DNA from: Bryobacteraceae bacterium
GTDB taxonomy: Bacteria; Acidobacteriota; Terriglobia; Bryobacterales; Bryobacteraceae
Direction of reading: 5' to 3'
NCBI GenBank assembly: GCA_030041495.1
Contig: JASHNT010000141.1
Span: 124,001-188,000 of the forward strand
Length of the DNA stretch: 64,000 nucleotides
Positions 1 to 64,000 of the stretch are shown piece by piece. The notes below the pieces were generated by a model. The model made no database searches. It saw only the letters and a program-made list of their open reading frames with translations, and was not told the origin of the DNA. The position numbers were made by a program, and so were the translations under genes. The first letter of the stretch is position 1. Each line of letters starts with the position of its first letter.

Positions 1-525
1 CCGGCGCTGTAATCCGTTATTGCGGGCCATGCGAATCTCCGGCCGCTCGCTCGAGGCCGCCGCTTTCATCCTGGAGCCTCCCTTGACGACCGTCAATTCA
101 TACACCAGCCCTTCCTTGGTGCTCTTGTGCAGAGTGAGCTTGAAGCGTTCTTTCAACAAATTTTGGAGCATCAGGTCGACCTGGTCCTTAGTCGCCCCCT
201 TGCGGACGTTGGCGGTGATGTCGAACTTTTCCGAATCCAGCAACTCCGGTCCGGATACCTGCTCCGACTGAACCTGGTAAGCGTCCATGATCAAGCGCCG
301 CAACGGCGTGCGCGAATAAAAAATCCGCCCGGGACTGGAGGTGCCTGGGCCGCCGAGCCTGCGGCCTGCTGAAACGGCCGCATTCGGATCGGAATCCACC
401 GGTGCAGATCCCGAGGGCCTCAGGGAAGCAGCCTCGAACACCAGTGCGGGATCGGGAGCCTGGGCCTGCGCCCACAAAACAACCGGGCAACACGCGAGCA
501 GAATCGCGCCAGTGCAGAGGCTCAT
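1..525 (-). CDS. TIGR03435 family secreted protein, C-terminus cut by the window edge
   Basis: The reading frame is open from ATG at 525 to the left edge, giving about 175 N-terminal residues; the rest lies outside the window. It starts with a signal peptide ending near WAQAQAP. The family pattern follows: FEAASLRPSG, then PGRIFYSRTPL, a segment resembling VSGPELLDSEKFDI, and LMLQNLLKERFKLTLH. The complete paralogue at 2538-3398 has the same blocks in the same order. TIGR03435 is a soil-associated family expanded in Solibacter; its function is unknown. A TAGGCT box lies seven bases before the ATG, so it may have its own leaderless promoter. The family call is firm; any function would be a guess. 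Confidence 0.85.
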   Translation of the reverse strand, partial: MSLCTGAILLACCPVVLWAQAQAPDPALVFEAASLRPSGSAPVDSDPNAAVSAGRRLGGPGTSSPGRIFYSRTPLRRLIMDAYQVQSEQVSGPELLDSEKFDITANVRKGATKDQVDLMLQNLLKERFKLTLHKSTKEGLVYELTVVKGGSRMKAAASSERPEIRMARNNGLQRR

Positions 526-572
526 TCCTTTAAGCCTATTCGATCTGGCACGACAGGACAGGCACCGCCTGC

Positions 573-1430
573 TTACTGTTGCTTAGCCGGCGCTGGAGCC
601 GGCGATCTCTTCAGCATTGGCCGTGTGGTAGTGAACACATTCGACATGGTGCCAGGCATCTCCTTCACGGTGTAATCCGCCGGAATCTGGAACAGGCCTG
701 GATCGGGCGCGCTCTGCGTGATCTTGGTGAGCTGATAAGTGGTGTCGCCGAAGCGCGGGTCGGAGTTGACGCTCTTGATGAGCATTTGCAGATCGTTCGA
801 GGACCAGTGCTCCGTCATGACCTTGATGTCGCGATTGTTGCCGATCTGGCCCTTGGGGATGACCATGGTGGTCCGCACGCCCACTGCATTCACGCCGTTC
901 ACGCTTTGCGTGCCGAGATTTTCCGTGGTCTCGCTCATCACGCCCTGCATGTTAGCCGCGGTATTGCCGCCAGTCCAAGGCGTTGGGGCAGTCGTGAAGG
1001 CGCTGGCGGATCCCGTGGCGTAGCCGAAAAAGTTCGTGCCGGAGTTTTTGAAAAAACGGGTCAGCAACCCGCCCTTATAGGCGGTTTTCGCGGCCGGATC
1101 CAGCGTCACGCGGGTGACGGTGCTGGGGTCGTCGATGGTGATCGTCCCGTTCATCTCTTCCACGCGAGTGCGGCCCTCGGCGTCGCGATAGAGGCGATTG
1201 GTCTGCATGTTCTCGATACGCGTGCCGTCGCCCAGGACCTGCAGCGAATGTCGCTCCTCAGTGGCCGAGAACGGTTTGTTCTTCACCACCTGGTTCCCGA
1301 ATCCTTCATCCAACACGCGGACGCCTTGCAGTACCGGGTTGCCGAGCGCTTGAAAGGTGACGCCGTCGACGCCCAGAGTTTGCGCCGACAACGGCACAAC
1401 CGCGGCCAAAATCAGAATCAGTTTTTGCAT
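573..1430 (-). CDS. secreted protein of unknown function
   Basis: This is a 285-residue protein with a short signal peptide (MQKLILILAAVVPLSAQ). The mature part looks like a mostly beta protein: it has blocks such as NRLYRDAEGRTRVE and TITIDDPSTVTRVTLDP that resemble acidobacterial periplasmic proteins of unknown role. A strong Shine-Dalgarno stretch (AAGGAGGAGAGG) lies about eight bases before the ATG. The gene follows the anti-sigma-like gene after a 47-bp gap that holds a perfect hairpin (1452-1474). It precedes the TIGR03435 gene by 47 bp. The C-terminus is rich in Pro, Ala and Lys. I recognise no catalytic motif. It may be a target of the neighbouring sigma factor, but that is inference. 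Confidence 0.8.
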   Translation of the reverse strand: MQKLILILAAVVPLSAQTLGVDGVTFQALGNPVLQGVRVLDEGFGNQVVKNKPFSATEERHSLQVLGDGTRIENMQTNRLYRDAEGRTRVEEMNGTITIDDPSTVTRVTLDPAAKTAYKGGLLTRFFKNSGTNFFGYATGSASAFTTAPTPWTGGNTAANMQGVMSETTENLGTQSVNGVNAVGVRTTMVIPKGQIGNNRDIKVMTEHWSSNDLQMLIKSVNSDPRFGDTTYQLTKITQSAPDPGLFQIPADYTVKEMPGTMSNVFTTTRPMLKRSPAPAPAKQQ

Positions 1431-1451
1431 GAGAGCCTCTCCTCCTTCACA

Positions 1452-1474
1452 ATGGAGCGGACACGCCGCTCCAT
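1452..1474. other. perfect 9-bp intergenic hairpin
   Basis: ATGGAGCGG and CCGCTCCAT form a perfect nine-base inverted repeat around a five-base loop. It lies two bases after the anti-sigma-like stop codon and ahead of the strong ribosome-binding site of the next gene (start 1430). No T-tract follows on the minus strand, so it is not a standard intrinsic terminator. An attenuator, an RNA processing or stability element, or a protein-binding site would each fit. Confidence 0.6.
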
Positions 1475-1475
1475 G

Positions 1476-1928
1476 TCAGTTAAACGACGAAATAGAAACC
1501 AAACGAACCGCGCGCGGACGGCCGTCCTGACCCACCAGCACATCAGCCTCGGCTTGCGCCCCCGGATCGGCGCTCCCGACCGGCAATCCCGCCGAGATCA
1601 GCGCGGCCACCGGCACCCGCATGCGCACGATCTCCACCCGCTCATACGGCGCGGGAGGGAGCACGTACGGAATCGGAATGAAAGGCTGATCCGATTCCGC
1701 CTCGGCCACGGAAGGCGCCGGCGGCTTCTGTCCTGGCCGGCTCTCGACGATCCACACCGCAGTGAGCGATGCCGCCACCGCCGCGGCCGCGACGGCCCAT
1801 GCTTTCGCGCGCCGGCTTCTTCGACCGCGGTCGAATTCGGCAAGCACGGCCGCCTCCACGCATCGAGGAGCCTCCGCTTCCGCCAATTCGCGTCCCAGTT
1901 CTTTAATAGCGTCATCCACCCTGCTCAT
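1476..1928 (-). CDS. membrane anti-sigma-factor-like protein
   Basis: This protein has 150 residues. A charged N-terminal cytoplasmic part (about 1-40, rich in Arg and Glu) is followed by one transmembrane helix (AKAWAVAAAAVAASLTAVWIV) and a Pro-rich outer part. The start at 1928 is chosen because its ATG overlaps the sigma-factor stop codon as ATGA, which implies translational coupling; an in-frame start nine bases upstream would lie inside the sigma gene. The topology and the position directly after an ECF sigma gene suggest an anti-sigma or sigma-modulating role. No zinc-binding HxxxCxxC anti-sigma motif is present, so the role rests on context. Confidence 0.6.
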   Translation of the reverse strand: MSRVDDAIKELGRELAEAEAPRCVEAAVLAEFDRGRRSRRAKAWAVAAAAVAASLTAVWIVESRPGQKPPAPSVAEAESDQPFIPIPYVLPPAPYERVEIVRMRVPVAALISAGLPVGSADPGAQAEADVLVGQDGRPRAVRLVSISSFN

Positions 1929-2485
1929 ACCGCACATCCCCTCCCACTCCGTCTTTGTGAACAGGTCAATTTACGGGCGAGCAAGGCTCGCGCCCGGTGC
2001 AGTCTGCTGCGAAGCGTGCCCACGGCGCACTCGGCGATCGAGGCCGCCTCCTCATAGCTACGGCTTTCGAGATCGCACAGCACCACCACTTCCCGATAGC
2101 GCCCGGGCAGGGCGGCGATAGCCTGGCGCAGCAGTTCCACATCATAATCGCCCCCGGTCTCGCCAACCGGCGCCAGCATCGAGTCCTCGATGGGCGTCCA
2201 GCGTTGCTCCTCGCTGCAACGCCGCTTGAGCAGCTTCCGCGCGACGCCCACCAGGAGTGCGCCCAGCTCGCCGCGCTGCGGGTCAAACCCGCCCGGATGG
2301 TGGATCAGCCACACGAATACGTCCTGCGTGATCTCGGCGGCCTTGGTCCGATCTCCGGTCATCGCCAGCACGAAGCGGAATACGCTCCCGCTGTGCTCGC
2401 CGTAAATTTCGCTGAACGCCTCGCGATCGCCGGCGCGGAAGCGCTGAAGCAGCTCGCGGTCGCGGTAGCGTTCGAACTCGAGCAT
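1925..2485 (-). CDS. ECF-type RNA polymerase sigma factor
   Basis: This 186-residue protein has sigma-70 region 2 (RFVLAMTGDRTKAAEITQDV, then a VFVWL segment) at about residues 38-85. Region 4 (AIAALPGRYREVVVLCDLES, EEAASIAECAVGTLRSRLHR) spans about 125-180 and carries the helix-turn-helix. Region 3 is absent, as in ECF sigma factors. It directs core polymerase to its own promoters. The ATG at 2485 is preferred over an upstream TTG at 2527 because the family starts close to ELLQRFRAGD. It sits between a TIGR03435 gene (53 bp upstream) and the anti-sigma-like gene (ATGA overlap). All genes from rsmE to position 1 run the same way and could be one operon. Confidence 0.88.
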   Translation of the reverse strand: MLEFERYRDRELLQRFRAGDREAFSEIYGEHSGSVFRFVLAMTGDRTKAAEITQDVFVWLIHHPGGFDPQRGELGALLVGVARKLLKRRCSEEQRWTPIEDSMLAPVGETGGDYDVELLRQAIAALPGRYREVVVLCDLESRSYEEAASIAECAVGTLRSRLHRARALLARKLTCSQRRSGRGCAV

Positions 2486-2537
2486 CGTTCCAACAGGATT
2501 GCCGTTGCGAAGCCAGCAAAGTTCCAAAATTCCGGGA

Positions 2538-3398
2538 TTAATTTTCGGCCGGGGTCTTTTCCGCGCGGTCGATCACCAGAACATCCAATTCCTGCTTGGT
2601 TTTGTTCAGCCGCAGGCCGAGTTGCTGCTGCAATGCCGTGAGCAGGTCTGGCGCAAGGTCACCCGGATCCGCGTTCGGCGGCTTCGGTCCCGGCCATTCG
2701 TATTCCAGCGTGAAGCTGAACTCGCCCTCGAGACCGGTCTTATCCACCACACGCTCGGTTTGCGGAATGTTCCCGCCGGACAGGAATCCCACGGGAACGG
2801 CCAGGAACTGCGCGAAACGCGCCATCGTCACTTGGTTGGCGCCCACCTTGGCGACACCATTCACCGGCCGTTGTGTAGCTTGGTGCGGCGGAGGAACCGG
2901 GAAGCCGTTGCCATCGACGGAGCCTCCTCGTCCCCCGGCGCTGGGCTTGCCGTCGTCGAGAGCCGTGCCCGGCTTTAGCTTCGCTCCGGACTTGGCCTGC
3001 AACAACTCGTACACCTGAAATTCCTTCTTCACGCGATGCAAGCTGAGCCGGAAGCGTTCCGCCAGCAGGTTTTGCAGCATGACCCTCAACTCTTCTTGGG
3101 TGGAGCCGTCAGGAACTTTTGCCTGAATGTCGAACCGCTGTGTGGCCAACCACGGCGGTCCGGAAATCCGGTCGCCCGGCACGTCGTAGGCGAAGCTGAC
3201 GAGACTGCTGAGGCTGAGACTGGTGTACGTTATTCGGCCAGGATCCGGTGTCCCGGGCCCACCCTGCATATTGGGGAGCCTCGTTTGCGGGTCGGCCGCC
3301 CGGATTGAGGCGACTTCGAAATGAGGGCTCGCCTGCTGGCCAACCGCGGTGGTCCATGCAAACCCGAGTAGAGCTCCTCCGAACACGGCGATTCGCAT
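2538..3398 (-). CDS. TIGR03435 family secreted protein
   Basis: This full-length family member has 286 residues and a signal peptide (MRIAVFGGALLGFAWTTAVG). The conserved blocks are FEVASIRAADP, PGRITYTSLSLSSLVSFAYD, ISGPPWLATQRFDI, LRVMLQNLLAERFRLSLHR and, near the C-terminus, VVDKTGLEGEFSFTLEY and LGLRLNKTKQELDVLVIDR. The family is expanded in soil Acidobacteriota and has no proven function. The start at 3398 is chosen over 3434 because it gives a clean signal peptide and sits four bases after the rsmE stop. It is a paralogue of the truncated gene at the window edge; the two flank a sigma/anti-sigma pair. Confidence 0.9.
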   Translation of the reverse strand: MRIAVFGGALLGFAWTTAVGQQASPHFEVASIRAADPQTRLPNMQGGPGTPDPGRITYTSLSLSSLVSFAYDVPGDRISGPPWLATQRFDIQAKVPDGSTQEELRVMLQNLLAERFRLSLHRVKKEFQVYELLQAKSGAKLKPGTALDDGKPSAGGRGGSVDGNGFPVPPPHQATQRPVNGVAKVGANQVTMARFAQFLAVPVGFLSGGNIPQTERVVDKTGLEGEFSFTLEYEWPGPKPPNADPGDLAPDLLTALQQQLGLRLNKTKQELDVLVIDRAEKTPAEN

Positions 3399-3402
3399 GG
3401 AC

Positions 3403-4122
3403 TCAAGCCTGCCACGCCTGCCCGAGCACCGCAAGCCCAGCCAGAGCCGCCGTCTCCGCGCGCAAAATCAAGGGTCCGAGCGAAACCCGCATCCAGCCGG
3501 CGGCAAGGAAAGCCGACCGCTCATCGCCGGTCCAGCCGCCTTCCGGTCCGATCAGCAACGAAACCGTGTTCTCCGTTTTGCGTTCGGCTGGCAGAGCGCA
3601 CAGCAAAGGCTGACCGCCCGGCTCTTCATCCAGCGCGTAACGGAAAGCCGCCGCTTCGGCGATTGCGGCCTCGAACGAAACCGGCTCGCGCACATCCGGC
3701 AAATGCTCGCGCCGCGATTGCTGGCTGGCCTCCAGTGCGATCCTGCGCCAGCGCTCGACGCGCTTGAGGGCCGCGCGTTCCAGGCCGCGCTCGCTGCGGG
3801 CCGCTTCAAATAGTACGATCTCCGCGACGCCCAGTTCCGTCGCCTTCTCGATCATCCATTCGAAGTGGTCGAATTTGACCAGCGCCGCGCAAAGGCGCAA
3901 GCGGACCGACGCCGGAGCGGGCGGTAATTTTTCGAGCACGCGAAAGCGGACGTGCTCCCAGCGCGCCAGCTCGACTTCCGCCAGGTACACGTCGCGGTTG
4001 TCGGAAATTTCGTAGCGCCGACCGGCTTCCACGCGCAGCACGCGGGTCAGATGCACCGCATCGCTGCCCACGATCTCCGCATGCCCGTTCCTGACCTGCT
4101 CCACGAAAAATCTCCGCCGCAT
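3403..4122 (-). CDS. rsmE: 16S rRNA (uracil-1498-N3)-methyltransferase RsmE
   Basis: RsmE is a SPOUT-class enzyme that methylates N3 of U1498 in 16S rRNA using S-adenosylmethionine. The 239 residues are typical of the family. The N-terminal PUA-like domain starts MRRRFFVEQ. The knotted C-terminal domain has CAALVKFDHFEWMIEKATEL, EASQQSRREHLP, LLIGPEGGWTGDE and SLGPLILRAETAA, the SAM-binding knot. Start 4122 is preferred over 4140 because AGAAGA precedes it and family members begin this way. The gene is divergent from ruvA: the alternative ATG at 4140 and the ruvA ATG share the same CATG. The first TIGR03435 gene follows four bases after its stop. Confidence 0.93.
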   Translation of the reverse strand: MRRRFFVEQVRNGHAEIVGSDAVHLTRVLRVEAGRRYEISDNRDVYLAEVELARWEHVRFRVLEKLPPAPASVRLRLCAALVKFDHFEWMIEKATELGVAEIVLFEAARSERGLERAALKRVERWRRIALEASQQSRREHLPDVREPVSFEAAIAEAAAFRYALDEEPGGQPLLCALPAERKTENTVSLLIGPEGGWTGDERSAFLAAGWMRVSLGPLILRAETAALAGLAVLGQAWQA

Positions 4123-4138
4123 TGGTATTCTTCTTTTC

Positions 4139-4741
4139 ATGATCGCTTATCTGCGCGGAGCCCTCCTCGAAAAGCATCCCAACCTGGTGATTGTCGACGT
4201 GCAGGGGGTGGGTTACGAGGTGACGATCCCGGTTTCCGCGTATTCTTCGCTTCCCGAAAAGGGTTCCGAGCTGCGCCTGCACATCCACACCCACGTGCGT
4301 GAGGACGCCTTCGCGCTGTTCGGCTTCGTGACTGCGGCGGACAAGGCTCTGTTCGAGAAGTTGATCACAGTGAGCGGCATCGGTCCTTCGGTAGCGATCA
4401 AGGCTTTGAGCGGCATGGACGCGCCGGAGCTGGCTAGCGCGATTCGCAGCGGCGCGGTGGAGCAGCTTGTGCGCATCCCCGGAGTCGGCAAGAAGACCGC
4501 GGAGCGGATGGTGCTGGAGCTGCGCGACAAGCTGGATCTCGGAGGTCTGCCGGGCGTCCCCGAAGCCGCCGCCTCGCCCAAGAGCCGTTTCGATGCAAAT
4601 GAAGAGGACGTGATTTCCGCCCTGATGAACTTCGGAGCGTCGCGCGCCGCCGCGGAAGCCGCGGTGACCAAGGCGAAGTCGGCTGCCGAATCGAACGGCT
4701 TCGACGAATTGTTCCGCCGGGCGCTGAAACTCGTCAGGTAG
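4139..4741 (+). CDS. ruvA: Holliday junction branch-migration protein RuvA
   Basis: RuvA tetramers bind the four-way junction and load the RuvB motor. The 200 residues match the family. They comprise an N-terminal OB fold ([20 protein letters not shown]), helix-hairpin-helix motifs ([20 protein letters not shown] and [20 protein letters not shown]), and a C-terminal domain that contacts RuvB ([20 protein letters not shown]). It is followed 28 bp later by ruvB and then by folK. A TATTCT box lies seven bases before the ATG with no ribosome-binding site, so the transcript may be leaderless. Confidence 0.97.
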
Positions 4742-4769
4742 CGATGCCGGTCAGGTAGACTGGAACTTC

Positions 4770-5795
4770 ATGCCCGAAACCGGCATCGTTTCGGCCTCGG
4801 CCCGCGACGACGAAAAACAGTTTGAAGCCGCCCTGCGGCCTAATCGCCTGGCGGATTTCGCGGGCCAGCCGAAGGTCAAGGAGATTCTCGCCATCGCCAT
4901 TGAAGCCGCCAGGAAACGCGGCGAGGCGATGGATCACGTGTTGCTCTACGGCCCTCCCGGCTTGGGCAAAACCACGCTGGCCGGAATCATCGCCTCGGAA
5001 TTGGGCGTGAGCCTGCAGACCACTTCCGGCCCGATCCTGCAAAAGAAGCTCGACCTGGTCGGCATCCTGAGCAACATCCAGGAGCGCGAAGTCTTCTTCA
5101 TCGACGAAATTCACCGCCTGCTTCCGGATGTCGAAGAGATGCTGTACTCCGCGCTCGAGGATTACCGCATGGACATTCTGATCGGCACCGGCCCGGGAGC
5201 CAGAACGGTCGCAATGGACATTAAGCGCTTCACCGCCATCGGCGCCACAACGCGCCAAGGCCTTGTCAGCGCGCCTCTGCGCGGCCGCTTCGGGTTGGTG
5301 CTGCGGCTGAATCATTACGATCTGGCAGAGCTGGCGCGGATCGTCTTTCGCTCCGCGCGGTTGCTGGACGTCCGCATCGATCCGGAAGGCGCGGAAGAGA
5401 TTGCGCGCCGCAGCCGGGGCACTCCCCGCATTTCGAACCGGCTATTGCGCCGCGTGCGCGACTATGCCCAGGTACGCGCGGCTGGGCACATCGACGCGGA
5501 GGTTGCGCGGCTCGCTTTGGACCTGCTGGAAGTGGACCCCTACGGCCTGGACGAAATCGACCAGAAGATCATGCGGACGCTGCTCGAAAAGCACGGCGGA
5601 GGGCCCGTCGGCGTGAATACCATCGCGGCCTCGATCGACGAAGAAGCGGACACGATCGAGGAAGTGTATGAGCCGTACCTGATGCAGTTGGGATTTCTGG
5701 ACCGGACGCCGCGCGGACGGGTCGCCACCGAACGCGCTTTCGACTACTTCAAAATCCCGCGCCGGATGCGCGGCTCACAAAGCACGCTGTTCTAA
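4770..5795 (+). CDS. ruvB: Holliday junction DNA helicase RuvB
   Basis: RuvB is the AAA+ motor of the RuvAB branch-migration complex. The 341 residues include the Walker A motif [11 protein letters not shown] (about 61-71), Walker [10 protein letters not shown] (about 109-117), sensor 1 and arginine-finger region [18 protein letters not shown], and a C-terminal winged-helix domain ending [11 protein letters not shown]. The family start [12 protein letters not shown] is preceded by about 20 residues. A TAGACT box lies eight bases before the ATG in the short gap after ruvA. RuvC is not in the window. Confidence 0.97.
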
Positions 5796-5797
5796 AC

Positions 5798-6274
5798 ATG
5801 AAGATCGTCTATCTATCGTTGGGTTCCAATGTCGGCGACCGGGAGCAGCATCTGGCCCGCGCGCGCGAACGCCTCAATGCCGGGGGGCTGCGCCTGCTGC
5901 GCGCCTCCGCACTCTACGAAACCGAGCCGCGCGATGTTCCCGACCAGCCGTGGTTCCTCAATCAAGTGGTCGAGGTTGAGACCCGCCTGTTCCCCAAGCA
6001 GTTGCTCGAGCAGACGCAGAAAATGGAACGTTCTTTGGGCCGAATCCGCACCCGGCCGAAAGGCCCGCGCACCATCGACATCGATATTCTGCTGTACGGC
6101 GACACGATCTTGTCGACGCCCGGCCTCGAAATTCCGCATGAGCGCTTGGCCGAGCGCCGTTTCGTGCTGGAACCTTTGGCTGAGCTAGCTGCGGAGCTGC
6201 GCCATCCGCGCACGGGCGCGACGGTGAGCGAAATGCTGGCGCGGGTGCAGAACCAGAGAGTCGAGCGGATTTAA
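5798..6274 (+). CDS. folK: 2-amino-4-hydroxy-6-hydroxymethyldihydropteridine pyrophosphokinase
   Basis: FolK transfers pyrophosphate from ATP to 6-hydroxymethyl-7,8-dihydropterin, one step before dihydropteroate synthase in folate synthesis. At 158 residues it has the usual length. Visible motifs are YLSLGSNVGDREQHL at the N-terminus, the substrate loop DVPDQPWFLNQVVEVET, the signature GPRTIDIDILLYGD with its magnesium-binding Asp pair, and IPHERLAERRFVLEPLAELA. It starts two bases after the ruvB stop, so it is co-transcribed with ruvAB. It converges on the tolC-like pair, leaving a gap of ten bases. Confidence 0.96.
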   Translation: MKIVYLSLGSNVGDREQHLARARERLNAGGLRLLRASALYETEPRDVPDQPWFLNQVVEVETRLFPKQLLEQTQKMERSLGRIRTRPKGPRTIDIDILLYGDTILSTPGLEIPHERLAERRFVLEPLAELAAELRHPRTGATVSEMLARVQNQRVERI

Positions 6275-6284
6275 GGCTGCGGCT

Positions 6285-8105
6285 TCAGTGGGCGATCTGC
6301 CCAGTCTCACCCTCCTCGACGGTCAGATGATTGACTTCCAAGGTTGAACCCAGCATCTGGTCAAGATTTACGCGCGCGTGAGCATAGGCGGCCCGCGCTG
6401 AGATTTCCGCGCTCTGCGCCGAGATCAAAGCGCGCTGGGCCAGCACCAGGTTGTCGATGGTGGAAGATCCGAAGTCGAATTTATTCTGTTCGGCCTGGAG
6501 TAGTTGCTGCTGGAGCTCCCGCCCGCTGACGGCCGCCTCATAAGCGGCGCGAGCCTGTCTCAAGGCGACCACTTGATTTGAGATATCCGTCACGATCTGA
6601 TTGCGGTTCCTCTGTGAGCTCAGCGCCCTCTGCCGCAACTGGAGTTGGTCGATGGCGTAGTCGCTTTGCGCAGCGCGGTTGTTGAAGGGAATCGAGAAAT
6701 AGAAGCCGATGTATTCCTGCGGCGCAACCGCGGTGAAGACCTGGTTGAACCCGCTTCCAAGCGAGGGGGCAGAGCCGGTGCTGGTAACCCTGCTGTAGGC
6801 GATCCCGGTAGGCAGGAGGTTGTTGGCAGTACCCACGGAGGTGATGGCCGTGTTCTCATCGTTGATCCGCGCCACGGCCAAGTCGGGCCGCGACGCCAGG
6901 GCCTTGGCTACGAGATCCCGCAGCGGAGGCAGATCATCCGTGGCGGGAAGTTCGATCCGGTCCATGGTGACGATGCTCGCGGCATCCAGCAACGGATCGT
7001 CGCTCCGGCTGATGGCTTGTTTCAGCGCATCTTCGCTCTGCTGCTCCTGCATTCTCGCCACGGCCAGCGCCTGCTGTTGCCGGGCGACTTCCCCGCCCGC
7101 GCGAGCGGACTGGTAACCGGCGAGCGTTCCCAGCCGGATTCGCTGGCGCGTGTCGTCGTCGAACTTCTGGGCGATGTCGAGCGATTGCTGCGCCGCCTTA
7201 ACAGACTCGGCTCCGCTGACCAGATTCCAGTACAGGTTGAGCACGTTTGCGGCGAGATCCAGCATCTGCGAGCGGAAAGAATCCCGCTGCGCCTCCACAT
7301 TGTTCTTCGCCACGTGGATGTAATATGTGTTGACGCCGATCCCCAGACCTTGCAGCAGCGGCTGCACCACCAGCGCGGATATATTGGGGTACATCACGGG
7401 GTTGACGGCGTCGGTGGTCGCGTTCTCGTTGAGATAGTCTTCGGTCTGCGAGAGTTGGACGAATCCGCCGGTTTCGAGCCCCAACTGGACCTGCGTCAGA
7501 TAGTCGCGCGTGTTGTCGATCAGATTCGGGACTCCGCTCACGGTTTGGAGAACCTGCGGCGAGCTCACATGCGAGAACGTGCTGCTGTTGGTCAGCACCG
7601 GATCGTAGTTCGGCGCGACCGTACCCACCTGCTGCACGGTGCTGTTCGAGCCTCCTCCTCCACCTCCTCCGCCGCCCGTTGAAAGCTGAACGCCCACGCT
7701 CCTTTCGCTTCCGAGGACGCCTTCACCGCTCGCCACGGCGCCGATCTGGGACGCGTTAGCGGTCGCTCCGCGCAGCGGACCGCCGCCTTGCTGGCGCTGC
7801 AATTCCCAGTCCGCGGCCACGGGGCCGTAGCGCGAAATTTCGAGATCGAGATTGTTTTCGATGGCCAGAGCGAGTGCGTCCTGCACCGTCAGGTACAGAA
7901 TTCCCGCACGGATCAGACTGTCGATGTGGGAAGAGTTTCCAATCCGGATGGGAGGGATCGTCGGCGGGGCGTAGCCTCGGATGAAGGAGGGCCCGGGAAA
8001 ATTTTGCTGCCCCGGCTCAGGAGCGACCACGGATTGAGCATAAGAATCGAGCGCGCCAAGTTGCAGCAGGGCGCAGACGACCGCGAGAATTTCCCGGCGG
8101 GTCAT
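6285..8105 (-). CDS. TolC-family outer-membrane efflux protein (second of a tandem pair)
   Basis: This 606-residue protein has a signal peptide (ending DSYAQS) and two TolC-like repeats rich in long helices, for example LDLAANVLNLYWNLV (first repeat) and QIVTDISNQVVALRQARAAY (second repeat). The conserved LEQAEQNKF-like block is LLQAEQNKFDFGSST. TolC proteins form trimeric outer-membrane channels joined to a periplasmic adaptor and an inner-membrane pump. About 100 residues beyond the usual length lie before the first repeat, including a run of ten glycines (about residues 144-153). The ATG overlaps the stop of the upstream paralogue (ATGA). No adaptor or pump gene is nearby, so the partner is unknown. 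Confidence 0.88.
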   Translation of the reverse strand: MTRREILAVVCALLQLGALDSYAQSVVAPEPGQQNFPGPSFIRGYAPPTIPPIRIGNSSHIDSLIRAGILYLTVQDALALAIENNLDLEISRYGPVAADWELQRQQGGGPLRGATANASQIGAVASGEGVLGSERSVGVQLSTGGGGGGGGGSNSTVQQVGTVAPNYDPVLTNSSTFSHVSSPQVLQTVSGVPNLIDNTRDYLTQVQLGLETGGFVQLSQTEDYLNENATTDAVNPVMYPNISALVVQPLLQGLGIGVNTYYIHVAKNNVEAQRDSFRSQMLDLAANVLNLYWNLVSGAESVKAAQQSLDIAQKFDDDTRQRIRLGTLAGYQSARAGGEVARQQQALAVARMQEQQSEDALKQAISRSDDPLLDAASIVTMDRIELPATDDLPPLRDLVAKALASRPDLAVARINDENTAITSVGTANNLLPTGIAYSRVTSTGSAPSLGSGFNQVFTAVAPQEYIGFYFSIPFNNRAAQSDYAIDQLQLRQRALSSQRNRNQIVTDISNQVVALRQARAAYEAAVSGRELQQQLLQAEQNKFDFGSSTIDNLVLAQRALISAQSAEISARAAYAHARVNLDQMLGSTLEVNHLTVEEGETGQIAH

Positions 8106-10006
8106 CGCGCACCTCCTTGCTGGATGCCTTCTTGTGTGGCAGGGGGTAGCGTTGCCGGCAACCTGGATTCTCTGGCGACGTGTCCCGAAGCGGCCTCCTC
8201 CATGGAGATGTGATTCACCTCCAGGGTCTGCCCCACGGCAAGGTCGAATGAGATCTTGGCATGCGTGTAATTCGCCATCGCCTGCACTTCGTCAGTCTGA
8301 TCCTGCACTAGATCCTTCTGCGCCTGAATGACCAGCGTGGTGTCCGGCACCTGGCCGAAGTTGAAGCGGTTCTGCTCGGCTTGGAGCGTTTCCTCCGCCA
8401 GAACCCGCGTGTTCACGGCGGATTCATACCGCAGCCGCGCCTGCTGCAGTCCCATCACCGCGTTCTTCACGTCCACGCGGATCCCGTTTTCAGCGCGCTT
8501 GACGCGCAATTCGTCTTGCCGCAATTGCAGGATATCGGCGACGTAATCGGCCTGCGCCACGCGGTTGCGGAACGGAATGGTGAGCGCGATTCCCGCGGAA
8601 TAACTGGGGAAGTTGCGCCGGAGCTCCTGTAACAGCACCGCGCCTTCGCCTCCGGAAAAGTAGCCAGGTGGACATCCGCCGCATAGCTGGGTTCCGGCCA
8701 GGCCATTGTTGCTGAGTTGGGCGATCGCACTCAGGCTCGGCAGCAACCCGTTGCGGTCGCCATCCGCCATGATCTTCGCGCTCGCCAGGTTGATATTGCT
8801 CTGCTGTAATTCAGGGCGGTCCGCCAGCGCCTGCGTAATAAGTTCGGACACCGGCTTCAGGCTGTCCTCTTTGGGGATCTCGATTTGGTCCAGTGGAACG
8901 ATGTGGACGTCGTCGAGCCAGGCGCTGGTCGAGCCGCTGCGGCTCAAGGCGTTCTTCAGCACGGTCTCCTGTTGCGCCACGTGCGTTTGCGATTCCAGCA
9001 GTTCTTGCTTGCGCTGCGCGACTTCGGCGCCGGCGCGCGTCACTTCTATCTGCGGCAAAGTTCCCAACTCCACCTGGCGGCGATTATCGTCATACAGCTT
9101 CTGGGCGTTGTCCAGGGCGCGCTGCTTCAGCCGGACGTCCTGGTCGAAGCTCACCAGGTCCCAGTACAAATCCAAGACCGCAGAGACGGTGGCGATCACC
9201 TGCATCTTCATTTGCAAGTCGGTCGACTTCAGATTGTTTTTCGCCACACGGATGTCGCGGCCGTTTACGGCCGGGCTCAGGCCCTGCAACAACTGTTGCG
9301 TTACGCTCAGCGTCACCGAACCGTTGGTATTGGGGTTTAGAGTAAAGTCCGGGCTATTGACGTCGGTGCGATAGCTGCTCGCGCTGACAGAAAGGCTGGT
9401 GCCGCTCAGGAAGGACTGGCCGTAGCTGAAGTAATAATAGCGGGAGGTGGTGAGCAACGTAGGAATGCCCACGGCGGCCGTGTCGCTCTCCAGGGTCGTT
9501 GTGTGCCCTAACTGGACCTGCGCGGAGAAGTAGGGATCGAGGCCTGGCACCGGCGGTCCCACCTGGGTGATTACCGTGCCGACCGCGCCCACGTTGGCTC
9601 CGCCAGCCAGGCCGCTGGAGCTGATCCCCGCCGTGCTCACGCTCTGCGGGCCTTGCAGCACCGGAGTGTCGATGATGCGGAGCAGGTTGCCGGCCTGCGC
9701 CCGGCGCAGAGTTTCACGCGCGAAGAATTGCCCGTAGCGCTGGATGGCGATGTCGAGATTGTTTTCGAGCGCCAGCGCGATCACGTCCTGCGAGGTCAGA
9801 TACAGGTTCCCGGCGCGCACCAGCGATTCCAGTCGCGGCGAATCGTCCAGGCGCGCCGGCGACACCTGCCGTTGCTCCATATGAAACGGCCGCAACAGCG
9901 GGCCGATGATTCGGGCCGGCGGCGGCGTAGTAATGGAGATTTCCGGAGTCTGCGCGAGCGCGGACACCGCCAGCAGGAAAACGAGCGAACTTCGGAGATA
10001 GTTCAT
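8102..10006 (-). CDS. TolC-family outer-membrane efflux protein (first of a tandem pair)
   Basis: This protein has 634 residues and a signal peptide (MNYLRSSLVFLLAVSALAQ). It has the same architecture as its downstream neighbour: a long N-terminal extension with SLVRAGNLYLTSQDVIALAL (compare SLIRAGILYLTVQDALALAI), then two TolC repeats containing VATVSAVLDLYWDLVS-like and GIRVDVKNAVMGLQQARLRY segments, and LQAEQNRFNFGQ. Both end in a similar LEVNHxxxEE block. The pair clearly arose by duplication and is translationally coupled. The shared LYLTxQDxIALALENNLDI motif starts the channel domain. No HlyD-like adaptor, RND or ABC pump is encoded alongside. Confidence 0.9.
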   Translation of the reverse strand: MNYLRSSLVFLLAVSALAQTPEISITTPPPARIIGPLLRPFHMEQRQVSPARLDDSPRLESLVRAGNLYLTSQDVIALALENNLDIAIQRYGQFFARETLRRAQAGNLLRIIDTPVLQGPQSVSTAGISSSGLAGGANVGAVGTVITQVGPPVPGLDPYFSAQVQLGHTTTLESDTAAVGIPTLLTTSRYYYFSYGQSFLSGTSLSVSASSYRTDVNSPDFTLNPNTNGSVTLSVTQQLLQGLSPAVNGRDIRVAKNNLKSTDLQMKMQVIATVSAVLDLYWDLVSFDQDVRLKQRALDNAQKLYDDNRRQVELGTLPQIEVTRAGAEVAQRKQELLESQTHVAQQETVLKNALSRSGSTSAWLDDVHIVPLDQIEIPKEDSLKPVSELITQALADRPELQQSNINLASAKIMADGDRNGLLPSLSAIAQLSNNGLAGTQLCGGCPPGYFSGGEGAVLLQELRRNFPSYSAGIALTIPFRNRVAQADYVADILQLRQDELRVKRAENGIRVDVKNAVMGLQQARLRYESAVNTRVLAEETLQAEQNRFNFGQVPDTTLVIQAQKDLVQDQTDEVQAMANYTHAKISFDLAVGQTLEVNHISMEEAASGHVARESRLPATLPPATQEGIQQGGAR

Positions 10007-10173
10007 AGGAGTAAATCGATTGTCCCCTCGAATGCAACTCCGTTTCCAGCCCTGCTGTGCCTCTATCTGGCGTAATGACAGAGCTTAGCCGGATTCAACC
10101 GGGTCCAACGCGGGAGCCGATGTTCGCTTGTGGGACGGGCATCGTTCAAAACCGCGCTACAGTAAGAATTCGC

Positions 10174-11169
10174 ATGCCTTCACCATCCACTGTGCTGGTT
10201 ACCGGTGGCGCCGGCTACATCGGATCGCACACCGCCAAAGAACTCGCGCGCGCCGGGTATCGCGTCGTGAGTTACGACAACTTGAGCCGCGGCCATCGAT
10301 GGGCCGTGAAATGGGGACCGCTCGAAGAGGGAGACCTGCTCGATCAGGACCGGCTGCGCCAGGTTCTTGCCGCGCACAACGTGGACGCAGTGCTGCACTT
10401 CGCGGCCTTCGCCGAAGTCGGCGAATCCATGCGCGAGCCGGAGCTCTACTTCCGCAACAACGTCGCCGGCAGTTTGAGCCTGCTTGAAGCCATGCATCAC
10501 TCGGGCGTCCGCCGCATTGTATTCTCCTCTACCTGCGCGCTGTACGGCGTCCCCGAAACCGTGCCGATCACCGAAGATGTTCCCAAGGCGCCGGCCAATC
10601 CTTACGGCGAATCGAAGCTGATGGTGGAGAAAATGCTTCAGTGGGAAGGCGCGTGCCGCGCCTTACAATGGACGGCCCTGCGTTACTTCAACGCCGCCGG
10701 CTGCGATGCGGAGGGTGACACGGGCGAGTCGCATTCGCCCGAATCGCACCTGATTCCGTCGCTGCTCGAAGCCGCGCTCGGCAAGCGACCGGCGTGTCCC
10801 ATCTTCGGCAGCGACTACCCCACTCCCGACGGCACTTGCATCCGCGATTACATCCACGTCACCGACCTGGCCGATGCGCACGTGCGAGCATTGCGCCACC
10901 TGGAAAACGGCGGCGCGAGCATGGCCCTGAACCTCGGGACCGGCGACGGTTATTCGGTGAATCAGATTCTGGCCGCGGCTGAGAAGGTAGCCGGACGGCC
11001 GATTCCGATCGAGCGGCAGGGACGCCGTCCGGGCGATCCTCCCAAGTTGGTGGCCGCGCCGCAGAGAGCCTTCGCAACACTAGGATGGAAGCCTTCGCAT
11101 TCCTCCATCGACAATATCCTGGAAACCGCTTGGCGCTGGGCGGCTCAGCGATCGGCTTCCAACGCATAG
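10174..11169 (+). CDS. galE: UDP-glucose 4-epimerase
   Basis: GalE interconverts UDP-glucose and UDP-galactose with bound NAD. The 331 residues start with the nucleotide-binding GGAGYIGSHTAKEL. The catalytic Ser/Tyr/Lys are in FSSTCALYG and the YGESK (YxxxK) motif. Further family blocks are LRYFNAAGCD, DGTCIRDYIHVTDLADAH and LNLGTGDGYSVNQIL. The start at 10174 gives the expected N-terminus; a TACAGT box lies ten bases upstream, and the in-frame extension to 10057 has no family match. It overlaps the 3' end of the convergent transaldolase gene by 25 bp. It probably supplies galactose for the surface glycans assembled by the neighbouring cluster. Confidence 0.94.
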   Translation: MPSPSTVLVTGGAGYIGSHTAKELARAGYRVVSYDNLSRGHRWAVKWGPLEEGDLLDQDRLRQVLAAHNVDAVLHFAAFAEVGESMREPELYFRNNVAGSLSLLEAMHHSGVRRIVFSSTCALYGVPETVPITEDVPKAPANPYGESKLMVEKMLQWEGACRALQWTALRYFNAAGCDAEGDTGESHSPESHLIPSLLEAALGKRPACPIFGSDYPTPDGTCIRDYIHVTDLADAHVRALRHLENGGASMALNLGTGDGYSVNQILAAAEKVAGRPIPIERQGRRPGDPPKLVAAPQRAFATLGWKPSHSSIDNILETAWRWAAQRSASNA

Positions 11170-11855
11170 CCGGCGGCTTTGGCGTCGGCATGGAACATCT
11201 TCACCGTATCGAGCGAAAACTCGTCCAGATCCTTGCCAAGCGTGGGCATTTTTTTGAGGAGGTCGTGCGTGACGGTGATGATGTGGCAGCCGAGCGTGTC
11301 CGCCTGTACGATGTTGAACAGCTCGCGCGGGCTGGCCCAGATCAACTCGATTTGAGGATACCGGCGCAGGCGCTCGATCGCGGCGCACATCAGCGGCAAG
11401 GGATCGCAGCCGGCGTCGGCCACGCGGCCCGCGAAGATCGAAAGGTAACTGGGTGGGCCATCCTTCAAAAACGGCAGGACTGCGTCAACCTGGTCCAGAG
11501 TCATCATCGCCGTCACGTTCACCTTGACTCCTTGCCGGCTCAAACGGCCCGCCAAAGGAGCGCAGCTTTCGCGCCGTGTGTTGGTGATCGGGATTTTGAC
11601 GTAAATGTTCTCGCCCCACCCGGCGATCCGGAGGGCCTGCCGCTCCATTTCATCGAACTCGTCCGAGAAAACTTCAAAAGAGAACGGCCGATCCGGAATG
11701 GTGGCAACCAGATCCCGGCAGAAGCATTCGTAATCCTTGACGCCAGCCTTGCGCATCAAGGTCGGATTGGTGGTGAAACCTTGAATGAGCGGGTTGCGCG
11801 CCAGCTCCAGAATGGACGCCTTGTCGGCGCCATCGGCGAAAATTTTCACCCGCAT
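11145..11855 (-). CDS. transaldolase-family protein (Fsa/TalC type)
   Basis: This 236-residue protein has the small single-domain transaldolase / fructose-6-phosphate aldolase fold. Visible blocks are KIFADGADKASILELA, IQGFTTNPTLMRKAG, the Schiff-base lysine in NIYVKIPIT, VNVTAMMTLDQ, YLSIFAGRVADAG, and IELIWASPREL near the C-terminus. Transaldolases exchange dihydroxyacetone units among sugar phosphates, including sedoheptulose 7-phosphate, the substrate of the heptose pathway encoded by its neighbours. That link is inferred from context. The ATG at 11855 overlaps the gmhB-like 3' end by ten bases and is preceded by a GGAGGA ribosome-binding site. It is the last gene of the isomerase-epimerase-phosphatase operon. 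Confidence 0.85.
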   Translation of the reverse strand: MRVKIFADGADKASILELARNPLIQGFTTNPTLMRKAGVKDYECFCRDLVATIPDRPFSFEVFSDEFDEMERQALRIAGWGENIYVKIPITNTRRESCAPLAGRLSRQGVKVNVTAMMTLDQVDAVLPFLKDGPPSYLSIFAGRVADAGCDPLPLMCAAIERLRRYPQIELIWASPRELFNIVQADTLGCHIITVTHDLLKKMPTLGKDLDEFSLDTVKMFHADAKAAGYALEADR

Positions 11856-12418
11856 AAGAGTTCCTCCAGCCACAGCGTTGGAACGCGCGGGGCAGCGGCC
11901 AAAACCAGTTCGGCAGCTTCACGCAGCGACCTCACTGCGGTGAACGGCAGGTCCGGACGCCGCTCATTGTAGTGATAGTCGATGAACACGGCGCGGCAGC
12001 CCGCGCGCTGGGCGGCTTCGACGTCGCGCCAGCGGTCGCCAATGAAGTAACTAGCAGCAAGGTCGATCGCCCACTCGCGCGCCGCTTCCAGCAGCAGCCC
12101 CGGCTTGGGCTTGCGGCATTCGCAACCGTCAGCATCGTCATGCGGACAGACTTTGACGCCGTCTAGCGGAAGATAGCGGCGCAGGTGATCGTGCATTCGC
12201 GAGACCTCTCGAAGGTCGGCCGCGCCGCGCGCTATATCCGGCTGGTTCGTCGCCAGGATGAGAAGGTAGCCCGCTTCGCGCATGGCGCGGCAAGCCTCGC
12301 GCACGCCCGAAAGGATTCGCAACTCGTGCAGATGGCGCGGCGGGTAGGGCTTGCCGCCACGAATCAACGCCCGGTTGATGACTCCGTCGCGATCCAAAAA
12401 TACGGCGCGCCGCAGCAT
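11846..12418 (-). CDS. gmhB: D-glycero-D-manno-heptose-1,7-bisphosphate 7-phosphatase (HAD family)
   Basis: GmhB removes the 7-phosphate of heptose 1,7-bisphosphate during activated-heptose synthesis. The 190 residues are typical. The HAD nucleophile motif is AVFLDRDGVINRAL, motif II is LILATNQPDIARG, the zinc-binding loop is CPHDDADGCECRKPKPG (Cys-His ligands), and the acidic motif is SYFIGDRWRDVEAA. The ATG at 12418, eight bases after the SDR stop, gives the exact family N-terminus; the much longer in-frame extension lies antisense-like inside the SDR gene and is not real. The gene is co-oriented with the isomerase and epimerase genes. Confidence 0.93.
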   Translation of the reverse strand: MLRRAVFLDRDGVINRALIRGGKPYPPRHLHELRILSGVREACRAMREAGYLLILATNQPDIARGAADLREVSRMHDHLRRYLPLDGVKVCPHDDADGCECRKPKPGLLLEAAREWAIDLAASYFIGDRWRDVEAAQRAGCRAVFIDYHYNERRPDLPFTAVRSLREAAELVLAAAPRVPTLWLEELLCG

Positions 12419-12426
12419 GACTTTTC

Positions 12427-13407
12427 CTACGACTTCCCCTGCCGGACTTCGTTCAACAACGCCGTCATCGAGACACACAACGCCTGGCGGGAGGTGCGTT
12501 TCGAGGCCCAGCCCAGGCTCCTGATGCGGTCCGTGTTCAAGCGCACCACCGGCACGTCGCCCCTCCAGCCGCGATCTCCGCCGGTGTATTCGAAGCGCAC
12601 GCTGCCGGGCGCAAATCCGGCGACTTCCACGGCCAGCTCCGCGATCTCGGTCACGGTGATGTAGTCTCCCGTGGCTACGTTGAATACTTCGAAGGGTTGT
12701 TTGCGAGCGGAGTGAGCCGACAAAACGGCGCACACCACGTCGAAGACGTGGATGTAGCTCTTGCTCTGCGAGCCGTCGCCCAGGATGCGCAGCCGCGTGG
12801 GATCTTCTAGAAGGCGGCGCACGAAGTCGAACCCAACGCCGTGCGTCTGGCGGGGGCCGACCACGTTGCCGAAGCGGAACGCCGATGCGCGGATGCCGAA
12901 CATGGCGCAGTATGACGCGATCAGCGCCTCGCCCGCCAGCTTGCTTGCTCCGTAGGTGGAAACCGGAATCATCGGGGCATGATTTTCGCTCGCCTCGATT
13001 TCGCCCAGATCGCCGTAGACGCCGCTGCCGGATGCATACAGCAGGCGCGGCGTGCCGTTCATCCGCATGGCTTCCAGCACCTGCTGGGTGAGATAGGTGC
13101 CTTCACGAAAATCGATATCCGGCTCCGTCGCCGCGCGCGCGATGTCCGGATTGGAGGCGAGGTGAATTACCGTCTCATGGGTGCGCATGGCTTCCCGCAG
13201 CCAATCGAGGTCTTTGACGTCGCCGCGGACCACGCGCAGCCGATGGTCGCTCGCGTGGTGCGCGTAATGCCATTCCCGCCCGGAGGAGAAATTGTCGTAG
13301 AGCGTGACCAGCTCAGTGGCGGAATCCGCCAGCAAGCGGTCCGTGAAATGGCTGCCGATGAATCCCGCGCCGCCGACGATGAAGTAGCGGCCGAATATCG
13401 GGGTCAT
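12427..13407 (-). CDS. NAD-dependent sugar epimerase/dehydratase (extended SDR)
   Basis: The 326 residues contain the Rossmann motif VGGAGFIGSH, NFSSGREWHY, HLASNPDIARAATEP, a Ser catalytic site in YASGSGVYGD, the YGASKLAGEAL motif (Tyr and Lys), and FRFGNVVGPRQTHGVG. This is an extended short-chain dehydrogenase acting on a nucleotide sugar. Its substrate cannot be read from the sequence; its place between the SIS isomerase and GmhB suggests it modifies an activated heptose. The start at 13407 is chosen because its ATG overlaps the isomerase stop as ATGA; an in-frame ATG five codons upstream would lie inside the isomerase gene. Confidence 0.88.
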   Translation of the reverse strand: MTPIFGRYFIVGGAGFIGSHFTDRLLADSATELVTLYDNFSSGREWHYAHHASDHRLRVVRGDVKDLDWLREAMRTHETVIHLASNPDIARAATEPDIDFREGTYLTQQVLEAMRMNGTPRLLYASGSGVYGDLGEIEASENHAPMIPVSTYGASKLAGEALIASYCAMFGIRASAFRFGNVVGPRQTHGVGFDFVRRLLEDPTRLRILGDGSQSKSYIHVFDVVCAVLSAHSARKQPFEVFNVATGDYITVTEIAELAVEVAGFAPGSVRFEYTGGDRGWRGDVPVVRLNTDRIRSLGWASKRTSRQALCVSMTALLNEVRQGKS

Positions 13408-14138
13408 CGCAGGGACTCCCATTTAGTGCCGCGGCGCTGCAGCGCGGGGTGGCTCACCAGCAGATGCCACACCACGGCGCAGATTCCTTCGGTGTGCGGC
13501 GTGATTCGTTCCGGCGACGCGATCGGGACCACGATGCAGGATTCAGCGGTCTGACGCGTATAGCCCCCGTCGCGGCCGACGATTCCAAAGATACGCGCGC
13601 CCGCCTGCGAAGCCGTCTCCAGAGCCTTCACGATGTTGACCGAGACGTTCTTCTCGCGGTTCCCTCCGCCCACTGAAAACACCAGCACCGCGTCGGCCGC
13701 GGTAATCCGCGAACCCTCCAGCCACGCCGAAAAACAGGTATCCCAGCCTTCGTCATTGGCGCGCGCGGTCAGTTCGCTGACATTGTCGGTGGGAGCATAC
13801 GCCTCGAATCCGCATAGCTTGCGAAAGTCGTTCACCGCGTGCCCGGCGTGACCGGCCGAGCCTCCCACGCCCAGGATGAACAGTCGCCCGCCGCTTTCCC
13901 GCACATTTGCTAGCCCCGTCGCCATGGATTCGATTTCGTGCGCGTCCAGGCGGCGGAGGATATCGATGGCTTCCCCGAGATAGGCTGCCGCGAAGCTGAA
14001 GCTCGGCGCCGGTCCGGCGAGCGCCGTGGCCAGGTTGCTCAAGTCCGGATTCGCAGGAGGCTTAAGACTGCCGGGGTCAATTTGCCGCGCCGCCGGTTCC
14101 CGCAGGACGTGCACGCGGCTGTTGGTCAAGTTACTCAC
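13404..14138 (-). CDS. SIS-domain sugar-phosphate isomerase, GmhA-like
   Basis: This 244-residue protein has one SIS domain with the phosphosugar loop GVGGSAGHAGHAVNDFRK (about 92-109) and FSVGGGNREKNVSVNIVKAL. GmhA isomerises sedoheptulose 7-phosphate to D-glycero-D-manno-heptose 7-phosphate. Family members are about 190 residues; this one has an N-terminal extension of about 40 with no clear fold. Neighbouring genes for GmhB and an HddA-like kinase support the heptose assignment. The start is a GTG, after which the next gene begins by a four-base overlap. It is divergent from the kinase gene with 143 bp between them. Confidence 0.82.
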   Translation of the reverse strand: MSNLTNSRVHVLREPAARQIDPGSLKPPANPDLSNLATALAGPAPSFSFAAAYLGEAIDILRRLDAHEIESMATGLANVRESGGRLFILGVGGSAGHAGHAVNDFRKLCGFEAYAPTDNVSELTARANDEGWDTCFSAWLEGSRITAADAVLVFSVGGGNREKNVSVNIVKALETASQAGARIFGIVGRDGGYTRQTAESCIVVPIASPERITPHTEGICAVVWHLLVSHPALQRRGTKWESLR

Positions 14139-14270
14139 CTAATGGAGTTTCGACTGTAAGGCGTTAATTCTTTAGGAGCATCGGACCACTGCTGGAGCGA
14201 GTCGGGTGGTTCTCGCACAGGCACCTACAGAGAACAGCACCGGCTGGCGATTTAAAGACCAGGGCCGTTC

Positions 14271-14276
14271 TAAGGT
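14271..14276 (+). promoter_or_regulatory. putative -10 box of the HddA-like kinase gene
   Basis: TAAGGT ends five bases before the kinase ATG at 14282 and there is no ribosome-binding site, matching the leaderless pattern seen at other starts here. I see no good -35 box. The remaining 130 bases of this divergent gap hold no gene that I can support. Confidence 0.4.
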
Positions 14277-14281
14277 ACACG

Positions 14282-15262
14282 ATGCTCATCACCCGCACTC
14301 CACTCCGGATCTCCCTAGGCGGGGGTGGCACGGACCTGCCGTCGTACTACGAACAGTTTGGCGGCTACGTCGTTTCGGCCGCCATTTCGCAGTACATCTT
14401 CATCGGGATCAACCGCATGTTCAGCGACGGATACCTGCTGAAGTATTCCGCCTTGGAAAATCCCCAGCAAGTGGAGGAGATCAAACATCCCATCTTTCGC
14501 GAAGTCCTGCGCCGCCATAACGGCGAGGGGCACCTGGAAATCGCCAGCCTGGCGGACGTGCCGGCAGGAACCGGACTAGGGTCGTCAGGCACCTTCACGG
14601 TGGGCCTGCTCAAGGCCATGTACGCGTTCAAGCGTCACCCCGCGGCGCCGGAGGTTCTGGCGGAGGAAGCCTGCGACATCGAAATCAACGTGCTCAAGCG
14701 CGCCATCGGCAAACAGGATCAATACATCGCGGCTTTCGGCGGGGTAACCTGCTTCGACTTCCGGCCGGATGGAACCGTTGGCGTCGAGCCGTTGAAAATT
14801 TCCAACGATACGCTGCTCGACCTGGAGCACAATCTACTGATGTTTTTCACCGGTTATTCGCGCCATTCGATCGGAGTGCTGGCCGACCAGCATGAGCGCT
14901 CCCGACAGGGCGACCGCAGCATGCTGGAAAATCTGCACTTCACTAAACAGCTTGGCCTGTCGGCCAAAGAGGCTCTGGAAGGCGGCAAGACGCGGTGCTA
15001 TGCGGAACTGATGAAGGAGCACTGGGAGCACAAGCGCGCGCGGTCGCAGGGCATGACCAACGAAAACATCGACCGCTGGTATGAAGCCGGCATGCGCAAC
15101 GGCGCGCTGGGCGGCAAACTGGTGGGCGCGGGAGGCGGAGGCTACCTGCTGTTCTACGCCGACGATCCCATGCGCGTTCGCCGCGCCATGGCTACCGAAG
15201 GCTTGAGCGAGTTGCGCTTCAGGTTCGATCACGACGGATCCACTGTGCTGGTGCGCGACTGA
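14282..15262 (+). CDS. hddA: GHMP kinase, D-glycero-alpha-D-manno-heptose-7-phosphate kinase (HddA-like)
   Basis: HddA phosphorylates heptose 7-phosphate at the anomeric carbon in the alpha configuration, feeding GDP-heptose synthesis. The 326 residues match the family: N-terminal RTPLRISLGGGGTDLPSYYE, GHMP motif 2 DVPAGTGLGSSGTFTVGLL, a substrate block IGKQDQYIAAFGG, and motif 3 GKLVGAGGGGYLLFY near the C-terminus. It is divergent from the SIS isomerase gene, the usual partner. The alpha-specific nucleotidyltransferase HddC is absent from the window, so the pathway is completed elsewhere or uses another enzyme. It converges on the third GT-C gene with a ten-base gap. Confidence 0.88.
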   Translation: MLITRTPLRISLGGGGTDLPSYYEQFGGYVVSAAISQYIFIGINRMFSDGYLLKYSALENPQQVEEIKHPIFREVLRRHNGEGHLEIASLADVPAGTGLGSSGTFTVGLLKAMYAFKRHPAAPEVLAEEACDIEINVLKRAIGKQDQYIAAFGGVTCFDFRPDGTVGVEPLKISNDTLLDLEHNLLMFFTGYSRHSIGVLADQHERSRQGDRSMLENLHFTKQLGLSAKEALEGGKTRCYAELMKEHWEHKRARSQGMTNENIDRWYEAGMRNGALGGKLVGAGGGGYLLFYADDPMRVRRAMATEGLSELRFRFDHDGSTVLVRD

Positions 15263-15271
15263 AGCGCTCGC

Positions 15272-16891
15272 TTAGCGCCGCTCCGGATAGGGAATCAACC
15301 TCAGAGGTTGCTTGTCAGGCTCGAGGAGCCACGCCTTGCGGTCCGGATAATAGCGGAGCAATTCCTGGTCCTGGGCCGGATCATCCATAGCGCGTGCCCA
15401 GACCGTTTGCGAGGCATCGATGTCCGCGCGGTTCCAGACCCATTCGTCGTGCACGCGGTGGTCCGGCGCGTAGCGCACGAATACCAATTGCTTGCCCGGC
15501 ATCCGCGCTAATTCCTGTGCGATCTGGTTGCGAGCAAGCGCGAACGGCGAGACCTCGACCCCCAGCCGGAACAAGACGGAAAAACTAGCCGCAAATTGGT
15601 ACACGAGCAGCGCCACGAGCAGACCGGCGAGCGCCGGGCCAAGAGATTTGCCAGCCGGGCGCCACGAGTTTAGCCGCGACAGGGTCTGGAGGAAACGCGC
15701 ATAGAGCAGCCCAGCGACGGGCGCCGCATAGTGGGCGTAAAAGACGGTCTGAGGCGCGATGGCCACGAGCAAGAACACCGCAAGCAGCAGCACCGCAGCA
15801 CGCTCCTGCCGGCTCCTGAGGGCGTACGGCCAGACCAGCGCCGGGATGAGGGCCGGCCAAAGTCCGAAGAGAAAGTTGTACACCTCCGAAAGCCTCTCCA
15901 GGGCCGCACTGAGCGGGTCCCTGCGGGTAGCGCGCCATTCCTCCAGGTAGAACCCGGAAAAGAGGTCCCGCATCATGGCGTGGCGATACGCCGGCTCTGG
16001 ACGGAGCGGGAGAAACACGAAGTCCGGGCGGGGATTGTACTGCCTGTCGTACAAGGTGTGCGGCATCGTCAGCGGGTCCCCGGTAACGCGGTGGTCGACG
16101 TAGGCCACCGCCCCGAGGGCCGCCAGCAGAATCGGCAGCGAGGGGGCGGCCCTGCAAAGAAGGGGCGCGCGGGCTCCGGCTGGAAGCCGCCGCAGAGTCC
16201 AGGCGAGCAGGGCTACGGCCTCCGCGCCGAGCACGAAGCCTTCCCAGGGCCGCGAGTGCATGAGGATCGCGAGGCCGCCGGCCAGCGTGATCCAGTCCAT
16301 GGTCCGCTGTCCCCGCCAGATTCGCACAATGGCACCCAGCACCAGTGCGCCGCCGATGGCAGGCACCGCCCCCCCCCAGTAGGAGTTCATCCAGTATCCG
16401 AAGATTCCGCAGTGCAGTGCGAACAGGAGCCCTCCCAGGAAGGCGAGGTTGGCGTTGACCCATCCGTACAGCATCCAACAAACCGCCGCGCACATCAGGC
16501 CCGCACTTAGATACACGCCGACCCAGGGCTGACCGAAGAACCTTTCTCCGAACGCGAGCATTATCCCTTGCAAGGCCGGGTACTTTGACGCGTAGGTTGG
16601 CTGCATCAGCTCATGCTCCGTCTCGAAGTGCTGCCACATGGGATGGGCCGGGTTCGTGAGGCGGCCAGAAGCATAGGTGTCCCCGGCAAGCAGGTAGCTG
16701 AACTCGTCGTCGATGGTCGGCAGGGGAGGCGGATCCCAAGGCAGCAGGGCCGCGCGAATTCCCAGCGTCAAGAAAAGCACCACCGCGCAGGCAAGCAGCT
16801 CTCGCTCCGCGACCCAGGCGAAGCCCTGGAGCAGGCGCGAGGAAAAGGACGGCGCGCGGCCAATACTGGTATCCACAAGAGCGAGGGTCAT
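15272..16891 (-). CDS. GT-C-type membrane glycosyltransferase (third of three paralogues)
   Basis: The 539-residue polytopic membrane protein has about ten hydrophobic helices. After the first helix comes TIDDEFSYLLAGDTYASGRL with an acidic DE pair, as in GT-C enzymes (PMT, ArnT), which use polyprenyl-phosphate sugars on the outer membrane face; that mechanism is inferred. Further shared blocks are WQHFETEHELMQPTYASKYP, YWMNSYWGGAVPAIGGALVL and LMHSRPWEGF. The soluble C-terminus holds RYAPDHRVHDEWVWNRADID and a final RLIPYPERR. The ATG at 16891 overlaps the preceding paralogue's stop as ATGA; a 23-codon in-frame extension is rejected for that reason. Confidence 0.82.
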   Translation of the reverse strand: MTLALVDTSIGRAPSFSSRLLQGFAWVAERELLACAVVLFLTLGIRAALLPWDPPPLPTIDDEFSYLLAGDTYASGRLTNPAHPMWQHFETEHELMQPTYASKYPALQGIMLAFGERFFGQPWVGVYLSAGLMCAAVCWMLYGWVNANLAFLGGLLFALHCGIFGYWMNSYWGGAVPAIGGALVLGAIVRIWRGQRTMDWITLAGGLAILMHSRPWEGFVLGAEAVALLAWTLRRLPAGARAPLLCRAAPSLPILLAALGAVAYVDHRVTGDPLTMPHTLYDRQYNPRPDFVFLPLRPEPAYRHAMMRDLFSGFYLEEWRATRRDPLSAALERLSEVYNFLFGLWPALIPALVWPYALRSRQERAAVLLLAVFLLVAIAPQTVFYAHYAAPVAGLLYARFLQTLSRLNSWRPAGKSLGPALAGLLVALLVYQFAASFSVLFRLGVEVSPFALARNQIAQELARMPGKQLVFVRYAPDHRVHDEWVWNRADIDASQTVWARAMDDPAQDQELLRYYPDRKAWLLEPDKQPLRLIPYPERR

Positions 16892-18513
16892 TGCGAAATG
16901 GTCTCCTTGCCCGGATAAGGGATCAGCCTCGGCGGCGAAGCATCGGCCTCCAGCACCCACGCCTGGCGATCGCGATAGTAGGCGAGTAGCTCCGCGTCAC
17001 GCTGCGCGCCCATTTCGTGCGCCCAGATAATCGGCGACGCATCGATATCCGCCCGGTTGTAAATCCACTCTTCGTGGACCTTATGTTGCGGAGTGTAGCG
17101 CACCAGAACCAGTTGCTTGCCCGGCTCATGCTCCAATTGCCGGATCACCGCGGCGCGCTTCACCGTGAATTCGGACACGGGCGGGCGTTCGCGGACGAAG
17201 AACGTGAACGTGCTCACGAACTGGTAGCCACACAAGGTGACGAAGAACACCGCCACAGCGAAACCCACGGGCCTTCCTGACGGCCGCCAGTGGTACAGCC
17301 GCGACAGGGTTTGCAGAAAACGCGCGTACAACAGGCCGACGATCGGAGCAGCATAATGCGGCTCATTGCCGATCAGAGGGAGCAGCGCGATCACGATGAA
17401 TCCGGCCAGCAGCCAAACCGTCAGCCGTTCCTCGGCGCTTTGAAAGCGATACGGCCAGATCAGCGGAAAGACCAATACCGGCCATAACCCGAAAAAGAAG
17501 TTGTACAGGTCAGACAGTTTCCCTAGGGCTGAATTCAGGACGTCGGTCCGAGTGGTCCGCCATTGCCAGACGTTCCAACCGGTGAAGACCTCGCGGATGG
17601 AAGCGTGCCGGTAAGCCGGCTCCGGGCGCAGCGGCAGGAATCCAAAGATCGGCGCGACTGCGTACTGCTGGTCGTACAAAGCGTGCGGCATGACGAGCGG
17701 ACTGCCCGTGACACGGTAGTCGACGTAGGCAACCGCGCCGAGGGAAACCAGGAGAACGGCCACGGCCGGTATCGCCACACGCCTGCTTTGCGCGCGCAGA
17801 GCGGCCGGAAATTTGCGCCACATCCAAGCGAGCATCACCAAAGCCAGCGCGCCCAACACTGCGCCTTCCCATGGCCGCGAGTGCATCAGAATCGCCAGAC
17901 CGGCCGCGGCAGCCATCAAATGCCCGGACTGCCCGCGCCGCCACACACGAATGAGCCCGCCCAGCACCAGCGCGCCGCCGATCGCCGGGACGGCTCCGCC
18001 CCAGTACGAGTTCATCCAATAACTGAAGATGCCGACGCGCAGCATGAACAGAATCGCGCCTAACAGCGCTGCGTTGGCTCCAAGCCAGCCCTGCAGCATC
18101 CAGCACACAAAGAAGCACATCAGGCCCGCGCTTAAGAACACGCCCACCCACGGCTGGTGGAAGAATTTCTCACCGAACGCCAACACCAGGCCTTGCAGCG
18201 GAGGGTACTTCGAGGCGTAGACCGGCTGCATCAACTCATGGATGGTCTCGAAGTGCTGCCACATGGCAGGGGTCGGATTCGCCAAGCGCCCGTGAGCGTA
18301 GGTATCGCCCGCGAGCAGATAACTGAACTCATCGTGCGCCGTCGGCTCAGGTACCGGAAATACCGGAAGCAGCGCGGCCCGAATCCCCAGGGTCAACACC
18401 AGCACCACCGAACACGCTAGTAAATCTCGCCGTGCGATCGACTCATAAGCCCGAAGCAGGCTGTGCCACAAGCCACGGGTCTCGACCGGCGCTGGAATCG
18501 AAATGGTGCTCAC
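16888..18513 (-). CDS. GT-C-type membrane glycosyltransferase (second of three paralogues)
   Basis: The 541-residue polytopic protein is closely related to both neighbours. It has TAHDEFSYLLAGDTYAHGRL after the first helix, WQHFETIHELMQPVYASKYP, YWMNSYWGGAVPAIGGALVL and LMHSRPWEGAVLG, then the outer C-terminal segment RYTPQHKVHEEWIYNRADID and LIPYPGKE. The GTG at 18513 is taken as the start because it overlaps the preceding stop codon as GTGA, matching local habit; the first in-frame ATG would be 26 codons upstream inside the neighbouring gene. The donor and acceptor cannot be read from sequence. The EEW and RADID blocks are shared by all three paralogues and may form the acceptor site. Confidence 0.82.
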   Translation of the reverse strand: MSTISIPAPVETRGLWHSLLRAYESIARRDLLACSVVLVLTLGIRAALLPVFPVPEPTAHDEFSYLLAGDTYAHGRLANPTPAMWQHFETIHELMQPVYASKYPPLQGLVLAFGEKFFHQPWVGVFLSAGLMCFFVCWMLQGWLGANAALLGAILFMLRVGIFSYWMNSYWGGAVPAIGGALVLGGLIRVWRRGQSGHLMAAAAGLAILMHSRPWEGAVLGALALVMLAWMWRKFPAALRAQSRRVAIPAVAVLLVSLGAVAYVDYRVTGSPLVMPHALYDQQYAVAPIFGFLPLRPEPAYRHASIREVFTGWNVWQWRTTRTDVLNSALGKLSDLYNFFFGLWPVLVFPLIWPYRFQSAEERLTVWLLAGFIVIALLPLIGNEPHYAAPIVGLLYARFLQTLSRLYHWRPSGRPVGFAVAVFFVTLCGYQFVSTFTFFVRERPPVSEFTVKRAAVIRQLEHEPGKQLVLVRYTPQHKVHEEWIYNRADIDASPIIWAHEMGAQRDAELLAYYRDRQAWVLEADASPPRLIPYPGKETISQ

Positions 18514-20096
18514 CGGCGAGCTTCCTTTTCCACATCGACTGCCGGATACGGCTCCAGCGACGGCGGAGTGCGATCCGGCTGGACTAGCCACACCCGGCGA
18601 TCATGAAAATATTCGAGGAAGGGCCGGTCGTGTCCCGGATCCATTTCACGGGCCCAGACCACCTTGGAGCCGTCGATATCGGCGGCGTTGAACACCCACT
18701 CCTCCTGCGGGTTGTGCCCGGCGGCGTAGCGGACCAGCACGAGTTGTTTTCCCGGCAAAGCCTCCAAGCGCCGTTGCATCTCCGCGCGAGCCTCGCCAAA
18801 ATGAGCCGAGCGGCTGGCGAGCACTTGGCTGAAACTATCGCGGCCGCTCAGGACAAACAGGGCGACCGCGGCCACCGCCGCGGCCTTCCCCCAAGGCTTG
18901 CGCAAGGAGCTGAGACCGGCGAGACCGTCCAGAAATCGCACGTAAAACACTCCGGCAAAACCGGCAGCGTAGTGGGGAAGAACCCCGATCAGCGGAGTGA
19001 TCGAAAGAATCGCGGCGCCCATCAGCGCCAGTGAGACGCGGCTCATCGCGTTGGCAGTGGGCCACAGAAGCAGAGGAATCATCAGCGGCCAGGCTCCAAA
19101 AAAGAAGCTGACCACGATGTAGATTCGTGCCAGCCATTGCACCACGGGCTCGGCGTGCGACCCCTTCCACAGCTTGACGTCCCAACCGGTGTAGAAATCG
19201 CGCATCACGGCATGGTGGTAGACCGGTTCCGGCGCCAGGGGCAGGAACACGAACATGGAAGCCACTTCATACTGCCGGCTGTTCATCTGATAGGGAAGCG
19301 TCATCGCGTGGCCGGTGACGCGAATATCGTCATAATCGACCGCCGCCAGAGCCAGCGCCAGCACCGCGGCCGCCGGCAACGCAGTCCGCAGCAATGCCGG
19401 CCCAAGCGAGACCTCCGACCTACGCAGCAGCCATAAAAACGCGAGCCCGCTGCTGATCGCCACCACCATCGCGTCATACGGCCGCGAAAGGATCATCACG
19501 GAGATCCCCAGGGCCCAGGTCACCGAGTGCCGGTATTCGCGCTGTTGTGCGATGCGCGCCACCGCGCCGAACGCCAGCGCTCCTCCGATGGCGGGTACGG
19601 CTCCGCCTTCAAACGAATTCATCCAGTAGCTCAGCACGCCGATCCGGACGCTGAACAGCAGCGCGCCCAGCAATGCCCACTCCGCCGAAACCCAGCCTTG
19701 CAGCATCCAGCACACGGCCGCGCACATCAACGCGGAGCTCAATGCCGCGCCGATCCACGGTTGATGGAACAGCACCTCGCCCACGGCCAAAACCATGCCT
19801 TGCAGAGGCGGATATTTCGAGGAATAAGACGGCTGCTGAATTTCCTGAAATGTTTCGAAGTGCTGCCAGAACGGATGCGGCGGATTGGTGAGGCGGCCGT
19901 GCGCATATGTGTCGCCTGCCAGGAGGTAACTGAATTCGTCGTGGATGACCGGGTTCGGCACACCCAACCACGGCTGAAGCGCGAAGCGCAGGGTCAGGGT
20001 CAGCAGAAAGACAGCGGCACAGGCCAGACCCCGCCGGCGCGAGAAACTCGACCACGCTCCGAGCAGTCGCGGCACAAGCGTGGGTGTGGCTTTCAC
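18510..20096 (-). CDS. GT-C-type membrane glycosyltransferase (first of three paralogues)
   Basis: The 528-residue polytopic protein starts at a GTG (20096). After the first helix it has VIHDEFSYLLAGDTYAHGRL with Asp53-Glu54 as the likely catalytic pair, then WQHFETFQEIQQPSYSSKYP and YWMNSFEGGAVPAIGGALAF. It lacks the HSRPWEG block of its siblings and has LSRPYDAMV instead, so it is the most divergent. The C-terminal RYAAGHNPQEEWVFNAADID is conserved. The gene leads a run of three, each overlapping the next by four bases. It lies 49 bp after the 5' end of this run's flank, just downstream of the methyltransferase gene. Heptose and epimerase genes next door suggest a cell-surface glycan. Confidence 0.82.
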   Translation of the reverse strand: MKATPTLVPRLLGAWSSFSRRRGLACAAVFLLTLTLRFALQPWLGVPNPVIHDEFSYLLAGDTYAHGRLTNPPHPFWQHFETFQEIQQPSYSSKYPPLQGMVLAVGEVLFHQPWIGAALSSALMCAAVCWMLQGWVSAEWALLGALLFSVRIGVLSYWMNSFEGGAVPAIGGALAFGAVARIAQQREYRHSVTWALGISVMILSRPYDAMVVAISSGLAFLWLLRRSEVSLGPALLRTALPAAAVLALALAAVDYDDIRVTGHAMTLPYQMNSRQYEVASMFVFLPLAPEPVYHHAVMRDFYTGWDVKLWKGSHAEPVVQWLARIYIVVSFFFGAWPLMIPLLLWPTANAMSRVSLALMGAAILSITPLIGVLPHYAAGFAGVFYVRFLDGLAGLSSLRKPWGKAAAVAAVALFVLSGRDSFSQVLASRSAHFGEARAEMQRRLEALPGKQLVLVRYAAGHNPQEEWVFNAADIDGSKVVWAREMDPGHDRPFLEYFHDRRVWLVQPDRTPPSLEPYPAVDVEKEARR

Positions 20097-20145
20097 ACCC
20101 TTAGATCGTCTGACCGGGTCGAAAGCTTAATACTTCGCTGCGCGG

Positions 20146-20865
20146 TCAGACTCCCGGCTTCACCACCATGCATTGCGTGTAGGCTAAAGGGAAGACGGCC
20201 ACATTCCTATCCGAGAAAAACTCGTCGAATGCCCGCGACACACCCGGCGAGCTGGAATAGTCGTGCGAAATCAGAGCTCCTCCTGGAGTCAGTCTCGGCC
20301 AGAAGAAATCCAGGCCGCTCAGCGTACTCTCATACAGATCCACGTCCAGATGCACAAATGAGAATCGCACTTCCCGGACTGGCTCCGCTGTTTCCGGGAA
20401 GAGCCCCTTATAGAAGTGAAGATTCTGATAGGGCTTCAGATATCCTTTCACGTCTTCCAGCGACGACTTGTACGCCCCTTCGTAAAAGGCCTCGTCGTTT
20501 CCGGAAGGTTTCGGGAGGCCTTCAAAGGTGTCGAACAAATGAAACGGCTTGCCGGGCTCCGCCTCACGGATTATGCGTGATGACGCTCCCCGGTAGACGC
20601 CGACTTCCGCGATATGTCCGGGTATCTTTGCAAGCGCTCGCACGGTCCTGTAGATCTGAGCGCCTTCCACGTTGCTGAGCAGGGTGTCGCGCTCTTGCGA
20701 TATCCGCTTGATCAGGTCCGACAACTGCCGGTCGTCGTCGAATGACGCCGGGATCAGCTGCATGTTCGACGCGCGCTCGAATGCCTGAATAGCGAAGCGC
20801 CGCACTGGTCTCATAAATCCAATGCTCGCGATCCGGCGGAGAACTTTCTTGCCAGGTTGATGCAT
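20146..20865 (-). CDS. TylF/MycF-family O-methyltransferase
   Basis: These SAM-dependent enzymes methylate sugar hydroxyls; family members act on macrolide sugars and on polysaccharides. The 239 residues contain a SAM-binding segment IAEVGVYRGASSRIIR, an acidic loop HLFDTFEGLPKPSG, the metal-binding FVHLDVDLYESTLSGLDFFW, and LTPGGALISHDYSS followed by the family end ARAFDEFF-like (SRAFDEFFSD). The start is uncertain: ATG 20865 is used, ATG 20814 is possible, and the region upstream belongs to the FKBP gene. It lies between that gene and the GT-C run and could methylate the glycan that the cluster builds. Confidence 0.83.
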   Translation of the reverse strand: MHQPGKKVLRRIASIGFMRPVRRFAIQAFERASNMQLIPASFDDDRQLSDLIKRISQERDTLLSNVEGAQIYRTVRALAKIPGHIAEVGVYRGASSRIIREAEPGKPFHLFDTFEGLPKPSGNDEAFYEGAYKSSLEDVKGYLKPYQNLHFYKGLFPETAEPVREVRFSFVHLDVDLYESTLSGLDFFWPRLTPGGALISHDYSSSPGVSRAFDEFFSDRNVAVFPLAYTQCMVVKPGV

Positions 20866-20942
20866 TCCGCGCCGGTCCTGACCCGGCTGATCGAAGATCG
20901 GCGGAACGGCGCAGACCCTGTAGTACCCTCTCTGCCTAAGCT

Positions 20943-21464
20943 CTAACCACCGATGCCGAGCAGCTCGATCTGGAAGACCAGCGTAGCATTCGGCGGAATC
21001 GCGGAAGTCGGCGGATTCGCTCCATAGGCGATGGAAGCAGGGCACGTCAACTGCGCCTTGCCGCCCACCTTCATCTTTTGAACGCCTTCGGTCCAGCACG
21101 GAATCACCATGTTCAGCCCAAAGCTGATCGGCATGCCGCTCTTGTAGGAACTATCGAATTCCGTGCCATCCGTAAGCATTCCGCGGTAGTTGACCTTGAC
21201 GGTATCGGTGGCCTTCGGCGATGGTCCCGTGCCGGCCTTCAGCTCCTTGTAGATCAGTCCGCTGGCGGTCTTCACCGCGCCGGGCTCCGCGGCTGCTTTT
21301 TCAAGGAAGGGGTCCGCGGCCGGGGCCGCGGGGGCCGGAGCGGATGCAGCCGAAGCCGAAGCGGAGGCTACCGCATCGCTAACGGCTTTCTGCGCATCCG
21401 GCGAGGGCGAGGACGAACAGGACACGAGCACGGCCGCAAAAACGGCCACAAAAAGGAGACGCAT
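20943..21464 (-). CDS. FKBP-type peptidyl-prolyl isomerase lipoprotein
   Basis: The enzyme accelerates proline cis-trans isomerisation during periplasmic folding. The 173 residues begin with a lipoprotein signal (MRLLFVAVFAAVLVSCSSS, lipid-attachment Cys16) and an Ala/Ser-rich linker. A full FKBP domain follows from about residue 65: VNYRGMLTDGTEFDSSYK, PISFGLNMVIPCWTEGVQKM, AYGANPPTSAIPPNATLVFQ and IELLGI. ATG 21464 is preferred over ATG 21482: a TATTCT box lies eight bases upstream of it, and it gives the better lipobox. The AAA ATPase stop is 29 bp upstream, so co-transcription is also possible. Confidence 0.92.
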   Translation of the reverse strand: MRLLFVAVFAAVLVSCSSSPSPDAQKAVSDAVASASASAASAPAPAAPAADPFLEKAAAEPGAVKTASGLIYKELKAGTGPSPKATDTVKVNYRGMLTDGTEFDSSYKSGMPISFGLNMVIPCWTEGVQKMKVGGKAQLTCPASIAYGANPPTSAIPPNATLVFQIELLGIGG

Positions 21465-21493
21465 AACTTTAAAGAATACCATCGCCTCGTTCG

Positions 21494-23008
21494 TCACAAC
21501 CGAAGGCGCGATGGCGAAGCTTTGATGGCGCGCTCGAAAGCCCAGCCGCGAATCTGGTTGATCTGCTCCTTCATCGTGCGCGAGAGCGGAACCTGCTTGA
21601 CAGCGATGTTGATCAGGTCCTGCTCCACCACCTGCCGGTCGGCGAGCTTGGCCCGGGTGATCGCCGAGACGACGCATTGCTCCACTTCCGCTCCGGTCCA
21701 CCCGGTGGTGAATTGCGCGAGCTTCTCCAAGTCGATATTGGAAATGTCCACGCCGCGGCGGGTCAAGTGAATCCGGAAGATCTCGATGATTTCGTCTTCG
21801 TGCGGAATATCGACGAAGAAAACTTCATCGAAGCGGCCCTTGCGGATCATTTCGGCGGGCAGCAGGTCGATGCGGTTGGCCGTCGCGGCGACAAACAATC
21901 CGCGCGCCTTTTCCTGCATCCAGGTCAGGAAGAATGCAAAGATGCGGCCCTGTTCGCCGCTGGATTCGGTGGAGGTAATGCCCATCTCGATTTCGTCGAA
22001 CCACAACACCGCCGGCGCCATGTCCTCCATCATCTTGCACGCGGCGACGAAGGCGCCCTCGGGCTTGCCGTGACGGCCCGAGAAAATCTCGATCATGTCG
22101 ATGCGATAAAGAGGAAGCTGGAATTGATTGGCGATGGCCTTCACCGAAAGGCTCTTGCCGCAACCTGGAATGCCCATCATCAATAACCCCTTGGGCACAA
22201 TCTCCGCGCTTAAGGTATCGCGCAGCTCGAACAGCTTGCGCCGCTCGATCAGCCACGACTTTAAAACTTCAAGTCCGCCCACATCGCTCAACTGCGTGCC
22301 CTCGGAGATGAATTCGATCACCCCGCTGCGGTTCACCAGCAGGCGCTTTTCTTCGAGCAAGGCGGGCAAGGATTCCGTGCCGAGCGCGTGGCCGGCAACT
22401 TGAGCGCGCCGCAGCGCGTACCCGGCTTCATCCAGAGTCAGTCCTTGAAGCGCGTTCGCGAACTGGAGCCCCGTTTCCTCGTCGATATCCGGGATTCGCC
22501 GGCGCACGAACTCCGCCAGCTCCACACGATCCGGCTGGCGCAGTTCGATAAACATCATGCTGCGCTCGACCTCTTCGGGAATGAAGCGCACTGGCGAGGA
22601 GATCACCGTGAATTTGTCCTGGTCGATGCACCGTTGATACACGTCGCGCAGCCGGCGGCGAGTCTCCGGCGATTCGCGCAGCGCTTCGTGAAAGTCGCGG
22701 AGATGGAAGATCGCCGAGCCCTGGCGGGCAATGATGAAATCGAGCGCGGCACGCGGGGATTCGGTTCCCGGCTGGGGGGTCTCGCCTACCCGATGCATGC
22801 CCTCGGTGAGGCTCCAGCTCCAAACCGGAAGCGGATCGGCCGGGCGGAGGCTACACGAGACATCGCGCAGAGCTTGTGTCACGCGCTGCTCTTCGGTGGT
22901 GCGGACGTAAGTGAGCGGGCGGCCGGACTGGAACACTTCGCGCAGAGTCTTGGCCGCGCGGCTCTCGGTCCGCGGCTGGGCCGGATCAACGCTGAGTTCG
23001 GGCGACAT
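21494..23008 (-). CDS. AAA+ ATPase, Ycf46-like
   Basis: This 504-residue protein has a degenerate N-terminal AAA half (about 1-240) and an active C-terminal AAA module. Walker A is GIPGCGKSLSVKAI (about 277-290), Walker B is VLWFDEIEM (about 336-344), and the sensor/second-region block ANRIDLLPAEMIRKGRFDEV includes the arginine finger. FTTGWTGAEVEQCVV follows. This layout matches Ycf46 of plastids and cyanobacteria, a protein of unclear role linked to carbon or stress responses. CATAAT lies eight bases before the ATG. The gene is divergent from hicB with 80 bp between them. Confidence 0.87.
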   Translation of the reverse strand: MSPELSVDPAQPRTESRAAKTLREVFQSGRPLTYVRTTEEQRVTQALRDVSCSLRPADPLPVWSWSLTEGMHRVGETPQPGTESPRAALDFIIARQGSAIFHLRDFHEALRESPETRRRLRDVYQRCIDQDKFTVISSPVRFIPEEVERSMMFIELRQPDRVELAEFVRRRIPDIDEETGLQFANALQGLTLDEAGYALRRAQVAGHALGTESLPALLEEKRLLVNRSGVIEFISEGTQLSDVGGLEVLKSWLIERRKLFELRDTLSAEIVPKGLLMMGIPGCGKSLSVKAIANQFQLPLYRIDMIEIFSGRHGKPEGAFVAACKMMEDMAPAVLWFDEIEMGITSTESSGEQGRIFAFFLTWMQEKARGLFVAATANRIDLLPAEMIRKGRFDEVFFVDIPHEDEIIEIFRIHLTRRGVDISNIDLEKLAQFTTGWTGAEVEQCVVSAITRAKLADRQVVEQDLINIAVKQVPLSRTMKEQINQIRGWAFERAIKASPSRLRL

Positions 23009-23062
23009 CTCTCTTCATTATGACGAGCGGAAGGCGTGGAAAGTCTGTCCATGCCTCCCCGT

Positions 23063-23097
23063 GAACTTCACGCCAGTATACTGAAGGCATGAAGTTC
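23063..23097 (+). promoter_or_regulatory. hicBA promoter with operator-like inverted repeats
   Basis: GAACTTCA (23063-23070) and TGAAGTTC (23090-23097) form an eight-base inverted repeat. In its centre lies the perfect ten-base palindrome CAGTATACTG (23074-23083), which contains a TATACT -10 box (23077-23082). The box ends exactly six bases before the hicB ATG, predicting transcription from the A of that ATG and therefore a leaderless mRNA. Autorepression by the HicB-HicA complex binding this site is a reasonable inference from other hicBA loci. Confidence 0.55.
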
Positions 23098-23292
23098 CGC
23101 GTGGTGATCGAATACGACGCAGAAGTGAAGGCATTCTCGGCCGTTTGTCCGGAACTGCCCGGCTGCGCGTCGGCCGGCGACACCGAAGAAGAAGCGCGCC
23201 GCAACATCAAAGAGGCAATCGAGCTGTATCTTAAGCCGTCACACATTGAGCTCCCACGTGACGCCAAGGTAGCCGAGGTTACGGTTGGGTGA
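23089..23292 (+). CDS. hicB: HicB-family antitoxin
   Basis: This 67-residue protein has the partial RNase H-like fold of HicB: KFRVVIEYDAEVKAFSAVCP, then LPGCASAGDTEEEARRNIKE, AIELYL and a basic tail. HicB proteins bind and block the HicA mRNA interferase. It lacks the extra C-terminal DNA-binding domain found in longer HicB proteins, so DNA binding, if any, depends on the complex. The last eight bases overlap the hicA gene, as expected for a coupled antitoxin-toxin pair. There is no ribosome-binding site at useful spacing and the promoter box predicts a leaderless transcript. Confidence 0.92.
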   Translation: MKFRVVIEYDAEVKAFSAVCPELPGCASAGDTEEEARRNIKEAIELYLKPSHIELPRDAKVAEVTVG

Positions 23293-23512
23293 GCGGGGAA
23301 CGCCTCGTCTCAATGCGCGGGAAGTAATCGCGATTCTGAGGCGGCACGGCTTCGAGATGGCCGGCCAGTCCGGCAGCCATCAGAAGTGGAGAAACCCAGT
23401 GACAGGCAAACAGGTGATCGTCGCCGATCACCGCGGCAAGACCTTCCAGCCGGCACTCTTCGGTCGATCATCGCGGGGTAGCGGAATCCCGCCGGCGGGT
23501 TGGCTCGATTAG
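23285..23512 (+). CDS. hicA: HicA-family mRNA interferase toxin with a compensated frameshift
   Basis: HicA is a small double-stranded-RNA-binding-fold toxin that cleaves mRNA. The 75 residues carry PRLNAREVIAILRRHGFE, the catalytic histidine in GQSGSHQKW (His32), and VIVADHRGK. Start is TTG at 23285, because no other in-frame start gives the family N-terminus. The C-terminus is odd: residues 57-65 read ALFGRSSRG where the family has GTLRSIIxxxG. The plus-one frame over 23452-23478 reads GTLRSIIAG, then the original frame resumes with SGIPPAGWLD. Two compensating one-base indels explain this. The toxin may therefore be inactive, or the sequence may contain errors. Confidence 0.8.
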   Translation: MGERGTPRLNAREVIAILRRHGFEMAGQSGSHQKWRNPVTGKQVIVADHRGKTFQPALFGRSSRGSGIPPAGWLD

Positions 23513-23565
23513 AAAGGCCTGGAGCGAGGTCGCCGGCTACGGCATGCGCGGAATACCTCCGGATC

Positions 23566-23934
23566 TTAGTCGCGCGGCAGTACTGCAGTTCGCGGCCGGT
23601 CCGGCCAGTGAAGCTGCACAACCGCGCCCGTGTCGAGTTCGGCCGCACGCTCCTTCAACGCCTGAATCAGCGCGGCGCCTCGCGACTCCGGTACCAACGG
23701 CTCACCGCGCAGCAAAATTACGCTGGGTTTACCAGCAGGGGTATGGATAAGAATTCGAGGGATATCCAGATCGTTGGTGAGCAGCGCGTACGTGTGCAGT
23801 CGCGCATATTCGCAAACGGCGGAATCCGGTGCGGCCGGCGAGCCGATCTCCGACCAATGGATCACCTCGTGACCGGCCGATGCGAGGGCCGCCACCCAAC
23901 GCAGTGTCAGATTCATATCGATAAGCAGCCGCAT
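23566..23934 (-). CDS. DUF5615 PIN-like toxin
   Basis: This 122-residue protein starts MRLLIDMNLTLRWVAALASA and has HEVIHWSEIGSPAAPD, the acidic LLTNDLDIP and a conserved basic end. DUF5615 proteins are PIN-like (nuclease-fold) proteins commonly paired with a DUF433 protein, as here. The active-site acidic residues D6 and the D in NDLD are visible. The ATG begins three bases after the DUF433 stop, so the genes are co-translated. The gene converges on hicA with 53 bp between the stops. It is read as the toxin of a type II pair; no experiment is known to me for this subtype. Confidence 0.85.
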   Translation of the reverse strand: MRLLIDMNLTLRWVAALASAGHEVIHWSEIGSPAAPDSAVCEYARLHTYALLTNDLDIPRILIHTPAGKPSVILLRGEPLVPESRGAALIQALKERAAELDTGAVVQLHWPDRPRTAVLPRD

Positions 23935-23937
23935 CGA

Positions 23938-24180
23938 TCAGCCGGCTAGAGGAAGTTCGCGTCCCGGAGCAAGGTTGGCGACATAGTCCAGGGCTTCGCG
24001 GATGTCTTCCTCTTCCAAGTAAGGAAAATCCTCTAATAGCTCGGATATAGACCGGCCCACGCCGATCGATTCCACGATCATTCCTACCGTGACGCGCATT
24101 CCGCGGATACACGGCTTTCCGTTCATGACTTCGGGATCGAGCGTAATCCGCCACAGCTCCTGCACAGGGCCCTCCTGCAC
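23938..24180 (-). CDS. DUF433 domain antitoxin
   Basis: The DUF433 domain is visible as ITLDPEVMNGKPCIRGMRVT, VGMIVESIGVGRSISELLED, and YLEEEDIREALDYVA. DUF433 proteins have a winged helix-turn-helix fold and act as antitoxins of DUF5615/PIN-like toxins. The start is uncertain. GTG 24180 has TATCAT exactly six bases upstream (leaderless pattern). GTG 24165 has AGGAGG five bases upstream. GTG 24198 is also in frame. The two first options sit in the two copies of a 15-bp tandem repeat. The 80-residue version is given. It precedes the toxin gene by three bases. Confidence 0.85.
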   Translation of the reverse strand: MQEGPVQELWRITLDPEVMNGKPCIRGMRVTVGMIVESIGVGRSISELLEDFPYLEEEDIREALDYVANLAPGRELPLAG

Positions 24181-24186
24181 AGAGCC
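24157..24186. repeat. tandem 15-bp in-frame duplication over the DUF433 start
   Basis: CTCCTGCACAGGGCC (24157-24171) and CTCCTGCACAGAGCC (24172-24186) differ by one base. Read on the minus strand, each unit carries a GTG start codon and an AGGAG ribosome-binding site, so the duplication created a second possible start with its own Shine-Dalgarno sequence. It keeps the reading frame (VQEGPVQE). Confidence 0.85.
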
Positions 24187-24192
24187 ATGATA
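24187..24192 (-). promoter_or_regulatory. putative -10 box of the DUF433/DUF5615 pair
   Basis: TATCAT on the minus strand is followed by exactly six bases and then GTG (24180), the same arrangement as at hicB and other leaderless candidates in this window. Confidence 0.4.
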
Positions 24193-24225
24193 GCGCACGC
24201 TTCCGGCATGCTCCGCCGCGATGGC

Positions 24226-24675
24226 CTATCCCGGCGGCCTTCGCGGAACCCAGCAAATCGGCGAGTGGGTCATCACCGTTTCCCCGTGCTGATTGCGCGT
24301 CGTGATCAGAAACTTGACCGTGCCGTAACGCGGGTTGGACTCAGACGGCTTGGTTGCGACCACTTCCATATCCACGTGCAAAGTATCGCCAGGGCGCACC
24401 GGCTGATGCCAACGCAGATTCTCGACGCCCATGCCCAGCACTTCGGTATCGCCCAAAGGTTTCGCCAGTGCGATTTGCCGCATCACCAGCGCCGCCGTGT
24501 GCCATCCGCTGGCGATCAGCCCTTTAAATCGCGTCTCTGCGGCAAACGCCGCATCCATGTGCATCGGCTGAGGATCGAAGGCGCGCGCGAACGCCAGGAT
24601 ATCGGCTTCCGTTACTTCCACAGATCCGCCGGGAAAATGGTCCCCTGGAGAAACATCCTCGAGGTACCGGTTCAC
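24226..24675 (-). CDS. MaoC-like (R)-hydratase/dehydratase
   Basis: This 149-residue protein has a hot-dog fold with the MaoC signature: YLEDVSPGDHF, a VTEADILAFARAFDPQPMHM block with the catalytic Asp and His, FKGLIASGWHTAALVMR, and VRPGDTLHVDMEVV. Such enzymes hydrate trans-2-enoyl-CoA or related thioesters. The GTG start overlaps the stop of the LytTR regulator as GTGA. No other fatty-acid gene is close by, so the substrate is open. Confidence 0.9.
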   Translation of the reverse strand: MNRYLEDVSPGDHFPGGSVEVTEADILAFARAFDPQPMHMDAAFAAETRFKGLIASGWHTAALVMRQIALAKPLGDTEVLGMGVENLRWHQPVRPGDTLHVDMEVVATKPSESNPRYGTVKFLITTRNQHGETVMTHSPICWVPRRPPG

Positions 24676-25460
24676 AGTTTGAGCAGAGCGCGCAGGCGCT
24701 TGGTCTGGACTCGGCTCACCGGGATCTCGGATTGCTTCTTATCGTCCATGCGGAGCTGAAAACTCGATTTGAACCACGGCACTACTTCCCTGATGCGGTG
24801 GATGTTGACCAAGTAGGAACGGTGCACCCGCCAGAACGTCTCCGGATCGAGGTTGGATTGCAGCTCCTCGATAGTCCGGTAGTTGGACTGGCCCTCCAGA
24901 TTGGTCGCAACCACGGTGATCAATCCGTCTTCGATGGTCGCGTACACCACTTCCCGCGCATCCACGATGAAGTTGCGCTGATTGCTCTTCACCAGCAGCT
25001 TGGTGCGCTGCAGCGTGGGCTTGGGCGGAGGCAGTTCCGGAGGTGCGGTCTTGGCTCGTTCCGTGATGCCCCGCCGCGCGCGCTCCACCGCCATGGCCAA
25101 GCGGTCCTTTTCCAGGGGCTTGAGCAAATAATCCAGAGCCTCCCAGCGGAAAGCCTCCACCGCGTACTGATCGTACGCCGTGACCATCACGAAGTGAGGC
25201 AGCGGAACGCCCGATTCGCGCGACGACTCGCGCAAGCGGCGGATCACGCCCAGCCCGTCCAATCCGGGCATCTGCACGTCCATGAAGACCAGGTCCGGTT
25301 CCAGATCCTCAATCAGTTTGAGCGCCTCCAAACCGTTTGTCGCCGTGGCTGCGATCTCGATCTCAGGAAAGTCGCGAAGCTGGTAGGCCAGCTCATCGGA
25401 AGCAAGCTTTTCGTCGTCCACCAGGATCGCGGTGATGGTGGCGACGGTGCGATTCGGCAT
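24672..25460 (-). CDS. LytTR-family two-component response regulator
   Basis: This 262-residue protein has an N-terminal receiver domain and a C-terminal LytTR DNA-binding domain (about 160-262). The receiver has VDDEKLASDELA, the phosphoacceptor Asp in VFMDVQMPGLDG (about 60), a conserved Thr in MVTAYDQYA and Lys in LLKPLE. The LytTR part has RNFIVDAREVVYATIEDGLI, NLDPETFWRVHRSYLVNIHR and a final RLRALLKL. A cognate histidine kinase is not adjacent. ATG 25460 is chosen; TATACT lies ten bases upstream, suggesting a very short leader. It is divergent from the DUF2892 gene, with 52 bp between the starts. Confidence 0.93.
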   Translation of the reverse strand: MPNRTVATITAILVDDEKLASDELAYQLRDFPEIEIAATATNGLEALKLIEDLEPDLVFMDVQMPGLDGLGVIRRLRESSRESGVPLPHFVMVTAYDQYAVEAFRWEALDYLLKPLEKDRLAMAVERARRGITERAKTAPPELPPPKPTLQRTKLLVKSNQRNFIVDAREVVYATIEDGLITVVATNLEGQSNYRTIEELQSNLDPETFWRVHRSYLVNIHRIREVVPWFKSSFQLRMDDKKQSEIPVSRVQTKRLRALLKL

Positions 25461-25500
25461 TACAGCTCTTAGTATAACGGCGCGCGGCAATCCGCTGTGC

Positions 25501-25506
25501 TATATT
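25501..25506 (+). promoter_or_regulatory. putative -10 box of the DUF2892 gene
   Basis: TATATT ends exactly six bases before the ATG at 25513 and there is no Shine-Dalgarno sequence. Transcription would start at the A of the ATG. The upstream 20 bases are GC-rich with no clear -35 box. Confidence 0.45.
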
Positions 25507-25512
25507 CCCTGC

Positions 25513-26100
25513 ATGACTTTCCGCAAGGGCGTCTATATTGTGCCCACTACCCGTTGGTACATCGAACGCACGGTCTGGCTGATTGCGGGAATCGTGCTGC
25601 TGGCAAGCTCTGCGCTGGCTCTGTTCGTAAATCGTCTATGGATTCTGGGAGTCACCGCGACTGGCCTGGTTTCGATCAACGTCGCGTTCACAGGTTTTTG
25701 CCCGGTGGGCAACGTCCTGCGCCTGTTCGGATTCACACCCATGCTCGGCTCCGCTACGCCGAAGCGATGGAACTTATATTTCATGCAAACCGACCGCTGG
25801 TATCTGGAACGCCGCATCTATGTCGCGGTGGGGTTCAACATCTCGACGGCCTCGCTGCTGATGTTGACCTACAGCGCATGGTGGTCCGCGTTCACCATCT
25901 TTGTCGGCGGCGCGATGGTGTGGTTCGCGGCAACCGGCTTCTGCGTAATGGCCAACGCGCTGTACTTCCTGGGCGCGGAGCCGCGCTTGACCCCTGAAAC
26001 CGCGCCTTCCGCCCGCTGCGAGGAATGCGGACTTTCTCAGGTTTGCGTGGGCGGGCATAAACACAAGGACGCGCGGGCGCTGGTACTTCTCAACGGCTGA
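25513..26100 (+). CDS. inner-membrane protein with two DUF2892 domains
   Basis: The 195-residue protein holds two copies of the DUF2892 (YgaP transmembrane-like) unit. Copy one is YIERTVWLIAGIVLL then FTGFCPVGNVLRLFG (about 10-75). Copy two is WYLERRIYVAVGFNI then ATGFCVMANALYFLG (about 95-160). Each has two hydrophobic helices. The tail has CEECGLSQVCVGGHKHKD, three cysteines and two histidines that could bind metal. In some bacteria this domain is fused to rhodanese; here it is duplicated without one. Function is unknown; a sulfur or redox role would be inference. The leaderless-type start is used; extension to 25432 is rejected. Confidence 0.85.
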   Translation: MTFRKGVYIVPTTRWYIERTVWLIAGIVLLASSALALFVNRLWILGVTATGLVSINVAFTGFCPVGNVLRLFGFTPMLGSATPKRWNLYFMQTDRWYLERRIYVAVGFNISTASLLMLTYSAWWSAFTIFVGGAMVWFAATGFCVMANALYFLGAEPRLTPETAPSARCEECGLSQVCVGGHKHKDARALVLLNG

Positions 26101-26215
26101 AACCGCCTAAGCCGATTTCAGTTTTGATGAACCCCTGAGGGTGTGGTAGACTTCCGCCCATACGATCCGTTTGGCATTTATGCCGGCGGTAAGCAGCCTA
26201 AGTAACGGAGGGAAA

Positions 26216-26923
26216 GTGAAACATTTTATCGGAGGAATGGCGCTAGCCATCGGGTTGGCCTGCGCCGGATGCAGTTTCAGGCCCGCGGGGCCGCTTCAGC
26301 ACGACAGCAAAGACGTTGATCGCGACAATGCCGAATTCGTGCGCGTCAACTTGAATATGCGCGCCGGGGATCTCCGCATCGACCCTGGAACGGACAAACT
26401 GGCCAGCGCAACGTTCGACTACAACGTTGCGGAGTGGAAGCCGGAGGTGACCTATAGCAGCTCCGCGGGCGTAGGCAGTCTTACCATCACCCAGCCGGGC
26501 CATAGTTCGTCCCACCTGAGCAACACGAGGAACGACTGGAACATCCGCCTGAATCAGGGCGTGCCGCTGGAGTTCCACGTCCACATGGGCGCGGGCGACG
26601 CGAATCTCAACCTTGGCGGCCTAACCCTGCAGCGCGTCGAACTGGAGATGGGGGCGGGCGATCTCAACATGGACCTGCGCGGCTCGCCCAAGACGAGTTA
26701 CGACCTAAAAATTCGCGGTGGAGCCGGCGATGCCACCATCAATCTGCCGGACAGCGCCGGCGTGGATGGAACCGCGACCGGAGGCATCGGCGACATCAGC
26801 GTGGCCGGCCTGCACCAGGATGGGCATCGTTACTACAATGACGCTCTTGGCAAATCGAACGTGACCATCCATATGGACATCCAAGCGGGCGTGGGCGACC
26901 TCCACCTGATCTCAGGAAAATAG
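26216..26923 (+). CDS. lipoprotein with beta-helix/DUF4097-like repeats
   Basis: The 235-residue protein begins at GTG 26216, preceded by a strong GGAGG ribosome-binding site, and has a lipoprotein signal (MALAIGLACAGCSF). The mature part repeats short beta motifs containing AGD: MRAGDLRIDPGTDKL, MGAGDANLNLGGL, MGAGDLNMDLRG, GGAGDATINLPD, GIGDISVAGL and AGVGDLHLISGK. Such G-x-G-D beta-strand repeats are typical of DUF4097-like, LiaF-like cell-envelope proteins. No enzyme motif is seen. It is likely surface or periplasmic; a role in envelope sensing would be inference. Confidence 0.82.
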   Translation: MKHFIGGMALAIGLACAGCSFRPAGPLQHDSKDVDRDNAEFVRVNLNMRAGDLRIDPGTDKLASATFDYNVAEWKPEVTYSSSAGVGSLTITQPGHSSSHLSNTRNDWNIRLNQGVPLEFHVHMGAGDANLNLGGLTLQRVELEMGAGDLNMDLRGSPKTSYDLKIRGGAGDATINLPDSAGVDGTATGGIGDISVAGLHQDGHRYYNDALGKSNVTIHMDIQAGVGDLHLISGK

Positions 26924-26930
26924 CCGAGGG

Positions 26931-27164
26931 CTACCGCGGCCTGATCGGGTCGCTGTTCTCATAGCGGAGCTTGTCCGTCTCCCAGCCGTCCGGGGTCAGG
27001 AACATCGCACCCTCTTTCGTTGCCTTCTCGACTTCGACCGTTGTGGACTTCTTCTTGGTAATGCCGAAGTAGGCTCCGGCTGCGCCGATCAACTCCCACA
27101 ATGCGTAGTCTCGAAGGCTTTGGAGCCAGCCAGGAATGTTCTTCGAGAACGGCGTCGGATCCAT
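26931..27164 (-). CDS. small protein of unknown function
   Basis: A 77-residue protein starting MDPTPFSKNIPGWLQSLRDY with one hydrophobic stretch (LIGAAGAYFGIT) and a charged tail (KKKSTTVEVEKATKEGAMFL). The start at 27164 is chosen because TATCAT lies seven bases upstream, the leaderless pattern; the longer in-frame extension would run antisense through the neighbouring gene. It is divergent from the secreted gene at 27213. No family is recognised. Confidence 0.6.
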   Translation of the reverse strand: MDPTPFSKNIPGWLQSLRDYALWELIGAAGAYFGITKKKSTTVEVEKATKEGAMFLTPDGWETDKLRYENSDPIRPR

Positions 27165-27212
27165 TGCGGCTATGATACAACGGCCTGAGCCGATTCGCGC
27201 CATGATGGAGGT

Positions 27213-28037
27213 ATGAAATCTTGGGCGCTGCTGCTGATCGCGCCGGTGGTTTTCTTGCAAGACGCCTTCGGACAGGACGCTAAAGAGATCATCCGCCGAT
27301 CCGTCCAGCACGACCTGCTCAACTTTGAGCGCCTCAAGAACTACACCTACCAGGAGCACGACGACATCAAATCCTTCGACCGCCACGGCACGCTCAAGAA
27401 GACCGAGAAGGAAACCTACGACGTGATGATTCTGGGCGGCCGCGATTATGAGCGCCTGATCCAGCGCGACGACAAACCGCTCTCCACCAGGGACGCGCGC
27501 AAAGAAGAAGAAAAAATGGACAAGGAGCTCGACCGGCGCGAGCACGAATCCCCCGCCGACAAAGCGAAGCTCGCGAAGGAACGCCAGGCCCAGCGCCAGT
27601 TCCTCGATGAGGTGCCGGAGGAGTTCAGCTTCAAATTGCTGGGTGTCGAAAGCGTCAGCGGCAAGTCTGCGTGGGTGATCTCGGCCGAGCCCAAGCCCGG
27701 CTATCGCCCCAGGGCTCGCGGCGCGAAGCTAATCCAGAGCATGCGCGGCAAAGTCTGGATCGACCAGGGCGAATATCAGTGGGTCAAAGTGGAAGCCGAA
27801 GCCACCGGAAAACTCTCCTACGGCTTTGGCATGCTCAAAATCTATCCTGGCGCGACGGTCGCTTTTGAACAGACGCGTGTCAACGACGAGGTCTGGCTGC
27901 CGGCGCACGCCGACATTCGCCTCAACGGCCGCGCCGCGCTGCTGCTGCCCATTCGCGACGAGATCGACATGCAGTTTCACGATTACCGCAAGTTTGAGGC
28001 TGAATCGAAAATCGTCGCCGTACAGCCGCAACAGTAA
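27213..28037 (+). CDS. secreted protein of unknown function
   Basis: The 274-residue protein has a signal peptide (MKSWALLLIAPVVFLQDAFG). The mature part resembles periplasmic lipoprotein-handling (LolA/outer-membrane sorting) folds in outline: a long charged helix, then alternating beta strands such as YQWVKVEAEATGKL and VAFEQTRVNDEVWLPAHADI. A stretch of about 40 charged residues (KEEEKMDKELDRREHE) is probably coiled coil. A GGAGG site lies one base before the ATG, which is unusually close. It converges on mfd, with 13 bp between the stops. The comparison is by look only. Confidence 0.75.
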   Translation: MKSWALLLIAPVVFLQDAFGQDAKEIIRRSVQHDLLNFERLKNYTYQEHDDIKSFDRHGTLKKTEKETYDVMILGGRDYERLIQRDDKPLSTRDARKEEEKMDKELDRREHESPADKAKLAKERQAQRQFLDEVPEEFSFKLLGVESVSGKSAWVISAEPKPGYRPRARGAKLIQSMRGKVWIDQGEYQWVKVEAEATGKLSYGFGMLKIYPGATVAFEQTRVNDEVWLPAHADIRLNGRAALLLPIRDEIDMQFHDYRKFEAESKIVAVQPQQ

Positions 28038-28050
28038 GCCGTGTTCGAGC

Positions 28051-31000
28051 CTAAGCCAGACTGTCCAGCGATTCCTTGGCGAACGACAGCACCGCCGCAG
28101 GCTTCTCCGAATGCGCCGGCAGCGGCAATCGCAACACTCCAGCGGGCGTGAACTGAGCCCCCGCATTGTGTGAAACCAGGGCCATCAGCCGCGCGGGTTC
28201 GATCTTGGACGCCGGGTGGAACTTGATATTGAGCGCGCCGCTGCGCCGGTCGATGGCTTCCACTCCGACGTGCTGCGCTTTGGTCTTGAGCAGTGCGAAC
28301 TGCACCAAAGTTTCCACGGCCTCGGGCGCCGGACCGTAACGGTCCGCCAGGTCTGCGCGAATTTTTCCGGCTTCTTCCAGGTCGCGGATATCGGCGATGC
28401 GCTTGTAGGCGCGCAGTCTCTGCTGCTCGTCGGCGATGTATTCGGCGGGAATGCGAATGTCCAGGCCCAGATTCAATGCCGAGTGAACCTCCAGCGGCCG
28501 TTCCTCGCCCTTCAGATCCTGGATGGTCTCCTCCAGCAGGCGCAAATACGTGTCGAACCCAACCGCTTCAATGTGCCCGTGTTGTTCGCCGCCGAGGAGG
28601 TTGCCTGCTCCGCGAAGCTCCAGATCCAACGCAGCAATTTTGAATCCCGCACCCAAGTCCGAAAACTCGCGCAGAGCCGCCAGCCGCTTGCGCGCGATTT
28701 CGGCCAGCTCCGTGTCCTGCGGCACAAGCAGGTAGGCGTAGGCTCGGCGGTTCGACCGGCCCACTCGGCCGCGAAGCTGGTACAACTCAGAGAGGCCGTA
28801 GCGCTCGGCGTGCTCGATGACCATGGTGTTGGCGAGTGGAATGTCGAGCCCGTTTTCCGCGATCGTCGTGCAGACCAGTACGTCGAATTCGTGGTGCATG
28901 AACGCCAGCAGCACTCGTTCCAGCTCTTTCTCGTCCAACTGGCCGTGACCCACGCCCACTCGGCAGCCGGGAACGAGTTCCTGTATCCACGCCGCGCGCG
29001 CGAAGATGGAATCCACACGGTTGTGGATGAAGTATACCTGGCCGCCGCGGGAAAGCTCCTGCTCGAGAGCCGCGCGAATCAGCTCCGGCTCGAAATGTGC
29101 CACCACGGTGTGGATCGCCAGGCGGTCCTTGGGAGGGGTCTCGATCACGCTCATGTCGCGAATGCCCAGCAGTGACATGTGCAGCGTGCGCGGAATTGGC
29201 GTCGCGCTCATTGCCAGTACATGAACGTTCGTGCGCAACTGCTTCAACCGCTCCTTGTGGCGCACGCCAAAGCGCTGCTCCTCGTCGACGATCAACAGCC
29301 CCAGGTCGCGGAATTGTATGTCCTTGGAAAACAGGCGATGCGTTCCGATGGCGATGTCCACCTTGCCCTCGACCAGATCTTCGATCGATGCTTTCATCTC
29401 TTTAGCGGGCGTCAGCCGCGAAAACATTTCCACGCGCACGGGAAAAGCGGCAAAACGGCGTTTGAATGTTTCGTAGTGCTGCAGCGCCAGCACCGTCGTA
29501 GGCGCGAGCACGGCCACTTGCTTGCCGTCACCCAAAGCCTTGAACGCCGCCCGCATCGCGACCTCGGTTTTGCCGAAACCCACATCGCCGCACAACAAAC
29601 GGTCCATGGGATGCGGGGATTCAAGATCCCGTTTGATCTCCTTTGTGGCCTGAAGCTGATCTTTGGTTTCGGCGAACTCGAAGGAGTCTTCGAATTCGCG
29701 CTGCCAGTTGGAATCCGGCGAAAAAGCGAACCCCTCGGCCATGCGACGCTCGGCGTAGAGCTTCAACAGCTCATCCGCCATGTCGCGCATTTTCGCTTTG
29801 ACGCGGGATTTCTTCGCGGTCCAGCTTGCGCCGCCCAGTTTGTCGAGCGGCGGCGCAGCATCCCCGCCGCCGCGATACTTCTCCACCAGGTCCATACGCG
29901 TCAGCGGGACGTAGAGCTTGGCGTCGGCGGCGTATTCAAGGAGCATGAAATCGCCTTTTTGTTCGCCCTGCACAATCTCACGCAAACCCGCAAAACGCCC
30001 GATGCCGTGCGTGGCGTGGACCACGTAATCGCCAGGCTTGAGATCGGCCAGATCGGAGGCAAACGCGGCAAGTTGCTTCTTGGTCGCGCCCGGTCTGGCA
30101 ACCATCTCCGAAACATCGAAAAGATCCTCCATGCCGATGAAGGCAACCTGAGAATCAGGGAAGACCACGCCGCGGCGCACCAGGCCCTTGATCAGATACG
30201 TGCTGGCGACGGGCCCGGCGAGATAGGCCCGTTCCGCCAGATAAGGCGACGCTGCTTCATCCGGCGCAAGACCCAGTTGGAACGGCACGGAGTATTCGCG
30301 CAGGATGTCGGCCAGGCGCTCCAATTCGCCCGCGGTTGGCGCGAAGAACGCCACTCTATAGCCCTGCTCCACCATCGTGCGAGCCTCGGCGATCGCCACT
30401 TGCATGTTGCCGTGAAACGCCAGTGACGGCCGGGTTGCGATGCGCGGATGCGTTGGATCGAGATCCAGTTCCCGAAGTTCAACACACGGATGCGATGCCA
30501 CGCCGGATTCAAACGGCTCCCCTGCGAAAACATTTGCCTCGGCCAGCTCCGGAGCCTGAAGCTGATCGAGACGTTTCCAGATGCGTTCGGCCGCGGACTT
30601 CAGTTGCTCCGGTTCATCCAGAATCACAATGGCGTCCGTTGCCAAATCGAGCAGCGATTGCGGGCGAGGCTCACTCAACGCGGCCGAAAACTCCCAGCCA
30701 GGGAAGATATTTTGGTCCTGCGACCGCGGCTGCTCGGTTAGAGGCAGAATCTGCGCCTCCGAGAGTTTCATCACGGAGCGCTGCGATTCCACTTCAAACC
30801 TGCGGATCGATTCAATCTCATCGCCGAAGAACTCGACGCGCAGCGGCCGCGCACTCTCCGCGCCATAGACGTCCAAAATCCCTCCGCGCACCGAATACTC
30901 ACCGACCATTTCGACGGGATCCCGCCGCGAATACCCAATCGATTGAAGGTGCGCCTCGATGGCGTCGAGCGGAAGCTCCTCGGCGACGCGCAGATCCAGC

Positions 31001-31455
31001 GCGAGCCGGCGGTAATAGGCCGCGTCGTGCACGCGCAACAACGCGGAGCCGACCGGCGCGATGGTGATGGGCGCGGTGCCCGTGGCCATGCGCCACAGCC
31101 CGATCGCACGCTGCTCGGCGATCTCGGTATGCGGCGAAAGCTTCTGCCCAGGCAGCACGTCCCAGGCGGGCAAAAGCTGCGGGCGGCCGGCTTCCGCGCG
31201 CGCGATCAGCAAGCCGAAGAACGCCTCGCACAGCTCGGTCAACAATTCCGCGCGCTGGTTGCCGTCGGCCAGCACGAGAAGAGGCTTTTCCGTCGCCTGC
31301 CAGGCCAGCACCAAATACAAAGCCTTGGCAGCCGGAGTCAGCCCGGAAAGCGCGAGGGGCCCAAGCTCCCTCCGCACCAGCTTGGCGATCAGGTCCTGAA
31401 ACGCCTCATGCCGATTCAGCGTGTGGAACAGATCGCGGACCGCCGGATGGGTCAC
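28051..31455 (-). CDS. mfd: transcription-repair coupling factor Mfd
   Basis: Mfd displaces RNA polymerase stalled at DNA lesions and recruits UvrA. The 1134-residue protein has the full layout. The N-terminal UvrB-homology region includes DVLPGQKLSPHTEIAEQRAI. The polymerase-interacting and CarD-like domain carries LKPGDYVVHATHGIGRFAGL. The RecG-like translocase has Walker A CGDVGFGKTEVAM (about 621-633), DEEQ (about 722) and RVGRSNRRAYAYLL. The TRCF C-terminal domain ends with the autoinhibitory D7 segment. The GTG start at 31455 is chosen because it overlaps the rfaE2 stop as GTGA; an ATG 15 codons upstream overlaps rfaE2 by 49 bases. Confidence 0.96.
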   Translation of the reverse strand: MTHPAVRDLFHTLNRHEAFQDLIAKLVRRELGPLALSGLTPAAKALYLVLAWQATEKPLLVLADGNQRAELLTELCEAFFGLLIARAEAGRPQLLPAWDVLPGQKLSPHTEIAEQRAIGLWRMATGTAPITIAPVGSALLRVHDAAYYRRLALDLRVAEELPLDAIEAHLQSIGYSRRDPVEMVGEYSVRGGILDVYGAESARPLRVEFFGDEIESIRRFEVESQRSVMKLSEAQILPLTEQPRSQDQNIFPGWEFSAALSEPRPQSLLDLATDAIVILDEPEQLKSAAERIWKRLDQLQAPELAEANVFAGEPFESGVASHPCVELRELDLDPTHPRIATRPSLAFHGNMQVAIAEARTMVEQGYRVAFFAPTAGELERLADILREYSVPFQLGLAPDEAASPYLAERAYLAGPVASTYLIKGLVRRGVVFPDSQVAFIGMEDLFDVSEMVARPGATKKQLAAFASDLADLKPGDYVVHATHGIGRFAGLREIVQGEQKGDFMLLEYAADAKLYVPLTRMDLVEKYRGGGDAAPPLDKLGGASWTAKKSRVKAKMRDMADELLKLYAERRMAEGFAFSPDSNWQREFEDSFEFAETKDQLQATKEIKRDLESPHPMDRLLCGDVGFGKTEVAMRAAFKALGDGKQVAVLAPTTVLALQHYETFKRRFAAFPVRVEMFSRLTPAKEMKASIEDLVEGKVDIAIGTHRLFSKDIQFRDLGLLIVDEEQRFGVRHKERLKQLRTNVHVLAMSATPIPRTLHMSLLGIRDMSVIETPPKDRLAIHTVVAHFEPELIRAALEQELSRGGQVYFIHNRVDSIFARAAWIQELVPGCRVGVGHGQLDEKELERVLLAFMHHEFDVLVCTTIAENGLDIPLANTMVIEHAERYGLSELYQLRGRVGRSNRRAYAYLLVPQDTELAEIARKRLAALREFSDLGAGFKIAALDLELRGAGNLLGGEQHGHIEAVGFDTYLRLLEETIQDLKGEERPLEVHSALNLGLDIRIPAEYIADEQQRLRAYKRIADIRDLEEAGKIRADLADRYGPAPEAVETLVQFALLKTKAQHVGVEAIDRRSGALNIKFHPASKIEPARLMALVSHNAGAQFTPAGVLRLPLPAHSEKPAAVLSFAKESLDSLA

Positions 31456-31970
31456 GGCCGGCGCTGCGAGACCGCCGCTTCTTGTGAACCCGCCGCGCAA
31501 GGTTGCCGGGCCAGAAGCTCCTTTTCGATATTAGTGGTGGAAAAACCGGGCTCGAGTGAAAGCAGCACCACCTTGCCGCCCGCGGCCTCCACCTCTTCCC
31601 TGCCCGCGACGAAATGCGCCCAGTCCGCGCCTTTGATAAGAATGTCCGGCAGAATCTCCGCGATCAACTCGCGCGGTGTATCTTCGTCGAACAGAACCAC
31701 AGCGTCTACTGCTTCGAGCGACGCCGCCATGCGGGCGCGCTCCATCTCCGGAATCAGCGGGCGCGACGGACCCTTGAGCCGGGCGACGCTCGCATCGGTG
31801 TTCAACGCAAGAATCAGCACATCGCCCAAGGAGCGCGAGCGCTCCAGCAAGCGGATGTGGCCGGGATGCAGCAGGTCGTAACAGCCGTTGGTGAAGACGA
31901 CGGTCTGGCCCGCGGCTCGCCACCGCGCGCGGGCTTCCTTGAGCTCCGAACGAGTATAGAAAACTCCCAT
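31452..31970 (-). CDS. rfaE2: D-glycero-beta-D-manno-heptose 1-phosphate adenylyltransferase
   Basis: This enzyme forms ADP-heptose from heptose 1-beta-phosphate and ATP, equal to the C-terminal half of E. coli HldE. The 172 residues have the cytidylyltransferase-fold signature VVFTNGCYDLLHPGHIRLLE, NTDASVARLKGPSRP, the RPLIPEMERARM region, DEDTPRELIAEILPDILIKG and a GGKVVLLSLEPGFSTT ending. Unlike E. coli HldE there is no kinase half, so the kinase must be separate. ATG 31970 is used; MSCVEW at 32000 is possible. The gene leads the mfd operon, 17 kb from the heptose cluster. Confidence 0.92.
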   Translation of the reverse strand: MGVFYTRSELKEARARWRAAGQTVVFTNGCYDLLHPGHIRLLERSRSLGDVLILALNTDASVARLKGPSRPLIPEMERARMAASLEAVDAVVLFDEDTPRELIAEILPDILIKGADWAHFVAGREEVEAAGGKVVLLSLEPGFSTTNIEKELLARQPCAAGSQEAAVSQRRP

Positions 31971-32040
31971 GGGCAGGTTCTTCCATTCTACGCAGGACAA
32001 CGCGCATAGGGATTGCGCTGAGGTTTAAAATAAGTCCAGG

Positions 32041-32400
32041 ATGTTTCAGCCGCATCAAAACCTGAGCGATCACATCAACGGCAATATTATCCGCAGTGAG
32101 ATCGAAGGCGGCGTTTACTTGCGCGACTTGCCGGATGAAGCCGAGCTGGAAGTGGTCACCCAGAACCGTCCCTACACTCTGGTGGTGCGGCAGGATGGAT
32201 CGGCGCTGATCTCCGGACATCCCGAATTTTGCCCTGAGCCGGTGCTGGTGCGCATCACCGGATCCAACTGGGGCGGGTCGATGCTGAAGGCCGCTTACCT
32301 TGGCCGCGGAATGCACATGGAATTCCGGCATCCCGGATACCAAGGGCCCATCGTGACGTCGCGCATTGTCGATATCCGCGTGCGCGACCGGGCGGCGTAA
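32041..32400 (+). CDS. small conserved protein of unknown function
   Basis: The 119-residue protein, starting [20 protein letters not shown], has a compact beta-rich character ([40 protein letters not shown]) and a well-conserved-looking [20 protein letters not shown] segment. It has no signal peptide or membrane helix. TAAAAT lies nine bases before the ATG. The gene is divergent from rfaE2. I recognise no named family. Confidence 0.75.
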
Positions 32401-32420
32401 GCAGCTTAGCTAAAGTCTCT

Positions 32421-32644
32421 CTACTGCTGCTTGCGGATCAGCCCGTCAACAAAGGTGATCAGCGTGTTGAGGGGTTCGTCCGTATGCTGGCCCATTTCAG
32501 CCAGCTTGTCGACTCGAACTGTCAGCTTATTCAGACGATCGGCCAGTACCACTTGCACGGCGAGCAGTTGCTTGTGCTCTTGCCGAAATAGCTCGTGATC
32601 CTTTACAAAAAGCTCAAGGGCACGGTCGAGGCGGCCGCTTCCAT
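32421..32644 (-). pseudogene. coiled-coil protein fragment with out-of-frame start
   Basis: An open frame of 73 codons on the minus strand (32642-32421) reads RLDRALELFVKDHELF, then LLAVQVVLADRLNKLTVRVD, KLAEMGQHTDEPLNTLITFV and DGLIRKQQ. It resembles the small bacterial coiled-coil proteins that end with a TDERLNALI-like block. It has no in-frame ATG. A natural ATG at 32644 is one base out of frame and stops after 13 codons, so a single-base deletion near the start would explain the break. GTG within the frame could instead start a 45-residue protein. Between the flanking genes nothing else is seen. Confidence 0.5.
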
Positions 32645-32675
32645 TTTAGCCGGCCATGACGGGAGAATCCCTTTT

Positions 32676-33338
32676 CTATAGTGTCTCACCGACCAGAACT
32701 TTCTCCACCAGAGCGCCCATGCGGTCGACGGTGAAATCCGGAGGGGCATCCGCGAAAGTCTCCGGCTGAAAGCCCCACGTCACGCCACACGCTTGCACGC
32801 GAGCGTTGCGGGCGGTGCGCACATCCGTCGCGCTGTCGCCCACCATCATCGTACGCTCGCGCGCGGCGCCGGACTCGGCGACCAGGGCATCGATGCCGCG
32901 CGGGTGCGGCTTTTTCTCCTCGAAGCTATTGCCTCCATAAATCCGGAAGAAATTCATTTCCAATCCCAGGCCTTCCACCAACTGGACGCTGAAGCGCACC
33001 GGTTTATTGGTCAGGATGGCCAGCGGGACTCCGGCGTGGTGCAGCCGGTCGAGTCCTTCACGCACGCCCGGATACACGGTGGTCGCGTCCAGCATGTGCT
33101 CGCGATAGTAGTCCAAAAAATAGCGCAAAGCCTCAGCAAGCCGCTCTTGGCTCGCTTCGGGCAGCATGCGGCGAACCAATGTCGGCGCGCCGTCTCCCAC
33201 ATACGACGAAACGATTTCCAGCGACAGAGGCGGCAGGCCCGCCCAGGCTCGCGTGGCGTTGACGGAACTTGCCAGGTCGCGCTTGGAATCGATCAGCGTG
33301 CCGTCGAGGTCGAAAATCAGGAGGTCGGCGCTGCTCAT
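32676..33338 (-). CDS. gph: phosphoglycolate phosphatase (HAD family)
   Basis: Gph hydrolyses 2-phosphoglycolate, a DNA-repair and photorespiratory by-product. The 220-residue HAD hydrolase has nucleophile motif FDLDGTLIDSKRDL, the helical cap YVGDGAPTLVRRML (substrate pocket), motif II LAILTNKP, Lys in EEKKPHPRG and acidic motif VGDSATDVRTARNA. Start is ATG 33338, overlapping the cvpA stop as ATGA, preceded by a consensus AAGGAGGT ribosome-binding site. Other HAD phosphatases of the pyrophosphatase type cannot be ruled out from sequence alone. Confidence 0.87.
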   Translation of the reverse strand: MSSADLLIFDLDGTLIDSKRDLASSVNATRAWAGLPPLSLEIVSSYVGDGAPTLVRRMLPEASQERLAEALRYFLDYYREHMLDATTVYPGVREGLDRLHHAGVPLAILTNKPVRFSVQLVEGLGLEMNFFRIYGGNSFEEKKPHPRGIDALVAESGAARERTMMVGDSATDVRTARNARVQACGVTWGFQPETFADAPPDFTVDRMGALVEKVLVGETL

Positions 33339-33937
33339 ATGACCTCCTTCTTCCCAAACCGCTGGGGCTCGGCCTTAGTTCCTCGGTCTTTCTTGCGCTG
33401 AGCTTTTCTAACCTCCTCATCCCAGTCCTTGCGAATCTCATTCACGCCGTCCAGAAAAGCATCCTTCAGGTCCGCGGGAGCCAGCGATGCGAACAGATTG
33501 GACGCATCCACCGCGTATGGCAGCAACCTGGAATTGACCATCCAGTTGGGAAGCGGCTTGGGACTAAACGCCAGCAGCACGGCGACGAAGGCAACGTCAA
33601 TCACCGCTCCGCGCACCAGACCAAAGACCCCTCCCAGCAAGCGGTCAAGGAAGCTAAGACCGGTCCACTTGAAAAGGGTCGCGACGATCTTGGCCAGGAG
33701 CGCTCCGAGCATCACAATCGCCCAGAAAATCGACAGAAATCCGAAGATATTCGATAACGCAGGAGAGCCCACGAATTTGTGAAACCAGGCCGCGGGTATG
33801 CCGTAGAACCAGAATCCGAACAGCACGCCGGCGATGGCCGCGCAGAAGCCGATGCCCACGCGCGCGAAGCCGGCCGCGAATCCGGCCAGGATGGAAGTGC
33901 CGGCGATCAGCACCAGCAGGATGTCCAGCAGGCTCAC
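33335..33937 (-). CDS. CvpA family membrane protein
   Basis: The 200-residue protein has four hydrophobic helices in the first 130 residues (LLDILLVLIAGTSILAGFAA, GFCAAIAGVLFGFWFYG, FGFLSIFWAIVMLGALLAKI and GAVIDVAFVAVLLAF) and a charged C-terminal tail. CvpA was described for colicin V production and is linked to purine metabolism in E. coli, where it sits beside purF. Here it lies between purC and gph, which fits the same theme. The start is GTG, overlapping the purC stop as GTGA. Its last codons contain the gph ribosome-binding site. Confidence 0.85.
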   Translation of the reverse strand: MSLLDILLVLIAGTSILAGFAAGFARVGIGFCAAIAGVLFGFWFYGIPAAWFHKFVGSPALSNIFGFLSIFWAIVMLGALLAKIVATLFKWTGLSFLDRLLGGVFGLVRGAVIDVAFVAVLLAFSPKPLPNWMVNSRLLPYAVDASNLFASLAPADLKDAFLDGVNEIRKDWDEEVRKAQRKKDRGTKAEPQRFGKKEVI

Positions 33938-34842
33938 GCGGGCAACTCCAAGCTGCGGCCGGTGAGGGCACGATACGCTTCCTTGTATTTCTCACTGGTC
34001 CGCCGCGCAACCTCCTCGGGCAAACCGGGCGCAGGCGCTTGTTTGTTCCAATGAATTGACTCCAGATAATCCCGCACGTACTGCTTGTCGAAGGAAGGCT
34101 GGCTGCGGCCCGGCTCATATTGATCCGCGGGCCAGAAGCGCGAGGAATCGGGCGTGAGCACTTCGTCGGCTAGCACGATGTTTCCGTCCACAACGCCGAA
34201 TTCGAATTTCGTGTCGGCGATGATGATGCCGCGCGTCCGGGCGTAATCCGCGGCGCGCCGGTACAGAGCCAGCGTAAAGTCGCGCAGCTTCGCCGCTGTC
34301 TCCGCGCCCACGACTTGCGCGGCTTGCTCGAATGAAATATTTTCGTCGTGACCGCTGGTGGCTTTGGTCGCGGGAGTGAAGATGGGCTCTGAAAGCGCTT
34401 GGGATTCGCGCAGGCCAGGCCGCAATGCGATGCCACATAGTTTTCCCGTGCGCTGGTAATCCTTCCAGCCGGATCCCGCCAAATATCCGCGCGCCACGCA
34501 TTCCACCGGAAACATTTCGGCCCGGCGCACCCACATGGACCGTCCGGCGAATTCGGACGGCAGCGCGCTCACATCCGCGCTGAGAAAATGATTCGGCACA
34601 ACCGGGCGCAGAAAATCCAGCCAGAACAAGGTCATCTGGGTCAGAATCCGGCCTTTGTCCGGAATGCCGCTGGCCAGAATGAAATCGAATGCGGAGATGC
34701 GGTCGGTGGCGACAATCAGCAGCCGCGGGCCATACTCATACACATCATCCTCATACACGTCCCGCACTTTGCCGCGCGCCAGCAAACGATACCCGGGAAG
34801 ATTCGACTCGAGCAGGATTTTCGGTTCTTGTGCCAAACCCAA
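33934..34842 (-). CDS. purC: phosphoribosylaminoimidazole-succinocarboxamide synthase
   Basis: PurC (SAICAR synthetase) joins CAIR and aspartate with ATP in purine synthesis. Visible family motifs are LLARGKVRDVYE, LLIVATDRISAFDFILASGI, PDKGRILTQMTLFW, VECVARGYLAGSGWKDY, DENISFEQAAQVVG, IIIADTKFEFGV and LADEVLTPDSSRFWP. The length, about 300 residues, matches the long form. The start is uncertain: the furthest in-frame start is TTG 34842, but a TATAAT box (34847-34842) covers it. TTG 34836 would be leaderless. The gene leads the purC-cvpA-gph operon and is divergent from the GT2 gene, only 18 bp away. Confidence 0.93.
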   Translation of the reverse strand: MGLAQEPKILLESNLPGYRLLARGKVRDVYEDDVYEYGPRLLIVATDRISAFDFILASGIPDKGRILTQMTLFWLDFLRPVVPNHFLSADVSALPSEFAGRSMWVRRAEMFPVECVARGYLAGSGWKDYQRTGKLCGIALRPGLRESQALSEPIFTPATKATSGHDENISFEQAAQVVGAETAAKLRDFTLALYRRAADYARTRGIIIADTKFEFGVVDGNIVLADEVLTPDSSRFWPADQYEPGRSQPSFDKQYVRDYLESIHWNKQAPAPGLPEEVARRTSEKYKEAYRALTGRSLELPA

Positions 34843-34847
34843 TTATA
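34842..34847 (-). promoter_or_regulatory. consensus -10 box (TATAAT) for purC
   Basis: TATAAT on the minus strand overlaps the predicted purC start. The nearest -35-like hexamer, TCGACA at 34873-34868, is 20 bp away, longer than ideal. The plus strand of the same bases holds TATACT (34844-34849), a possible -10 box for the GT2 gene; the divergent promoters overlap in this 18-bp gap. Confidence 0.45.
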
Positions 34848-34860
34848 CTGAGGGATTCGC

Positions 34861-36273
34861 ATGCTCCTGTCGATTTTGATCCCTGTGTACAACGAACGCA
34901 CCGTGGTGGAGCGGAGCCTTGCTGCGGTGCTGGCCGCTCCCCTGCTGGAGCACATGGATCGTGAGCTGGTCATCGTAGACGATTGTTCCACCGACGGAAC
35001 AGGGCTGATTCTGGAGCGTCTGGCCGCGGCCGATTGCCGAATCAAGCTGCACCGGCACGCCGTGAATCAAGGCAAGGGTGCCGCGGTGCGCACGGCCATC
35101 GAAAAGGCCTCCGGCGATTTTTGCCTGGTGCAGGACGCCGACATGGAATACGATCCCGCCGAGTATCCCAAACTGCTGCGGCCCCTTCTCGACGGGCGCG
35201 CCGACGCCGTGTTCGGATCGCGTTACCTGGCCGGCGAGCAGTCCCGCGTGCTGCCCTTTTGGCACTCCGTAATGAATAAAGGCCTCACGCTGTTCTCCAA
35301 CATGTTCTGCAACCTCAGCGTGACCGACATGGAGACGTGCTACAAAGTCTTTCGCACCGATCTGCTTAAGAGCATCCCCATCCGCTCCAACCGCTTCGGC
35401 TTTGAGCCGGAGATCACCATGAAGGTCTCCAAGCGGAAACTGCGCGTCTATGAAGTGCCCATCAGCTACCATGGCCGCACTTACGAAGAAGGAAAGAAGA
35501 TCGGCTGGAAAGATGGTCTCAAGGCCATCGGCGTGATTCTGTACTTCTGGATGATCGACGACCTGTACGTGCCGTCCTACGGCCGCGGTCTGTTGAACAG
35601 CCTCACTGGCACTCCACAGTACCTGAGCTGGCTAACGCGCGTGCTGCGGCCGTACTTGGGCGATACCGTATTTGAAGCCGGCGCAGGCTTGGGCAACATG
35701 ACCGGCCGGCTGATGGGCCGGAAGCTACGTTACGTCGCAGGCGAAAAAGACGCGCTGTATCTGCACGCGTTGCGCAATCGCTTCTTGAGAACGCCTAACG
35801 TGACCGTGTGCCGGCTCGACCCGGAATCGCCTGCCGATTTCGAGCCATGGCGGGGCCAGTTCGAAACCGTTCTGTGCGTGAATCTGCTGGAAACGGTGGA
35901 AAATCCGAAGACTGTTCTGCAGTCGATGGCGTCCTGTCTTAAGCCCGGCGGAGCCTTGGTGACGCTGGTGCCACAAGGCAGCTCGCTATTCGGCACTTTG
36001 GACCAGGGTATGGGAAACAAGCGCCGCTTCGATGCTGCGCAGATGGCCTCGATGCTCTCAGAGCTGGGTTTTGGCGTTGAGCACGAACATCAGGTCAACA
36101 AAATCGGCGCGTTGGGCTGGTGGTTTTCTTCGCGCGTGCTGCGCCGTTCGCACATCAGCCGGCCTGCCCTGAAGCTGTGGGACAAATCCGTGTGGCTGCT
36201 GCGGCGGATCGATGCCCTGCTTCCCTGGGACGGTCTCTCGCTGGTGGTGGTGGCCCGATACACTGGAAAGTAA
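34861..36273 (+). CDS. fused family-2 glycosyltransferase and SAM methyltransferase
   Basis: The 470-residue protein has an N-terminal GT2 domain (about 1-235). It begins LSILIPVYNERTVVERSLAA and carries VIVDDCSTDGTG, KGAAVRTAI, the DxD motif in VQDADMEYDPAEYP and an ending typical of dolichol-phosphate-mannose-like enzymes (RVYEVPISYHGRTYEEGKKI). The second half (about 255-460) is a class I methyltransferase: VFEAGAGLGNMTGRL (SAM site), then LCVNLLETVENPKTVLQ and GGALVTLVPQGSSLFGTLD. Fusion suggests a polyprenyl-linked sugar made and methylated on one polypeptide. A GAGGG site lies six bases before the ATG. The epimerase gene follows with no gap. Confidence 0.9.
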   Translation: MLLSILIPVYNERTVVERSLAAVLAAPLLEHMDRELVIVDDCSTDGTGLILERLAAADCRIKLHRHAVNQGKGAAVRTAIEKASGDFCLVQDADMEYDPAEYPKLLRPLLDGRADAVFGSRYLAGEQSRVLPFWHSVMNKGLTLFSNMFCNLSVTDMETCYKVFRTDLLKSIPIRSNRFGFEPEITMKVSKRKLRVYEVPISYHGRTYEEGKKIGWKDGLKAIGVILYFWMIDDLYVPSYGRGLLNSLTGTPQYLSWLTRVLRPYLGDTVFEAGAGLGNMTGRLMGRKLRYVAGEKDALYLHALRNRFLRTPNVTVCRLDPESPADFEPWRGQFETVLCVNLLETVENPKTVLQSMASCLKPGGALVTLVPQGSSLFGTLDQGMGNKRRFDAAQMASMLSELGFGVEHEHQVNKIGALGWWFSSRVLRRSHISRPALKLWDKSVWLLRRIDALLPWDGLSLVVVARYTGK

Positions 36274-37215
36274 ATGCCCGCATCCACAAAATTTGTCGTG
36301 ACGGGCGGCGCGGGATTTATCGGCTCTACGCTGGTGCGTAGGCTGCTGCGACTGGGTCCCGTCGCCGTAATCGATAACCTGCTCACCGGCCGTGAACGCA
36401 ACCTCGAAGAAGTCCGCGGTCAGATCGAGTTTCACAACACCGACATCCGTGATGCCAAGGCCGTCGCACCGTTAATCGCAGGCGCCGATACAGTTTTTCA
36501 TCTCGCCGCGATCCCATCCGTGCCCCGCTCCATTGACGATCCCGAGCCGTCGCATGAAGTCAATATCGATGGCACCTTCAATGTTTTTCGCGCGGCGGCA
36601 CAGGGCGGCGTGCGGCGCATTGTGTATGCAGCGTCGTCCTCGGCTTACGGCGACACACCCACGCTTCCGAAAACCGAATCGATGACTCCCGCACCGAAAT
36701 CGCCCTACGCGGCCCAGAAACTGATGGGTGAATACTACGCATCCGTGTTCTATTCCTGCTTCGGCATTGAAACCGTGTCACTGCGCTTCTTCAATGTCTA
36801 CGGACCGCGCCAGGACCCCTCCAGCCCTTACTCCGGCGTACTCAGCCTCTTTATGAAGCACCTGCTCAACCGCACAACGCCAACGATTTTCGGCGACGGC
36901 GAACAAACCCGTGATTTCACCTACGTCGAAGATGTCGCCGGGCTGTGCTACAAGGCCTCGCAAGCTCCGGGTGTGGCCGGCAAGATGTACAACGCCGGCA
37001 ACGGCGGGCGCTATTCGCTGAACTTCATCTGGGATCTCCTGCAGAAGATCGAAGGTGTGCGTATCGCACCCAACTATGGCCCTCCCCGGCCCGGCGACGT
37101 GCGGGATTCGATGGCGGACACGGCGTCGGCGAAAGCCGAGCTCGGTCACGCCCCCCGCTTTTCAATCGAAGAAGGATTGAAACGGACGCTCGAATGGTAC
37201 CGCCAGACGATATAA
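36274..37215 (+). CDS. NAD-dependent UDP-sugar 4-epimerase
   Basis: This extended SDR of 313 residues has VTGGAGFIGSTLVRRLL, HLAAIPSVPRSIDDPEPSHE, catalytic ASSSAYGD, YAAQKLMGEYY (YxxxK) and VSLRFFNVYGPRQDPSSPY. A Ser and Ala in the substrate loop (SSPYSGVLSLFMKHLL) match the UDP-N-acetylglucosamine epimerase subgroup rather than strict GalE, but the substrate is not certain. It starts at the base after the GT2-fusion stop, so the two are coupled. Confidence 0.9.
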   Translation: MPASTKFVVTGGAGFIGSTLVRRLLRLGPVAVIDNLLTGRERNLEEVRGQIEFHNTDIRDAKAVAPLIAGADTVFHLAAIPSVPRSIDDPEPSHEVNIDGTFNVFRAAAQGGVRRIVYAASSSAYGDTPTLPKTESMTPAPKSPYAAQKLMGEYYASVFYSCFGIETVSLRFFNVYGPRQDPSSPYSGVLSLFMKHLLNRTTPTIFGDGEQTRDFTYVEDVAGLCYKASQAPGVAGKMYNAGNGGRYSLNFIWDLLQKIEGVRIAPNYGPPRPGDVRDSMADTASAKAELGHAPRFSIEEGLKRTLEWYRQTI

Positions 37216-37313
37216 AACCCGAGGACGTAAAACCGGGCTATCGAGGGAACCGGTACCGCCTCGGCGGCGACCGCAACCCCACGCCACCGCAAACCGAAAG
37301 TTCACCGGCGGCG

Positions 37314-37733
37314 ATGAATCCAGCCCCACAATCCAAGAAGCGCGTCCTGTTCTTGTGCATCGGCAACTCCTGCCGCAGCCAGATGGCGGAAGCTTTCGCG
37401 CTAGCTTATGGCTCCGACATCATGACCGTCGAAAGCGCTGGGTTAAGCCCGGCTACCATGATTGCGCCGCTGACTAAGCAGGTTCTCGCTGAACGTAATC
37501 TGAATATCGACACGCATTTTCCGAAGGGGCTGGAAGTCGCCTTGGGAGAGCCCTTCGATCTGGTGGTGAACATGAGCGGCTACCCGGTGAATCTGCCTCA
37601 CTACCGCGTGATCACCTGGCCCGTCCGCGACCCCATCGGGCAATCCGAGGCGGTTTACCGCCAAGTGGTGCAGCAGATAGAAAGTCTGGTGATGGGCTTG
37701 ATCCTGAACCTGCGCAGCGGAAGAATGCCTTAG
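37314..37733 (+). CDS. low-molecular-weight protein-tyrosine phosphatase / arsenate reductase-like protein
   Basis: The 139-residue protein has the CX5R catalytic loop (LFLCIGNSCRSQMAEAF) and the acid loop WPVRDPIGQ. This fold serves both thioredoxin-linked arsenate reductase and low-molecular-weight protein phosphatase; Wzb-type phosphatases control polysaccharide export, which would fit the glycan genes upstream. The paired resolving cysteines of arsenate reductases (C82, C89) are not obvious, so a phosphatase is slightly favoured. An in-frame ATG at 37194 would add 40 residues (PGYRGNRYRLGGDRNPT and so on) and overlap the epimerase stop; its use cannot be excluded. Confidence 0.8.
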   Translation: MNPAPQSKKRVLFLCIGNSCRSQMAEAFALAYGSDIMTVESAGLSPATMIAPLTKQVLAERNLNIDTHFPKGLEVALGEPFDLVVNMSGYPVNLPHYRVITWPVRDPIGQSEAVYRQVVQQIESLVMGLILNLRSGRMP

Positions 37734-37747
37734 CCCGCTTCACGGGC
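37733..37747. terminator. possible weak hairpin between convergent genes
   Basis: GCCCG and CGGGC form a five-base stem around a five-base loop in the 15-bp gap between the phosphatase and acetyltransferase stops. There is no T-tract on either strand, so termination is doubtful. Confidence 0.25.
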
Positions 37748-37748
37748 C

Positions 37749-38642
37749 TTAGCGCCAATCGTCGATCACGTAACAGTCGCTGCGATTGAACCCAGGTCCG
37801 TGCGGCCTTTGCATGGCGACGCCTTGCGTGATGGTGAGGTAACCGCGCGCGCGCATGCGCCGATAGGCGTCTTCACGGGCCAAATTTACGCCGGCCTCGA
37901 CGGCAGCCCCGCGGCTTGCCGCGAAAGACTCGCACGCCGACAGAAGGCGCTCGAAAGCTTCCGCGGAACGGGCCGCCGCGAACTTCACATAGCACACGCC
38001 CGACCCTCCCTCCGATCCGGGACCGGTGTGGCAGATGGCGAATCCGTCTTGCACCAAAACCACATCCGGCGCGGAGCGGATTTCAGCGGTTAGGTCCAGA
38101 CCGGGCGAAATGCCTCGGGTGAGTTCGCGGGCCTGGTCCAGCGCGCGTTCGTGGGAGCGGGGATCGAGATCAGAGAGCAGCGTCGGCTCCGTCCCCCGCT
38201 CCGGCGTCTTGCGCAGGATCGCGGTCAGGTATTGCGGCCAATAACCGAACTTCTGGTACAAGCCCACATGCTTGGCGCTCGCAGCGAAGGTGAATAAGCC
38301 GGAATGCCGCACGCCCCAGGAGTCGAACACGCGCATAGTTCCGTCGAGCAAGCGCTTGGCGACACCCTTATCCCAATATTCCGGCAGAACGGTCAGCGGC
38401 CCAAAGAAAGCGAAGCTGCCCCAGCGCGTGGCCACATTGGAGCCGACCAGGCGCCCCGCGTCGCGCGCGGCGATTACTTCCGCACAGCCGGAGCGGAATC
38501 GGGGACCCATCAGATCGCGATCGCCGAATGTCTTGGAGGGATCGGGAAGGTTCAAAAACGTGCCGAACGCGAGGTTGCATATGCGCCAGGCTTCGGCTAC
38601 TTCGTCCGCGCGAAGCGGCGATATTGCGATTTCGCCCGTCAC
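37749..38642 (-). CDS. GNAT-family N-acetyltransferase
   Basis: The 297-residue protein has GNAT motifs A/B: VAEAWRICNLAFGTFL, VGSNVATRWGSFAFFGPLTV (core strand), LPEYWDKGVAKRLLDG (acetyl-CoA loop, Q/RxxGxG/A-like) and HSGLFTFAASAKHVGLYQKF. A second half (about 165-297) has a further GNAT-like part ending YLTITQGVAMQRPHGPG. It transfers acetyl from acetyl-CoA to an unknown amine. The GTG start is 10 bp after the VWA gene's stop, so it may be the last gene of the moxR operon. Confidence 0.83.
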   Translation of the reverse strand: MTGEIAISPLRADEVAEAWRICNLAFGTFLNLPDPSKTFGDRDLMGPRFRSGCAEVIAARDAGRLVGSNVATRWGSFAFFGPLTVLPEYWDKGVAKRLLDGTMRVFDSWGVRHSGLFTFAASAKHVGLYQKFGYWPQYLTAILRKTPERGTEPTLLSDLDPRSHERALDQARELTRGISPGLDLTAEIRSAPDVVLVQDGFAICHTGPGSEGGSGVCYVKFAAARSAEAFERLLSACESFAASRGAAVEAGVNLAREDAYRRMRARGYLTITQGVAMQRPHGPGFNRSDCYVIDDWR

Positions 38643-38652
38643 GCCTTACCCG

Positions 38653-41127
38653 TCATGCTTTGCCGATCATGCCCTTCCACTTGCGCATGACCAGTTCCAC
38701 CAAACCCAACAGCACGGCCACGCCCAACAAGCCGGGCCACAACTGCAAAGTGGTTTCGATGTTGCGGCGTCCGGGCTCGAACACCGCACTGGGGTTCGGC
38801 TCAAAACGTCCGCCGGTAAATTGCGCCACTTGTTTGAGTAGAGTCGCGTCGGAGCCGTAGTCGTCCAGCTCCGCTTCCGGCCGGTACATTCCGATCTCCG
38901 GAAACGCGCGCGATTCCTCCACCGGCCGCGCGCGGAACAACCCCTCGCGGTTCCCGATGTTGAGGCGCCCCCGGAACGTTCCCGCGGCGATCTTTTTCAC
39001 CTCGATCGGCTTGCGGAAACCGTCCGGACCGAAGACGAAGATCTCGGGCGCCGCCGGCGGATCCTCCACGCCCGGCCCGAGCTTATAATTCGCCACCAAA
39101 TCGCCGTTGGCGCTGTCGAATTCGAGATCGGCTTCGCCGGCCTGCGCGTGCGGCAGAAGATCGCGAGTCAAATTCGTCCAGAACTTGTCGTAGCCGCTCC
39201 AGCTTACCCAATCGGCGGCCCAGCGCGAAGTGGCGTCCGAGGTGAACACGGCGGCGCGGCCCAAGCCGTATTGCCAGCGCTCCAGCAGCGGCTCCTTGCG
39301 GTCAATGCGCAGAACCATCTCGGCTGAAGGCTTGGGCAAAAAGCGCACGTACCCTTTGAGAGCCGGCGCTTTCTCCATCCCGACTCCGTCGAGGATCTCA
39401 ACCTGCTTGATCACCTCCGGTTGCATCTCTTTCTCGACCGCGGTCGAACCGGTGTGCTCAAGCACGTCATGCAGCAGAATCTGCTGGAGGCCCTCCGGCT
39501 CGTTCAGGAAATAGGATTTTCCGCCTGCCAGAGAAGCGATTTTTTCGAGATAACTCTTGTTGACGTCCTGCCCCAATCCGACGGTGGAAATCGTGACCTT
39601 GTTCCTCTCGGCGTTGCGCGCCAAATCAAAGCTGTCGCCTTCTTCCGAGATTCCATCGGTCATCAGCACGATGTGCTTGTAGGTAGCCGGCAGCGGCAGC
39701 AGCCGCGTGTAAGCTTCCGTGAGCGCCGGCGCGATCTGGGTACCACCATCCGGCCTAATGCCGGCAATGAGCCGCTTGATCATCGCCCGGTCTTCGGCGT
39801 GGCGCGGTGTGACCGCCCATTCGAAACTGTTATCGAACATCAGCACGCCGACCGTGTCGATCGGCCGCAGGTTCTCGACCACACCCGATGCGGCCGACCG
39901 TGCCAGCTCAATCTTGCGCCCTTCCATCGACGAAGATTTGTCGATGATCAGAATGACCGCGGTTCCTTCGGGCGAACGCGGAGGAGCAAGAGTCGCCGGA
40001 AGAGTGCGATCCAAAGCGTCCTGCTTTTTCTTGCCTTCCAGATAAATGCTGCGCTCCCCAGCCAAAACGAGTAAGCCGCCGCCCTGCTTCACGTAGGCTT
40101 CGATGTCGTTCTTGAATGCGTCGGAAATGTGCTCCAGGTCCCAATCGTTGAAAATCACCAGTTGATAATCGCTCAGGTGAGTGCGCGGCAGGCCGGTGAC
40201 GCGGTCGAGATCGAACTGCGCGGCGGCCAGCGTCTGCGTCAGGTGCGCATCTTTGTCCATGTCGTCGCCAGAGACAAACAGGACCTTCGGGCGCCGCAGC
40301 GTGACGGCTTGTTCAAACCGCACTTCGCCCGCGCTCGAAGAGTGAATCGCGACGGACAAATCCAGCGATCCGGGCGTATTCAGGCTGGCGTGCATGCGGA
40401 CCGGATTCGCGCCGCCTTCCAGTTGCACTTCGGTCTTGCCGATCTGGCGGCCTTCCGCGGCCAGCTCGATTTCCGCGGGCCCCGGTTTGGGTGTCGAAAC
40501 CACCAGGTCGATGGGGAACTGCTCGCCGGTGAAAGCATTCGCCGGAAAGCTGATGGAGTCCAGGTGCAGGGCCGGTTTCGGGCGGCCGGCCAGCGCGAAA
40601 GTGTCGATAGGAATACGCAACTGTTGCGCCTGCCACGCTGCGCGCACGATGCTGCCCTTGTTCTCCTTGCCGTCCGAGATCAGCGCCACGCGCGGCACAA
40701 GGCCCGCCGGCAGCGCGGCAATCGCTTCCCTCACCGCGGCTTCGATGTCGGTAGCGCGGCCATCCTCGCCGGCGGTCTCGCGCAAGTTCAAGGACCCGCC
40801 GCCGGATTCCGGCGCATGCGTGGACCGCGCGAACGGGATCACCGTCATCCAGTGGCGGCCTTGCGCCGCCTCCATGGAGTGCGCCAGTTTCGATGCACGG
40901 TCGAGGTCGGCGGGAGAAACGCTCGCTGAAGTATCCACCAGCACAGCCACTGCCACCCGAGTCTGGTTGACTGTTAGCCTTGGCTCGGCCAGCGCAAGCA
41001 AGATCGCTAGCAAAGTCGCGGCCTTCAGGCACAGAGCCAGGCGGCGGCGTGTACGCGCCCACTCCCAGGCGGCCCACGCCAGAGGCAACCATGCGACGTA
41101 CAACACCCAGATGCGATCGAAGCTCAT
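38653..41127 (-). CDS. large membrane protein with von Willebrand A domains
   Basis: The 824-residue protein starts with two hydrophobic helices (VLYVAWLPLAWAAW and ATLLAILLALAEPRL). A first VWA-like domain follows with AVLVDTSASVSPADL. A second, complete VWA domain (about 395-570) has the metal-ion motif LIIDKSSSMEG, a Thr in PDGGTQIAPAL and MTDGISEEGDSFD. A glutamine-amidotransferase-like stretch (LFVSGDDMDKDAHLTQTLAA) lies between them. A C-terminal helix (LGVAVLLGLVELVMRK) anchors it. With MoxR, DUF58 and BatA it forms a stress or protein-assembly complex in other bacteria; here the gene order is moxR, DUF58, BatA, this gene. Confidence 0.85.
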   Translation of the reverse strand: MSFDRIWVLYVAWLPLAWAAWEWARTRRRLALCLKAATLLAILLALAEPRLTVNQTRVAVAVLVDTSASVSPADLDRASKLAHSMEAAQGRHWMTVIPFARSTHAPESGGGSLNLRETAGEDGRATDIEAAVREAIAALPAGLVPRVALISDGKENKGSIVRAAWQAQQLRIPIDTFALAGRPKPALHLDSISFPANAFTGEQFPIDLVVSTPKPGPAEIELAAEGRQIGKTEVQLEGGANPVRMHASLNTPGSLDLSVAIHSSSAGEVRFEQAVTLRRPKVLFVSGDDMDKDAHLTQTLAAAQFDLDRVTGLPRTHLSDYQLVIFNDWDLEHISDAFKNDIEAYVKQGGGLLVLAGERSIYLEGKKKQDALDRTLPATLAPPRSPEGTAVILIIDKSSSMEGRKIELARSAASGVVENLRPIDTVGVLMFDNSFEWAVTPRHAEDRAMIKRLIAGIRPDGGTQIAPALTEAYTRLLPLPATYKHIVLMTDGISEEGDSFDLARNAERNKVTISTVGLGQDVNKSYLEKIASLAGGKSYFLNEPEGLQQILLHDVLEHTGSTAVEKEMQPEVIKQVEILDGVGMEKAPALKGYVRFLPKPSAEMVLRIDRKEPLLERWQYGLGRAAVFTSDATSRWAADWVSWSGYDKFWTNLTRDLLPHAQAGEADLEFDSANGDLVANYKLGPGVEDPPAAPEIFVFGPDGFRKPIEVKKIAAGTFRGRLNIGNREGLFRARPVEESRAFPEIGMYRPEAELDDYGSDATLLKQVAQFTGGRFEPNPSAVFEPGRRNIETTLQLWPGLLGVAVLLGLVELVMRKWKGMIGKA

Positions 41128-41149
41128 GCGTCTTTACTTGAATCGCGGC

Positions 41150-43054
41150 TCATGCCGCTCGCCTCATCTGCGACGGGGTGCGCAGGCGGTACAAACGGCC
41201 GCGCCCATACAAGAGCCAGTCAAGCAGCAATCCCAGTCCGCCCAGCGCGGCCAGCCATGGCCAGATCTCCGGCGGCGAAGTTTCCATCTCCGCAGCCTTC
41301 GGAACTCCGCGCCGCACTCCCGCGGGCGGACGCCAGACCGCGTCGGCGACGTCGGGAAGAGTGAGCGAATACACCGATTCGCGGTCGCCCGACAGCACGC
41401 TCACCGCACCCGGAGCTCCGGAAAAGAATTGTAGCCTGCCGCCGCCGATGGTGAACGGCAGCGGCCGCTGGTTCTCATCCATCACCCGAATCGCAGACGT
41501 ATCGGCGTCCTCGCCCGCTGGAACCCGCACCAGCCCCACCGTTCCGGCCTGCACCTCCCGGCTGCGGAACATTTCCGGCGCCATCCATTTCAAGATGTTG
41601 GCGATCAACAAAGGCGTCGCAAGCTGATATTTCATCGAAGGCGCGCCGGGCTGGAATCCAAGCACCACTAGCTTGTCTTGCTTGTTTTCCCGAGCTACTA
41701 CCAACGGCCCCGCGGATGATTCGGCCGCCACCATATCACCTGTTGCCGGCGTGAATACCTCGGCCGATTCGAACACTACGTCTTGTGCGCGCAGGCCGGC
41801 GCCCAGGGGCGTGCCGTCATTCCACCCCGCCAGGTGCAGGTTTGGCTTGGTTTCTCTCACCGGAATGGGCGAACCGCTGGCCGGAGGCTGGATCCAAATC
41901 GAATCGGCCTGCGGCGGCTTGGGCGGAGCGAAGCGGTCCAGCACCACCATTTGAGCTTTCACCGCAGGATCGTACTGCGCCGGGTCCTGGAAGGCCGCCT
42001 CCAATTGCGGATTGGAAGCGAACAGCGCGCGCAGCATCTGCGGCTCCTTGGAATAAATCACCGCGTGCAAGGACGCCTCACCGGGCACCTCGATTAAGGC
42101 GCGATCGTCCTGCGGAAACGCGTCGTGCACGTTGAGCCGGGCTTCCAAATAGCCGCGGCCGGCCGCACGATAAGAAAAAGTCTCCTGTTGGTCCGCGCCC
42201 GGTTTCAATTGCAGCCGCCTCGCGCCGACGAAGGATTGCCCGAATTGCAGCTCCAGATCTACGTCGTGCGGCTTCGCGCCATAGTTGTGCACCGCGACGT
42301 AGATGTCCCAGGCGTCCGGCGCGGCCGGCGACCGGCGCAGCCCGATCTTGCGCAGGCCCACGTTTTCTTGCGGCGCTCCGGAAAGCAGCACACGCAAATT
42401 AGAGGGAAGGTCGGCCAATTCGGCCTGCTCTTCCGGCACTCGCGCCGCTCCCGCGAACACGATCTCTCCGGCCCGCTGCGACTGCAGCCGCTGCGCTCTC
42501 TGCGCGAATTCCAGAGCCTGCTCGAGATTCAGCGCGGACCATCCCGGCTGCGAACGGCGAATCGCCTCTTCCACTACGCCGAAGTCGGATTCAAAAGCCG
42601 TGGCCGGCGTCGCCAGCGCATCCGCTCGCACCAGCATCACGCGATCGCGCCGCGGCAGCGATTTCAAGTACGCCCGCGCCGCGTCGCGCGCCTCGTCGAA
42701 CAGCGTCATCTGCCTTCCGTTCTGCGTCCTGGTTCCCAGCGATCCCATCCACGCGGAGGTGTCGAGAATCAGCACGTGATCCCGGCCCGTGGAATCGATC
42801 ACGCCGAGCCTTGGTCCCGCAATCGCCAACAGCAGCAATAGCAGGCTGATAATTTCCAACAGCAGACTCCATGGCTGCTGGATTTTGCGCCGGTGCTGCA
42901 ACTGCGTGCGCACGTCGGCATCGGTCCAGAAGCGCAGCGTGGAGACCACTTGCTTGCGCCGCGAGCGGTCCAGCAGGTACAGCGCGACCACGCCGGCGGA
43001 AATTGCCCCGGCCAGCCCCAACAGCTCTCCCAGGCTGAGATTGAGAAACGACAT
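41150..43054 (-). CDS. BatA-domain protein with a modified VWA domain
   Basis: The 634-residue protein begins with the BatA N-terminal domain (LSLGELLGLAGAISAGVVAL) and a helix at about 61-80 (LLLEIISLLLLLLAIAG). The VWA domain starts at VLILDTSAWMG (about 94-104); the metal-binding DxSxS motif reads DTSAW (residues 98-102), so its last Ser is Trp. Metal binding may be lost or altered. A helix near the C-terminus (PWLAALGGLGLLLDWLLY) anchors the end. BatA proteins are linked with MoxR ATPases and stress tolerance (Bat operon). It starts three bases after the DUF58 stop. Confidence 0.85.
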   Translation of the reverse strand: MSFLNLSLGELLGLAGAISAGVVALYLLDRSRRKQVVSTLRFWTDADVRTQLQHRRKIQQPWSLLLEIISLLLLLLAIAGPRLGVIDSTGRDHVLILDTSAWMGSLGTRTQNGRQMTLFDEARDAARAYLKSLPRRDRVMLVRADALATPATAFESDFGVVEEAIRRSQPGWSALNLEQALEFAQRAQRLQSQRAGEIVFAGAARVPEEQAELADLPSNLRVLLSGAPQENVGLRKIGLRRSPAAPDAWDIYVAVHNYGAKPHDVDLELQFGQSFVGARRLQLKPGADQQETFSYRAAGRGYLEARLNVHDAFPQDDRALIEVPGEASLHAVIYSKEPQMLRALFASNPQLEAAFQDPAQYDPAVKAQMVVLDRFAPPKPPQADSIWIQPPASGSPIPVRETKPNLHLAGWNDGTPLGAGLRAQDVVFESAEVFTPATGDMVAAESSAGPLVVARENKQDKLVVLGFQPGAPSMKYQLATPLLIANILKWMAPEMFRSREVQAGTVGLVRVPAGEDADTSAIRVMDENQRPLPFTIGGGRLQFFSGAPGAVSVLSGDRESVYSLTLPDVADAVWRPPAGVRRGVPKAAEMETSPPEIWPWLAALGGLGLLLDWLLYGRGRLYRLRTPSQMRRAA

Positions 43055-43057
43055 GGC

Positions 43058-43954
43058 CTACTGGAGCGCCTCGCTTTGGACCAGCGGTCCGAAGACGGCC
43101 CGTTCAATCGCGACCGTGGTCGGCAGCCCGACGTACCGGCCGTTGTTGCGCAGAGCCACTCGCTCTAGCCGCTTGGCATGCTCGTCGAACTCGGCCGTGT
43201 AACGCGCGCGAGCCTCGGCGTCGAAGGCTAGCTCCACGCGCTCGCCGGTTTCGGCGTCTTCCAGTTCCAATTCACCTTCCCAGGGCGGCTCGCGATCCTC
43301 TTCGCTCCAAATATGCAGCAGGATCAGCTCGTGCCCGAAGTCGGCCAGAAACTGCAGCGGTTTCTCGCAATCCTGGTCGTCCAGGAAATCGGAAATCACC
43401 AGCAGCAATCCCGGCTGCGGAAACCGCGCCAGAAAATTGCGCGCGGTAGACATGTAGTCCGTGCTCCCGCCGGGTTTCAAGTCAGTGAGGAAATTCACCG
43501 CCCGCTGAAAGCGGTGCCGCCCGCCGGAAGCAACCAAAGATTCGTGCAGTTTCGAAGAGAACGGTTGCAAATAGATGGCGTCCAGCCGCACCAACCCGAC
43601 GTAACACAGCGCCGCCGCCAGCTTGCGCGCGTATTCGAATTTCGAAAGCTGCTTCGGGTTCCCGCCGCCTACGGCCATCGAATCGCTGATGTCCAGCAGG
43701 ATGCGCACGGGAATGCGCGGCTCCAGTTGGAACATTTTCAAAAACAGCTTCTCCAGGCGCAGGTAGGCGCGCCAGTTGATGGCGCGCAGGTCGTCGCCCT
43801 GGGTGAAGTTGCGATGATCGAGAAATTCCTGACCCGCGCCCGCGAACCGCGACGCCTGATGACCGCCCACCAGCCCGCGCTGCGATTTTTGCCAATGAAT
43901 CGTCAGCCGCTCGAGCTTTTCGAGCATCTCGGTGTCGATCAACGGCTCAACCAC
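43058..43954 (-). CDS. DUF58 domain protein
   Basis: DUF58 proteins accompany MoxR-type AAA ATPases and contain a VWA-like fold. The 298 residues include the signature GAGQEFLDHRNFTQGDDLRA and INWRAYLRLEKLFLKMFQLE, then a VWA-like metal motif LLDISDSMAVGGG. Acidic-strand motifs VISDFLDDQDCEK follow. The protein lacks a membrane helix, so it is cytoplasmic. The start is GTG 43954, 15 bp after the moxR stop. Confidence 0.88.
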   Translation of the reverse strand: MVEPLIDTEMLEKLERLTIHWQKSQRGLVGGHQASRFAGAGQEFLDHRNFTQGDDLRAINWRAYLRLEKLFLKMFQLEPRIPVRILLDISDSMAVGGGNPKQLSKFEYARKLAAALCYVGLVRLDAIYLQPFSSKLHESLVASGGRHRFQRAVNFLTDLKPGGSTDYMSTARNFLARFPQPGLLLVISDFLDDQDCEKPLQFLADFGHELILLHIWSEEDREPPWEGELELEDAETGERVELAFDAEARARYTAEFDEHAKRLERVALRNNGRYVGLPTTVAIERAVFGPLVQSEALQ

Positions 43955-43969
43955 TGTTCGCTATTTCCT

Positions 43970-44965
43970 TTACCGCGCGGAACCGGCCGTGACCGCCACG
44001 CTGGGGATGATCTTGTCGAGGATTGTCTCGGGCGTTTGCCCGTCGGCGTGCGCGTCAAAGTTGAGAATGATGCGGTGGCGCAACACCGCCGGCGCAACCG
44101 CGTCGATGTCTTCAATCGACAACTGCAGGCGGCGATGCATCAAGGCCCGCACGCGCCCGCACTCGACCAATGCCTGCGCGCCGCGGGGCGAACTTCCGTA
44201 GCGGATGAATTTGCGCGCCAGCTCATGCCCTTCGCCGGCGTCGGGCTGGGTGGCCATCACCAAGTCGATGGCGTGATCCTGCACGTGCGGAGCGACCAGA
44301 ACCTGGTGGCAGATCGCGCGCAAATCCAGTATCTCCTGGCGTGTGATCACGGGGCTCACTTGTGCCTCGTCTTTCTGAATGGTGCGCTCGACAATCGCCC
44401 CCAGGTCTCCGCGCGAAGGATACTTCACCAGGATCTTCATCAAGAACCGGTCGAGTTGCGCCTCCGGCAGCGGATAAGTTCCCTCCATTTCGATCGGATT
44501 CTGCGTCGCCATCACCAGAAACGGCGCTTCCAGCTCATGCGTGGAGGTGCCGCTGGTCACGGTGTGCTCCTGCATGGCTTCGAGCAGTGCGCTCTGCGTC
44601 TTGGGCGTCGCGCGATTGATCTCGTCGGCCAGAACCAGGTGCGCGAAGATCGGGCCGGGCTGGAAGCGCAAGGCCTTCGAACCGGACTCCGTGTCGATGA
44701 TCATGCTGCCGACAATGTCGGCCGGCATCAGGTCCGGAGTGAACTGGATGCGCGAGTATTTCAGCTGCAGCACCCGCGCCAGCGTCCGCAGCAGAGTGGT
44801 TTTACCTAACCCTGGAACGCCCTCCAGCAATACGTGTCCCCCGGCGAGCAAGCAGATCAGCACGCCATCGACGACGTCCTGTTGGCCGACGATCACTTTC
44901 CCAATCTCTTCGCGAACTTTCTTCAGTTGGCCAGTGGCGAATTGGAGCGCGGCTTCCGGTTGCAC
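43970..44965 (-). CDS. MoxR-family AAA+ ATPase
   Basis: MoxR ATPases act as chaperones that help assemble cofactor-bearing or VWA-containing complexes. The 331 residues have Walker [15 protein letters not shown] (about 45-58), Walker B LVLADEINRATPKTQSALLE, sensor LVMATQNPIEMEGTYPLPEA and an ending in GHELARKFIRYGSSPRGAQ. It is the first gene of the moxR-DUF58-BatA-VWA operon. It starts at GTG 44965, exactly six bases after a TAAAAT box, with no ribosome-binding site at workable spacing, so its transcript is predicted to be leaderless. Confidence 0.93.
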   Translation of the reverse strand: MQPEAALQFATGQLKKVREEIGKVIVGQQDVVDGVLICLLAGGHVLLEGVPGLGKTTLLRTLARVLQLKYSRIQFTPDLMPADIVGSMIIDTESGSKALRFQPGPIFAHLVLADEINRATPKTQSALLEAMQEHTVTSGTSTHELEAPFLVMATQNPIEMEGTYPLPEAQLDRFLMKILVKYPSRGDLGAIVERTIQKDEAQVSPVITRQEILDLRAICHQVLVAPHVQDHAIDLVMATQPDAGEGHELARKFIRYGSSPRGAQALVECGRVRALMHRRLQLSIEDIDAVAPAVLRHRIILNFDAHADGQTPETILDKIIPSVAVTAGSAR

Positions 44966-44971
44966 GCCCTT

Positions 44972-44977
44972 ATTTTA
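44972..44977 (-). promoter_or_regulatory. putative -10 box of the moxR operon
   Basis: TAAAAT on the minus strand is followed by exactly six bases and the GTG of moxR. The arrangement matches hicB, DUF2892, phhB and others in this window. Confidence 0.45.
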
Positions 44978-45022
44978 CCTGAGAATCCGCAAGGGCTCCG
45001 GACACAGCTTCTTTGGCCGCAA

Positions 45023-45374
45023 ATGGACGCGAATGAATTGGAAGCCTTGGCTAAGCGACTGTCGGGGCCGCCTACGAAGTCGCGAACACAGTCGGCTGTG
45101 GATTTTTGGAGAAAGTCTATCAAAAGACCCTAGCCACGGAGTTGGAACTTCGTGGTCTGGCGTGCAGGTCTCAGGTCGCCTTCCCCGTTACGTACAAGGA
45201 TCGGTGCGCCGGAGATTACGTCGCCGACCTGATCGTCGGAGATCAACTGCTGGTCGAACTGAAGTGCGTTGAGTCTTTCTCTAACAGCACATTGCGCAGT
45301 GCATCAACTACCTTCGCGCTTCGGGCCTTTCATTGTCTCTAATCATCAACTTCCAGAGGCCGAGAGTTGAGTGA
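45023..45374 (+). pseudogene. GxxExxY-family protein broken by two frameshifts
   Basis: Three frames give one family sequence. Frame one reads MDANELEALAKRLSG from 45023. Frame two (by about 45066) reads AYEVANTVGCGFLEKVYQKT, then LELRGL, GDYVADLIVGDQLLVELKCV. Frame three reads QCINYLRASGLSLSLIINFQ and ends at 45374. The family name motif (GxxExxY) is GFLEKVY. GxxExxY proteins are a PD-(D/E)XK nuclease-like family common in environmental bacteria. The breaks fall near 45066 and 45288; either two indels inactivated the gene or the assembly has errors. Confidence 0.85.
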
Positions 45375-45416
45375 AGACGAATAATTTACTCTCATTTTAT
45401 GAGTGTCCATTCACGG

Positions 45417-45761
45417 CTAAGACTTGGCATGGTATAGCCCGTCGATCTTCGCCCCCATGATAAAGTCGCTCTCGGTCAAGCCTTTGATCTTGTGCGTGTA
45501 AATCGTCACCTTGGCGTAGCCCCACCCGAAGCACAGGTCGGGGTGATGCCCCTGCTGCTCGGCGACTTCGCCGATGCGATTCACGAACGCCAACGCGCTT
45601 TTGAAATTGGGGAATTCGAAGTTCCTCTGGATCCGCCGGGCCTCGGCCACCTGCCATTCCGGCAACTGCGCAGAGAGCCTCGCCAACTCTTCGCCTTCAA
45701 GCGGCGGCACGTTGCCGCGGCACGGAATGCATTGCTTCGAAGCCAGCTCCGATACGCTCAT
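45417..45761 (-). CDS. phhB: 4a-hydroxytetrahydrobiopterin dehydratase
   Basis: The enzyme dehydrates the pterin carbinolamine formed by aromatic amino-acid hydroxylases. The 114-residue protein has the usual length and family blocks: a CIPCRGNVPPLEGEELARLS start, LPEWQV, FEFPNFKSALAFVNRIGEVA, EQQGHHPDLCFGWGYAKVTI (catalytic His-His-Pro) and IKGLTESDFIMGAKID. TATACT lies exactly six bases before the ATG (leaderless pattern). No phenylalanine hydroxylase is in the window. Confidence 0.95.
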   Translation of the reverse strand: MSVSELASKQCIPCRGNVPPLEGEELARLSAQLPEWQVAEARRIQRNFEFPNFKSALAFVNRIGEVAEQQGHHPDLCFGWGYAKVTIYTHKIKGLTESDFIMGAKIDGLYHAKS

Positions 45762-45767
45762 AGGGCC

Positions 45768-45773
45768 AGTATA
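45768..45773 (-). promoter_or_regulatory. putative -10 box of phhB
   Basis: TATACT on the minus strand ends six bases before the ATG at 45761; there is no Shine-Dalgarno sequence. Confidence 0.45.
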
Positions 45774-45860
45774 ACTAGGCCGTTTCTGGCTCGGATCTAA
45801 GGTGTCCGACGTCTTGGAAACATTAAGATTTTCGGGCTAACATACCCTCGGAGGTGTTGT

Positions 45861-46601
45861 ATGTCCACCCTCGGACGAGCGGCTTTTGGGATCGTTGTCG
45901 GGCTAGCGCTGGCCGGCATGGCCGCCGCACAGAGCTTGACGGAATTCGGCGCAGCAGCGGCCGGAGGCACGGTGGGCGGCGCAGCCGGCAAGAAGGTCAG
46001 TGACGGACTGACCACTATCCTCGGCAAAGTCGATCAGCAGACCAAGGCCGCCGCCAAACAGGATTCTCAAAAGCAGGAGAAGCCGGCGTCTGCTCCCGCT
46101 GCTTCTTCCGTCACGGCATCTCCCGCGCCCGCTGCGACAGCTTCCTTGCCCTCGCCGGCCGCGGCACCCGCGCCGAAACCCGCTCCTGCACGGAAGGCCG
46201 CTCCCGCTGCCAAAATTGCCTCAGTTAGAGCCGCCAGCCGTCCTGCGGTCAAGCGGGAAGTAAAGCGCGAGGAGCCCGTTTCGGTTCCGGACCCGCCCGC
46301 TTTGCATTCCGCCGCCGTGATTAAGGCTGCGCCGCCAGAGCCCCCGCCGCCGCCCGTATTCCAACCCGCTCCCATTCCTCCGCCGCCCCCGCCCCCCGAG
46401 GTCACTGCGGATACTCTCAAGAGCATCGCGCCTGGTGAGACGCGTGACGACGTCCTCAGGTTGGGGCCTCCTTCTACCCGAATTACGATGTTCGGTGAGG
46501 ACGGCCACTTGGTCGAAATCTACACCTACATGACGAAGAACACCATGCTCGGCGTGGTCCGGCTGAACGACGGCGAAGTGTCCAAAGTCGAGCTGCGTTA
46601 A
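45861..46601 (+). CDS. secreted Pro/Ala-rich protein with an SmpA/BamE-like end
   Basis: The 246-residue protein starts with a signal peptide (FGIVVGLALAGMAAAQS). A Gly/Ala segment (AAAGGTVGGAAGKKVSDGLT) is followed by about 110 residues of low-complexity Pro/Ala/Lys (APAPKPAPARKAAPAAK), which probably spans the envelope or wall. The C-terminal 60 residues have GETRDDVLRLGPPSTRITMF and LVEIYTYMTKNTMLGVVRLN, similar in outline to SmpA/BamE outer-membrane domains. GGAGG lies six bases before the ATG. The gene lies alone between phhB and the 1000-residue protein. Confidence 0.75.
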   Translation: MSTLGRAAFGIVVGLALAGMAAAQSLTEFGAAAAGGTVGGAAGKKVSDGLTTILGKVDQQTKAAAKQDSQKQEKPASAPAASSVTASPAPAATASLPSPAAAPAPKPAPARKAAPAAKIASVRAASRPAVKREVKREEPVSVPDPPALHSAAVIKAAPPEPPPPPVFQPAPIPPPPPPPEVTADTLKSIAPGETRDDVLRLGPPSTRITMFGEDGHLVEIYTYMTKNTMLGVVRLNDGEVSKVELR

Positions 46602-46611
46602 CCACCCGAAC

Positions 46612-46664
46612 GTCCGCTACTAGCACCTCGGGTGCAGAACAGGTATCTTTGAGGAATAGCGGAC
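46612..46664. other. nested intergenic inverted repeats
   Basis: GTCCGCTA (46612-46619) and TAGCGGAC (46657-46664) form a perfect eight-base inverted repeat 37 bases apart. Inside it, GCACC and GGTGC (46623-46635) form a five-base stem with a three-base loop. They occupy the gap after the SmpA-like gene; a terminator or RNA element is possible but no T-tract follows. Confidence 0.5.
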
Positions 46665-46698
46665 CGCGTCCACCGCTCACGATATCACTAGGGGTACC

Positions 46699-49600
46699 AT
46701 GATGGGGATGCGTTCCAACTTGCTGACCGTTTTTGTTTTTCTGTCCGCCGCTTCGCTCACCTGGGCGCAGCAGAGTTTTGTGCCGGCGGTGATCGCGACA
46801 CCGGGCTCGCCGAGCTCGACCCTGTATGGATTTTACGGAGGGGAGTTGGTCCGCAGCCAGGACCAGGGCAAGACCTGGACGCCTCTTTACATTACTCAGG
46901 CCGGGCTTACGCAACCTCCGATGATCGGCTTCGCCATCGATCCGTCGGATCCTTCCAATAACACTCTCTACTACGCCACCGCGCTCGCCGCGGGCTCGAT
47001 TTGGAAAAGCTCCGACGCCGGCAATACCTGGACGCAGGCCAGCGCGGGACTGCCGGTGAGCGGTGGAACCGTCGGCTACTTCAAGCTGTACAACGATGCC
47101 ACCGGCACGTATTTATACGTGCAGATCGGCAACCACCTGTACCGGTCCACCAATGGCGCCACATCCTGGCTGCTGCAAGGCGTGCTGCCGACTCCCAGTG
47201 GCAGCATGATCATCTCCGATTCTGCCCGCAATCAGATGTACTGGATCGATACCGCCACTCTCACGGTTTATTACAGCTTTTCCGAAGGCGGTCAATGGCA
47301 ACCCACCTTGCAAGTTCCCGGAGGCGCGGGCGCGACAGTTGCCAGCATGGGCGTCCCCTACTGGGATCCGAATGACCTCTACGTCACCGTGAACGTTCCG
47401 GTATCCGGCCCAGCCGTGTACGCCAGCCTCGATGGAGCTGCGTTCGCCGATCAATCCGGAACTGGACTGGGACCCTTTACGAAAATGAATTCCGCGGCTA
47501 CCGAAGCTGCGTACGCGCTCACCACTCCGCCCAACGCCTTTTTCCGGACTGTGAATAGCGGGCAATCCTGGCAGTCGCTGGGCGTAGTTGGATTGCAGCA
47601 TTTTTCAGCCACCGCCGTCGATCCGAACGTGCGGACCACTCTATACGGAGTCGAGACCCAACTGAATATGCCCAATCCGATCACCTTGATCCAGTCGCTC
47701 GATTCCGGCAACTCCTGGAACCCAATCTCTTCCACGATCACGCCGACCATCGCCAAGCCGGCGCCCTCGATCAACCTCACTCTCGAGCAAGGCGCGCCCT
47801 ACTCGGCGCCTTTCACCGTGCAATTGGCGGAAAATCCCGCGTGGCAGACGCAGGTTACGCTAACAACTTCCGGCGAGTCCTGGCTGCAGATAGCGGCGCC
47901 CGCCGGTTCTACGCCGCTAGCCGATTCCTTCACCATTTCCACGGCGGGCCTGCTGCCCGGCGTCTATAACTCCACCATCACCATCTCGGCTCCGCAGACC
48001 TTCAACAAATCCGTCTCCATTCCGGTGCAACTCACGATCGAGCCCTTGGGAGCCCTGGGCCCCGGTTACCTGGTTTCGACCGTTGCCGGCAACGGAAACC
48101 CCGCCGGCGGCGCGACCACTGGTGCACCCACCAAAGTCGCCGTCGGCGACGCGCGCGCCGTCGCGATCGACCCTTCCGGAAATGTAGATTTTTCCGCGGG
48201 CAACCGCCTCTGGCAGTTGAACAACGGGCAACTGACGGTGCTGGCCGGCAATGGCATTGACGCCTCCAATGGCGACGGAAGTGACCCAACCAATGCTTCA
48301 ATTGCCGATCCTGACGCGATCGCTTTTGACACCTCGGGCAATGCCTATTTACCGGAATACGCGTTGGAAGAGGTTCGCCTATACAGCAAGGGGAACATCA
48401 GCACGCCTCTGTTCATGACCCTTTTCAACCAGCCCGTCGGGGCGCACACCCTGGTGATCGACCCGAACCTGTTCATGCTGCTCCCGGTTCCCAACGGCAT
48501 CCTGCGTTACGACGGTTCCAAGCTCACATTAAGTATTCCTGAAGCGCTTTCGAACCCCTACAGCATGCTCGAGGATGCCTCGGGGAATCTGTATGTGAGC
48601 GATATGGGTCTGAACCAGGTTCTGGAGATCAGCCCATCCGGAACCGTCACGGTAGTGGCTGGAATGGGCCTGCCCGGCTATGGAGGCGACGGCGGCCCGG
48701 CCGCGCAGGCCCTGCTCAACGCGCCCGCCGGAATCGCTTTCGACGCGCAGGGCACTCTGTACATCGCCGATTCGGGCAACAATCGGATTCGCACAGTCAC
48801 CAAGGACGGCAATATTCACACCATCGCCGGCAGCGGACTTCCCGGTTTCGCCGGCGACGGCTTGACGGCGGACTTCGCATCGTTCCTCAATCCGCTCGGC
48901 GTCGCCGTCGATGGCTCCGGAAATGTTTATGTCGCCGACGCCGGAAATTTCCGCCTGCGCGTGCTGACTCCGCAGAACACTCCGGTCCCGCAACCGCGCA
49001 CCAACTTACCACCGATACAAGGCCCCAACGTTGCGACAACGCTTTCGCCAGGCAGCATCTTCAGCCTGTATGGCACAAACCTTGCGCCTCCCGGATACAT
49101 GAATGAGACTTCCAGCAACACCTGGCCTCGCGACATGAACGGAGTCTCGGTGACGATCAACGGCGTCGCCGCGCCGTTGTACTACGTCAGTCCGACCCAG
49201 ATCAATGGCCAGATTCCGTTTGAGACCGCGCTCGGCACTGCGACCGCGGTCATCGCCGTAAACGGCTCCCTGCCCGCCCAAATCAACTTCCCGGTGACCG
49301 CCGCTCAGCCGGACGTGCTGGTGCAGGGCGGCACTACACAAGCGGTCGCCATCAATGAAACCGGGGTGGAGAACACCCCTTCGACTCCCGCCCATCCCGG
49401 CGATATCGAGGTGGTCTACCTCACTGGCATCGGGATCCCGAGTCCCACCGTGCCCACGGGCGCTCCGTCCCCGTCCACGCTGCCTCTTGCCACGATCAAT
49501 CCGAACTATACGCCTAGCATCACGCTCAACAATCAGCAAGCGAACATCAGCTATCTCGGTTACGCGCCCGGATTCCCGGCCTTGGTGCAAGCCAATTTTG

Positions 49601-49701
49601 CGATTCCGCAGGGGATGACCGGCAATCTTTCGCTTGTAGTGACCGTGACGGTCAACGGGGTTTCGTACGCGTCCGCGCCGACCTTTATCACCGTGCAGTA
49701 G
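46699..49701 (+). CDS. large secreted beta-propeller protein with a TIGR03437 C-terminal domain
   Basis: The 1000-residue protein has a signal peptide (LLTVFVFLSAASLTWAQ). A sialidase/BNR-like propeller (about 20-350) has repeated SQDQGKTWT, KSSDAGNTWTQ and VNSGQSWQSL blocks. A middle domain of about 100 residues (residues 350-450) is beta-rich. NHL repeats follow (about 480-760), for example LLNAPAGIAFDAQGTLYIAD and NPLGVAVDGSGNVYVADAGN. The last 220 residues match the Solibacter TIGR03437 domain: PGSIFSLYGTNLAPPGY, VSPTQINGQIPFE and VVYLTGIGIP. The role is probably surface binding or adhesion; this is inference. Confidence 0.88.
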   Translation: MMGMRSNLLTVFVFLSAASLTWAQQSFVPAVIATPGSPSSTLYGFYGGELVRSQDQGKTWTPLYITQAGLTQPPMIGFAIDPSDPSNNTLYYATALAAGSIWKSSDAGNTWTQASAGLPVSGGTVGYFKLYNDATGTYLYVQIGNHLYRSTNGATSWLLQGVLPTPSGSMIISDSARNQMYWIDTATLTVYYSFSEGGQWQPTLQVPGGAGATVASMGVPYWDPNDLYVTVNVPVSGPAVYASLDGAAFADQSGTGLGPFTKMNSAATEAAYALTTPPNAFFRTVNSGQSWQSLGVVGLQHFSATAVDPNVRTTLYGVETQLNMPNPITLIQSLDSGNSWNPISSTITPTIAKPAPSINLTLEQGAPYSAPFTVQLAENPAWQTQVTLTTSGESWLQIAAPAGSTPLADSFTISTAGLLPGVYNSTITISAPQTFNKSVSIPVQLTIEPLGALGPGYLVSTVAGNGNPAGGATTGAPTKVAVGDARAVAIDPSGNVDFSAGNRLWQLNNGQLTVLAGNGIDASNGDGSDPTNASIADPDAIAFDTSGNAYLPEYALEEVRLYSKGNISTPLFMTLFNQPVGAHTLVIDPNLFMLLPVPNGILRYDGSKLTLSIPEALSNPYSMLEDASGNLYVSDMGLNQVLEISPSGTVTVVAGMGLPGYGGDGGPAAQALLNAPAGIAFDAQGTLYIADSGNNRIRTVTKDGNIHTIAGSGLPGFAGDGLTADFASFLNPLGVAVDGSGNVYVADAGNFRLRVLTPQNTPVPQPRTNLPPIQGPNVATTLSPGSIFSLYGTNLAPPGYMNETSSNTWPRDMNGVSVTINGVAAPLYYVSPTQINGQIPFETALGTATAVIAVNGSLPAQINFPVTAAQPDVLVQGGTTQAVAINETGVENTPSTPAHPGDIEVVYLTGIGIPSPTVPTGAPSPSTLPLATINPNYTPSITLNNQQANISYLGYAPGFPALVQANFAIPQGMTGNLSLVVTVTVNGVSYASAPTFITVQ

Positions 49702-49775
49702 TACCGCAATATAGAGCCTCTGGTACTTTGAGGCGATGCGATTCTTAACGCTCACCGCCACAGTGAAGAATCAGC

Positions 49776-50525
49776 GTGGAGCGAACCTACACCAGCGCAA
49801 TCCTGCTCGCCTTCGGGGGTGCTCTGGCGTGCGCCCAACAAGCTAGCTCTGATGGAGCCGCTTTGAATAATCGCGGCGTGGAGCTCCGCTCCTCCGGCAA
49901 ACCCGCTGAAGCGATCATCGAGTTCAACTCAGCCATCCGCATTGCCGAGTCCTGCGGTGACGATCGCCTGCTGGCAACGGCTCTGACGGGACTCGGCTCA
50001 AGTCTCGCCGACCAAGGCGAATTCGTCCGCGCGGAGCCGGTTCTGCGCCGCAGTCTCGCGCTGTTCGAAAAAACCACCGGGCCGGATTCTCTGGAAACCG
50101 GCGAAGCTGCCAACAACCTCGCCATGGTCTACCGCAAGGATGGCGACCTGGCGCAAGCCGAGGCGCAACTCGATCGCGCCCTGCCGCTCATGCAAATGTA
50201 TCTGAACCCGCACAGCCTCGAGCTCGAAATCGCCTTCAACAACATGTTCATCGTGCTGGCCGAGCAGAAGCGCTGGGACCAGGCCGAGCCGTACGTGCTG
50301 CACGCGCTCGAAATCGCCAAGGCGCTTCCGGAGACCGCCGATCGCGCGGATGTCGAGGAGGACCTCGCTCTGCTTCAGGCTCATCGCGGCCAGTTTCGCG
50401 ATGCCGCGCAAACCATGGAGCATGTCATCGGCATTGAAGAACGCACGCTCAGGCCCGACGATCCGCGCCTGGCCCGCTCACTCTTGAGCTACGCCGCGTA
50501 TCTGCGCAAGATCCGCCACAAATAG
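49776..50525 (+). CDS. secreted TPR-repeat protein
   Basis: The 249-residue protein has a short signal peptide (AILLAFGGALACAQ) and about five tetratricopeptide repeats. Visible ones include LNNRGVELRSSGKPAEAIIE, TALTGLGSSLADQGEFVRAE and EAANNLAMVYRKDGDLAQAE. TPR superhelices bind peptides or proteins. The start is GTG; the region 49702-49775 has no other signal. It follows the 1000-residue protein by 74 bp and could be expressed with it. Confidence 0.82.
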   Translation: MERTYTSAILLAFGGALACAQQASSDGAALNNRGVELRSSGKPAEAIIEFNSAIRIAESCGDDRLLATALTGLGSSLADQGEFVRAEPVLRRSLALFEKTTGPDSLETGEAANNLAMVYRKDGDLAQAEAQLDRALPLMQMYLNPHSLELEIAFNNMFIVLAEQKRWDQAEPYVLHALEIAKALPETADRADVEEDLALLQAHRGQFRDAAQTMEHVIGIEERTLRPDDPRLARSLLSYAAYLRKIRHK

Positions 50526-50530
50526 CGGTC

Positions 50531-50598
50531 AGCACTCAGTTCTCAGCCTTCAGCAAATGGCTAGCCGGAAGCTGAAAGCTGATTGCTGAACGCTGAAA
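50531..50598. repeat. 7-bp tandem repeats forming an imperfect hairpin
   Basis: Four tandem seven-base units, GCTGAAA, GCTGATT, GCTGAAC and GCTGAAA, fill 50571-50598. Upstream, 50531-50554 holds the reverse-complement pattern (TCAGCCTTCAGC and similar), so the whole stretch can fold as a long imperfect hairpin. Such CTGA-rich repeat hairpins are small and lack any gene. It sits between the TPR gene and the flavin oxidoreductase. Confidence 0.7.
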
Positions 50599-50660
50599 GC
50601 CAGGCGCGTTAACGCGCGCGCTTGACTCTCCCCGCCTCCCCGTGTTAGCTTTCGGCTGCA

Positions 50661-51851
50661 ATGAAATTTGGATGTTTCTACGAGCTTCAACTGCCCCGCC
50701 CGTGGGCCGAGGACAGCGAGCACAAACTGATCAAGAACGCTCTCGATGAAGCTGAGCTGGCCGACAAGCTGGGCTTCGATTACGTCTGGGCCACCGAGCA
50801 TCATTTTCTCGAGGAATACGCGCACTCCTCCGCCCCCGAGGTATTTCTCGCCGCGGTCAGCCAGCGCACCGAAAACGTGCGCATCGGGCACGGCATCGTG
50901 CAGATGCCTCCCTATATCAACCACCCCGCTCGCGTCGCCGAGCGGATCGCCACCCTCGATCTGGTCAGCGACGGCCGCGTCGAATACGGCATCGGCGCCG
51001 GCGCCTCGGAAACCGAACTCGGCGGCTACTACGTTCCGCAGGAAGAAAAGAAAGCGATGATGCTCGAAGGCGCGCGAGCCGTGGTCGAAATGCTCACGCA
51101 ATCGCCCTTCCCCGGCATGCAGGGCAAATACGTCAAGATGCCCTCGCGCAACGTGGTGCCGAAGCCGCTGCAGAAACCGCATCCGCCTATGTGGCTCGCT
51201 TGCTCCAACCGCACTTCGATCCTGCAGGCCGCGCGGCTCGGCCTGGGCGCACTGACGTTTTCTTTCATCGGCCCGGAGCAGGCCCGCCAATGGGTCAACG
51301 ACTATTACGAAACGTTCGAAAAGGAATGTGAGCCGCTGGGCTACTCCGTCAATCCTAATTTCGCCATCGCCTGCCCGTTCTTGTGCGATCGCGATGAGGC
51401 CAAGATGGAGCGGATCGGCGCGGAGGCCTACGGCTTCTTCATCTACGGGCTGGGCCATTACAGCTTCTTCGGAGCGCACGAACCGGGCCGTTACGACATT
51501 TGGGACGAGTTCAAGAACCACCCCAAGGAGTTTGCGTCGCCGGAAGGCCGCACGCAGGACTGCGTCGGCACTCCGGAACGGCTGCGCGCGCAGTTGCGCG
51601 AATTCGAGCAAGTGGGCATCGATCAGGTCATCTGCCTTTCGCAAGCCGCCAACATCTCGCACCAGATGCTGTGCTCCTCCTATGAACTCTTCGCCAAGGA
51701 AGTGCTTCCGGAGTTCAAAGAGCGCGATCAGAAAGCGGAACACCGACGCGCCGAGCGCCGGGCACGGCTTTCGGAAATCGCCGTGCCGCGGCGGGCGACA
51801 ACAGAACTGCCGAGAGAGCGCACGATCATCCGCGCCGCCGGACATCACTAA
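50661..51851 (+). CDS. LLM-class flavin-dependent oxidoreductase (luciferase-like monooxygenase)
   Basis: This 396-residue TIM-barrel protein has the bacterial-luciferase fold: MKFGCFYELQLPRPWAEDSE, VWATEHHFLEEYAHSSAPEV, VRIGHGIVQMPPYINHPARV, RVEYGIGAGASETELGGYYV, PHPPMWLACSNRTSILQAAR, and IDQVICLSQAANISHQM. These enzymes use FMNH2 or F420 to oxidise aldehydes or related substrates. The gene leads an operon with an alpha/beta hydrolase (two bases later) and a DUF2252 protein. Confidence 0.9.
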   Translation: MKFGCFYELQLPRPWAEDSEHKLIKNALDEAELADKLGFDYVWATEHHFLEEYAHSSAPEVFLAAVSQRTENVRIGHGIVQMPPYINHPARVAERIATLDLVSDGRVEYGIGAGASETELGGYYVPQEEKKAMMLEGARAVVEMLTQSPFPGMQGKYVKMPSRNVVPKPLQKPHPPMWLACSNRTSILQAARLGLGALTFSFIGPEQARQWVNDYYETFEKECEPLGYSVNPNFAIACPFLCDRDEAKMERIGAEAYGFFIYGLGHYSFFGAHEPGRYDIWDEFKNHPKEFASPEGRTQDCVGTPERLRAQLREFEQVGIDQVICLSQAANISHQMLCSSYELFAKEVLPEFKERDQKAEHRRAERRARLSEIAVPRRATTELPRERTIIRAAGHH

Positions 51852-51852
51852 A

Positions 51853-52614
51853 ATGCCCTTTCAACAAGAAACCATCAACGTAAACGGCGTTCGCGTCGCC
51901 CTGTTGACCGCCGGCAAAGGCGAGCCGCTGGTCTTCTTTCATGGAGCCGGTGTGTGGCACGGCTTCGACTTCGCCTTGCCGTGGGCTGAGCGCTTCCGCG
52001 TCATCATCCCCTATCATCCCGGCTGGGGCGATTCCGCGGACGCCCCCGAGATGACCTCCATCGACGATTACGTCCTCCATTACCTGGAAATGTTCGATCA
52101 GCTCGGCCTGGAGAAGGCCAACCTCGGCGGCATCTCCATGGGCGGGCGCATGGCGGCCACTTTCGCCATCCACCACCGCAGGCGCGTCCGCAAACTGGCC
52201 CTGATCGCCCCCGCCGGCCTCGACATCCCCGAATATCCGCTTCCGGATTTTTCGAAAATCCCGCCGCAGGAAATTCCCAACTATCTGGTCCACGATTTGA
52301 ACTCGATCGCCCGCCACTTGCCCAAAGGTCCCGATCCGGCCTTCGCCGCGGCGCGCGACCGCGAAGGCGCCGGTATGGCGAAGCTGGTCCAGTCCGGCTT
52401 GGTCGGCCCCTGGCTTCCGCGGTGGCTGCATCGCGTGAACATGCCTACTCTGCTTGTCTGGGGCGAAAACGATCGTATCATTCCGATCCAGCACGCCGGG
52501 CACTGGTCGAAGCTGATCCCCCACGCAAAGTTGCTTCGCATTCCCGATGCCGGCCACCTGCCGCTGGACGACAGGCCCGAGTATTCACGCGCCGTCGCCG
52601 ATTTCTTCGAATGA
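51853..52614 (+). CDS. alpha/beta hydrolase
   Basis: The 253-residue hydrolase has the fold start FFHGAGVWHGFDFALP, the nucleophile elbow GGISMGG (Ser nucleophile), an acid in LVWGENDRIIP and the catalytic His in DAGHLPLDD. It hydrolyses an ester or similar substrate. ATG 51853 is used; the much longer in-frame extension lies over the oxidoreductase gene in another frame. The stop overlaps the DUF2252 start as ATGA. Confidence 0.9.
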   Translation: MPFQQETINVNGVRVALLTAGKGEPLVFFHGAGVWHGFDFALPWAERFRVIIPYHPGWGDSADAPEMTSIDDYVLHYLEMFDQLGLEKANLGGISMGGRMAATFAIHHRRRVRKLALIAPAGLDIPEYPLPDFSKIPPQEIPNYLVHDLNSIARHLPKGPDPAFAAARDREGAGMAKLVQSGLVGPWLPRWLHRVNMPTLLVWGENDRIIPIQHAGHWSKLIPHAKLLRIPDAGHLPLDDRPEYSRAVADFFE

Positions 52615-53690
52615 AAATCCACCGCGCCACGGAAAAATACGAGGCGTGGCTCGGCGAGCGCATTCCTCTCATCCACGCGGACCTGAGGCGCAAGCACGCG
52701 CTGATGAAAGAGGGCGCGTTCCCGTTCCTGCGCGCGACCTTTTACCGTTGGGCGCAAACCTGGCCCGAGGTTTCGCCCGAGACGTTTAAGGCTCCTCCTG
52801 CGCTGGCGGTGGGCGACCTGCACATCGAAAACTTCGGCACCTGGCGCGACGTCGAAGGCCGCCTCATCTGGGGCATCAATGATTTCGATGAGATGTGCTG
52901 GATGCCCTACACCTGCGACCTGGTTCGCCTGGCAACCAGCGCTTTGCTCGAAATCAGCTTGGATCATCTGCACAACATCGATCCCAAGCACGCCTGCCAG
53001 ATGATTGTTCAGGGATACAAGGACGGCCTGCGCGCGGGCGGCAGAGCCTTCATTCTCGCGGAGCATCATCCGATCCTGCGCGAAATGGCGGTTGAGCGCC
53101 TTAAAGACCCCGAAGGTTTCTGGCAAAAACTCAACGCGCTTCCCTCGGTCAGGCAAGAGCCGCCTCCGAGCGCATCCAAGGCTCTGCGCCGCATGATGCC
53201 GGAGCGCGGTCTGAAATATCGCGTGGTGCACCGCATCGCCGGCCTGGGGAGTCTGGGCCGCCGCCGCTACGTGGCTCTAGCGCAATGGCGCAGCGGTTCG
53301 ATCGCGCGCGAAGCCAAGGAACTGGCCGAATCCGCGTGGCTGTTCGCGCGGCCGCATGGCCGCAATCCGGGAATCCTCTACCAGGAGGCTCTCGAAAAGT
53401 CCGTGCGCTGCCGGGATCCGTTTGTGGAACTGCGCGGGCGCTGGATTGTGCGGCGTCTGGCTCCCGATTGCAGCCGTATTGAGCTCGCCTCGCTGCCGGC
53501 CAAACACGACGCCGCTCGCCTGCTGCACGCCATGGGCTGGGAGACCGGTAACGTGCACCTGGGCAGCCGCGAGGCTGGCATCTTCACCAAGGACTTGGCC
53601 GCCCGCCCGGCCAACTGGTTGTATAAAGCCGCGACGGCGATGGTGCAATCCATCCACGCGGACTGGGAAGAATGGAAGAAGGGCGCGTAG
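52611..53690 (+). CDS. DUF2252 family protein
   Basis: The 359-residue protein matches the DUF2252 kinase-like fold. Motifs include KHALMKEGAFPFLRATFYRW near the N-terminus and VGDLHIENFGTWRD, which resembles the catalytic HxN of aminoglycoside-phosphotransferase-like kinases, then NDFDEMCWMPYTCDLVRLAT with its metal-binding Asp. The substrate is unknown. Start 52611 is fixed by the ATGA overlap with the hydrolase stop; a 63-codon in-frame extension is rejected. It ends 24 bases before the convergent Hsp70 gene. Confidence 0.88.
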   Translation: MKIHRATEKYEAWLGERIPLIHADLRRKHALMKEGAFPFLRATFYRWAQTWPEVSPETFKAPPALAVGDLHIENFGTWRDVEGRLIWGINDFDEMCWMPYTCDLVRLATSALLEISLDHLHNIDPKHACQMIVQGYKDGLRAGGRAFILAEHHPILREMAVERLKDPEGFWQKLNALPSVRQEPPPSASKALRRMMPERGLKYRVVHRIAGLGSLGRRRYVALAQWRSGSIAREAKELAESAWLFARPHGRNPGILYQEALEKSVRCRDPFVELRGRWIVRRLAPDCSRIELASLPAKHDAARLLHAMGWETGNVHLGSREAGIFTKDLAARPANWLYKAATAMVQSIHADWEEWKKGA

Positions 53691-53714
53691 GCCAGTTTCC
53701 AGCGAGATTGAGGA

Positions 53715-55400
53715 TCATCGTTTGGAACGAACGTTGAATTCGAGTTTCCACCGGCGGCCGTCGGCGGAAACGAACCACATCTCCAGGACTCCCGTTTCCG
53801 TGATCAAAACTTCCAGAGTCACCGCGACGTTCTCACCACGATTTCCGGGAAGAACCGCCTCCACTGGAGCTAACTCTTCCATCCCCGGTTCGATTGTGTC
53901 GAGTAGAAACCCGGCCGGATCTCGTCTCTCGGGCGATTGGAAGAAACGGAATTGCGCGCGCCCTCCCAGGCTCAACGCAAAGCTGCGGTCACGAATCTGA
54001 TAGTCCGTACCTTCCTCGATCCCGTACGGCACGACGGTAAGAGCTTTGAGAGGCGGCTTACGGCCCGGAACCGCGGGCATCGAAGCTTCGATGCCGATGT
54101 AATAGGTGCGTGAAATCCCGGCGCGGACGCGTACGCCCTGGCCTTGGCGCGCTAAACCATAATAAGCGGCTCCGCTGGCTACGGCATGCATCAAATCGCT
54201 GCTCATCAGCGCCTGGACTGGGCACGGCAGCCACCCGTTGAGAACCTGTAAGATACGCTCGCGGATCAGAGCCGCGCGGAGCACGCCGCCGTTGAACAAC
54301 ACATGGGTTGGCTTCGCATCCCGGCTGTTCAGGAAGTGGGCCAAGTGGCGCGTAATGGCGGCATCGGCCGCGAACGGCAGTCCGATCTCTGTGAGCGTGG
54401 CCGTTCGCTCTTCAGGGACGTCGGTGATGGACGCTTCCGGAAGAAAACCGTCGACCAGGATCTGTTCGAGATCCGAGCGTTTGAGTTTCGCCTTTAAGGT
54501 CCCTCCCACCACCCCGGCTCCTCGACCCAGAATCGTCACGGACTCTTCATTCTTCGGCGATCCCGCATCGAGAAGCTTCTCTTTTGCGAGCCGGCAGTTC
54601 TGCCACAACGCGTGAAACTGGATCGCGTCAAGTTTTCTGGGAAGTTGTTCGGCTACGAGATGCGCCAGCGCGCCATCGATGTTATCGCCGCCGAGAAGAA
54701 GGTGGTCGCCGACGGCGACGCGCTCGAGATCGACTTCACCGTTACGCTCCTTGACCTGGATCAAGGTGAAATCCGTGGTCCCACCACCGATGTCGATAAC
54801 CAGGATTACATCACCGACGCCCACCAATTCGCGCCAATTCGGATTGCGCTCAATCCAAGCGTAGAAGGCGGCCTGAGGCTCCTCCAGGAGGATCACGTTC
54901 CGATACCCAGCCTCTGCCGCCGCCCGGCGCGTTAGATCAAGGGCGACGGCGTCGAACGAAGCCGGCACGGTGACCAACACCTGAAATTCGTCGAACGGTT
55001 CCGCGGGATTCTTCTGATTCCAAGCATCGCGGAGATGCCGCAAATAGCGAGCCGAGGCTTCTACAGGCGAGATGCGCGGAAAACCCTCGGGGGCATTGAG
55101 GGGAAGAATCGCAGCGGTCCGATCCGCCCCCGCATGAGACAGCCACGACTTGGCAGAGGCGACCAGGCGCGCCGCATTCTCGAGCCCCTTCCGCTGCGCC
55201 AATACTCCCGCAATCGAGGCGCCGCCGTCTTCCAGATACAGGAACGAAGGCAAGAGGGGCTCCTCGCGAATCTCGCCGGGGTGCACATATTGGGGGATCG
55301 CGAACTGCTCAACGTTCTCTCCGTTGGTGTAAGCGAGGGCGCAGTTGGTCGTCCCCAAATCGATTCCGATTACTCGGCGAACTTCAGCGGGCTGTGTCAT
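53715..55400 (-). CDS. Hsp70-family (DnaK-like) protein
   Basis: The 561-residue protein has an Hsp70 ATPase domain: IGIDLGTTNCALAYTN (phosphate 1), LVTVPASFDAVALDLTRRAA, VILLEEPQAAFYAWIERN, VILVIDIGGGTTDFTLIQVK (phosphate 2) and THVLFNGGVLRAALIRERIL (adenosine loop). The C-terminal substrate-binding part is short and not clearly of DnaK type. J-domain and GrpE partners are absent nearby. It is one of the divergent environmental Hsp70 proteins, not the housekeeping DnaK. A strong promoter lies upstream, with transcription starting about 22 bases before the ATG. Confidence 0.92.
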   Translation of the reverse strand: MTQPAEVRRVIGIDLGTTNCALAYTNGENVEQFAIPQYVHPGEIREEPLLPSFLYLEDGGASIAGVLAQRKGLENAARLVASAKSWLSHAGADRTAAILPLNAPEGFPRISPVEASARYLRHLRDAWNQKNPAEPFDEFQVLVTVPASFDAVALDLTRRAAAEAGYRNVILLEEPQAAFYAWIERNPNWRELVGVGDVILVIDIGGGTTDFTLIQVKERNGEVDLERVAVGDHLLLGGDNIDGALAHLVAEQLPRKLDAIQFHALWQNCRLAKEKLLDAGSPKNEESVTILGRGAGVVGGTLKAKLKRSDLEQILVDGFLPEASITDVPEERTATLTEIGLPFAADAAITRHLAHFLNSRDAKPTHVLFNGGVLRAALIRERILQVLNGWLPCPVQALMSSDLMHAVASGAAYYGLARQGQGVRVRAGISRTYYIGIEASMPAVPGRKPPLKALTVVPYGIEEGTDYQIRDRSFALSLGGRAQFRFFQSPERRDPAGFLLDTIEPGMEELAPVEAVLPGNRGENVAVTLEVLITETGVLEMWFVSADGRRWKLEFNVRSKR

Positions 55401-55706
55401 GGATGCGTGAGTACTGCCAACTTCCCAATATTATCGTCGCGCGGTAACAGGCTCTCAAAACGGCCCAAGCGGCTCCATGAAGCTCACAGGAATAGCGGGG
55501 GTTGCGCCGGACCGGGGGCCGCAGTCCTCCACTGGTTCAGGGAGGGGAAATAGAACATCGAGCGCGGAGCCGCTTGTTTCATTGACGGACGAAAGGGTCC
55601 ACCCGGGTTTCTCCGAGCGAATGGGCTATCGGCTCACGTGCCGGCAGGTGGGAAGACGACTGAGGCTCGGTACTGCGGTAAGAGGCGCCCGCTGCATGAT
55701 TTCCGC
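55401..55706. other. 306-bp intergenic region upstream of the Hsp70-like gene
   Basis: This gap separates the Hsp70-like start (55400) and the TIGR03437 gene's stop (55707). It holds the sigma-70-type promoter at 55430-55458 near its left end. I see no supported gene in the rest; the frames open here are antisense shadows, and no strong hairpin was found. Confidence 0.6.
55430..55458 (-). promoter_or_regulatory. sigma-70-type promoter of the Hsp70-like gene
   Basis: On the minus strand, TTGAGA (55458-55453) and GATAAT (55435-55430) are separated by 17 bp, each matching the consensus in five of six bases. Transcription should start near 55423. Confidence 0.5.
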
Positions 55707-57377
55707 TTACTGTACGACAACGGATTTGATGGCAGCGTAGCCAGGCAAAAGATAGCCGCTCTGGAGGCCAGGGGCGGAAAAGGAGCCTGGGGCGAGCAGG
55801 GGTGAAGATGACACCATCACCCACGCTGGGATGCGCGACGCGCTGGCCGGCGTAGCCGGGAGAGACTGCAGGATCTCGCCAGGTAGCGAAAAAGTTCCCG
55901 CCGTGACTGGCGCAAGACAAAGCGCTAGAGCCGAGGAGTTGGCGGCGTCGTTATTTGCCTGCACCTCAATCACCACCACGTCCGTTGCGGGATTTCCTCC
56001 CGTCCACGTTACGGTCAACCCGTTCGCGCGCACCAGGGTCTCCAGTCCCGTCTCATTCGTCCACTGTAACGGCGCTGGAGTTGTTCCGGCCACCTGCGCC
56101 TGCTGAACTTCAGTGCCTCCCGGAATGCTGAGCGTGAACGCGCCCGGGAAGTTGAAGAAGAGCCCCGGAACGCCGGTCATGGAAGGCTGCTCGCCGAGAA
56201 ACGCTCCGTAAAGCTGCGGAGTTCCGGTACCCTGGGGCACCGCCGCCATCGCGCTCCCGGAGGACAGCGCCAGCGCGCCGCCTCCATCCAATTCGCTGCT
56301 CTGCGGAGCATAGAAAAAGGAGCTTGCCAGTCCGTCCACGGCTTGCCCCGAATACGTCGCGCAAGTACCCACGGGAGGCAGCGAGTACTCAGGGCTGAAA
56401 TACGTGGCCCCACCTGCGTCCTGGCGCAGGTCGGCGTAGAACAGATCCTGAGTTTCTTCGCCAGGCGCGTTCGGCCCCGTATCCGCCAGGAAATCGAGCC
56501 GCTGGGCCGAGACGAATCCGTTGTTGCCTCCAGCGCGCAAGGCGGCTCCTCCGGAATCGAACGTGTCCGTGCAGGCAGCTCCGGCTGTCCCGATCGCGAT
56601 CGTCACCGAGTTGCTCACAACCGCTCCGTTAGCGCTCACCTGCACAGGAACATAACAGCCGGTGGGTGCATTGGCCGGAACATCGAAGATAATCTGGTCC
56701 AGGCCGGCACAGCAGGGCGAGCGCCCCCAGTAGCGCAGCGTCGTCACCACCTGGTTTCCGACGAATACTTGCACCTGCACCGGTAGATTGCCGGCCGTTG
56801 GCGCCACGTTGTCCGCATACGGAACGGGGCCGAGCCCGGTTCCCCACAGCGTCACGGTTTGGCCCGGCTGCGCTGTCACCTGTGTGGTGTTGACGGGCTG
56901 GTTTGTGGCCGAAACAAAGTTCTGCACAATCCCCGGGCCGAACCCGGTCGAAAGAATCGAGAACAGACCGGGGCTTGTGACCACCAGATTCACGATCGCC
57001 GGGTTGCTGGTTTGGCCGTTGTAGGTGACGCGCACGATCGCCTGTCCCGCGGACGCCGTGGACGGCATAATGGCGCTGACCTGCGAAGCGGCAACGAAGA
57101 TCGGGATCGCGGCCAGCGTGTTGCTGCCCTGAACCACGCTCACCGAAACTCCGCCAAGCTGGATGGGCAGAGGAAAGGAACTGCTTTGCGTCCCCTGCGC
57201 CGGTCCCAGATTGCTGCCAAAGATGGTAAATATCGATCCGAGCGCAATCGAGCCACCGGGCAGCCCTGGAGCTTCGAAGCTAGCGGCGTTTACTACGCCG
57301 CGGTAGTTGATGGACGGTTGCGCAGTTGCGGAAACGGCGAACAGGCACAGTGGACCGAAAATACGTGCGAGTCTCAT
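55707..57377 (-). CDS. secreted protein with TIGR03437-like domains
   Basis: The 556-residue protein has a signal peptide (FGPLCLFAVSATAQ). Two TIGR03437-like blocks are evident: VVNAASFEAPGLPGGSIALG, FTIFGSNLGP, PIFVAASQVSAIMPSTASAG and, after it, VTLWGTGLGPVPYADNVAP with DQIIFDVPANAPTGCYVPVQ. The remaining C-terminal half (about 290-556) is beta-rich and unknown. The ATG overlaps nothing upstream, but its own start follows the beta-propeller gene's stop as ATGA (57377/57374). Secreted, surface-located by signal peptide; function unknown. Confidence 0.88.
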   Translation of the reverse strand: MRLARIFGPLCLFAVSATAQPSINYRGVVNAASFEAPGLPGGSIALGSIFTIFGSNLGPAQGTQSSSFPLPIQLGGVSVSVVQGSNTLAAIPIFVAASQVSAIMPSTASAGQAIVRVTYNGQTSNPAIVNLVVTSPGLFSILSTGFGPGIVQNFVSATNQPVNTTQVTAQPGQTVTLWGTGLGPVPYADNVAPTAGNLPVQVQVFVGNQVVTTLRYWGRSPCCAGLDQIIFDVPANAPTGCYVPVQVSANGAVVSNSVTIAIGTAGAACTDTFDSGGAALRAGGNNGFVSAQRLDFLADTGPNAPGEETQDLFYADLRQDAGGATYFSPEYSLPPVGTCATYSGQAVDGLASSFFYAPQSSELDGGGALALSSGSAMAAVPQGTGTPQLYGAFLGEQPSMTGVPGLFFNFPGAFTLSIPGGTEVQQAQVAGTTPAPLQWTNETGLETLVRANGLTVTWTGGNPATDVVVIEVQANNDAANSSALALCLAPVTAGTFSLPGEILQSLPATPASASRIPAWVMVSSSPLLAPGSFSAPGLQSGYLLPGYAAIKSVVVQ

Positions 57378-58615
57378 TCGCTGGTTACCGTCATGGAGGA
57401 GATGTAAAACCCGTCAGGAGACGGCGGCGGAGTAGGCAAATCGGTTTCCGTCAGGCTCAGTGAGGCGGCGTCAATCATGAAGATCGCAGTTGAATTCTGG
57501 TCGTTGGTGACCACCGTCAAACCGTCCGGAGTGATCCCTATGTTCTTTAATTGCGCTCCTTGCTTAGTGACGGGAACGCTCCCGGTCTGGGCCAAGGTCG
57601 CGGTATTGTAAACGTTCACGCTAGTCTGCGCTGCCACAAAAAGGCGCGCCCCGGTTGGATCGAGAACCAGGTCGTTCAGCGCCGGCGTGCCGCCCTTGAT
57701 GTCCGCAATCTGCTGCTGCGTGGTGGTGTCAACCACATAAATGTCTCCCGGCGATGTTTGGCTCTCGATGAGAAAAAGCAGTTCCCCGTCAGGCGTGATC
57801 GCTGCTCGATTTGCCCCCGCCGGCGCCGTCCCCACTCGCAAGGTCTGAGTGAGCGGAATGGTCGTCATGGAGAAAGAGTTCTGCGTATCGATCACCATCA
57901 ATCCTCCTGAGGAGGCGCTGTTTGGAATGTAGATATACCGGTCGTCCGGGCTGAACACCGGCTTGCCGGGAATGGCTCCCTGGGGAAGGTCGACTGTCTG
58001 CATGAGAGTGGCGCTGCTGGCGTCGATCGCCAGGAGAAGCGGAGGATGGGCCGGAATCCCGTTCTCGCCCGCAGCGACGCCCTGAACTGTGGCATAGACG
58101 TAGGTCCCTTCGTTATTGATCGCCAGGCCCTGCGGGATGGGCCCCGGAATCAGGACGGTAGCCGTGATCTGGAGCGTGTTCGGATCGAGAGCATACACTG
58201 CGTCATCGGTGGCAGGGGCGCTGGTGGGCACGAGGTCCGAAAGCAGCCATAGAGCGCCAGGGGCAGGCGCGGCGGACTGTTGCGAGGCCCGCACCCCCTG
58301 GACGTCAGGTGCCGGCCCCGGAACACTATAGCCCGCCTTCTCAATCGCTGCATTCAAATCGTCGCAGTCGGCGTTGGGCACGAAGACTGGTTCCAGGGCG
58401 TAGGAGATCCTGTTCGTAATAATGGTTTTCTGAATGTAGATACCGGGTGTGCTTGGCGCTGCAAAGCAATCGAACGCAACCCCTGCGGGTCCGCCGAACC
58501 CCGAGAATTTCTTCCACCTGATGAGTTGGTAATAAGGCGGAATGTCGACCGCGGCTAGTGGCAAGGGCGCAAGCAATCCCAAGGCCAAGCCGAGGCTACC
58601 GATCAAGCGTCGCAC
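57374..58615 (-). CDS. secreted YncE/cytochrome-D1-like beta-propeller protein
   Basis: The 413-residue protein has a signal peptide (LGLALGLLAPLPLAAVD). It contains YVTN-like propeller blades: YALDPNTLQITATVLIPGPI, PQGLAINNEGTYVYATVQGV, PVFSPDDRYIYIPNSASSGG and ATLAQTGSVPVTKQGAQLKN. The blades resemble the YncE family. The start is GTG 58615, six bases after TAAGAT, in the leaderless pattern. It overlaps the TIGR03437 gene downstream by four bases, so the two are coupled and probably work together. Confidence 0.83.
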   Translation of the reverse strand: MRRLIGSLGLALGLLAPLPLAAVDIPPYYQLIRWKKFSGFGGPAGVAFDCFAAPSTPGIYIQKTIITNRISYALEPVFVPNADCDDLNAAIEKAGYSVPGPAPDVQGVRASQQSAAPAPGALWLLSDLVPTSAPATDDAVYALDPNTLQITATVLIPGPIPQGLAINNEGTYVYATVQGVAAGENGIPAHPPLLLAIDASSATLMQTVDLPQGAIPGKPVFSPDDRYIYIPNSASSGGLMVIDTQNSFSMTTIPLTQTLRVGTAPAGANRAAITPDGELLFLIESQTSPGDIYVVDTTTQQQIADIKGGTPALNDLVLDPTGARLFVAAQTSVNVYNTATLAQTGSVPVTKQGAQLKNIGITPDGLTVVTNDQNSTAIFMIDAASLSLTETDLPTPPPSPDGFYISSMTVTSE

Positions 58616-58621
58616 TGCAAC

Positions 58622-58627
58622 ATCTTA
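58622..58627 (-). promoter_or_regulatory. putative -10 box of the beta-propeller/TIGR03437 operon
   Basis: TAAGAT on the minus strand ends exactly six bases before the GTG at 58615, with no Shine-Dalgarno sequence. The overlapping TATAAG at 58630-58625 is an alternative. Confidence 0.4.
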
Positions 58628-58740
58628 TACCACCCGTCAGATTTTCTGCTCGTCTTTTTCGACCCGCCAGCTCAGGGAGGACGTAGGAAGCGGACAACGT
58701 AGGTGGGCATCGCCTACCGGCGTGAGGATAACTGTAGGCG

Positions 58741-59964
58741 TCAATTCACCGGCTCAATCCGGAGGACCGTCCCGTCGGAGGCGTTGCCGCCTGCGGCCCG
58801 CTCCGTGGCGACGTAAATGTAACCGTCAGGGCCCTGCTGCACGTCGCGGATGCGTTCCTGCAAAGGCACCAGCAGCGATTCGCGCTTCTCGGCTTGCGAG
58901 GGCTGCTTGAACGCCATTCGAATCAGCGTCCGCTGGGTTAGCGAGCCGATGAACAGGTTATTCTTCCACTGCGGAAACTTGCCGCCCGTGTAAAAAATGA
59001 TGCTGGACGGGCTGATCGACGGAACCCAAAAGATGCGCGGATTGTCCATGCCGGGGCGGAACCAGGGCTGATCCGACACCAATGTGCCAGTATAGTTACG
59101 GCCCATCGAAACCAGAGGCCAGCCGTAGTTGTGGCCGGGCTGAAGAATGTTGACCTCGTCGCCGCCCATCGGCCCGATCTCGGCCTGCCAAAGCTCCCCG
59201 GTTTCGGGGTTGATGGCGAGCCCGTAACCGTTCCGATGGCCGTAGGTGAAAATTTCGGGCCTGGCTCCTGCCTTGCCGACGAAAGGATTGTCGGGCGGCA
59301 CGGTGCCATCGTCGCGAAGGCGAAGGGTTTTGCCGGCGTCATTGTCGAGGCTCTGCGCCTTCATGCGCAGGCTGTTGTCATCGCTGCCGTTGCAGCAGAT
59401 GCGGTCACGATCACCGACCGTGACGTAGAGCATGGAATCAGGGCCGAAGAAGATTCGTCCCGCGAGGTTGCCCCCCGTTTCCCAGGCATCGGCAACGAAG
59501 ATTTCCTGAACATCGGTCAGCTTGGAGCCGCTGAGGCGGCCGCGGGCAACGGCGAGAGTAACTCGATCGCCATCGTGCTTGGGATATGAAACGTACACCA
59601 ACTGATTCTCCGCGAACTTGGGATGCAGAGTGATGAAGTGAAGCGCGTCCGGGTTCTGCCCCGCGGGCGTGGGTGAGATCCAGGCCGGGTCGGGCAGCAG
59701 CTTGCCATCCCGGATCATGCGCAGCCGGCCGTTTTTCTCGGCCACCAGAATCGTTCGCTCATCCGGAATCGCCAGGCTCCAGGGATGGTAGAGGCCGAGC
59801 GCGACGGGAACCACGCGGATTTTTCCGCCCTGTACATCGAGAACCTGAGGGCCGCCAGCGATGAGTTGCGGCGTCGCCGGGGTTTGAGTGCTCTGCGCCG
59901 GAGACGCTTCGGCGAGCAGGAAAAAAGCCAGCACGGCGACGGCGCGCGAGAGTCGCTTCATCAT
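58741..59964 (-). CDS. PQQ-dependent sugar dehydrogenase (glucose/sorbosone dehydrogenase type)
   Basis: The 407-residue protein has a signal peptide (AVAVLAFFLLAEASPAQ). The six-bladed propeller motifs are LYHPWSLAIPDERTILVAEK, HFITLHPKFAENQLVYVSYP, FFGPDSMLYVTVGDRDRICC, TYGHRNGYGLAINPETGELW and DEVNILQPGHNYGWPLVSMG. Catalytic histidine and PQQ-binding Arg/Asn/Gly residues sit in these blocks. It oxidises an aldose in the periplasm with PQQ. ATG 59964 is used; TACCGT lies eight bases before it. An eight-codon longer start is possible. Confidence 0.93.
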   Translation of the reverse strand: MMKRLSRAVAVLAFFLLAEASPAQSTQTPATPQLIAGGPQVLDVQGGKIRVVPVALGLYHPWSLAIPDERTILVAEKNGRLRMIRDGKLLPDPAWISPTPAGQNPDALHFITLHPKFAENQLVYVSYPKHDGDRVTLAVARGRLSGSKLTDVQEIFVADAWETGGNLAGRIFFGPDSMLYVTVGDRDRICCNGSDDNSLRMKAQSLDNDAGKTLRLRDDGTVPPDNPFVGKAGARPEIFTYGHRNGYGLAINPETGELWQAEIGPMGGDEVNILQPGHNYGWPLVSMGRNYTGTLVSDQPWFRPGMDNPRIFWVPSISPSSIIFYTGGKFPQWKNNLFIGSLTQRTLIRMAFKQPSQAEKRESLLVPLQERIRDVQQGPDGYIYVATERAAGGNASDGTVLRIEPVN

Positions 59965-60060
59965 GTCTATCGACGGTACTGAGGTCACAGGACAGTGTCA
60001 AGCGCGCGGGGCCGCTCTTTCCTACGGGCCGAGACGCTCACCCGCGCTTAGATTCGCGCT

Positions 60061-60759
60061 TTACCTTTTGGCGGCCCCGGCGCGAGGAACCGGTTTACCG
60101 TAGACTTCGAACCATCCCAGATCGGAGTAGCCTCCATCGCCGTGACCGCTACCCGGCATCAGATCGGTAAACCCGATTTCGTCGACCTTGCTCAAGTCCA
60201 CCTTCTCGAGCCATCGGCCGCGCGTGACGTCCTTCTCAATATCCAATTGGATCCACCGGCTCTCCGATAGTGTGAAGTCCGTCGTGTGATAGTCGAACAC
60301 GCTTCCGTCTGCGTGCTCTCCCAGAATCCAGGCGCCATCCGCTAATTTTAAAATCGGGTGAATCTGGTGGAGGCCGCTGATCTTGGTGACCCAGCGAATT
60401 TTGCCCATCCCGGTCAGGTCCACATAGTTGTTTTTATCGCGCACCGCGAGCGCGCAGGGCTGCGCGCAAAGCCCGGTCCACAGGTGCATGGGATTGCTGG
60501 TGCTGTCCAGCTGTCCGTTCTCCTGAATATCTTTTCCCGACGGACCATAAAGCTTCAGTTCCAGATTCGGGTTAGCGACGGCCCTCTGATCCAGCGGGTG
60601 CTCGACCGGCAGGCCGGCGACAGGGACCCAATCGACCCGGAAAAACAGCGGCGCGGCCGGCCCTGGGCGCGTGGCTCCATCGGGAGCTTTTCCTTGAGCG
60701 AAGGCAGCGGGGCAAACACAAGCACAAAGGATCGAAACAAGCAAAGCTTGGCGCGGCAT
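60061..60759 (-). CDS. secreted protein of unknown function
   Basis: The 232-residue protein has a signal peptide (ALLVSILCACVCPAAFAQ). It is beta-rich with Trp-containing blocks (VDWVPVAGLPVEHPLDQRAV, MHLWTGLCAQPCALAVRDKN, KIRWVTKISGLHQIHPILKL) and a C-terminal GDGGYSDLGWFEVYGKPVPR. Two cysteines in CAQPC may form a disulfide. A strong GGAGGAGGA ribosome-binding site lies eight bases before the ATG. Family is not recognised. Confidence 0.75.
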   Translation of the reverse strand: MPRQALLVSILCACVCPAAFAQGKAPDGATRPGPAAPLFFRVDWVPVAGLPVEHPLDQRAVANPNLELKLYGPSGKDIQENGQLDSTSNPMHLWTGLCAQPCALAVRDKNNYVDLTGMGKIRWVTKISGLHQIHPILKLADGAWILGEHADGSVFDYHTTDFTLSESRWIQLDIEKDVTRGRWLEKVDLSKVDEIGFTDLMPGSGHGDGGYSDLGWFEVYGKPVPRAGAAKR

Positions 60760-60883
60760 GCGGGGTCCTCCTCCTGAAATCTCAGTACGCGACGTTATCA
60801 GAGCGGAGCGCCGCTGTCCATGGGCTTAGCCGCCCGTACCAGGGCAATGGCCGCAACATCTGCGGGACGCCGCCAAATCCTCC

Positions 60884-60911
60884 TTGACTTTGCCGGCCAT
60901 ATGACTAAAGT
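60884..60911 (+). promoter_or_regulatory. sigma-70-type promoter of the barrel gene
   Basis: TTGACT (60884-60889) and TAAAGT (60906-60911) are separated by 16 bp; the -10 box ends seven bases before the chosen ATG at 60919. This is the best complete promoter of the leaderless set. Confidence 0.5.
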
Positions 60912-60918
60912 GTTCGTC

Positions 60919-61653
60919 ATGGCGCTCGGTTTGGCTCGATCCTGCCTATGCGCGGTGATTGCCCCGGCGCTGGCTGTCGCGCAAGTGACGCCCGCGATCC
61001 CGAAAACTCCCCCTTCCGGTACGCCGCCGCTGCCGGAAAGGCCGCGCTTACCGCCACGCCAGCGCCCTTTGCCGCCGCTCCCATCGGCGCCACAGATTCC
61101 CGTGGTGGTGGGATACCCCTCAGCCCAACCCGCTCCCCTGCCTTTCGAAGTCGGACTCGCGTACTCCTATAACGCGTTCGATGCCGGCGGTTCCGCCGTG
61201 GCCTACCAGAGCGGCGCCTCGCTTTATGGCGAGTATTTCTTGAAACAAACCGCGGAGCTGCGCGCAGGACGCGCCGTCTTCGGCGTGAGAGCGGACTTTA
61301 CAGGCAGCGGCAGCAATACTGCGAATCTCTACTCCTACATGTTCGGACCGCGGATCAACTACGAGTTTAGAGGCTCGCGTCTCTTCAGCACTGCAGAATT
61401 CGAAATCGGCGGCGCGCACGCGCGCGTGTACGGCGGGACTCTCAACGCGCCTTTCCCCTCGCTTGCTGGCAACAGCTTTGCGTTTGGTACGAAGGAGGCG
61501 ATCGGTCTAGTATTCGGGCAGCGCTACGTCGTCAATCTATTAGAGACCGAGTTCTTGAATTTTGAAGTGCCGCAAGCTACGCCGCCCGGCAAGCCCTGGC
61601 GCACGGATATTCGGGCGTCGGCGGGGATGGGGTTCCGGCTGGGCCGCCGGTAA
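60919..61653 (+). CDS. outer-membrane beta-barrel protein with a proline-rich linker
   Basis: The 244-residue protein has a signal peptide (MALGLARSCLCAVIAPALAV). A Pro-rich linker of about 50 residues (PPLPERPRLPPRQRPLPPLP) follows. The C-terminal 160 residues alternate hydrophobic and polar residues as an OmpA-like eight-strand barrel would (VGLAYSYNAFDAGGSAVAYQ, AVFGVRADFTGSGS, YMFGPRINYEFRGS), ending GMGFRLGRR. ATG 60919 is preferred because it lies seven bases after the -10 box; ATG 60901 is possible. It converges on the 349-residue secreted protein. Confidence 0.75.
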   Translation: MALGLARSCLCAVIAPALAVAQVTPAIPKTPPSGTPPLPERPRLPPRQRPLPPLPSAPQIPVVVGYPSAQPAPLPFEVGLAYSYNAFDAGGSAVAYQSGASLYGEYFLKQTAELRAGRAVFGVRADFTGSGSNTANLYSYMFGPRINYEFRGSRLFSTAEFEIGGAHARVYGGTLNAPFPSLAGNSFAFGTKEAIGLVFGQRYVVNLLETEFLNFEVPQATPPGKPWRTDIRASAGMGFRLGRR

Positions 61654-61766
61654 ATCGGACCGCATCGGCTGGCCGGAATGCCGTTGCCGATTCGAACACC
61701 GGCAAGTCCACCCCTGGGGTGAGGTCGGGCGGCAAGCGCGCAGTCGCGGCGCGCCTCGCGGGCTCC

Positions 61767-62816
61767 TCAGGGCTTGCGGTCGTAGCGGGCATCGCCCTCA
61801 GCGGCGCTAAGAATGAGGTGCGTCACTTTGCCGCTCGCGTCCGCAAAGAACTCGATCGTGGCGGCCGTCGAATCGAAGCGCGTATCAGTTTGCGGAATCA
61901 GCGGAAAATCCTTCATGTAAAGCTGGCCATGAAGCAGAGTGACCTTCTGCGTGCGGCCGAAGAACTCCGCGCTGCCCGCCGGCCCTTCCCGGAACTGGTA
62001 TTCGCCGGCGTAACTGGCGAGCTGCTCCTGGCTAGGATGCGCCGCAGCCTTCGCGGCCGCCACCAAATGCGCGGTGTCCCGCTCATCCTCATTGCACACG
62101 TACTCCAACAGGTCCGAGTCCGCCGCATAGTGCACAGCCACGGAAGTCGTCAGCGGCCTGACCAGCGTCTCCGGATCGTCATAGGTGACCTGAACCTGCA
62201 TATGCCCGAAATCGGTGCGATGGAATCTTTCGGTCACGTGCAGATACTCCGAATGCGGATGCCCGACCATATCGAGCCAGGTCTTATCATTGAATCCCGC
62301 CGACTCGACCACCAGTGTGTCGCCGTCCCAATGACCGGTCGAGTAACCCATCCATGTCGGATTCGGATCCTTGGGCAGCGGGCGGCCATCCGTGTAGATT
62401 TGCCGGAAGCCGCTGAGCTCATACAGGAGCGCGATCATGTTTGGAGATTGAACGATACGGTAGAAACGCGTCGACCCGGAAGCAAAAATCGCCGAGGGTC
62501 CCGCAGGAAGGCAATGCGTCACAGGATTGCCGCGCCGCAAATCCTCGGCGCGTTTGAGGAACAGGGCTTCCGCAGCCGGGCGAAAAACGTCTTCGTCCTT
62601 CAAATCCTGGATCACGTCGAAACGATACGGGCTGGTTTCGGACTCCCACAGCCCTGATAAGTCCGGCCTGCCATCGGGCATCCGAGGCGCGGCAGCGGTG
62701 AGGTTCGGTTTACCGTCGGCGGTCCGCGGAATTCCGGGCGTAGGATAGCCGAGCCATTGCGCGGACACAGAAAAAGGCAAAAGAGCCAACGCTGCCGCAA
62801 TCGCAATTCTATCCAT
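61767..62816 (-). CDS. secreted acidobacterial-type protein of unknown function
   Basis: The 349-residue protein has a signal peptide (ALALLPFSVSAQ). A motif repeated in many acidobacterial proteins follows: PRTADGKPNLTAAAPRMPDG and RPDLSGLWESETSPY. Later blocks are MIALLYELSGFRQIYTDGRP, WMGYSTGHWDGDTLVVESAG and TERFHRTDFGHMQVQVTYDD, then a C-terminal LASYAGEYQFREG-like beta domain. A GGAAGGAGAA ribosome-binding site lies seven bases before ATG 62816, which fixes the start. Function is unknown. Confidence 0.82.
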   Translation of the reverse strand: MDRIAIAAALALLPFSVSAQWLGYPTPGIPRTADGKPNLTAAAPRMPDGRPDLSGLWESETSPYRFDVIQDLKDEDVFRPAAEALFLKRAEDLRRGNPVTHCLPAGPSAIFASGSTRFYRIVQSPNMIALLYELSGFRQIYTDGRPLPKDPNPTWMGYSTGHWDGDTLVVESAGFNDKTWLDMVGHPHSEYLHVTERFHRTDFGHMQVQVTYDDPETLVRPLTTSVAVHYAADSDLLEYVCNEDERDTAHLVAAAKAAAHPSQEQLASYAGEYQFREGPAGSAEFFGRTQKVTLLHGQLYMKDFPLIPQTDTRFDSTAATIEFFADASGKVTHLILSAAEGDARYDRKP

Positions 62817-62949
62817 GAGGGCTTCTCCTTCCGTTTGGTAACCCTCGCGGTCCACTTGGGACGCGCCTGCGGCAAGTATACAGCACCTCAACGCGATTCA
62901 GCAGGATCGCTCCTTCCCCCGGTATGGCCGATTCGCCGGGCGGCCTCTC

Positions 62950-63954
62950 TCACGGCGCGGTCAGGAACGTCCGCCACACCGTGTCCACTAGCGCGTGGCA
63001 CCCGGCTGAAGCCATCAGGCTCCGGTGCTTGCGATACGCCAAGCCGTAGAACCAGCCGGCGATCGTCGCCAGCACAACGTAGCGCCAGTTGGGCGCAGGA
63101 GCGTGCGCGATGTGGCTGAAGCCGAAGGCGACGGAGACCATCGCTTGCGCCACGTTGCGGGAGGAGCTGCGCGCGCCAATCGAACCTTCCAATAAATTCT
63201 GGAGCAGGCCGCGGAAGAACAACTCCTCCGCGATCGCCACGAATAGAAGCAGCGTCACGTAATCCGCCGCAAACTGCGGCCCGCCGCGCCAGCGCGGATT
63301 CCACGCTATGAAGCGCATCGCCAAACCCAGCGGAATTCCGATCATGCTGAAGCCGAGAAACGACAGCGCTGCATCACGCAGGATCGCGCCGGACAAGACG
63401 AAATCATAACCCGCGTCCTCGATTCCCCGCACCACCACGAACGCCCAAGCGCCTACTCCCACGACGAACAAGCGAGCCATGAAATCCAAATTCACTGGAA
63501 CGTTCCAGATTCCGGTGGTCAGATGAAATTGCACAGGAAAGTACAGCCACAACAGAGCCAATCCGTCCTGCCAATTCATCCGCCGGCACTCACGAACCGG
63601 CGCAAGCACGAACACGCCCAAAGGTACAATCGCCAGCGCCGCCAGCTTCGCCAACGCAATCCAGCGAAAATCGCGCGCGCCGAAAGAGTAAATCAGATAC
63701 GGCGCCAAGAACGCTACGACGATCCACGCCGCGCGCACCCGTTTCAACCGCGCGCGCACTGCCGCGAAGCCAGGAGCCAGATACAATCCGGCGAGCAGCA
63801 TGAAGCAAGCGTAGATGCTCCATGCCGCGGTGTGGGCCACGGGATAACGCCCGACCTCGATGCGCGCGTACCAGCCGAAGAATGCCGCCAGCGCGGCCCA
63901 TAGCATCGCGAACCGCGCCATATAAACGAACCGGGCCATGTAAAACCGGGCCAT
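62950..63954 (-). CDS. CPBP-family intramembrane protease
   Basis: The 334-residue polytopic protein has the CPBP (Abi/CAAX protease-like) motifs: EELFFRGLL (EExxxR-type), FGFSHIAH (FxxxH) and CHALVD. It is probably a membrane metalloprotease. The first ATG (63954) is preceded by TATCTT exactly six bases upstream. The N-terminus is repetitive, MARFYMARFVYMARF, because the start codon region is a tandem repeat, so ATG 63939, 63921 or 63906 could also serve. The first is used here. No prenyl-modification genes are adjacent. Confidence 0.88.
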   Translation of the reverse strand: MARFYMARFVYMARFAMLWAALAAFFGWYARIEVGRYPVAHTAAWSIYACFMLLAGLYLAPGFAAVRARLKRVRAAWIVVAFLAPYLIYSFGARDFRWIALAKLAALAIVPLGVFVLAPVRECRRMNWQDGLALLWLYFPVQFHLTTGIWNVPVNLDFMARLFVVGVGAWAFVVVRGIEDAGYDFVLSGAILRDAALSFLGFSMIGIPLGLAMRFIAWNPRWRGGPQFAADYVTLLLFVAIAEELFFRGLLQNLLEGSIGARSSSRNVAQAMVSVAFGFSHIAHAPAPNWRYVVLATIAGWFYGLAYRKHRSLMASAGCHALVDTVWRTFLTAP

Positions 63955-63959
63955 GTAAA
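63912..63959. repeat. tandem 15-bp repeats covering the CPBP gene start
   Basis: On the minus strand, TTTACATGGCCCGGT occurs twice in a row (63959-63945 and 63944-63930). After three bases a third, diverged copy, TTTATATGGCGCGGT (63926-63912), follows. Each copy contains an in-frame ATG and encodes YMARF, so the protein start is repeated and the frame is kept. Confidence 0.9.
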
Positions 63960-63960
63960 G

Positions 63961-63988
63961 AAGATAATTGATAAGAGTATGCCTGCAA
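63961..63988 (-). promoter_or_regulatory. putative promoter of the CPBP gene
   Basis: On the minus strand TTGCAG (63988-63983) and TATCTT (63966-63961) are separated by 16 bp, and TATCTT ends exactly six bases before the ATG at 63954. Confidence 0.45.
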
Positions 63989-64000
63989 CCGCCGTCACGC

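Follow-up and report, generated by a model that had tools for sequence, protein, structure and literature searches.

Why would a gene cluster that reads as a heptose phosphate operon encode its own transaldolase? The question is raised by a Bryobacteraceae locus within a stretch of 64,000 nucleotides, hereafter the window. An earlier note on this DNA had described genes for a SIS isomerase, an SDR, GmhB and a transaldolase tightly packed opposite an HddA-like kinase gene, and gene calls and coordinates agree with that layout (Table 1). The four genes overlap or are separated by a few bases, and the kinase gene is divergent. At the left end of the range, the GalE and transaldolase genes are convergent and their 3' ends overlap; GalE probably lies outside the module.

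Table 1. Genes of the locus, with the matches on which their assignment is based (core, core gene of the module)
Product	Position	Strand	Evidence
GalE, UDP-glucose 4-epimerase	10174..11169	+	TIGR01179, 422 bits (cut-off 262)
TIGR02134-family transaldolase, 236 aa (core)	11145..11855	-	320 bits (cut-off 282)
HAD-IIIA sugar bisphosphate phosphatase, GmhB/LmbK-like (core)	11846..12418	-	TIGR01656, 125 bits (84)
Extended SDR (NAD epimerase/dehydratase)	12427..13422	-	PF01370, 153 bits
SIS-domain ketose/aldose phosphate isomerase, lengthened serine loop (core)	13404..14138	-	PF13580
GHMP kinase, HddA/LmbP-like anomeric (core)	14282..15262	+	PF00288, PF08544
GT-C-like polytopic membrane protein 1	15272..16891	-	7 hydrophobic segments; 48% and 61% identity to the other two
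GT-C-like polytopic membrane protein 2	16888..18510	-	hydrophobic-segment scan, paralogy
GT-C-like polytopic membrane protein 3	18510..20096	-	hydrophobic-segment scan, paralogy
TylF-type methyltransferase	20146..20811	-	PF05711, 69.6 bits
RfaE2-like adenylyltransferase	31452..31967	-	TIGR02199, 174.1 bits (cut-off 181.5)

Recurrence of the gene set

Loci were fetched by the transaldolase, giving 80 from 18 named phyla. The same SIS isomerase is encoded in 72 of them, the HAD phosphatase in 59, the kinase in 54 and an HddC-like nucleotidyltransferase in 52; all five genes stand in one order in 35. In loci fetched this way the median gap between transaldolase and SIS genes is 568 bases, and an SDR gene also lies between SIS and HAD in seven. 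Across 97 loci examined, Gfo/Idh genes were found in 53, UDPGDH-type genes in 24 and extended SDR genes in 67 (GalE type included). The rows aligned were taken from tblastn matches after removal of any that contained a stop or were shorter than the length limit; 3 of the 13 loci L039–L051 gave no row, and the module rows include two near-duplicate pairs (L054/L117 and L086/L095).

The transaldolase also co-occurs with the kinase, as the earlier note had proposed to check. All ten genomes whose kinase match reaches 50% identity or more (the window's own genome included) have a transaldolase over cut-off, versus 5/40 genomes whose best kinase match is 32–46% identical. The transaldolase is a real and recurrent part of such operons, and its recurrence beside the same SIS gene in 72 of 80 loci speaks against chance placement. 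In an Actinomycetota sample drawn via L124, one of 296 genomes exceeded the transaldolase cut-off, L124 itself.

The earlier note had further linked a triplet of GT-C glycosyltransferases to the module as users of its product. The three membrane proteins are paralogs (46–61% identical, with 6–7 hydrophobic segments each by a simple scan) and have no Pfam or NCBIfam match at E 0.001, so the GT-C label here denotes hydropathy and an acidic first-loop motif alone, the motif being what we take as a GT-C mark. A neighbour like the first of them occurs in just 2 of the 80 loci, which rules out the triplet as a conserved partner.

Insertions in the isomerase and transaldolase

For comparison we used clusters from 392 genomes of a Streptomyces-like genus, five of which gave a transaldolase match of more than 60 bits and none a match over cut-off. 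All five matches lie in clusters ordered HAD, DH, SDR, SIS, Gfo/Idh, kinase, nucleotidyltransferase, DegT-type aminotransferase, transaldolase. By gene content, with hallmark genes present, L154/L155 and L156 are lincosamide clusters. L157–L159 have the sugar genes and a 53–55% identical aminotransferase, with a 33–35% identical glycosyltransferase in two of the three and an Aminoglyc_resit-family gene in L158 and L159; within 20 kb they gave no match to the other five lincosamide hallmark proteins tried.

The window isomerase is a remote match to the GmhA model and falls short of the equivalog (52.6 bits; cut-off 209.45). Its serine loop has 16 residues, versus 10 in all 34 GmhA-type controls; the loop measures 14–16 residues in 87/87 module isomerases, 16–19 in the five Streptomyces-type rows and 16 in the intermediate row G095. 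Two lengthened loops are common to the module and the five comparison rows (two of them true lincosamide) and absent from the 34 controls; one module row has a serine loop of 14 residues and one a second loop of 7. It is in the serine-loop stretch that we place the putative phosphate-binding residues of GmhA. An AlphaFold2 model of the window protein has the GmhA/DiaA fold (Z about 21–22), and a tree of 40 hand-picked rows gave no firm branching order for module, lincosamide-type and GmhA-type isomerases. GmhA-type isomerases are encoded separately in the same genome. Among 99 genomes of the phylum, the class scoring 43–58 bits against GmhA occurs in eight, namely the seven with a transaldolase over cut-off and an eighth whose cluster contains a relative scoring 126 bits. 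Judged by its sequence, the module isomerase is not GmhA.

The transaldolase had been described as Fsa/TalC-type, an assignment that does not hold: it scores 72 bits against the FSA/TalC equivalog (cut-off 246) and passes TIGR02134 instead. The Schiff-base lysine is present, together with a 4-residue insert. In E. coli FsaA positions 59 and 131 are Gln and Tyr, residues that mark FSA activity; 97/97 module rows have Glu and Phe there, which rules out FSA identity. Glu59 and Phe131 are as in ordinary FSA/TalC-type rows, whereas lincosamide-type rows have Gln59 and Leu131. The insert is found in all 97 module transaldolases, in the five Streptomyces-type rows and in G095, versus 0/11 FSA/TalC/TalB rows. 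Mean identity of the module enzyme is 27.9% to lincosamide-type rows and 29.3% to FSA/TalC rows. The outside group of its tree (47 rows) was nine FSA/TalC-type rows plus FsaA, without TalB.

Relatives of the phosphatase, kinase and nucleotidyltransferase

The window phosphatase scores 126 bits against the GmhB equivalog PRK08942 (cut-off 178). It is 44–48% identical to its homologues in the five Streptomyces-type clusters (47–48% for the two true lincosamide clusters) and 37% identical to the HAD protein of contig C52, where the same genome carries a second SIS/HAD/kinase/nucleotidyltransferase cluster, one that manages without a transaldolase. In the HAD tree (31 rows), the lincosamide rows are weakly placed (84), with three of the five comparison sequences falling outside. 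All trees were built by quick searches from rows picked by hand and have few starred branches.

The kinase falls below the HddA equivalog (169.5 bits; cut-off 600). Since the C52 kinase also fails it, at 146 bits, that cut-off is narrow. Among solved structures, the best matches to the window kinase are one putative sugar kinase and two chains labelled as heptose kinases. HddC had been reported missing, and none was seen beside the kinase in the window; the genome nevertheless encodes HddC-like nucleotidyltransferases on contigs C52 and C73 (98 and 78 bits; HddC cut-off 300), so the absence does not extend to the genome. The C73 gene, an orphan, belongs to the nucleotidyltransferase clade of the module and groups with clusters lacking the inserted SDR (27 rows). 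In the kinase (28 rows) and nucleotidyltransferase trees, the C52 heptose-like proteins, not the lincosamide-type ones, are nearer the module (100* and 96*).

RfaE2 had been placed at 31.5 kb, and a gene slightly under its cut-off is present there. That this gene, about 17 kb off, belongs to the same route is not supported, and it is rejected as a part of the module: an RfaE2 match occurs in 3/80 loci, and in the one checked, L121, it is half of a two-domain, HldE-like protein close to the core. The draft genome (98% complete) has four PfkB-family genes, and an RfaE1/HldA kinase was not found among them.

Candidate products

To our knowledge, lincosamide octose synthesis is the sole described pathway with the same enzyme set. 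The first six enzyme classes of the lincomycin/celesticetin octose pathway, LmbR-LmbN-LmbP-LmbK-LmbO-LmbM(-LmbL-LmbZ), match the module one for one, and of the lincosamide-type five-gene set four genes lie in the window and the nucleotidyltransferase on another contig. LmbL- and LmbZ-like genes stand beside the module in other loci; for three proteins of L126 (Gfo/Idh, UDPGDH-type, nucleotidyltransferase), a solved-structure search had no lincosamide enzyme among the matches listed. In published accounts, LmbR, LmbN, LmbK and LmbO have been shown and LmbP predicted, and the octulose is made from ribose 5-phosphate (among PMC4351081, PMC5854111, PMC12945683). Because of the same enzyme set and the insertions in common (seen with homologues from Streptomyces-type clusters rather than published Lmb sequences), we propose, with about an even chance of being right, that transaldolase and isomerase form a dedicated supply of a ketose phosphate, likeliest octulose 8-phosphate, ending in an NDP-octose.

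With fructose 6-phosphate (or sedoheptulose 7-phosphate) as donor, the transaldolase would transfer a dihydroxyacetone unit to an aldose phosphate, of which ribose 5-phosphate is the likeliest. The resulting ketose phosphate would be one that the cell does not maintain by other means, in all likelihood octulose 8-phosphate. The isomerase encoded alongside would turn this into an aldose phosphate, the GHMP kinase would add the anomeric phosphate, and the HAD phosphatase would take off the terminal one. An HddC-like nucleotidyltransferase, here moved to C73, would then yield the NDP-octose, to be reshaped by the SDR and transferred to a surface glycan. Each reaction is putative, and so are the length of the carbon chain, the identity of the nucleotide, the part played by the C73 orphan and the delivery of the sugar to a glycan. 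Counting against an octose are the kinship of kinase and nucleotidyltransferase with C52, the ordinary transaldolase active site, the low mean identity to lincosamide-type proteins (28–40%, most parts other than the HAD about 30%) and a nucleotidyltransferase outside the operon. So do the three of five comparison clusters without a hallmark beyond sugar genes, aminotransferase and, in two, glycosyltransferase, and the failure to see Gfo/Idh or UDPGDH-type genes in the window's first 25 kb. The module further differs from lincosamide clusters in its spread over 18 named phyla, and carrier-protein, amide and sulfur genes were not seen with it.

The earlier note had the transaldolase feeding a heptose route with sedoheptulose 7-phosphate. 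In refined form, sedoheptulose 7-phosphate made locally would become NDP-D-glycero-D-manno-heptose (or an epimer) through SIS, kinase, phosphatase and an HddC-like enzyme, which we regard as doubtful. The module has the isomerase, kinase, phosphatase and nucleotidyltransferase classes of the GDP-heptose pathway, the kinase and nucleotidyltransferase trees join it with C52 against lincosamide-type rows, and the active site of the transaldolase is of ordinary type; kinase and HAD match heptose-pathway models, but SIS, HAD, kinase and C73 nucleotidyltransferase all stay below equivalog cut-offs. The GDP-heptose pathway, however, lacks the transaldolase, as does the C52 cluster, and sedoheptulose 7-phosphate should already be present, given a second, longer PF00923 protein on contig C133, presumably the housekeeping transaldolase. 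The SIS and transaldolase insertions are unlike GmhA and FSA: the isomerase lies outside the GmhA-type rows, and its serine loop, the stretch in which we place the putative phosphate-binding residues, differs from all the controls. GmhA itself carries residues thought to bind phosphate (PMC5387315). The RfaE/HldE route resembles the locus in the RfaE2-like gene and the L121 protein, and differs in that a GHMP kinase stands in place of RfaE1.

It is improbable that the transaldolase makes some different unusual ketose phosphate (a heptulose that differs in configuration, or, with another acceptor, a C6 or C9 sugar) and that the module produces its sugar nucleotide. Acceptor specificity is not readable from sequence, and the core, found near an RfaE2/HldE-like protein as well, may serve more than one product; but no such described pathway was among the matches listed in the literature search (open-licence papers), and the nearest described relative makes a C8 sugar. 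A housekeeping pentose phosphate transaldolase in the operon by chance is very improbable, for although NCBIfam names the family just 'transaldolase' (after, we presume, staphylococci without another transaldolase), the recurrent SIS neighbour and the other PF00923 protein contradict it.

Even if the product were a heptose, the transaldolase would be dedicated to the pathway and tied to one isomerase clade, an arrangement that was not among the matches listed in our search of open-licence papers; no listed title or opening of an abstract reported this module. Linear octoses are known to us from antibiotics only. Should an octose be the product, they would be commonly used units of bacterial glycans, the dedicated transaldolase that supplies them would be recognisable by its sequence, and many 'heptose' annotations would have to be corrected. 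It is also conceivable, at slightly less than an even chance, that bacteria of at least 18 phyla, with Rhizobium, Polynucleobacter, Acidobacteriota and Pelagibacteraceae among them, use a transaldolase route to make NDP-octoses for surface glycans, and that the lincomycin sugar route is a specialised branch of it. Octose enzymes would then stand behind many annotations as heptose enzymes and 'transaldolase', and an octose product would point to a possible origin of the lincomycin octose genes.

The window operon and its conserved module

The tightly packed SIS isomerase, SDR, HAD phosphatase and transaldolase genes, described in an earlier note as lying opposite an HddA-like kinase, are present in Pfam and NCBIfam scans, as is a divergent GHMP kinase; with start codons checked, adjacent genes of this compact run overlap or are separated by a few bases. 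The kinase is followed by three polytopic membrane proteins (46–61% mutual identity) and then a TylF-type methyltransferase, and GalE is convergent with the transaldolase. The Fsa/TalC-type label given to the transaldolase in that note did not hold: the protein fails the FSA equivalog (72 bits, cut-off 246) and passes TIGR02134 in the NCBIfam scan (320 bits, cut-off 282). The window SIS, HAD, kinase and SDR reach no heptose equivalog cut-off in the same scan. By eye, positions 6285–10006 encode a tandem pair of TolC-like outer membrane proteins, both long (606 and 634 aa).

Genes of the SIS–transaldolase operon and the neighbouring kinase
Feature	Position	Strand or orientation	Basis
SIS	13404–14138	minus	Pfam and NCBIfam scans
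SDR	12427–13422	minus	Pfam and NCBIfam scans
HAD	11846–12418	minus	Pfam and NCBIfam scans
Transaldolase	11145–11855	minus	Pfam and NCBIfam scans
GHMP kinase	14282–15262	divergent from the SIS-SDR-HAD-transaldolase run	

TIGR02134 was matched over its cut-off in 17 of 297 genomes of the phylum (307–364 bits; next match 126). The other 16 neighbourhoods contain SIS in 14 cases, HAD in 11 and kinase in 10 (two contigs end early). Co-occurrence of transaldolase and kinase, a check proposed earlier, was borne out: the transaldolase was found in 10/10 genomes with a kinase match of at least 50% identity versus 5/40 with a best match of 32–46% (Fisher p = 3e-7, genomes counted as independent and kinship ignored). 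A scan of named genomes with the transaldolase returned at least 572 relatives, and the best 80 were kept for locus counts. These 80 loci, from 18 named phyla plus one record without phylum, contain SIS (72), HAD (59), kinase (54) and a nucleotidyltransferase of the type found on contig C73 of the same genome as the window (52); the best SDR match was to that of contig C52 in 39 and to that of the window in 14. Thirty-five of the 80, across nine named phyla, have their genes in the order kinase-nucleotidyltransferase-SIS-HAD-transaldolase, and seven show the window order SIS-SDR-HAD-transaldolase. Two of the eight loci lacking SIS (L070, L124) reach the contig end on that side. The records are mostly MAGs, whose taxon labels may err; the module also occurs in isolates, e.g. 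Rhizobium tubonense and Rhodoblastus sphagnicola. The conserved module ties the transaldolase to a distinct SIS clade (support 100), in a tree that leaves the branching among lincosamide-type and GmhA rows without resolution. The cluster is patchy even inside the genus. The sample includes two further members of this genus, G187 and G289; neither has a transaldolase over the cut-off or a kinase match.

Comparison with lincosamide octose enzymes

Parts of the lincomycin literature (PMC4351081, PMC5854111, PMC12945683) describe an octose route using a transaldolase, an SIS isomerase, a GHMP kinase, a HAD phosphatase and a nucleotidyltransferase. There, LmbR forms an octulose from ribose 5-phosphate and either fructose 6-phosphate or sedoheptulose 7-phosphate; LmbN is the octulose 8-phosphate isomerase, LmbK the C8 phosphatase, LmbO the C8 guanylyltransferase, LmbP the predicted C8 kinase, LmbM an epimerase, LmbL a dehydrogenase, LmbZ an oxidoreductase and LmbS a PLP enzyme. 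Among 392 genomes of one Streptomyces-type genus, TIGR02134-like matches were found in six, none over the cut-off and one a 21-bit scrap. The other five neighbourhoods all show the positional order HAD, UDPGDH-type, SDR, SIS, Gfo/Idh, kinase, nucleotidyltransferase, a stretch of ~1.2 kb containing an aminotransferase, transaldolase, with HAD on the opposite strand in L154 and L156 and further genes between Gfo/Idh and kinase in L154. Gene content identifies L154/L155 (adenylation domain, PIG-L amidase, salicylate synthase) and L156 (TldD, rRNA methylase, mycothiol-isomerase-like genes) as lincosamide clusters. The remaining three (L157–L159) matched just two of the seven lincosamide hallmark proteins searched for, the aminotransferase in all three and the glycosyltransferase in two, with no match to the other five, and they are therefore classed as sugar clusters; lincosamide-type refers here to all five clusters together. 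They possibly make an undescribed amino-octose product. All three hold a full octose-like gene set, and two have an Aminoglyc_resit-family gene beside the transaldolase.

The SIS serine loop has 16 residues in 86/87 module rows (14 in the other), 16–19 in 5/5 lincosamide-type rows, 16 in an intermediate cluster of genome G095, and 10 in 34/34 GmhA-type rows, 30 of them the best matches of a GmhA search in 99 genomes. A second loop has 15 residues in 86/87, 5/5 and 1/1 of these groups, respectively, and 11–12 in all 34 GmhA-type rows. For GmhA, binding of the substrate phosphate has been tentatively assigned to three serines and one threonine, with E65 suggested as the base and H180 as the acid (PMC5387315). 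Module isomerases (E. coli numbering) have S119, V120, G121, S124 and D65 in 87/87 and H180 in 86, and lincosamide-type rows have S, V, H and S at the corresponding sites plus D65, a residue that is not diagnostic since two of three other GmhA-like rows in that alignment share it. The AlphaFold2 model of the window SIS (pLDDT 84) matches GmhA and DiaA structures (Z about 21–22).

A four-residue insert after the Schiff-base lysine is present in 97/97 module transaldolases, 5/5 lincosamide-type rows and the G095 row, and absent from 11/11 FSA/TalC/TalB rows. These three groups split from nine FSA/TalC-type rows plus FsaA in the transaldolase tree (support 99); mean identity of module transaldolases is 27.9% to lincosamide-type versus 29.3% to FSA/TalC rows. 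Module and lincosamide-type rows are alike in the lengthened SIS loops and the insert. They differ in that module transaldolases carry Glu/Phe, as in FSA/TalC-type rows, whereas lincosamide-type enzymes have Gln/Leu, and in the kinase and nucleotidyltransferase trees, where lincosamide-type rows stand apart (100 and 96) and the C52 proteins lie nearer the module. In the HAD tree, the two true lincosamide rows fall on the module side with weak support (84) and the other three outside. Overall, sequence comparison favours, but does not prove, the view that the module's isomerase and transaldolase share an origin with their lincosamide counterparts.

Among the GmhA-model matches listed for 99 genomes of the phylum, eight scored 33–70 bits, and they lie in G095 and the seven genomes that have the transaldolase over the cut-off. 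The G095 cluster may bridge the module and the lincosamide type. Its locus (L164:5600–10400) encodes a module-type SIS (58% identical) and a 126-bit transaldolase with the insert.

Related genes elsewhere in the genome

The source genome is a 6.1-Mb draft (144 contigs, 98% complete). The HddC called missing in the earlier note has two candidates elsewhere in the genome: among the proteins behind the 11 stretches matched by PF00483, two are HddC-like by length and model. The one on C52 has SIS, HAD, kinase and SDR genes within about 5 kb, and no transaldolase match in the 19 kb fetched. The other, on C73, has no other module genes in its 19 kb and falls inside the module nucleotidyltransferase clade (support 95), among clusters without an SDR between SIS and HAD. 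It looks as if it were a remnant of another cluster copy. By eye, this orphan (L020:9327–10025) sits between PQQ-type dehydrogenase-like genes. RfaE1 was not found among the four PF00294 genes (hexose kinase/1-phosphofructokinase type, KDG-kinase type, ThiD and an unassigned kinase scoring 29 bits against an RfaE1 cut-off of 345). The apparent mismatch between an alpha-specific kinase and a beta-specific nucleotidyltransferase therefore need not come from this operon. An RfaE2-like gene lies at window positions 31452–31967. GmhA-like SIS genes on C2 and C52 score 122–123 bits (cut-off 209), and PF00923 has a single further match, a longer protein on C133.

Locus variants and the likely product

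An RfaE2 match follows the cluster in three of the best 80 loci. In L121 it is part of a 520-residue HldE-like protein (12799–14358) beside SIS-HAD-transaldolase, with the reversed order of nucleotidyltransferase domain first and PfkB kinase second. Five ORFs of the locus set match both nucleotidyltransferase and SIS families; in L053:10101–10904, a C-terminal nucleotidyltransferase stretch is in frame with SIS. Beside the inserted-SDR variant, L069:4946–6262 (Pfam assignment), and also L068, L080 and L087, encode a flavin-containing amine-oxidase-type and a glycosyltransferase-like protein; our guess is a UDP-galactopyranose-mutase-like role. No published account of the module was found among the matches listed in the open-licence literature.

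The transaldolase product would be the substrate of the SIS isomerase. Octulose 8-phosphate is its likeliest identity, at about even confidence, because the nearest characterised relatives act on C8 sugars and because sedoheptulose 7-phosphate, the second likeliest product and the entry to a heptose route, should exist without this transaldolase. Judging from the enzyme classes, the ketose phosphate would then be isomerised, phosphorylated at its anomeric position, dephosphorylated and linked to a nucleotide; the module product need not be the lincosamide sugar.

A count of neighbouring genes over 97 loci, which include some near-duplicates and comprise 96 fetched neighbourhoods and the window's first 25 kb, found Gfo/Idh/MocA oxidoreductases in 53, short SDRs in 42 and UDP-glucose-dehydrogenase-type proteins in 24. 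In R. tubonense, all three precede the core together with a family-2 glycosyltransferase, a methyltransferase and a GtrA-type protein, which suggests sugar transfer via a lipid-linked form. Such a lipid-linked sugar would suit membrane glycosyltransferases like those of the window.
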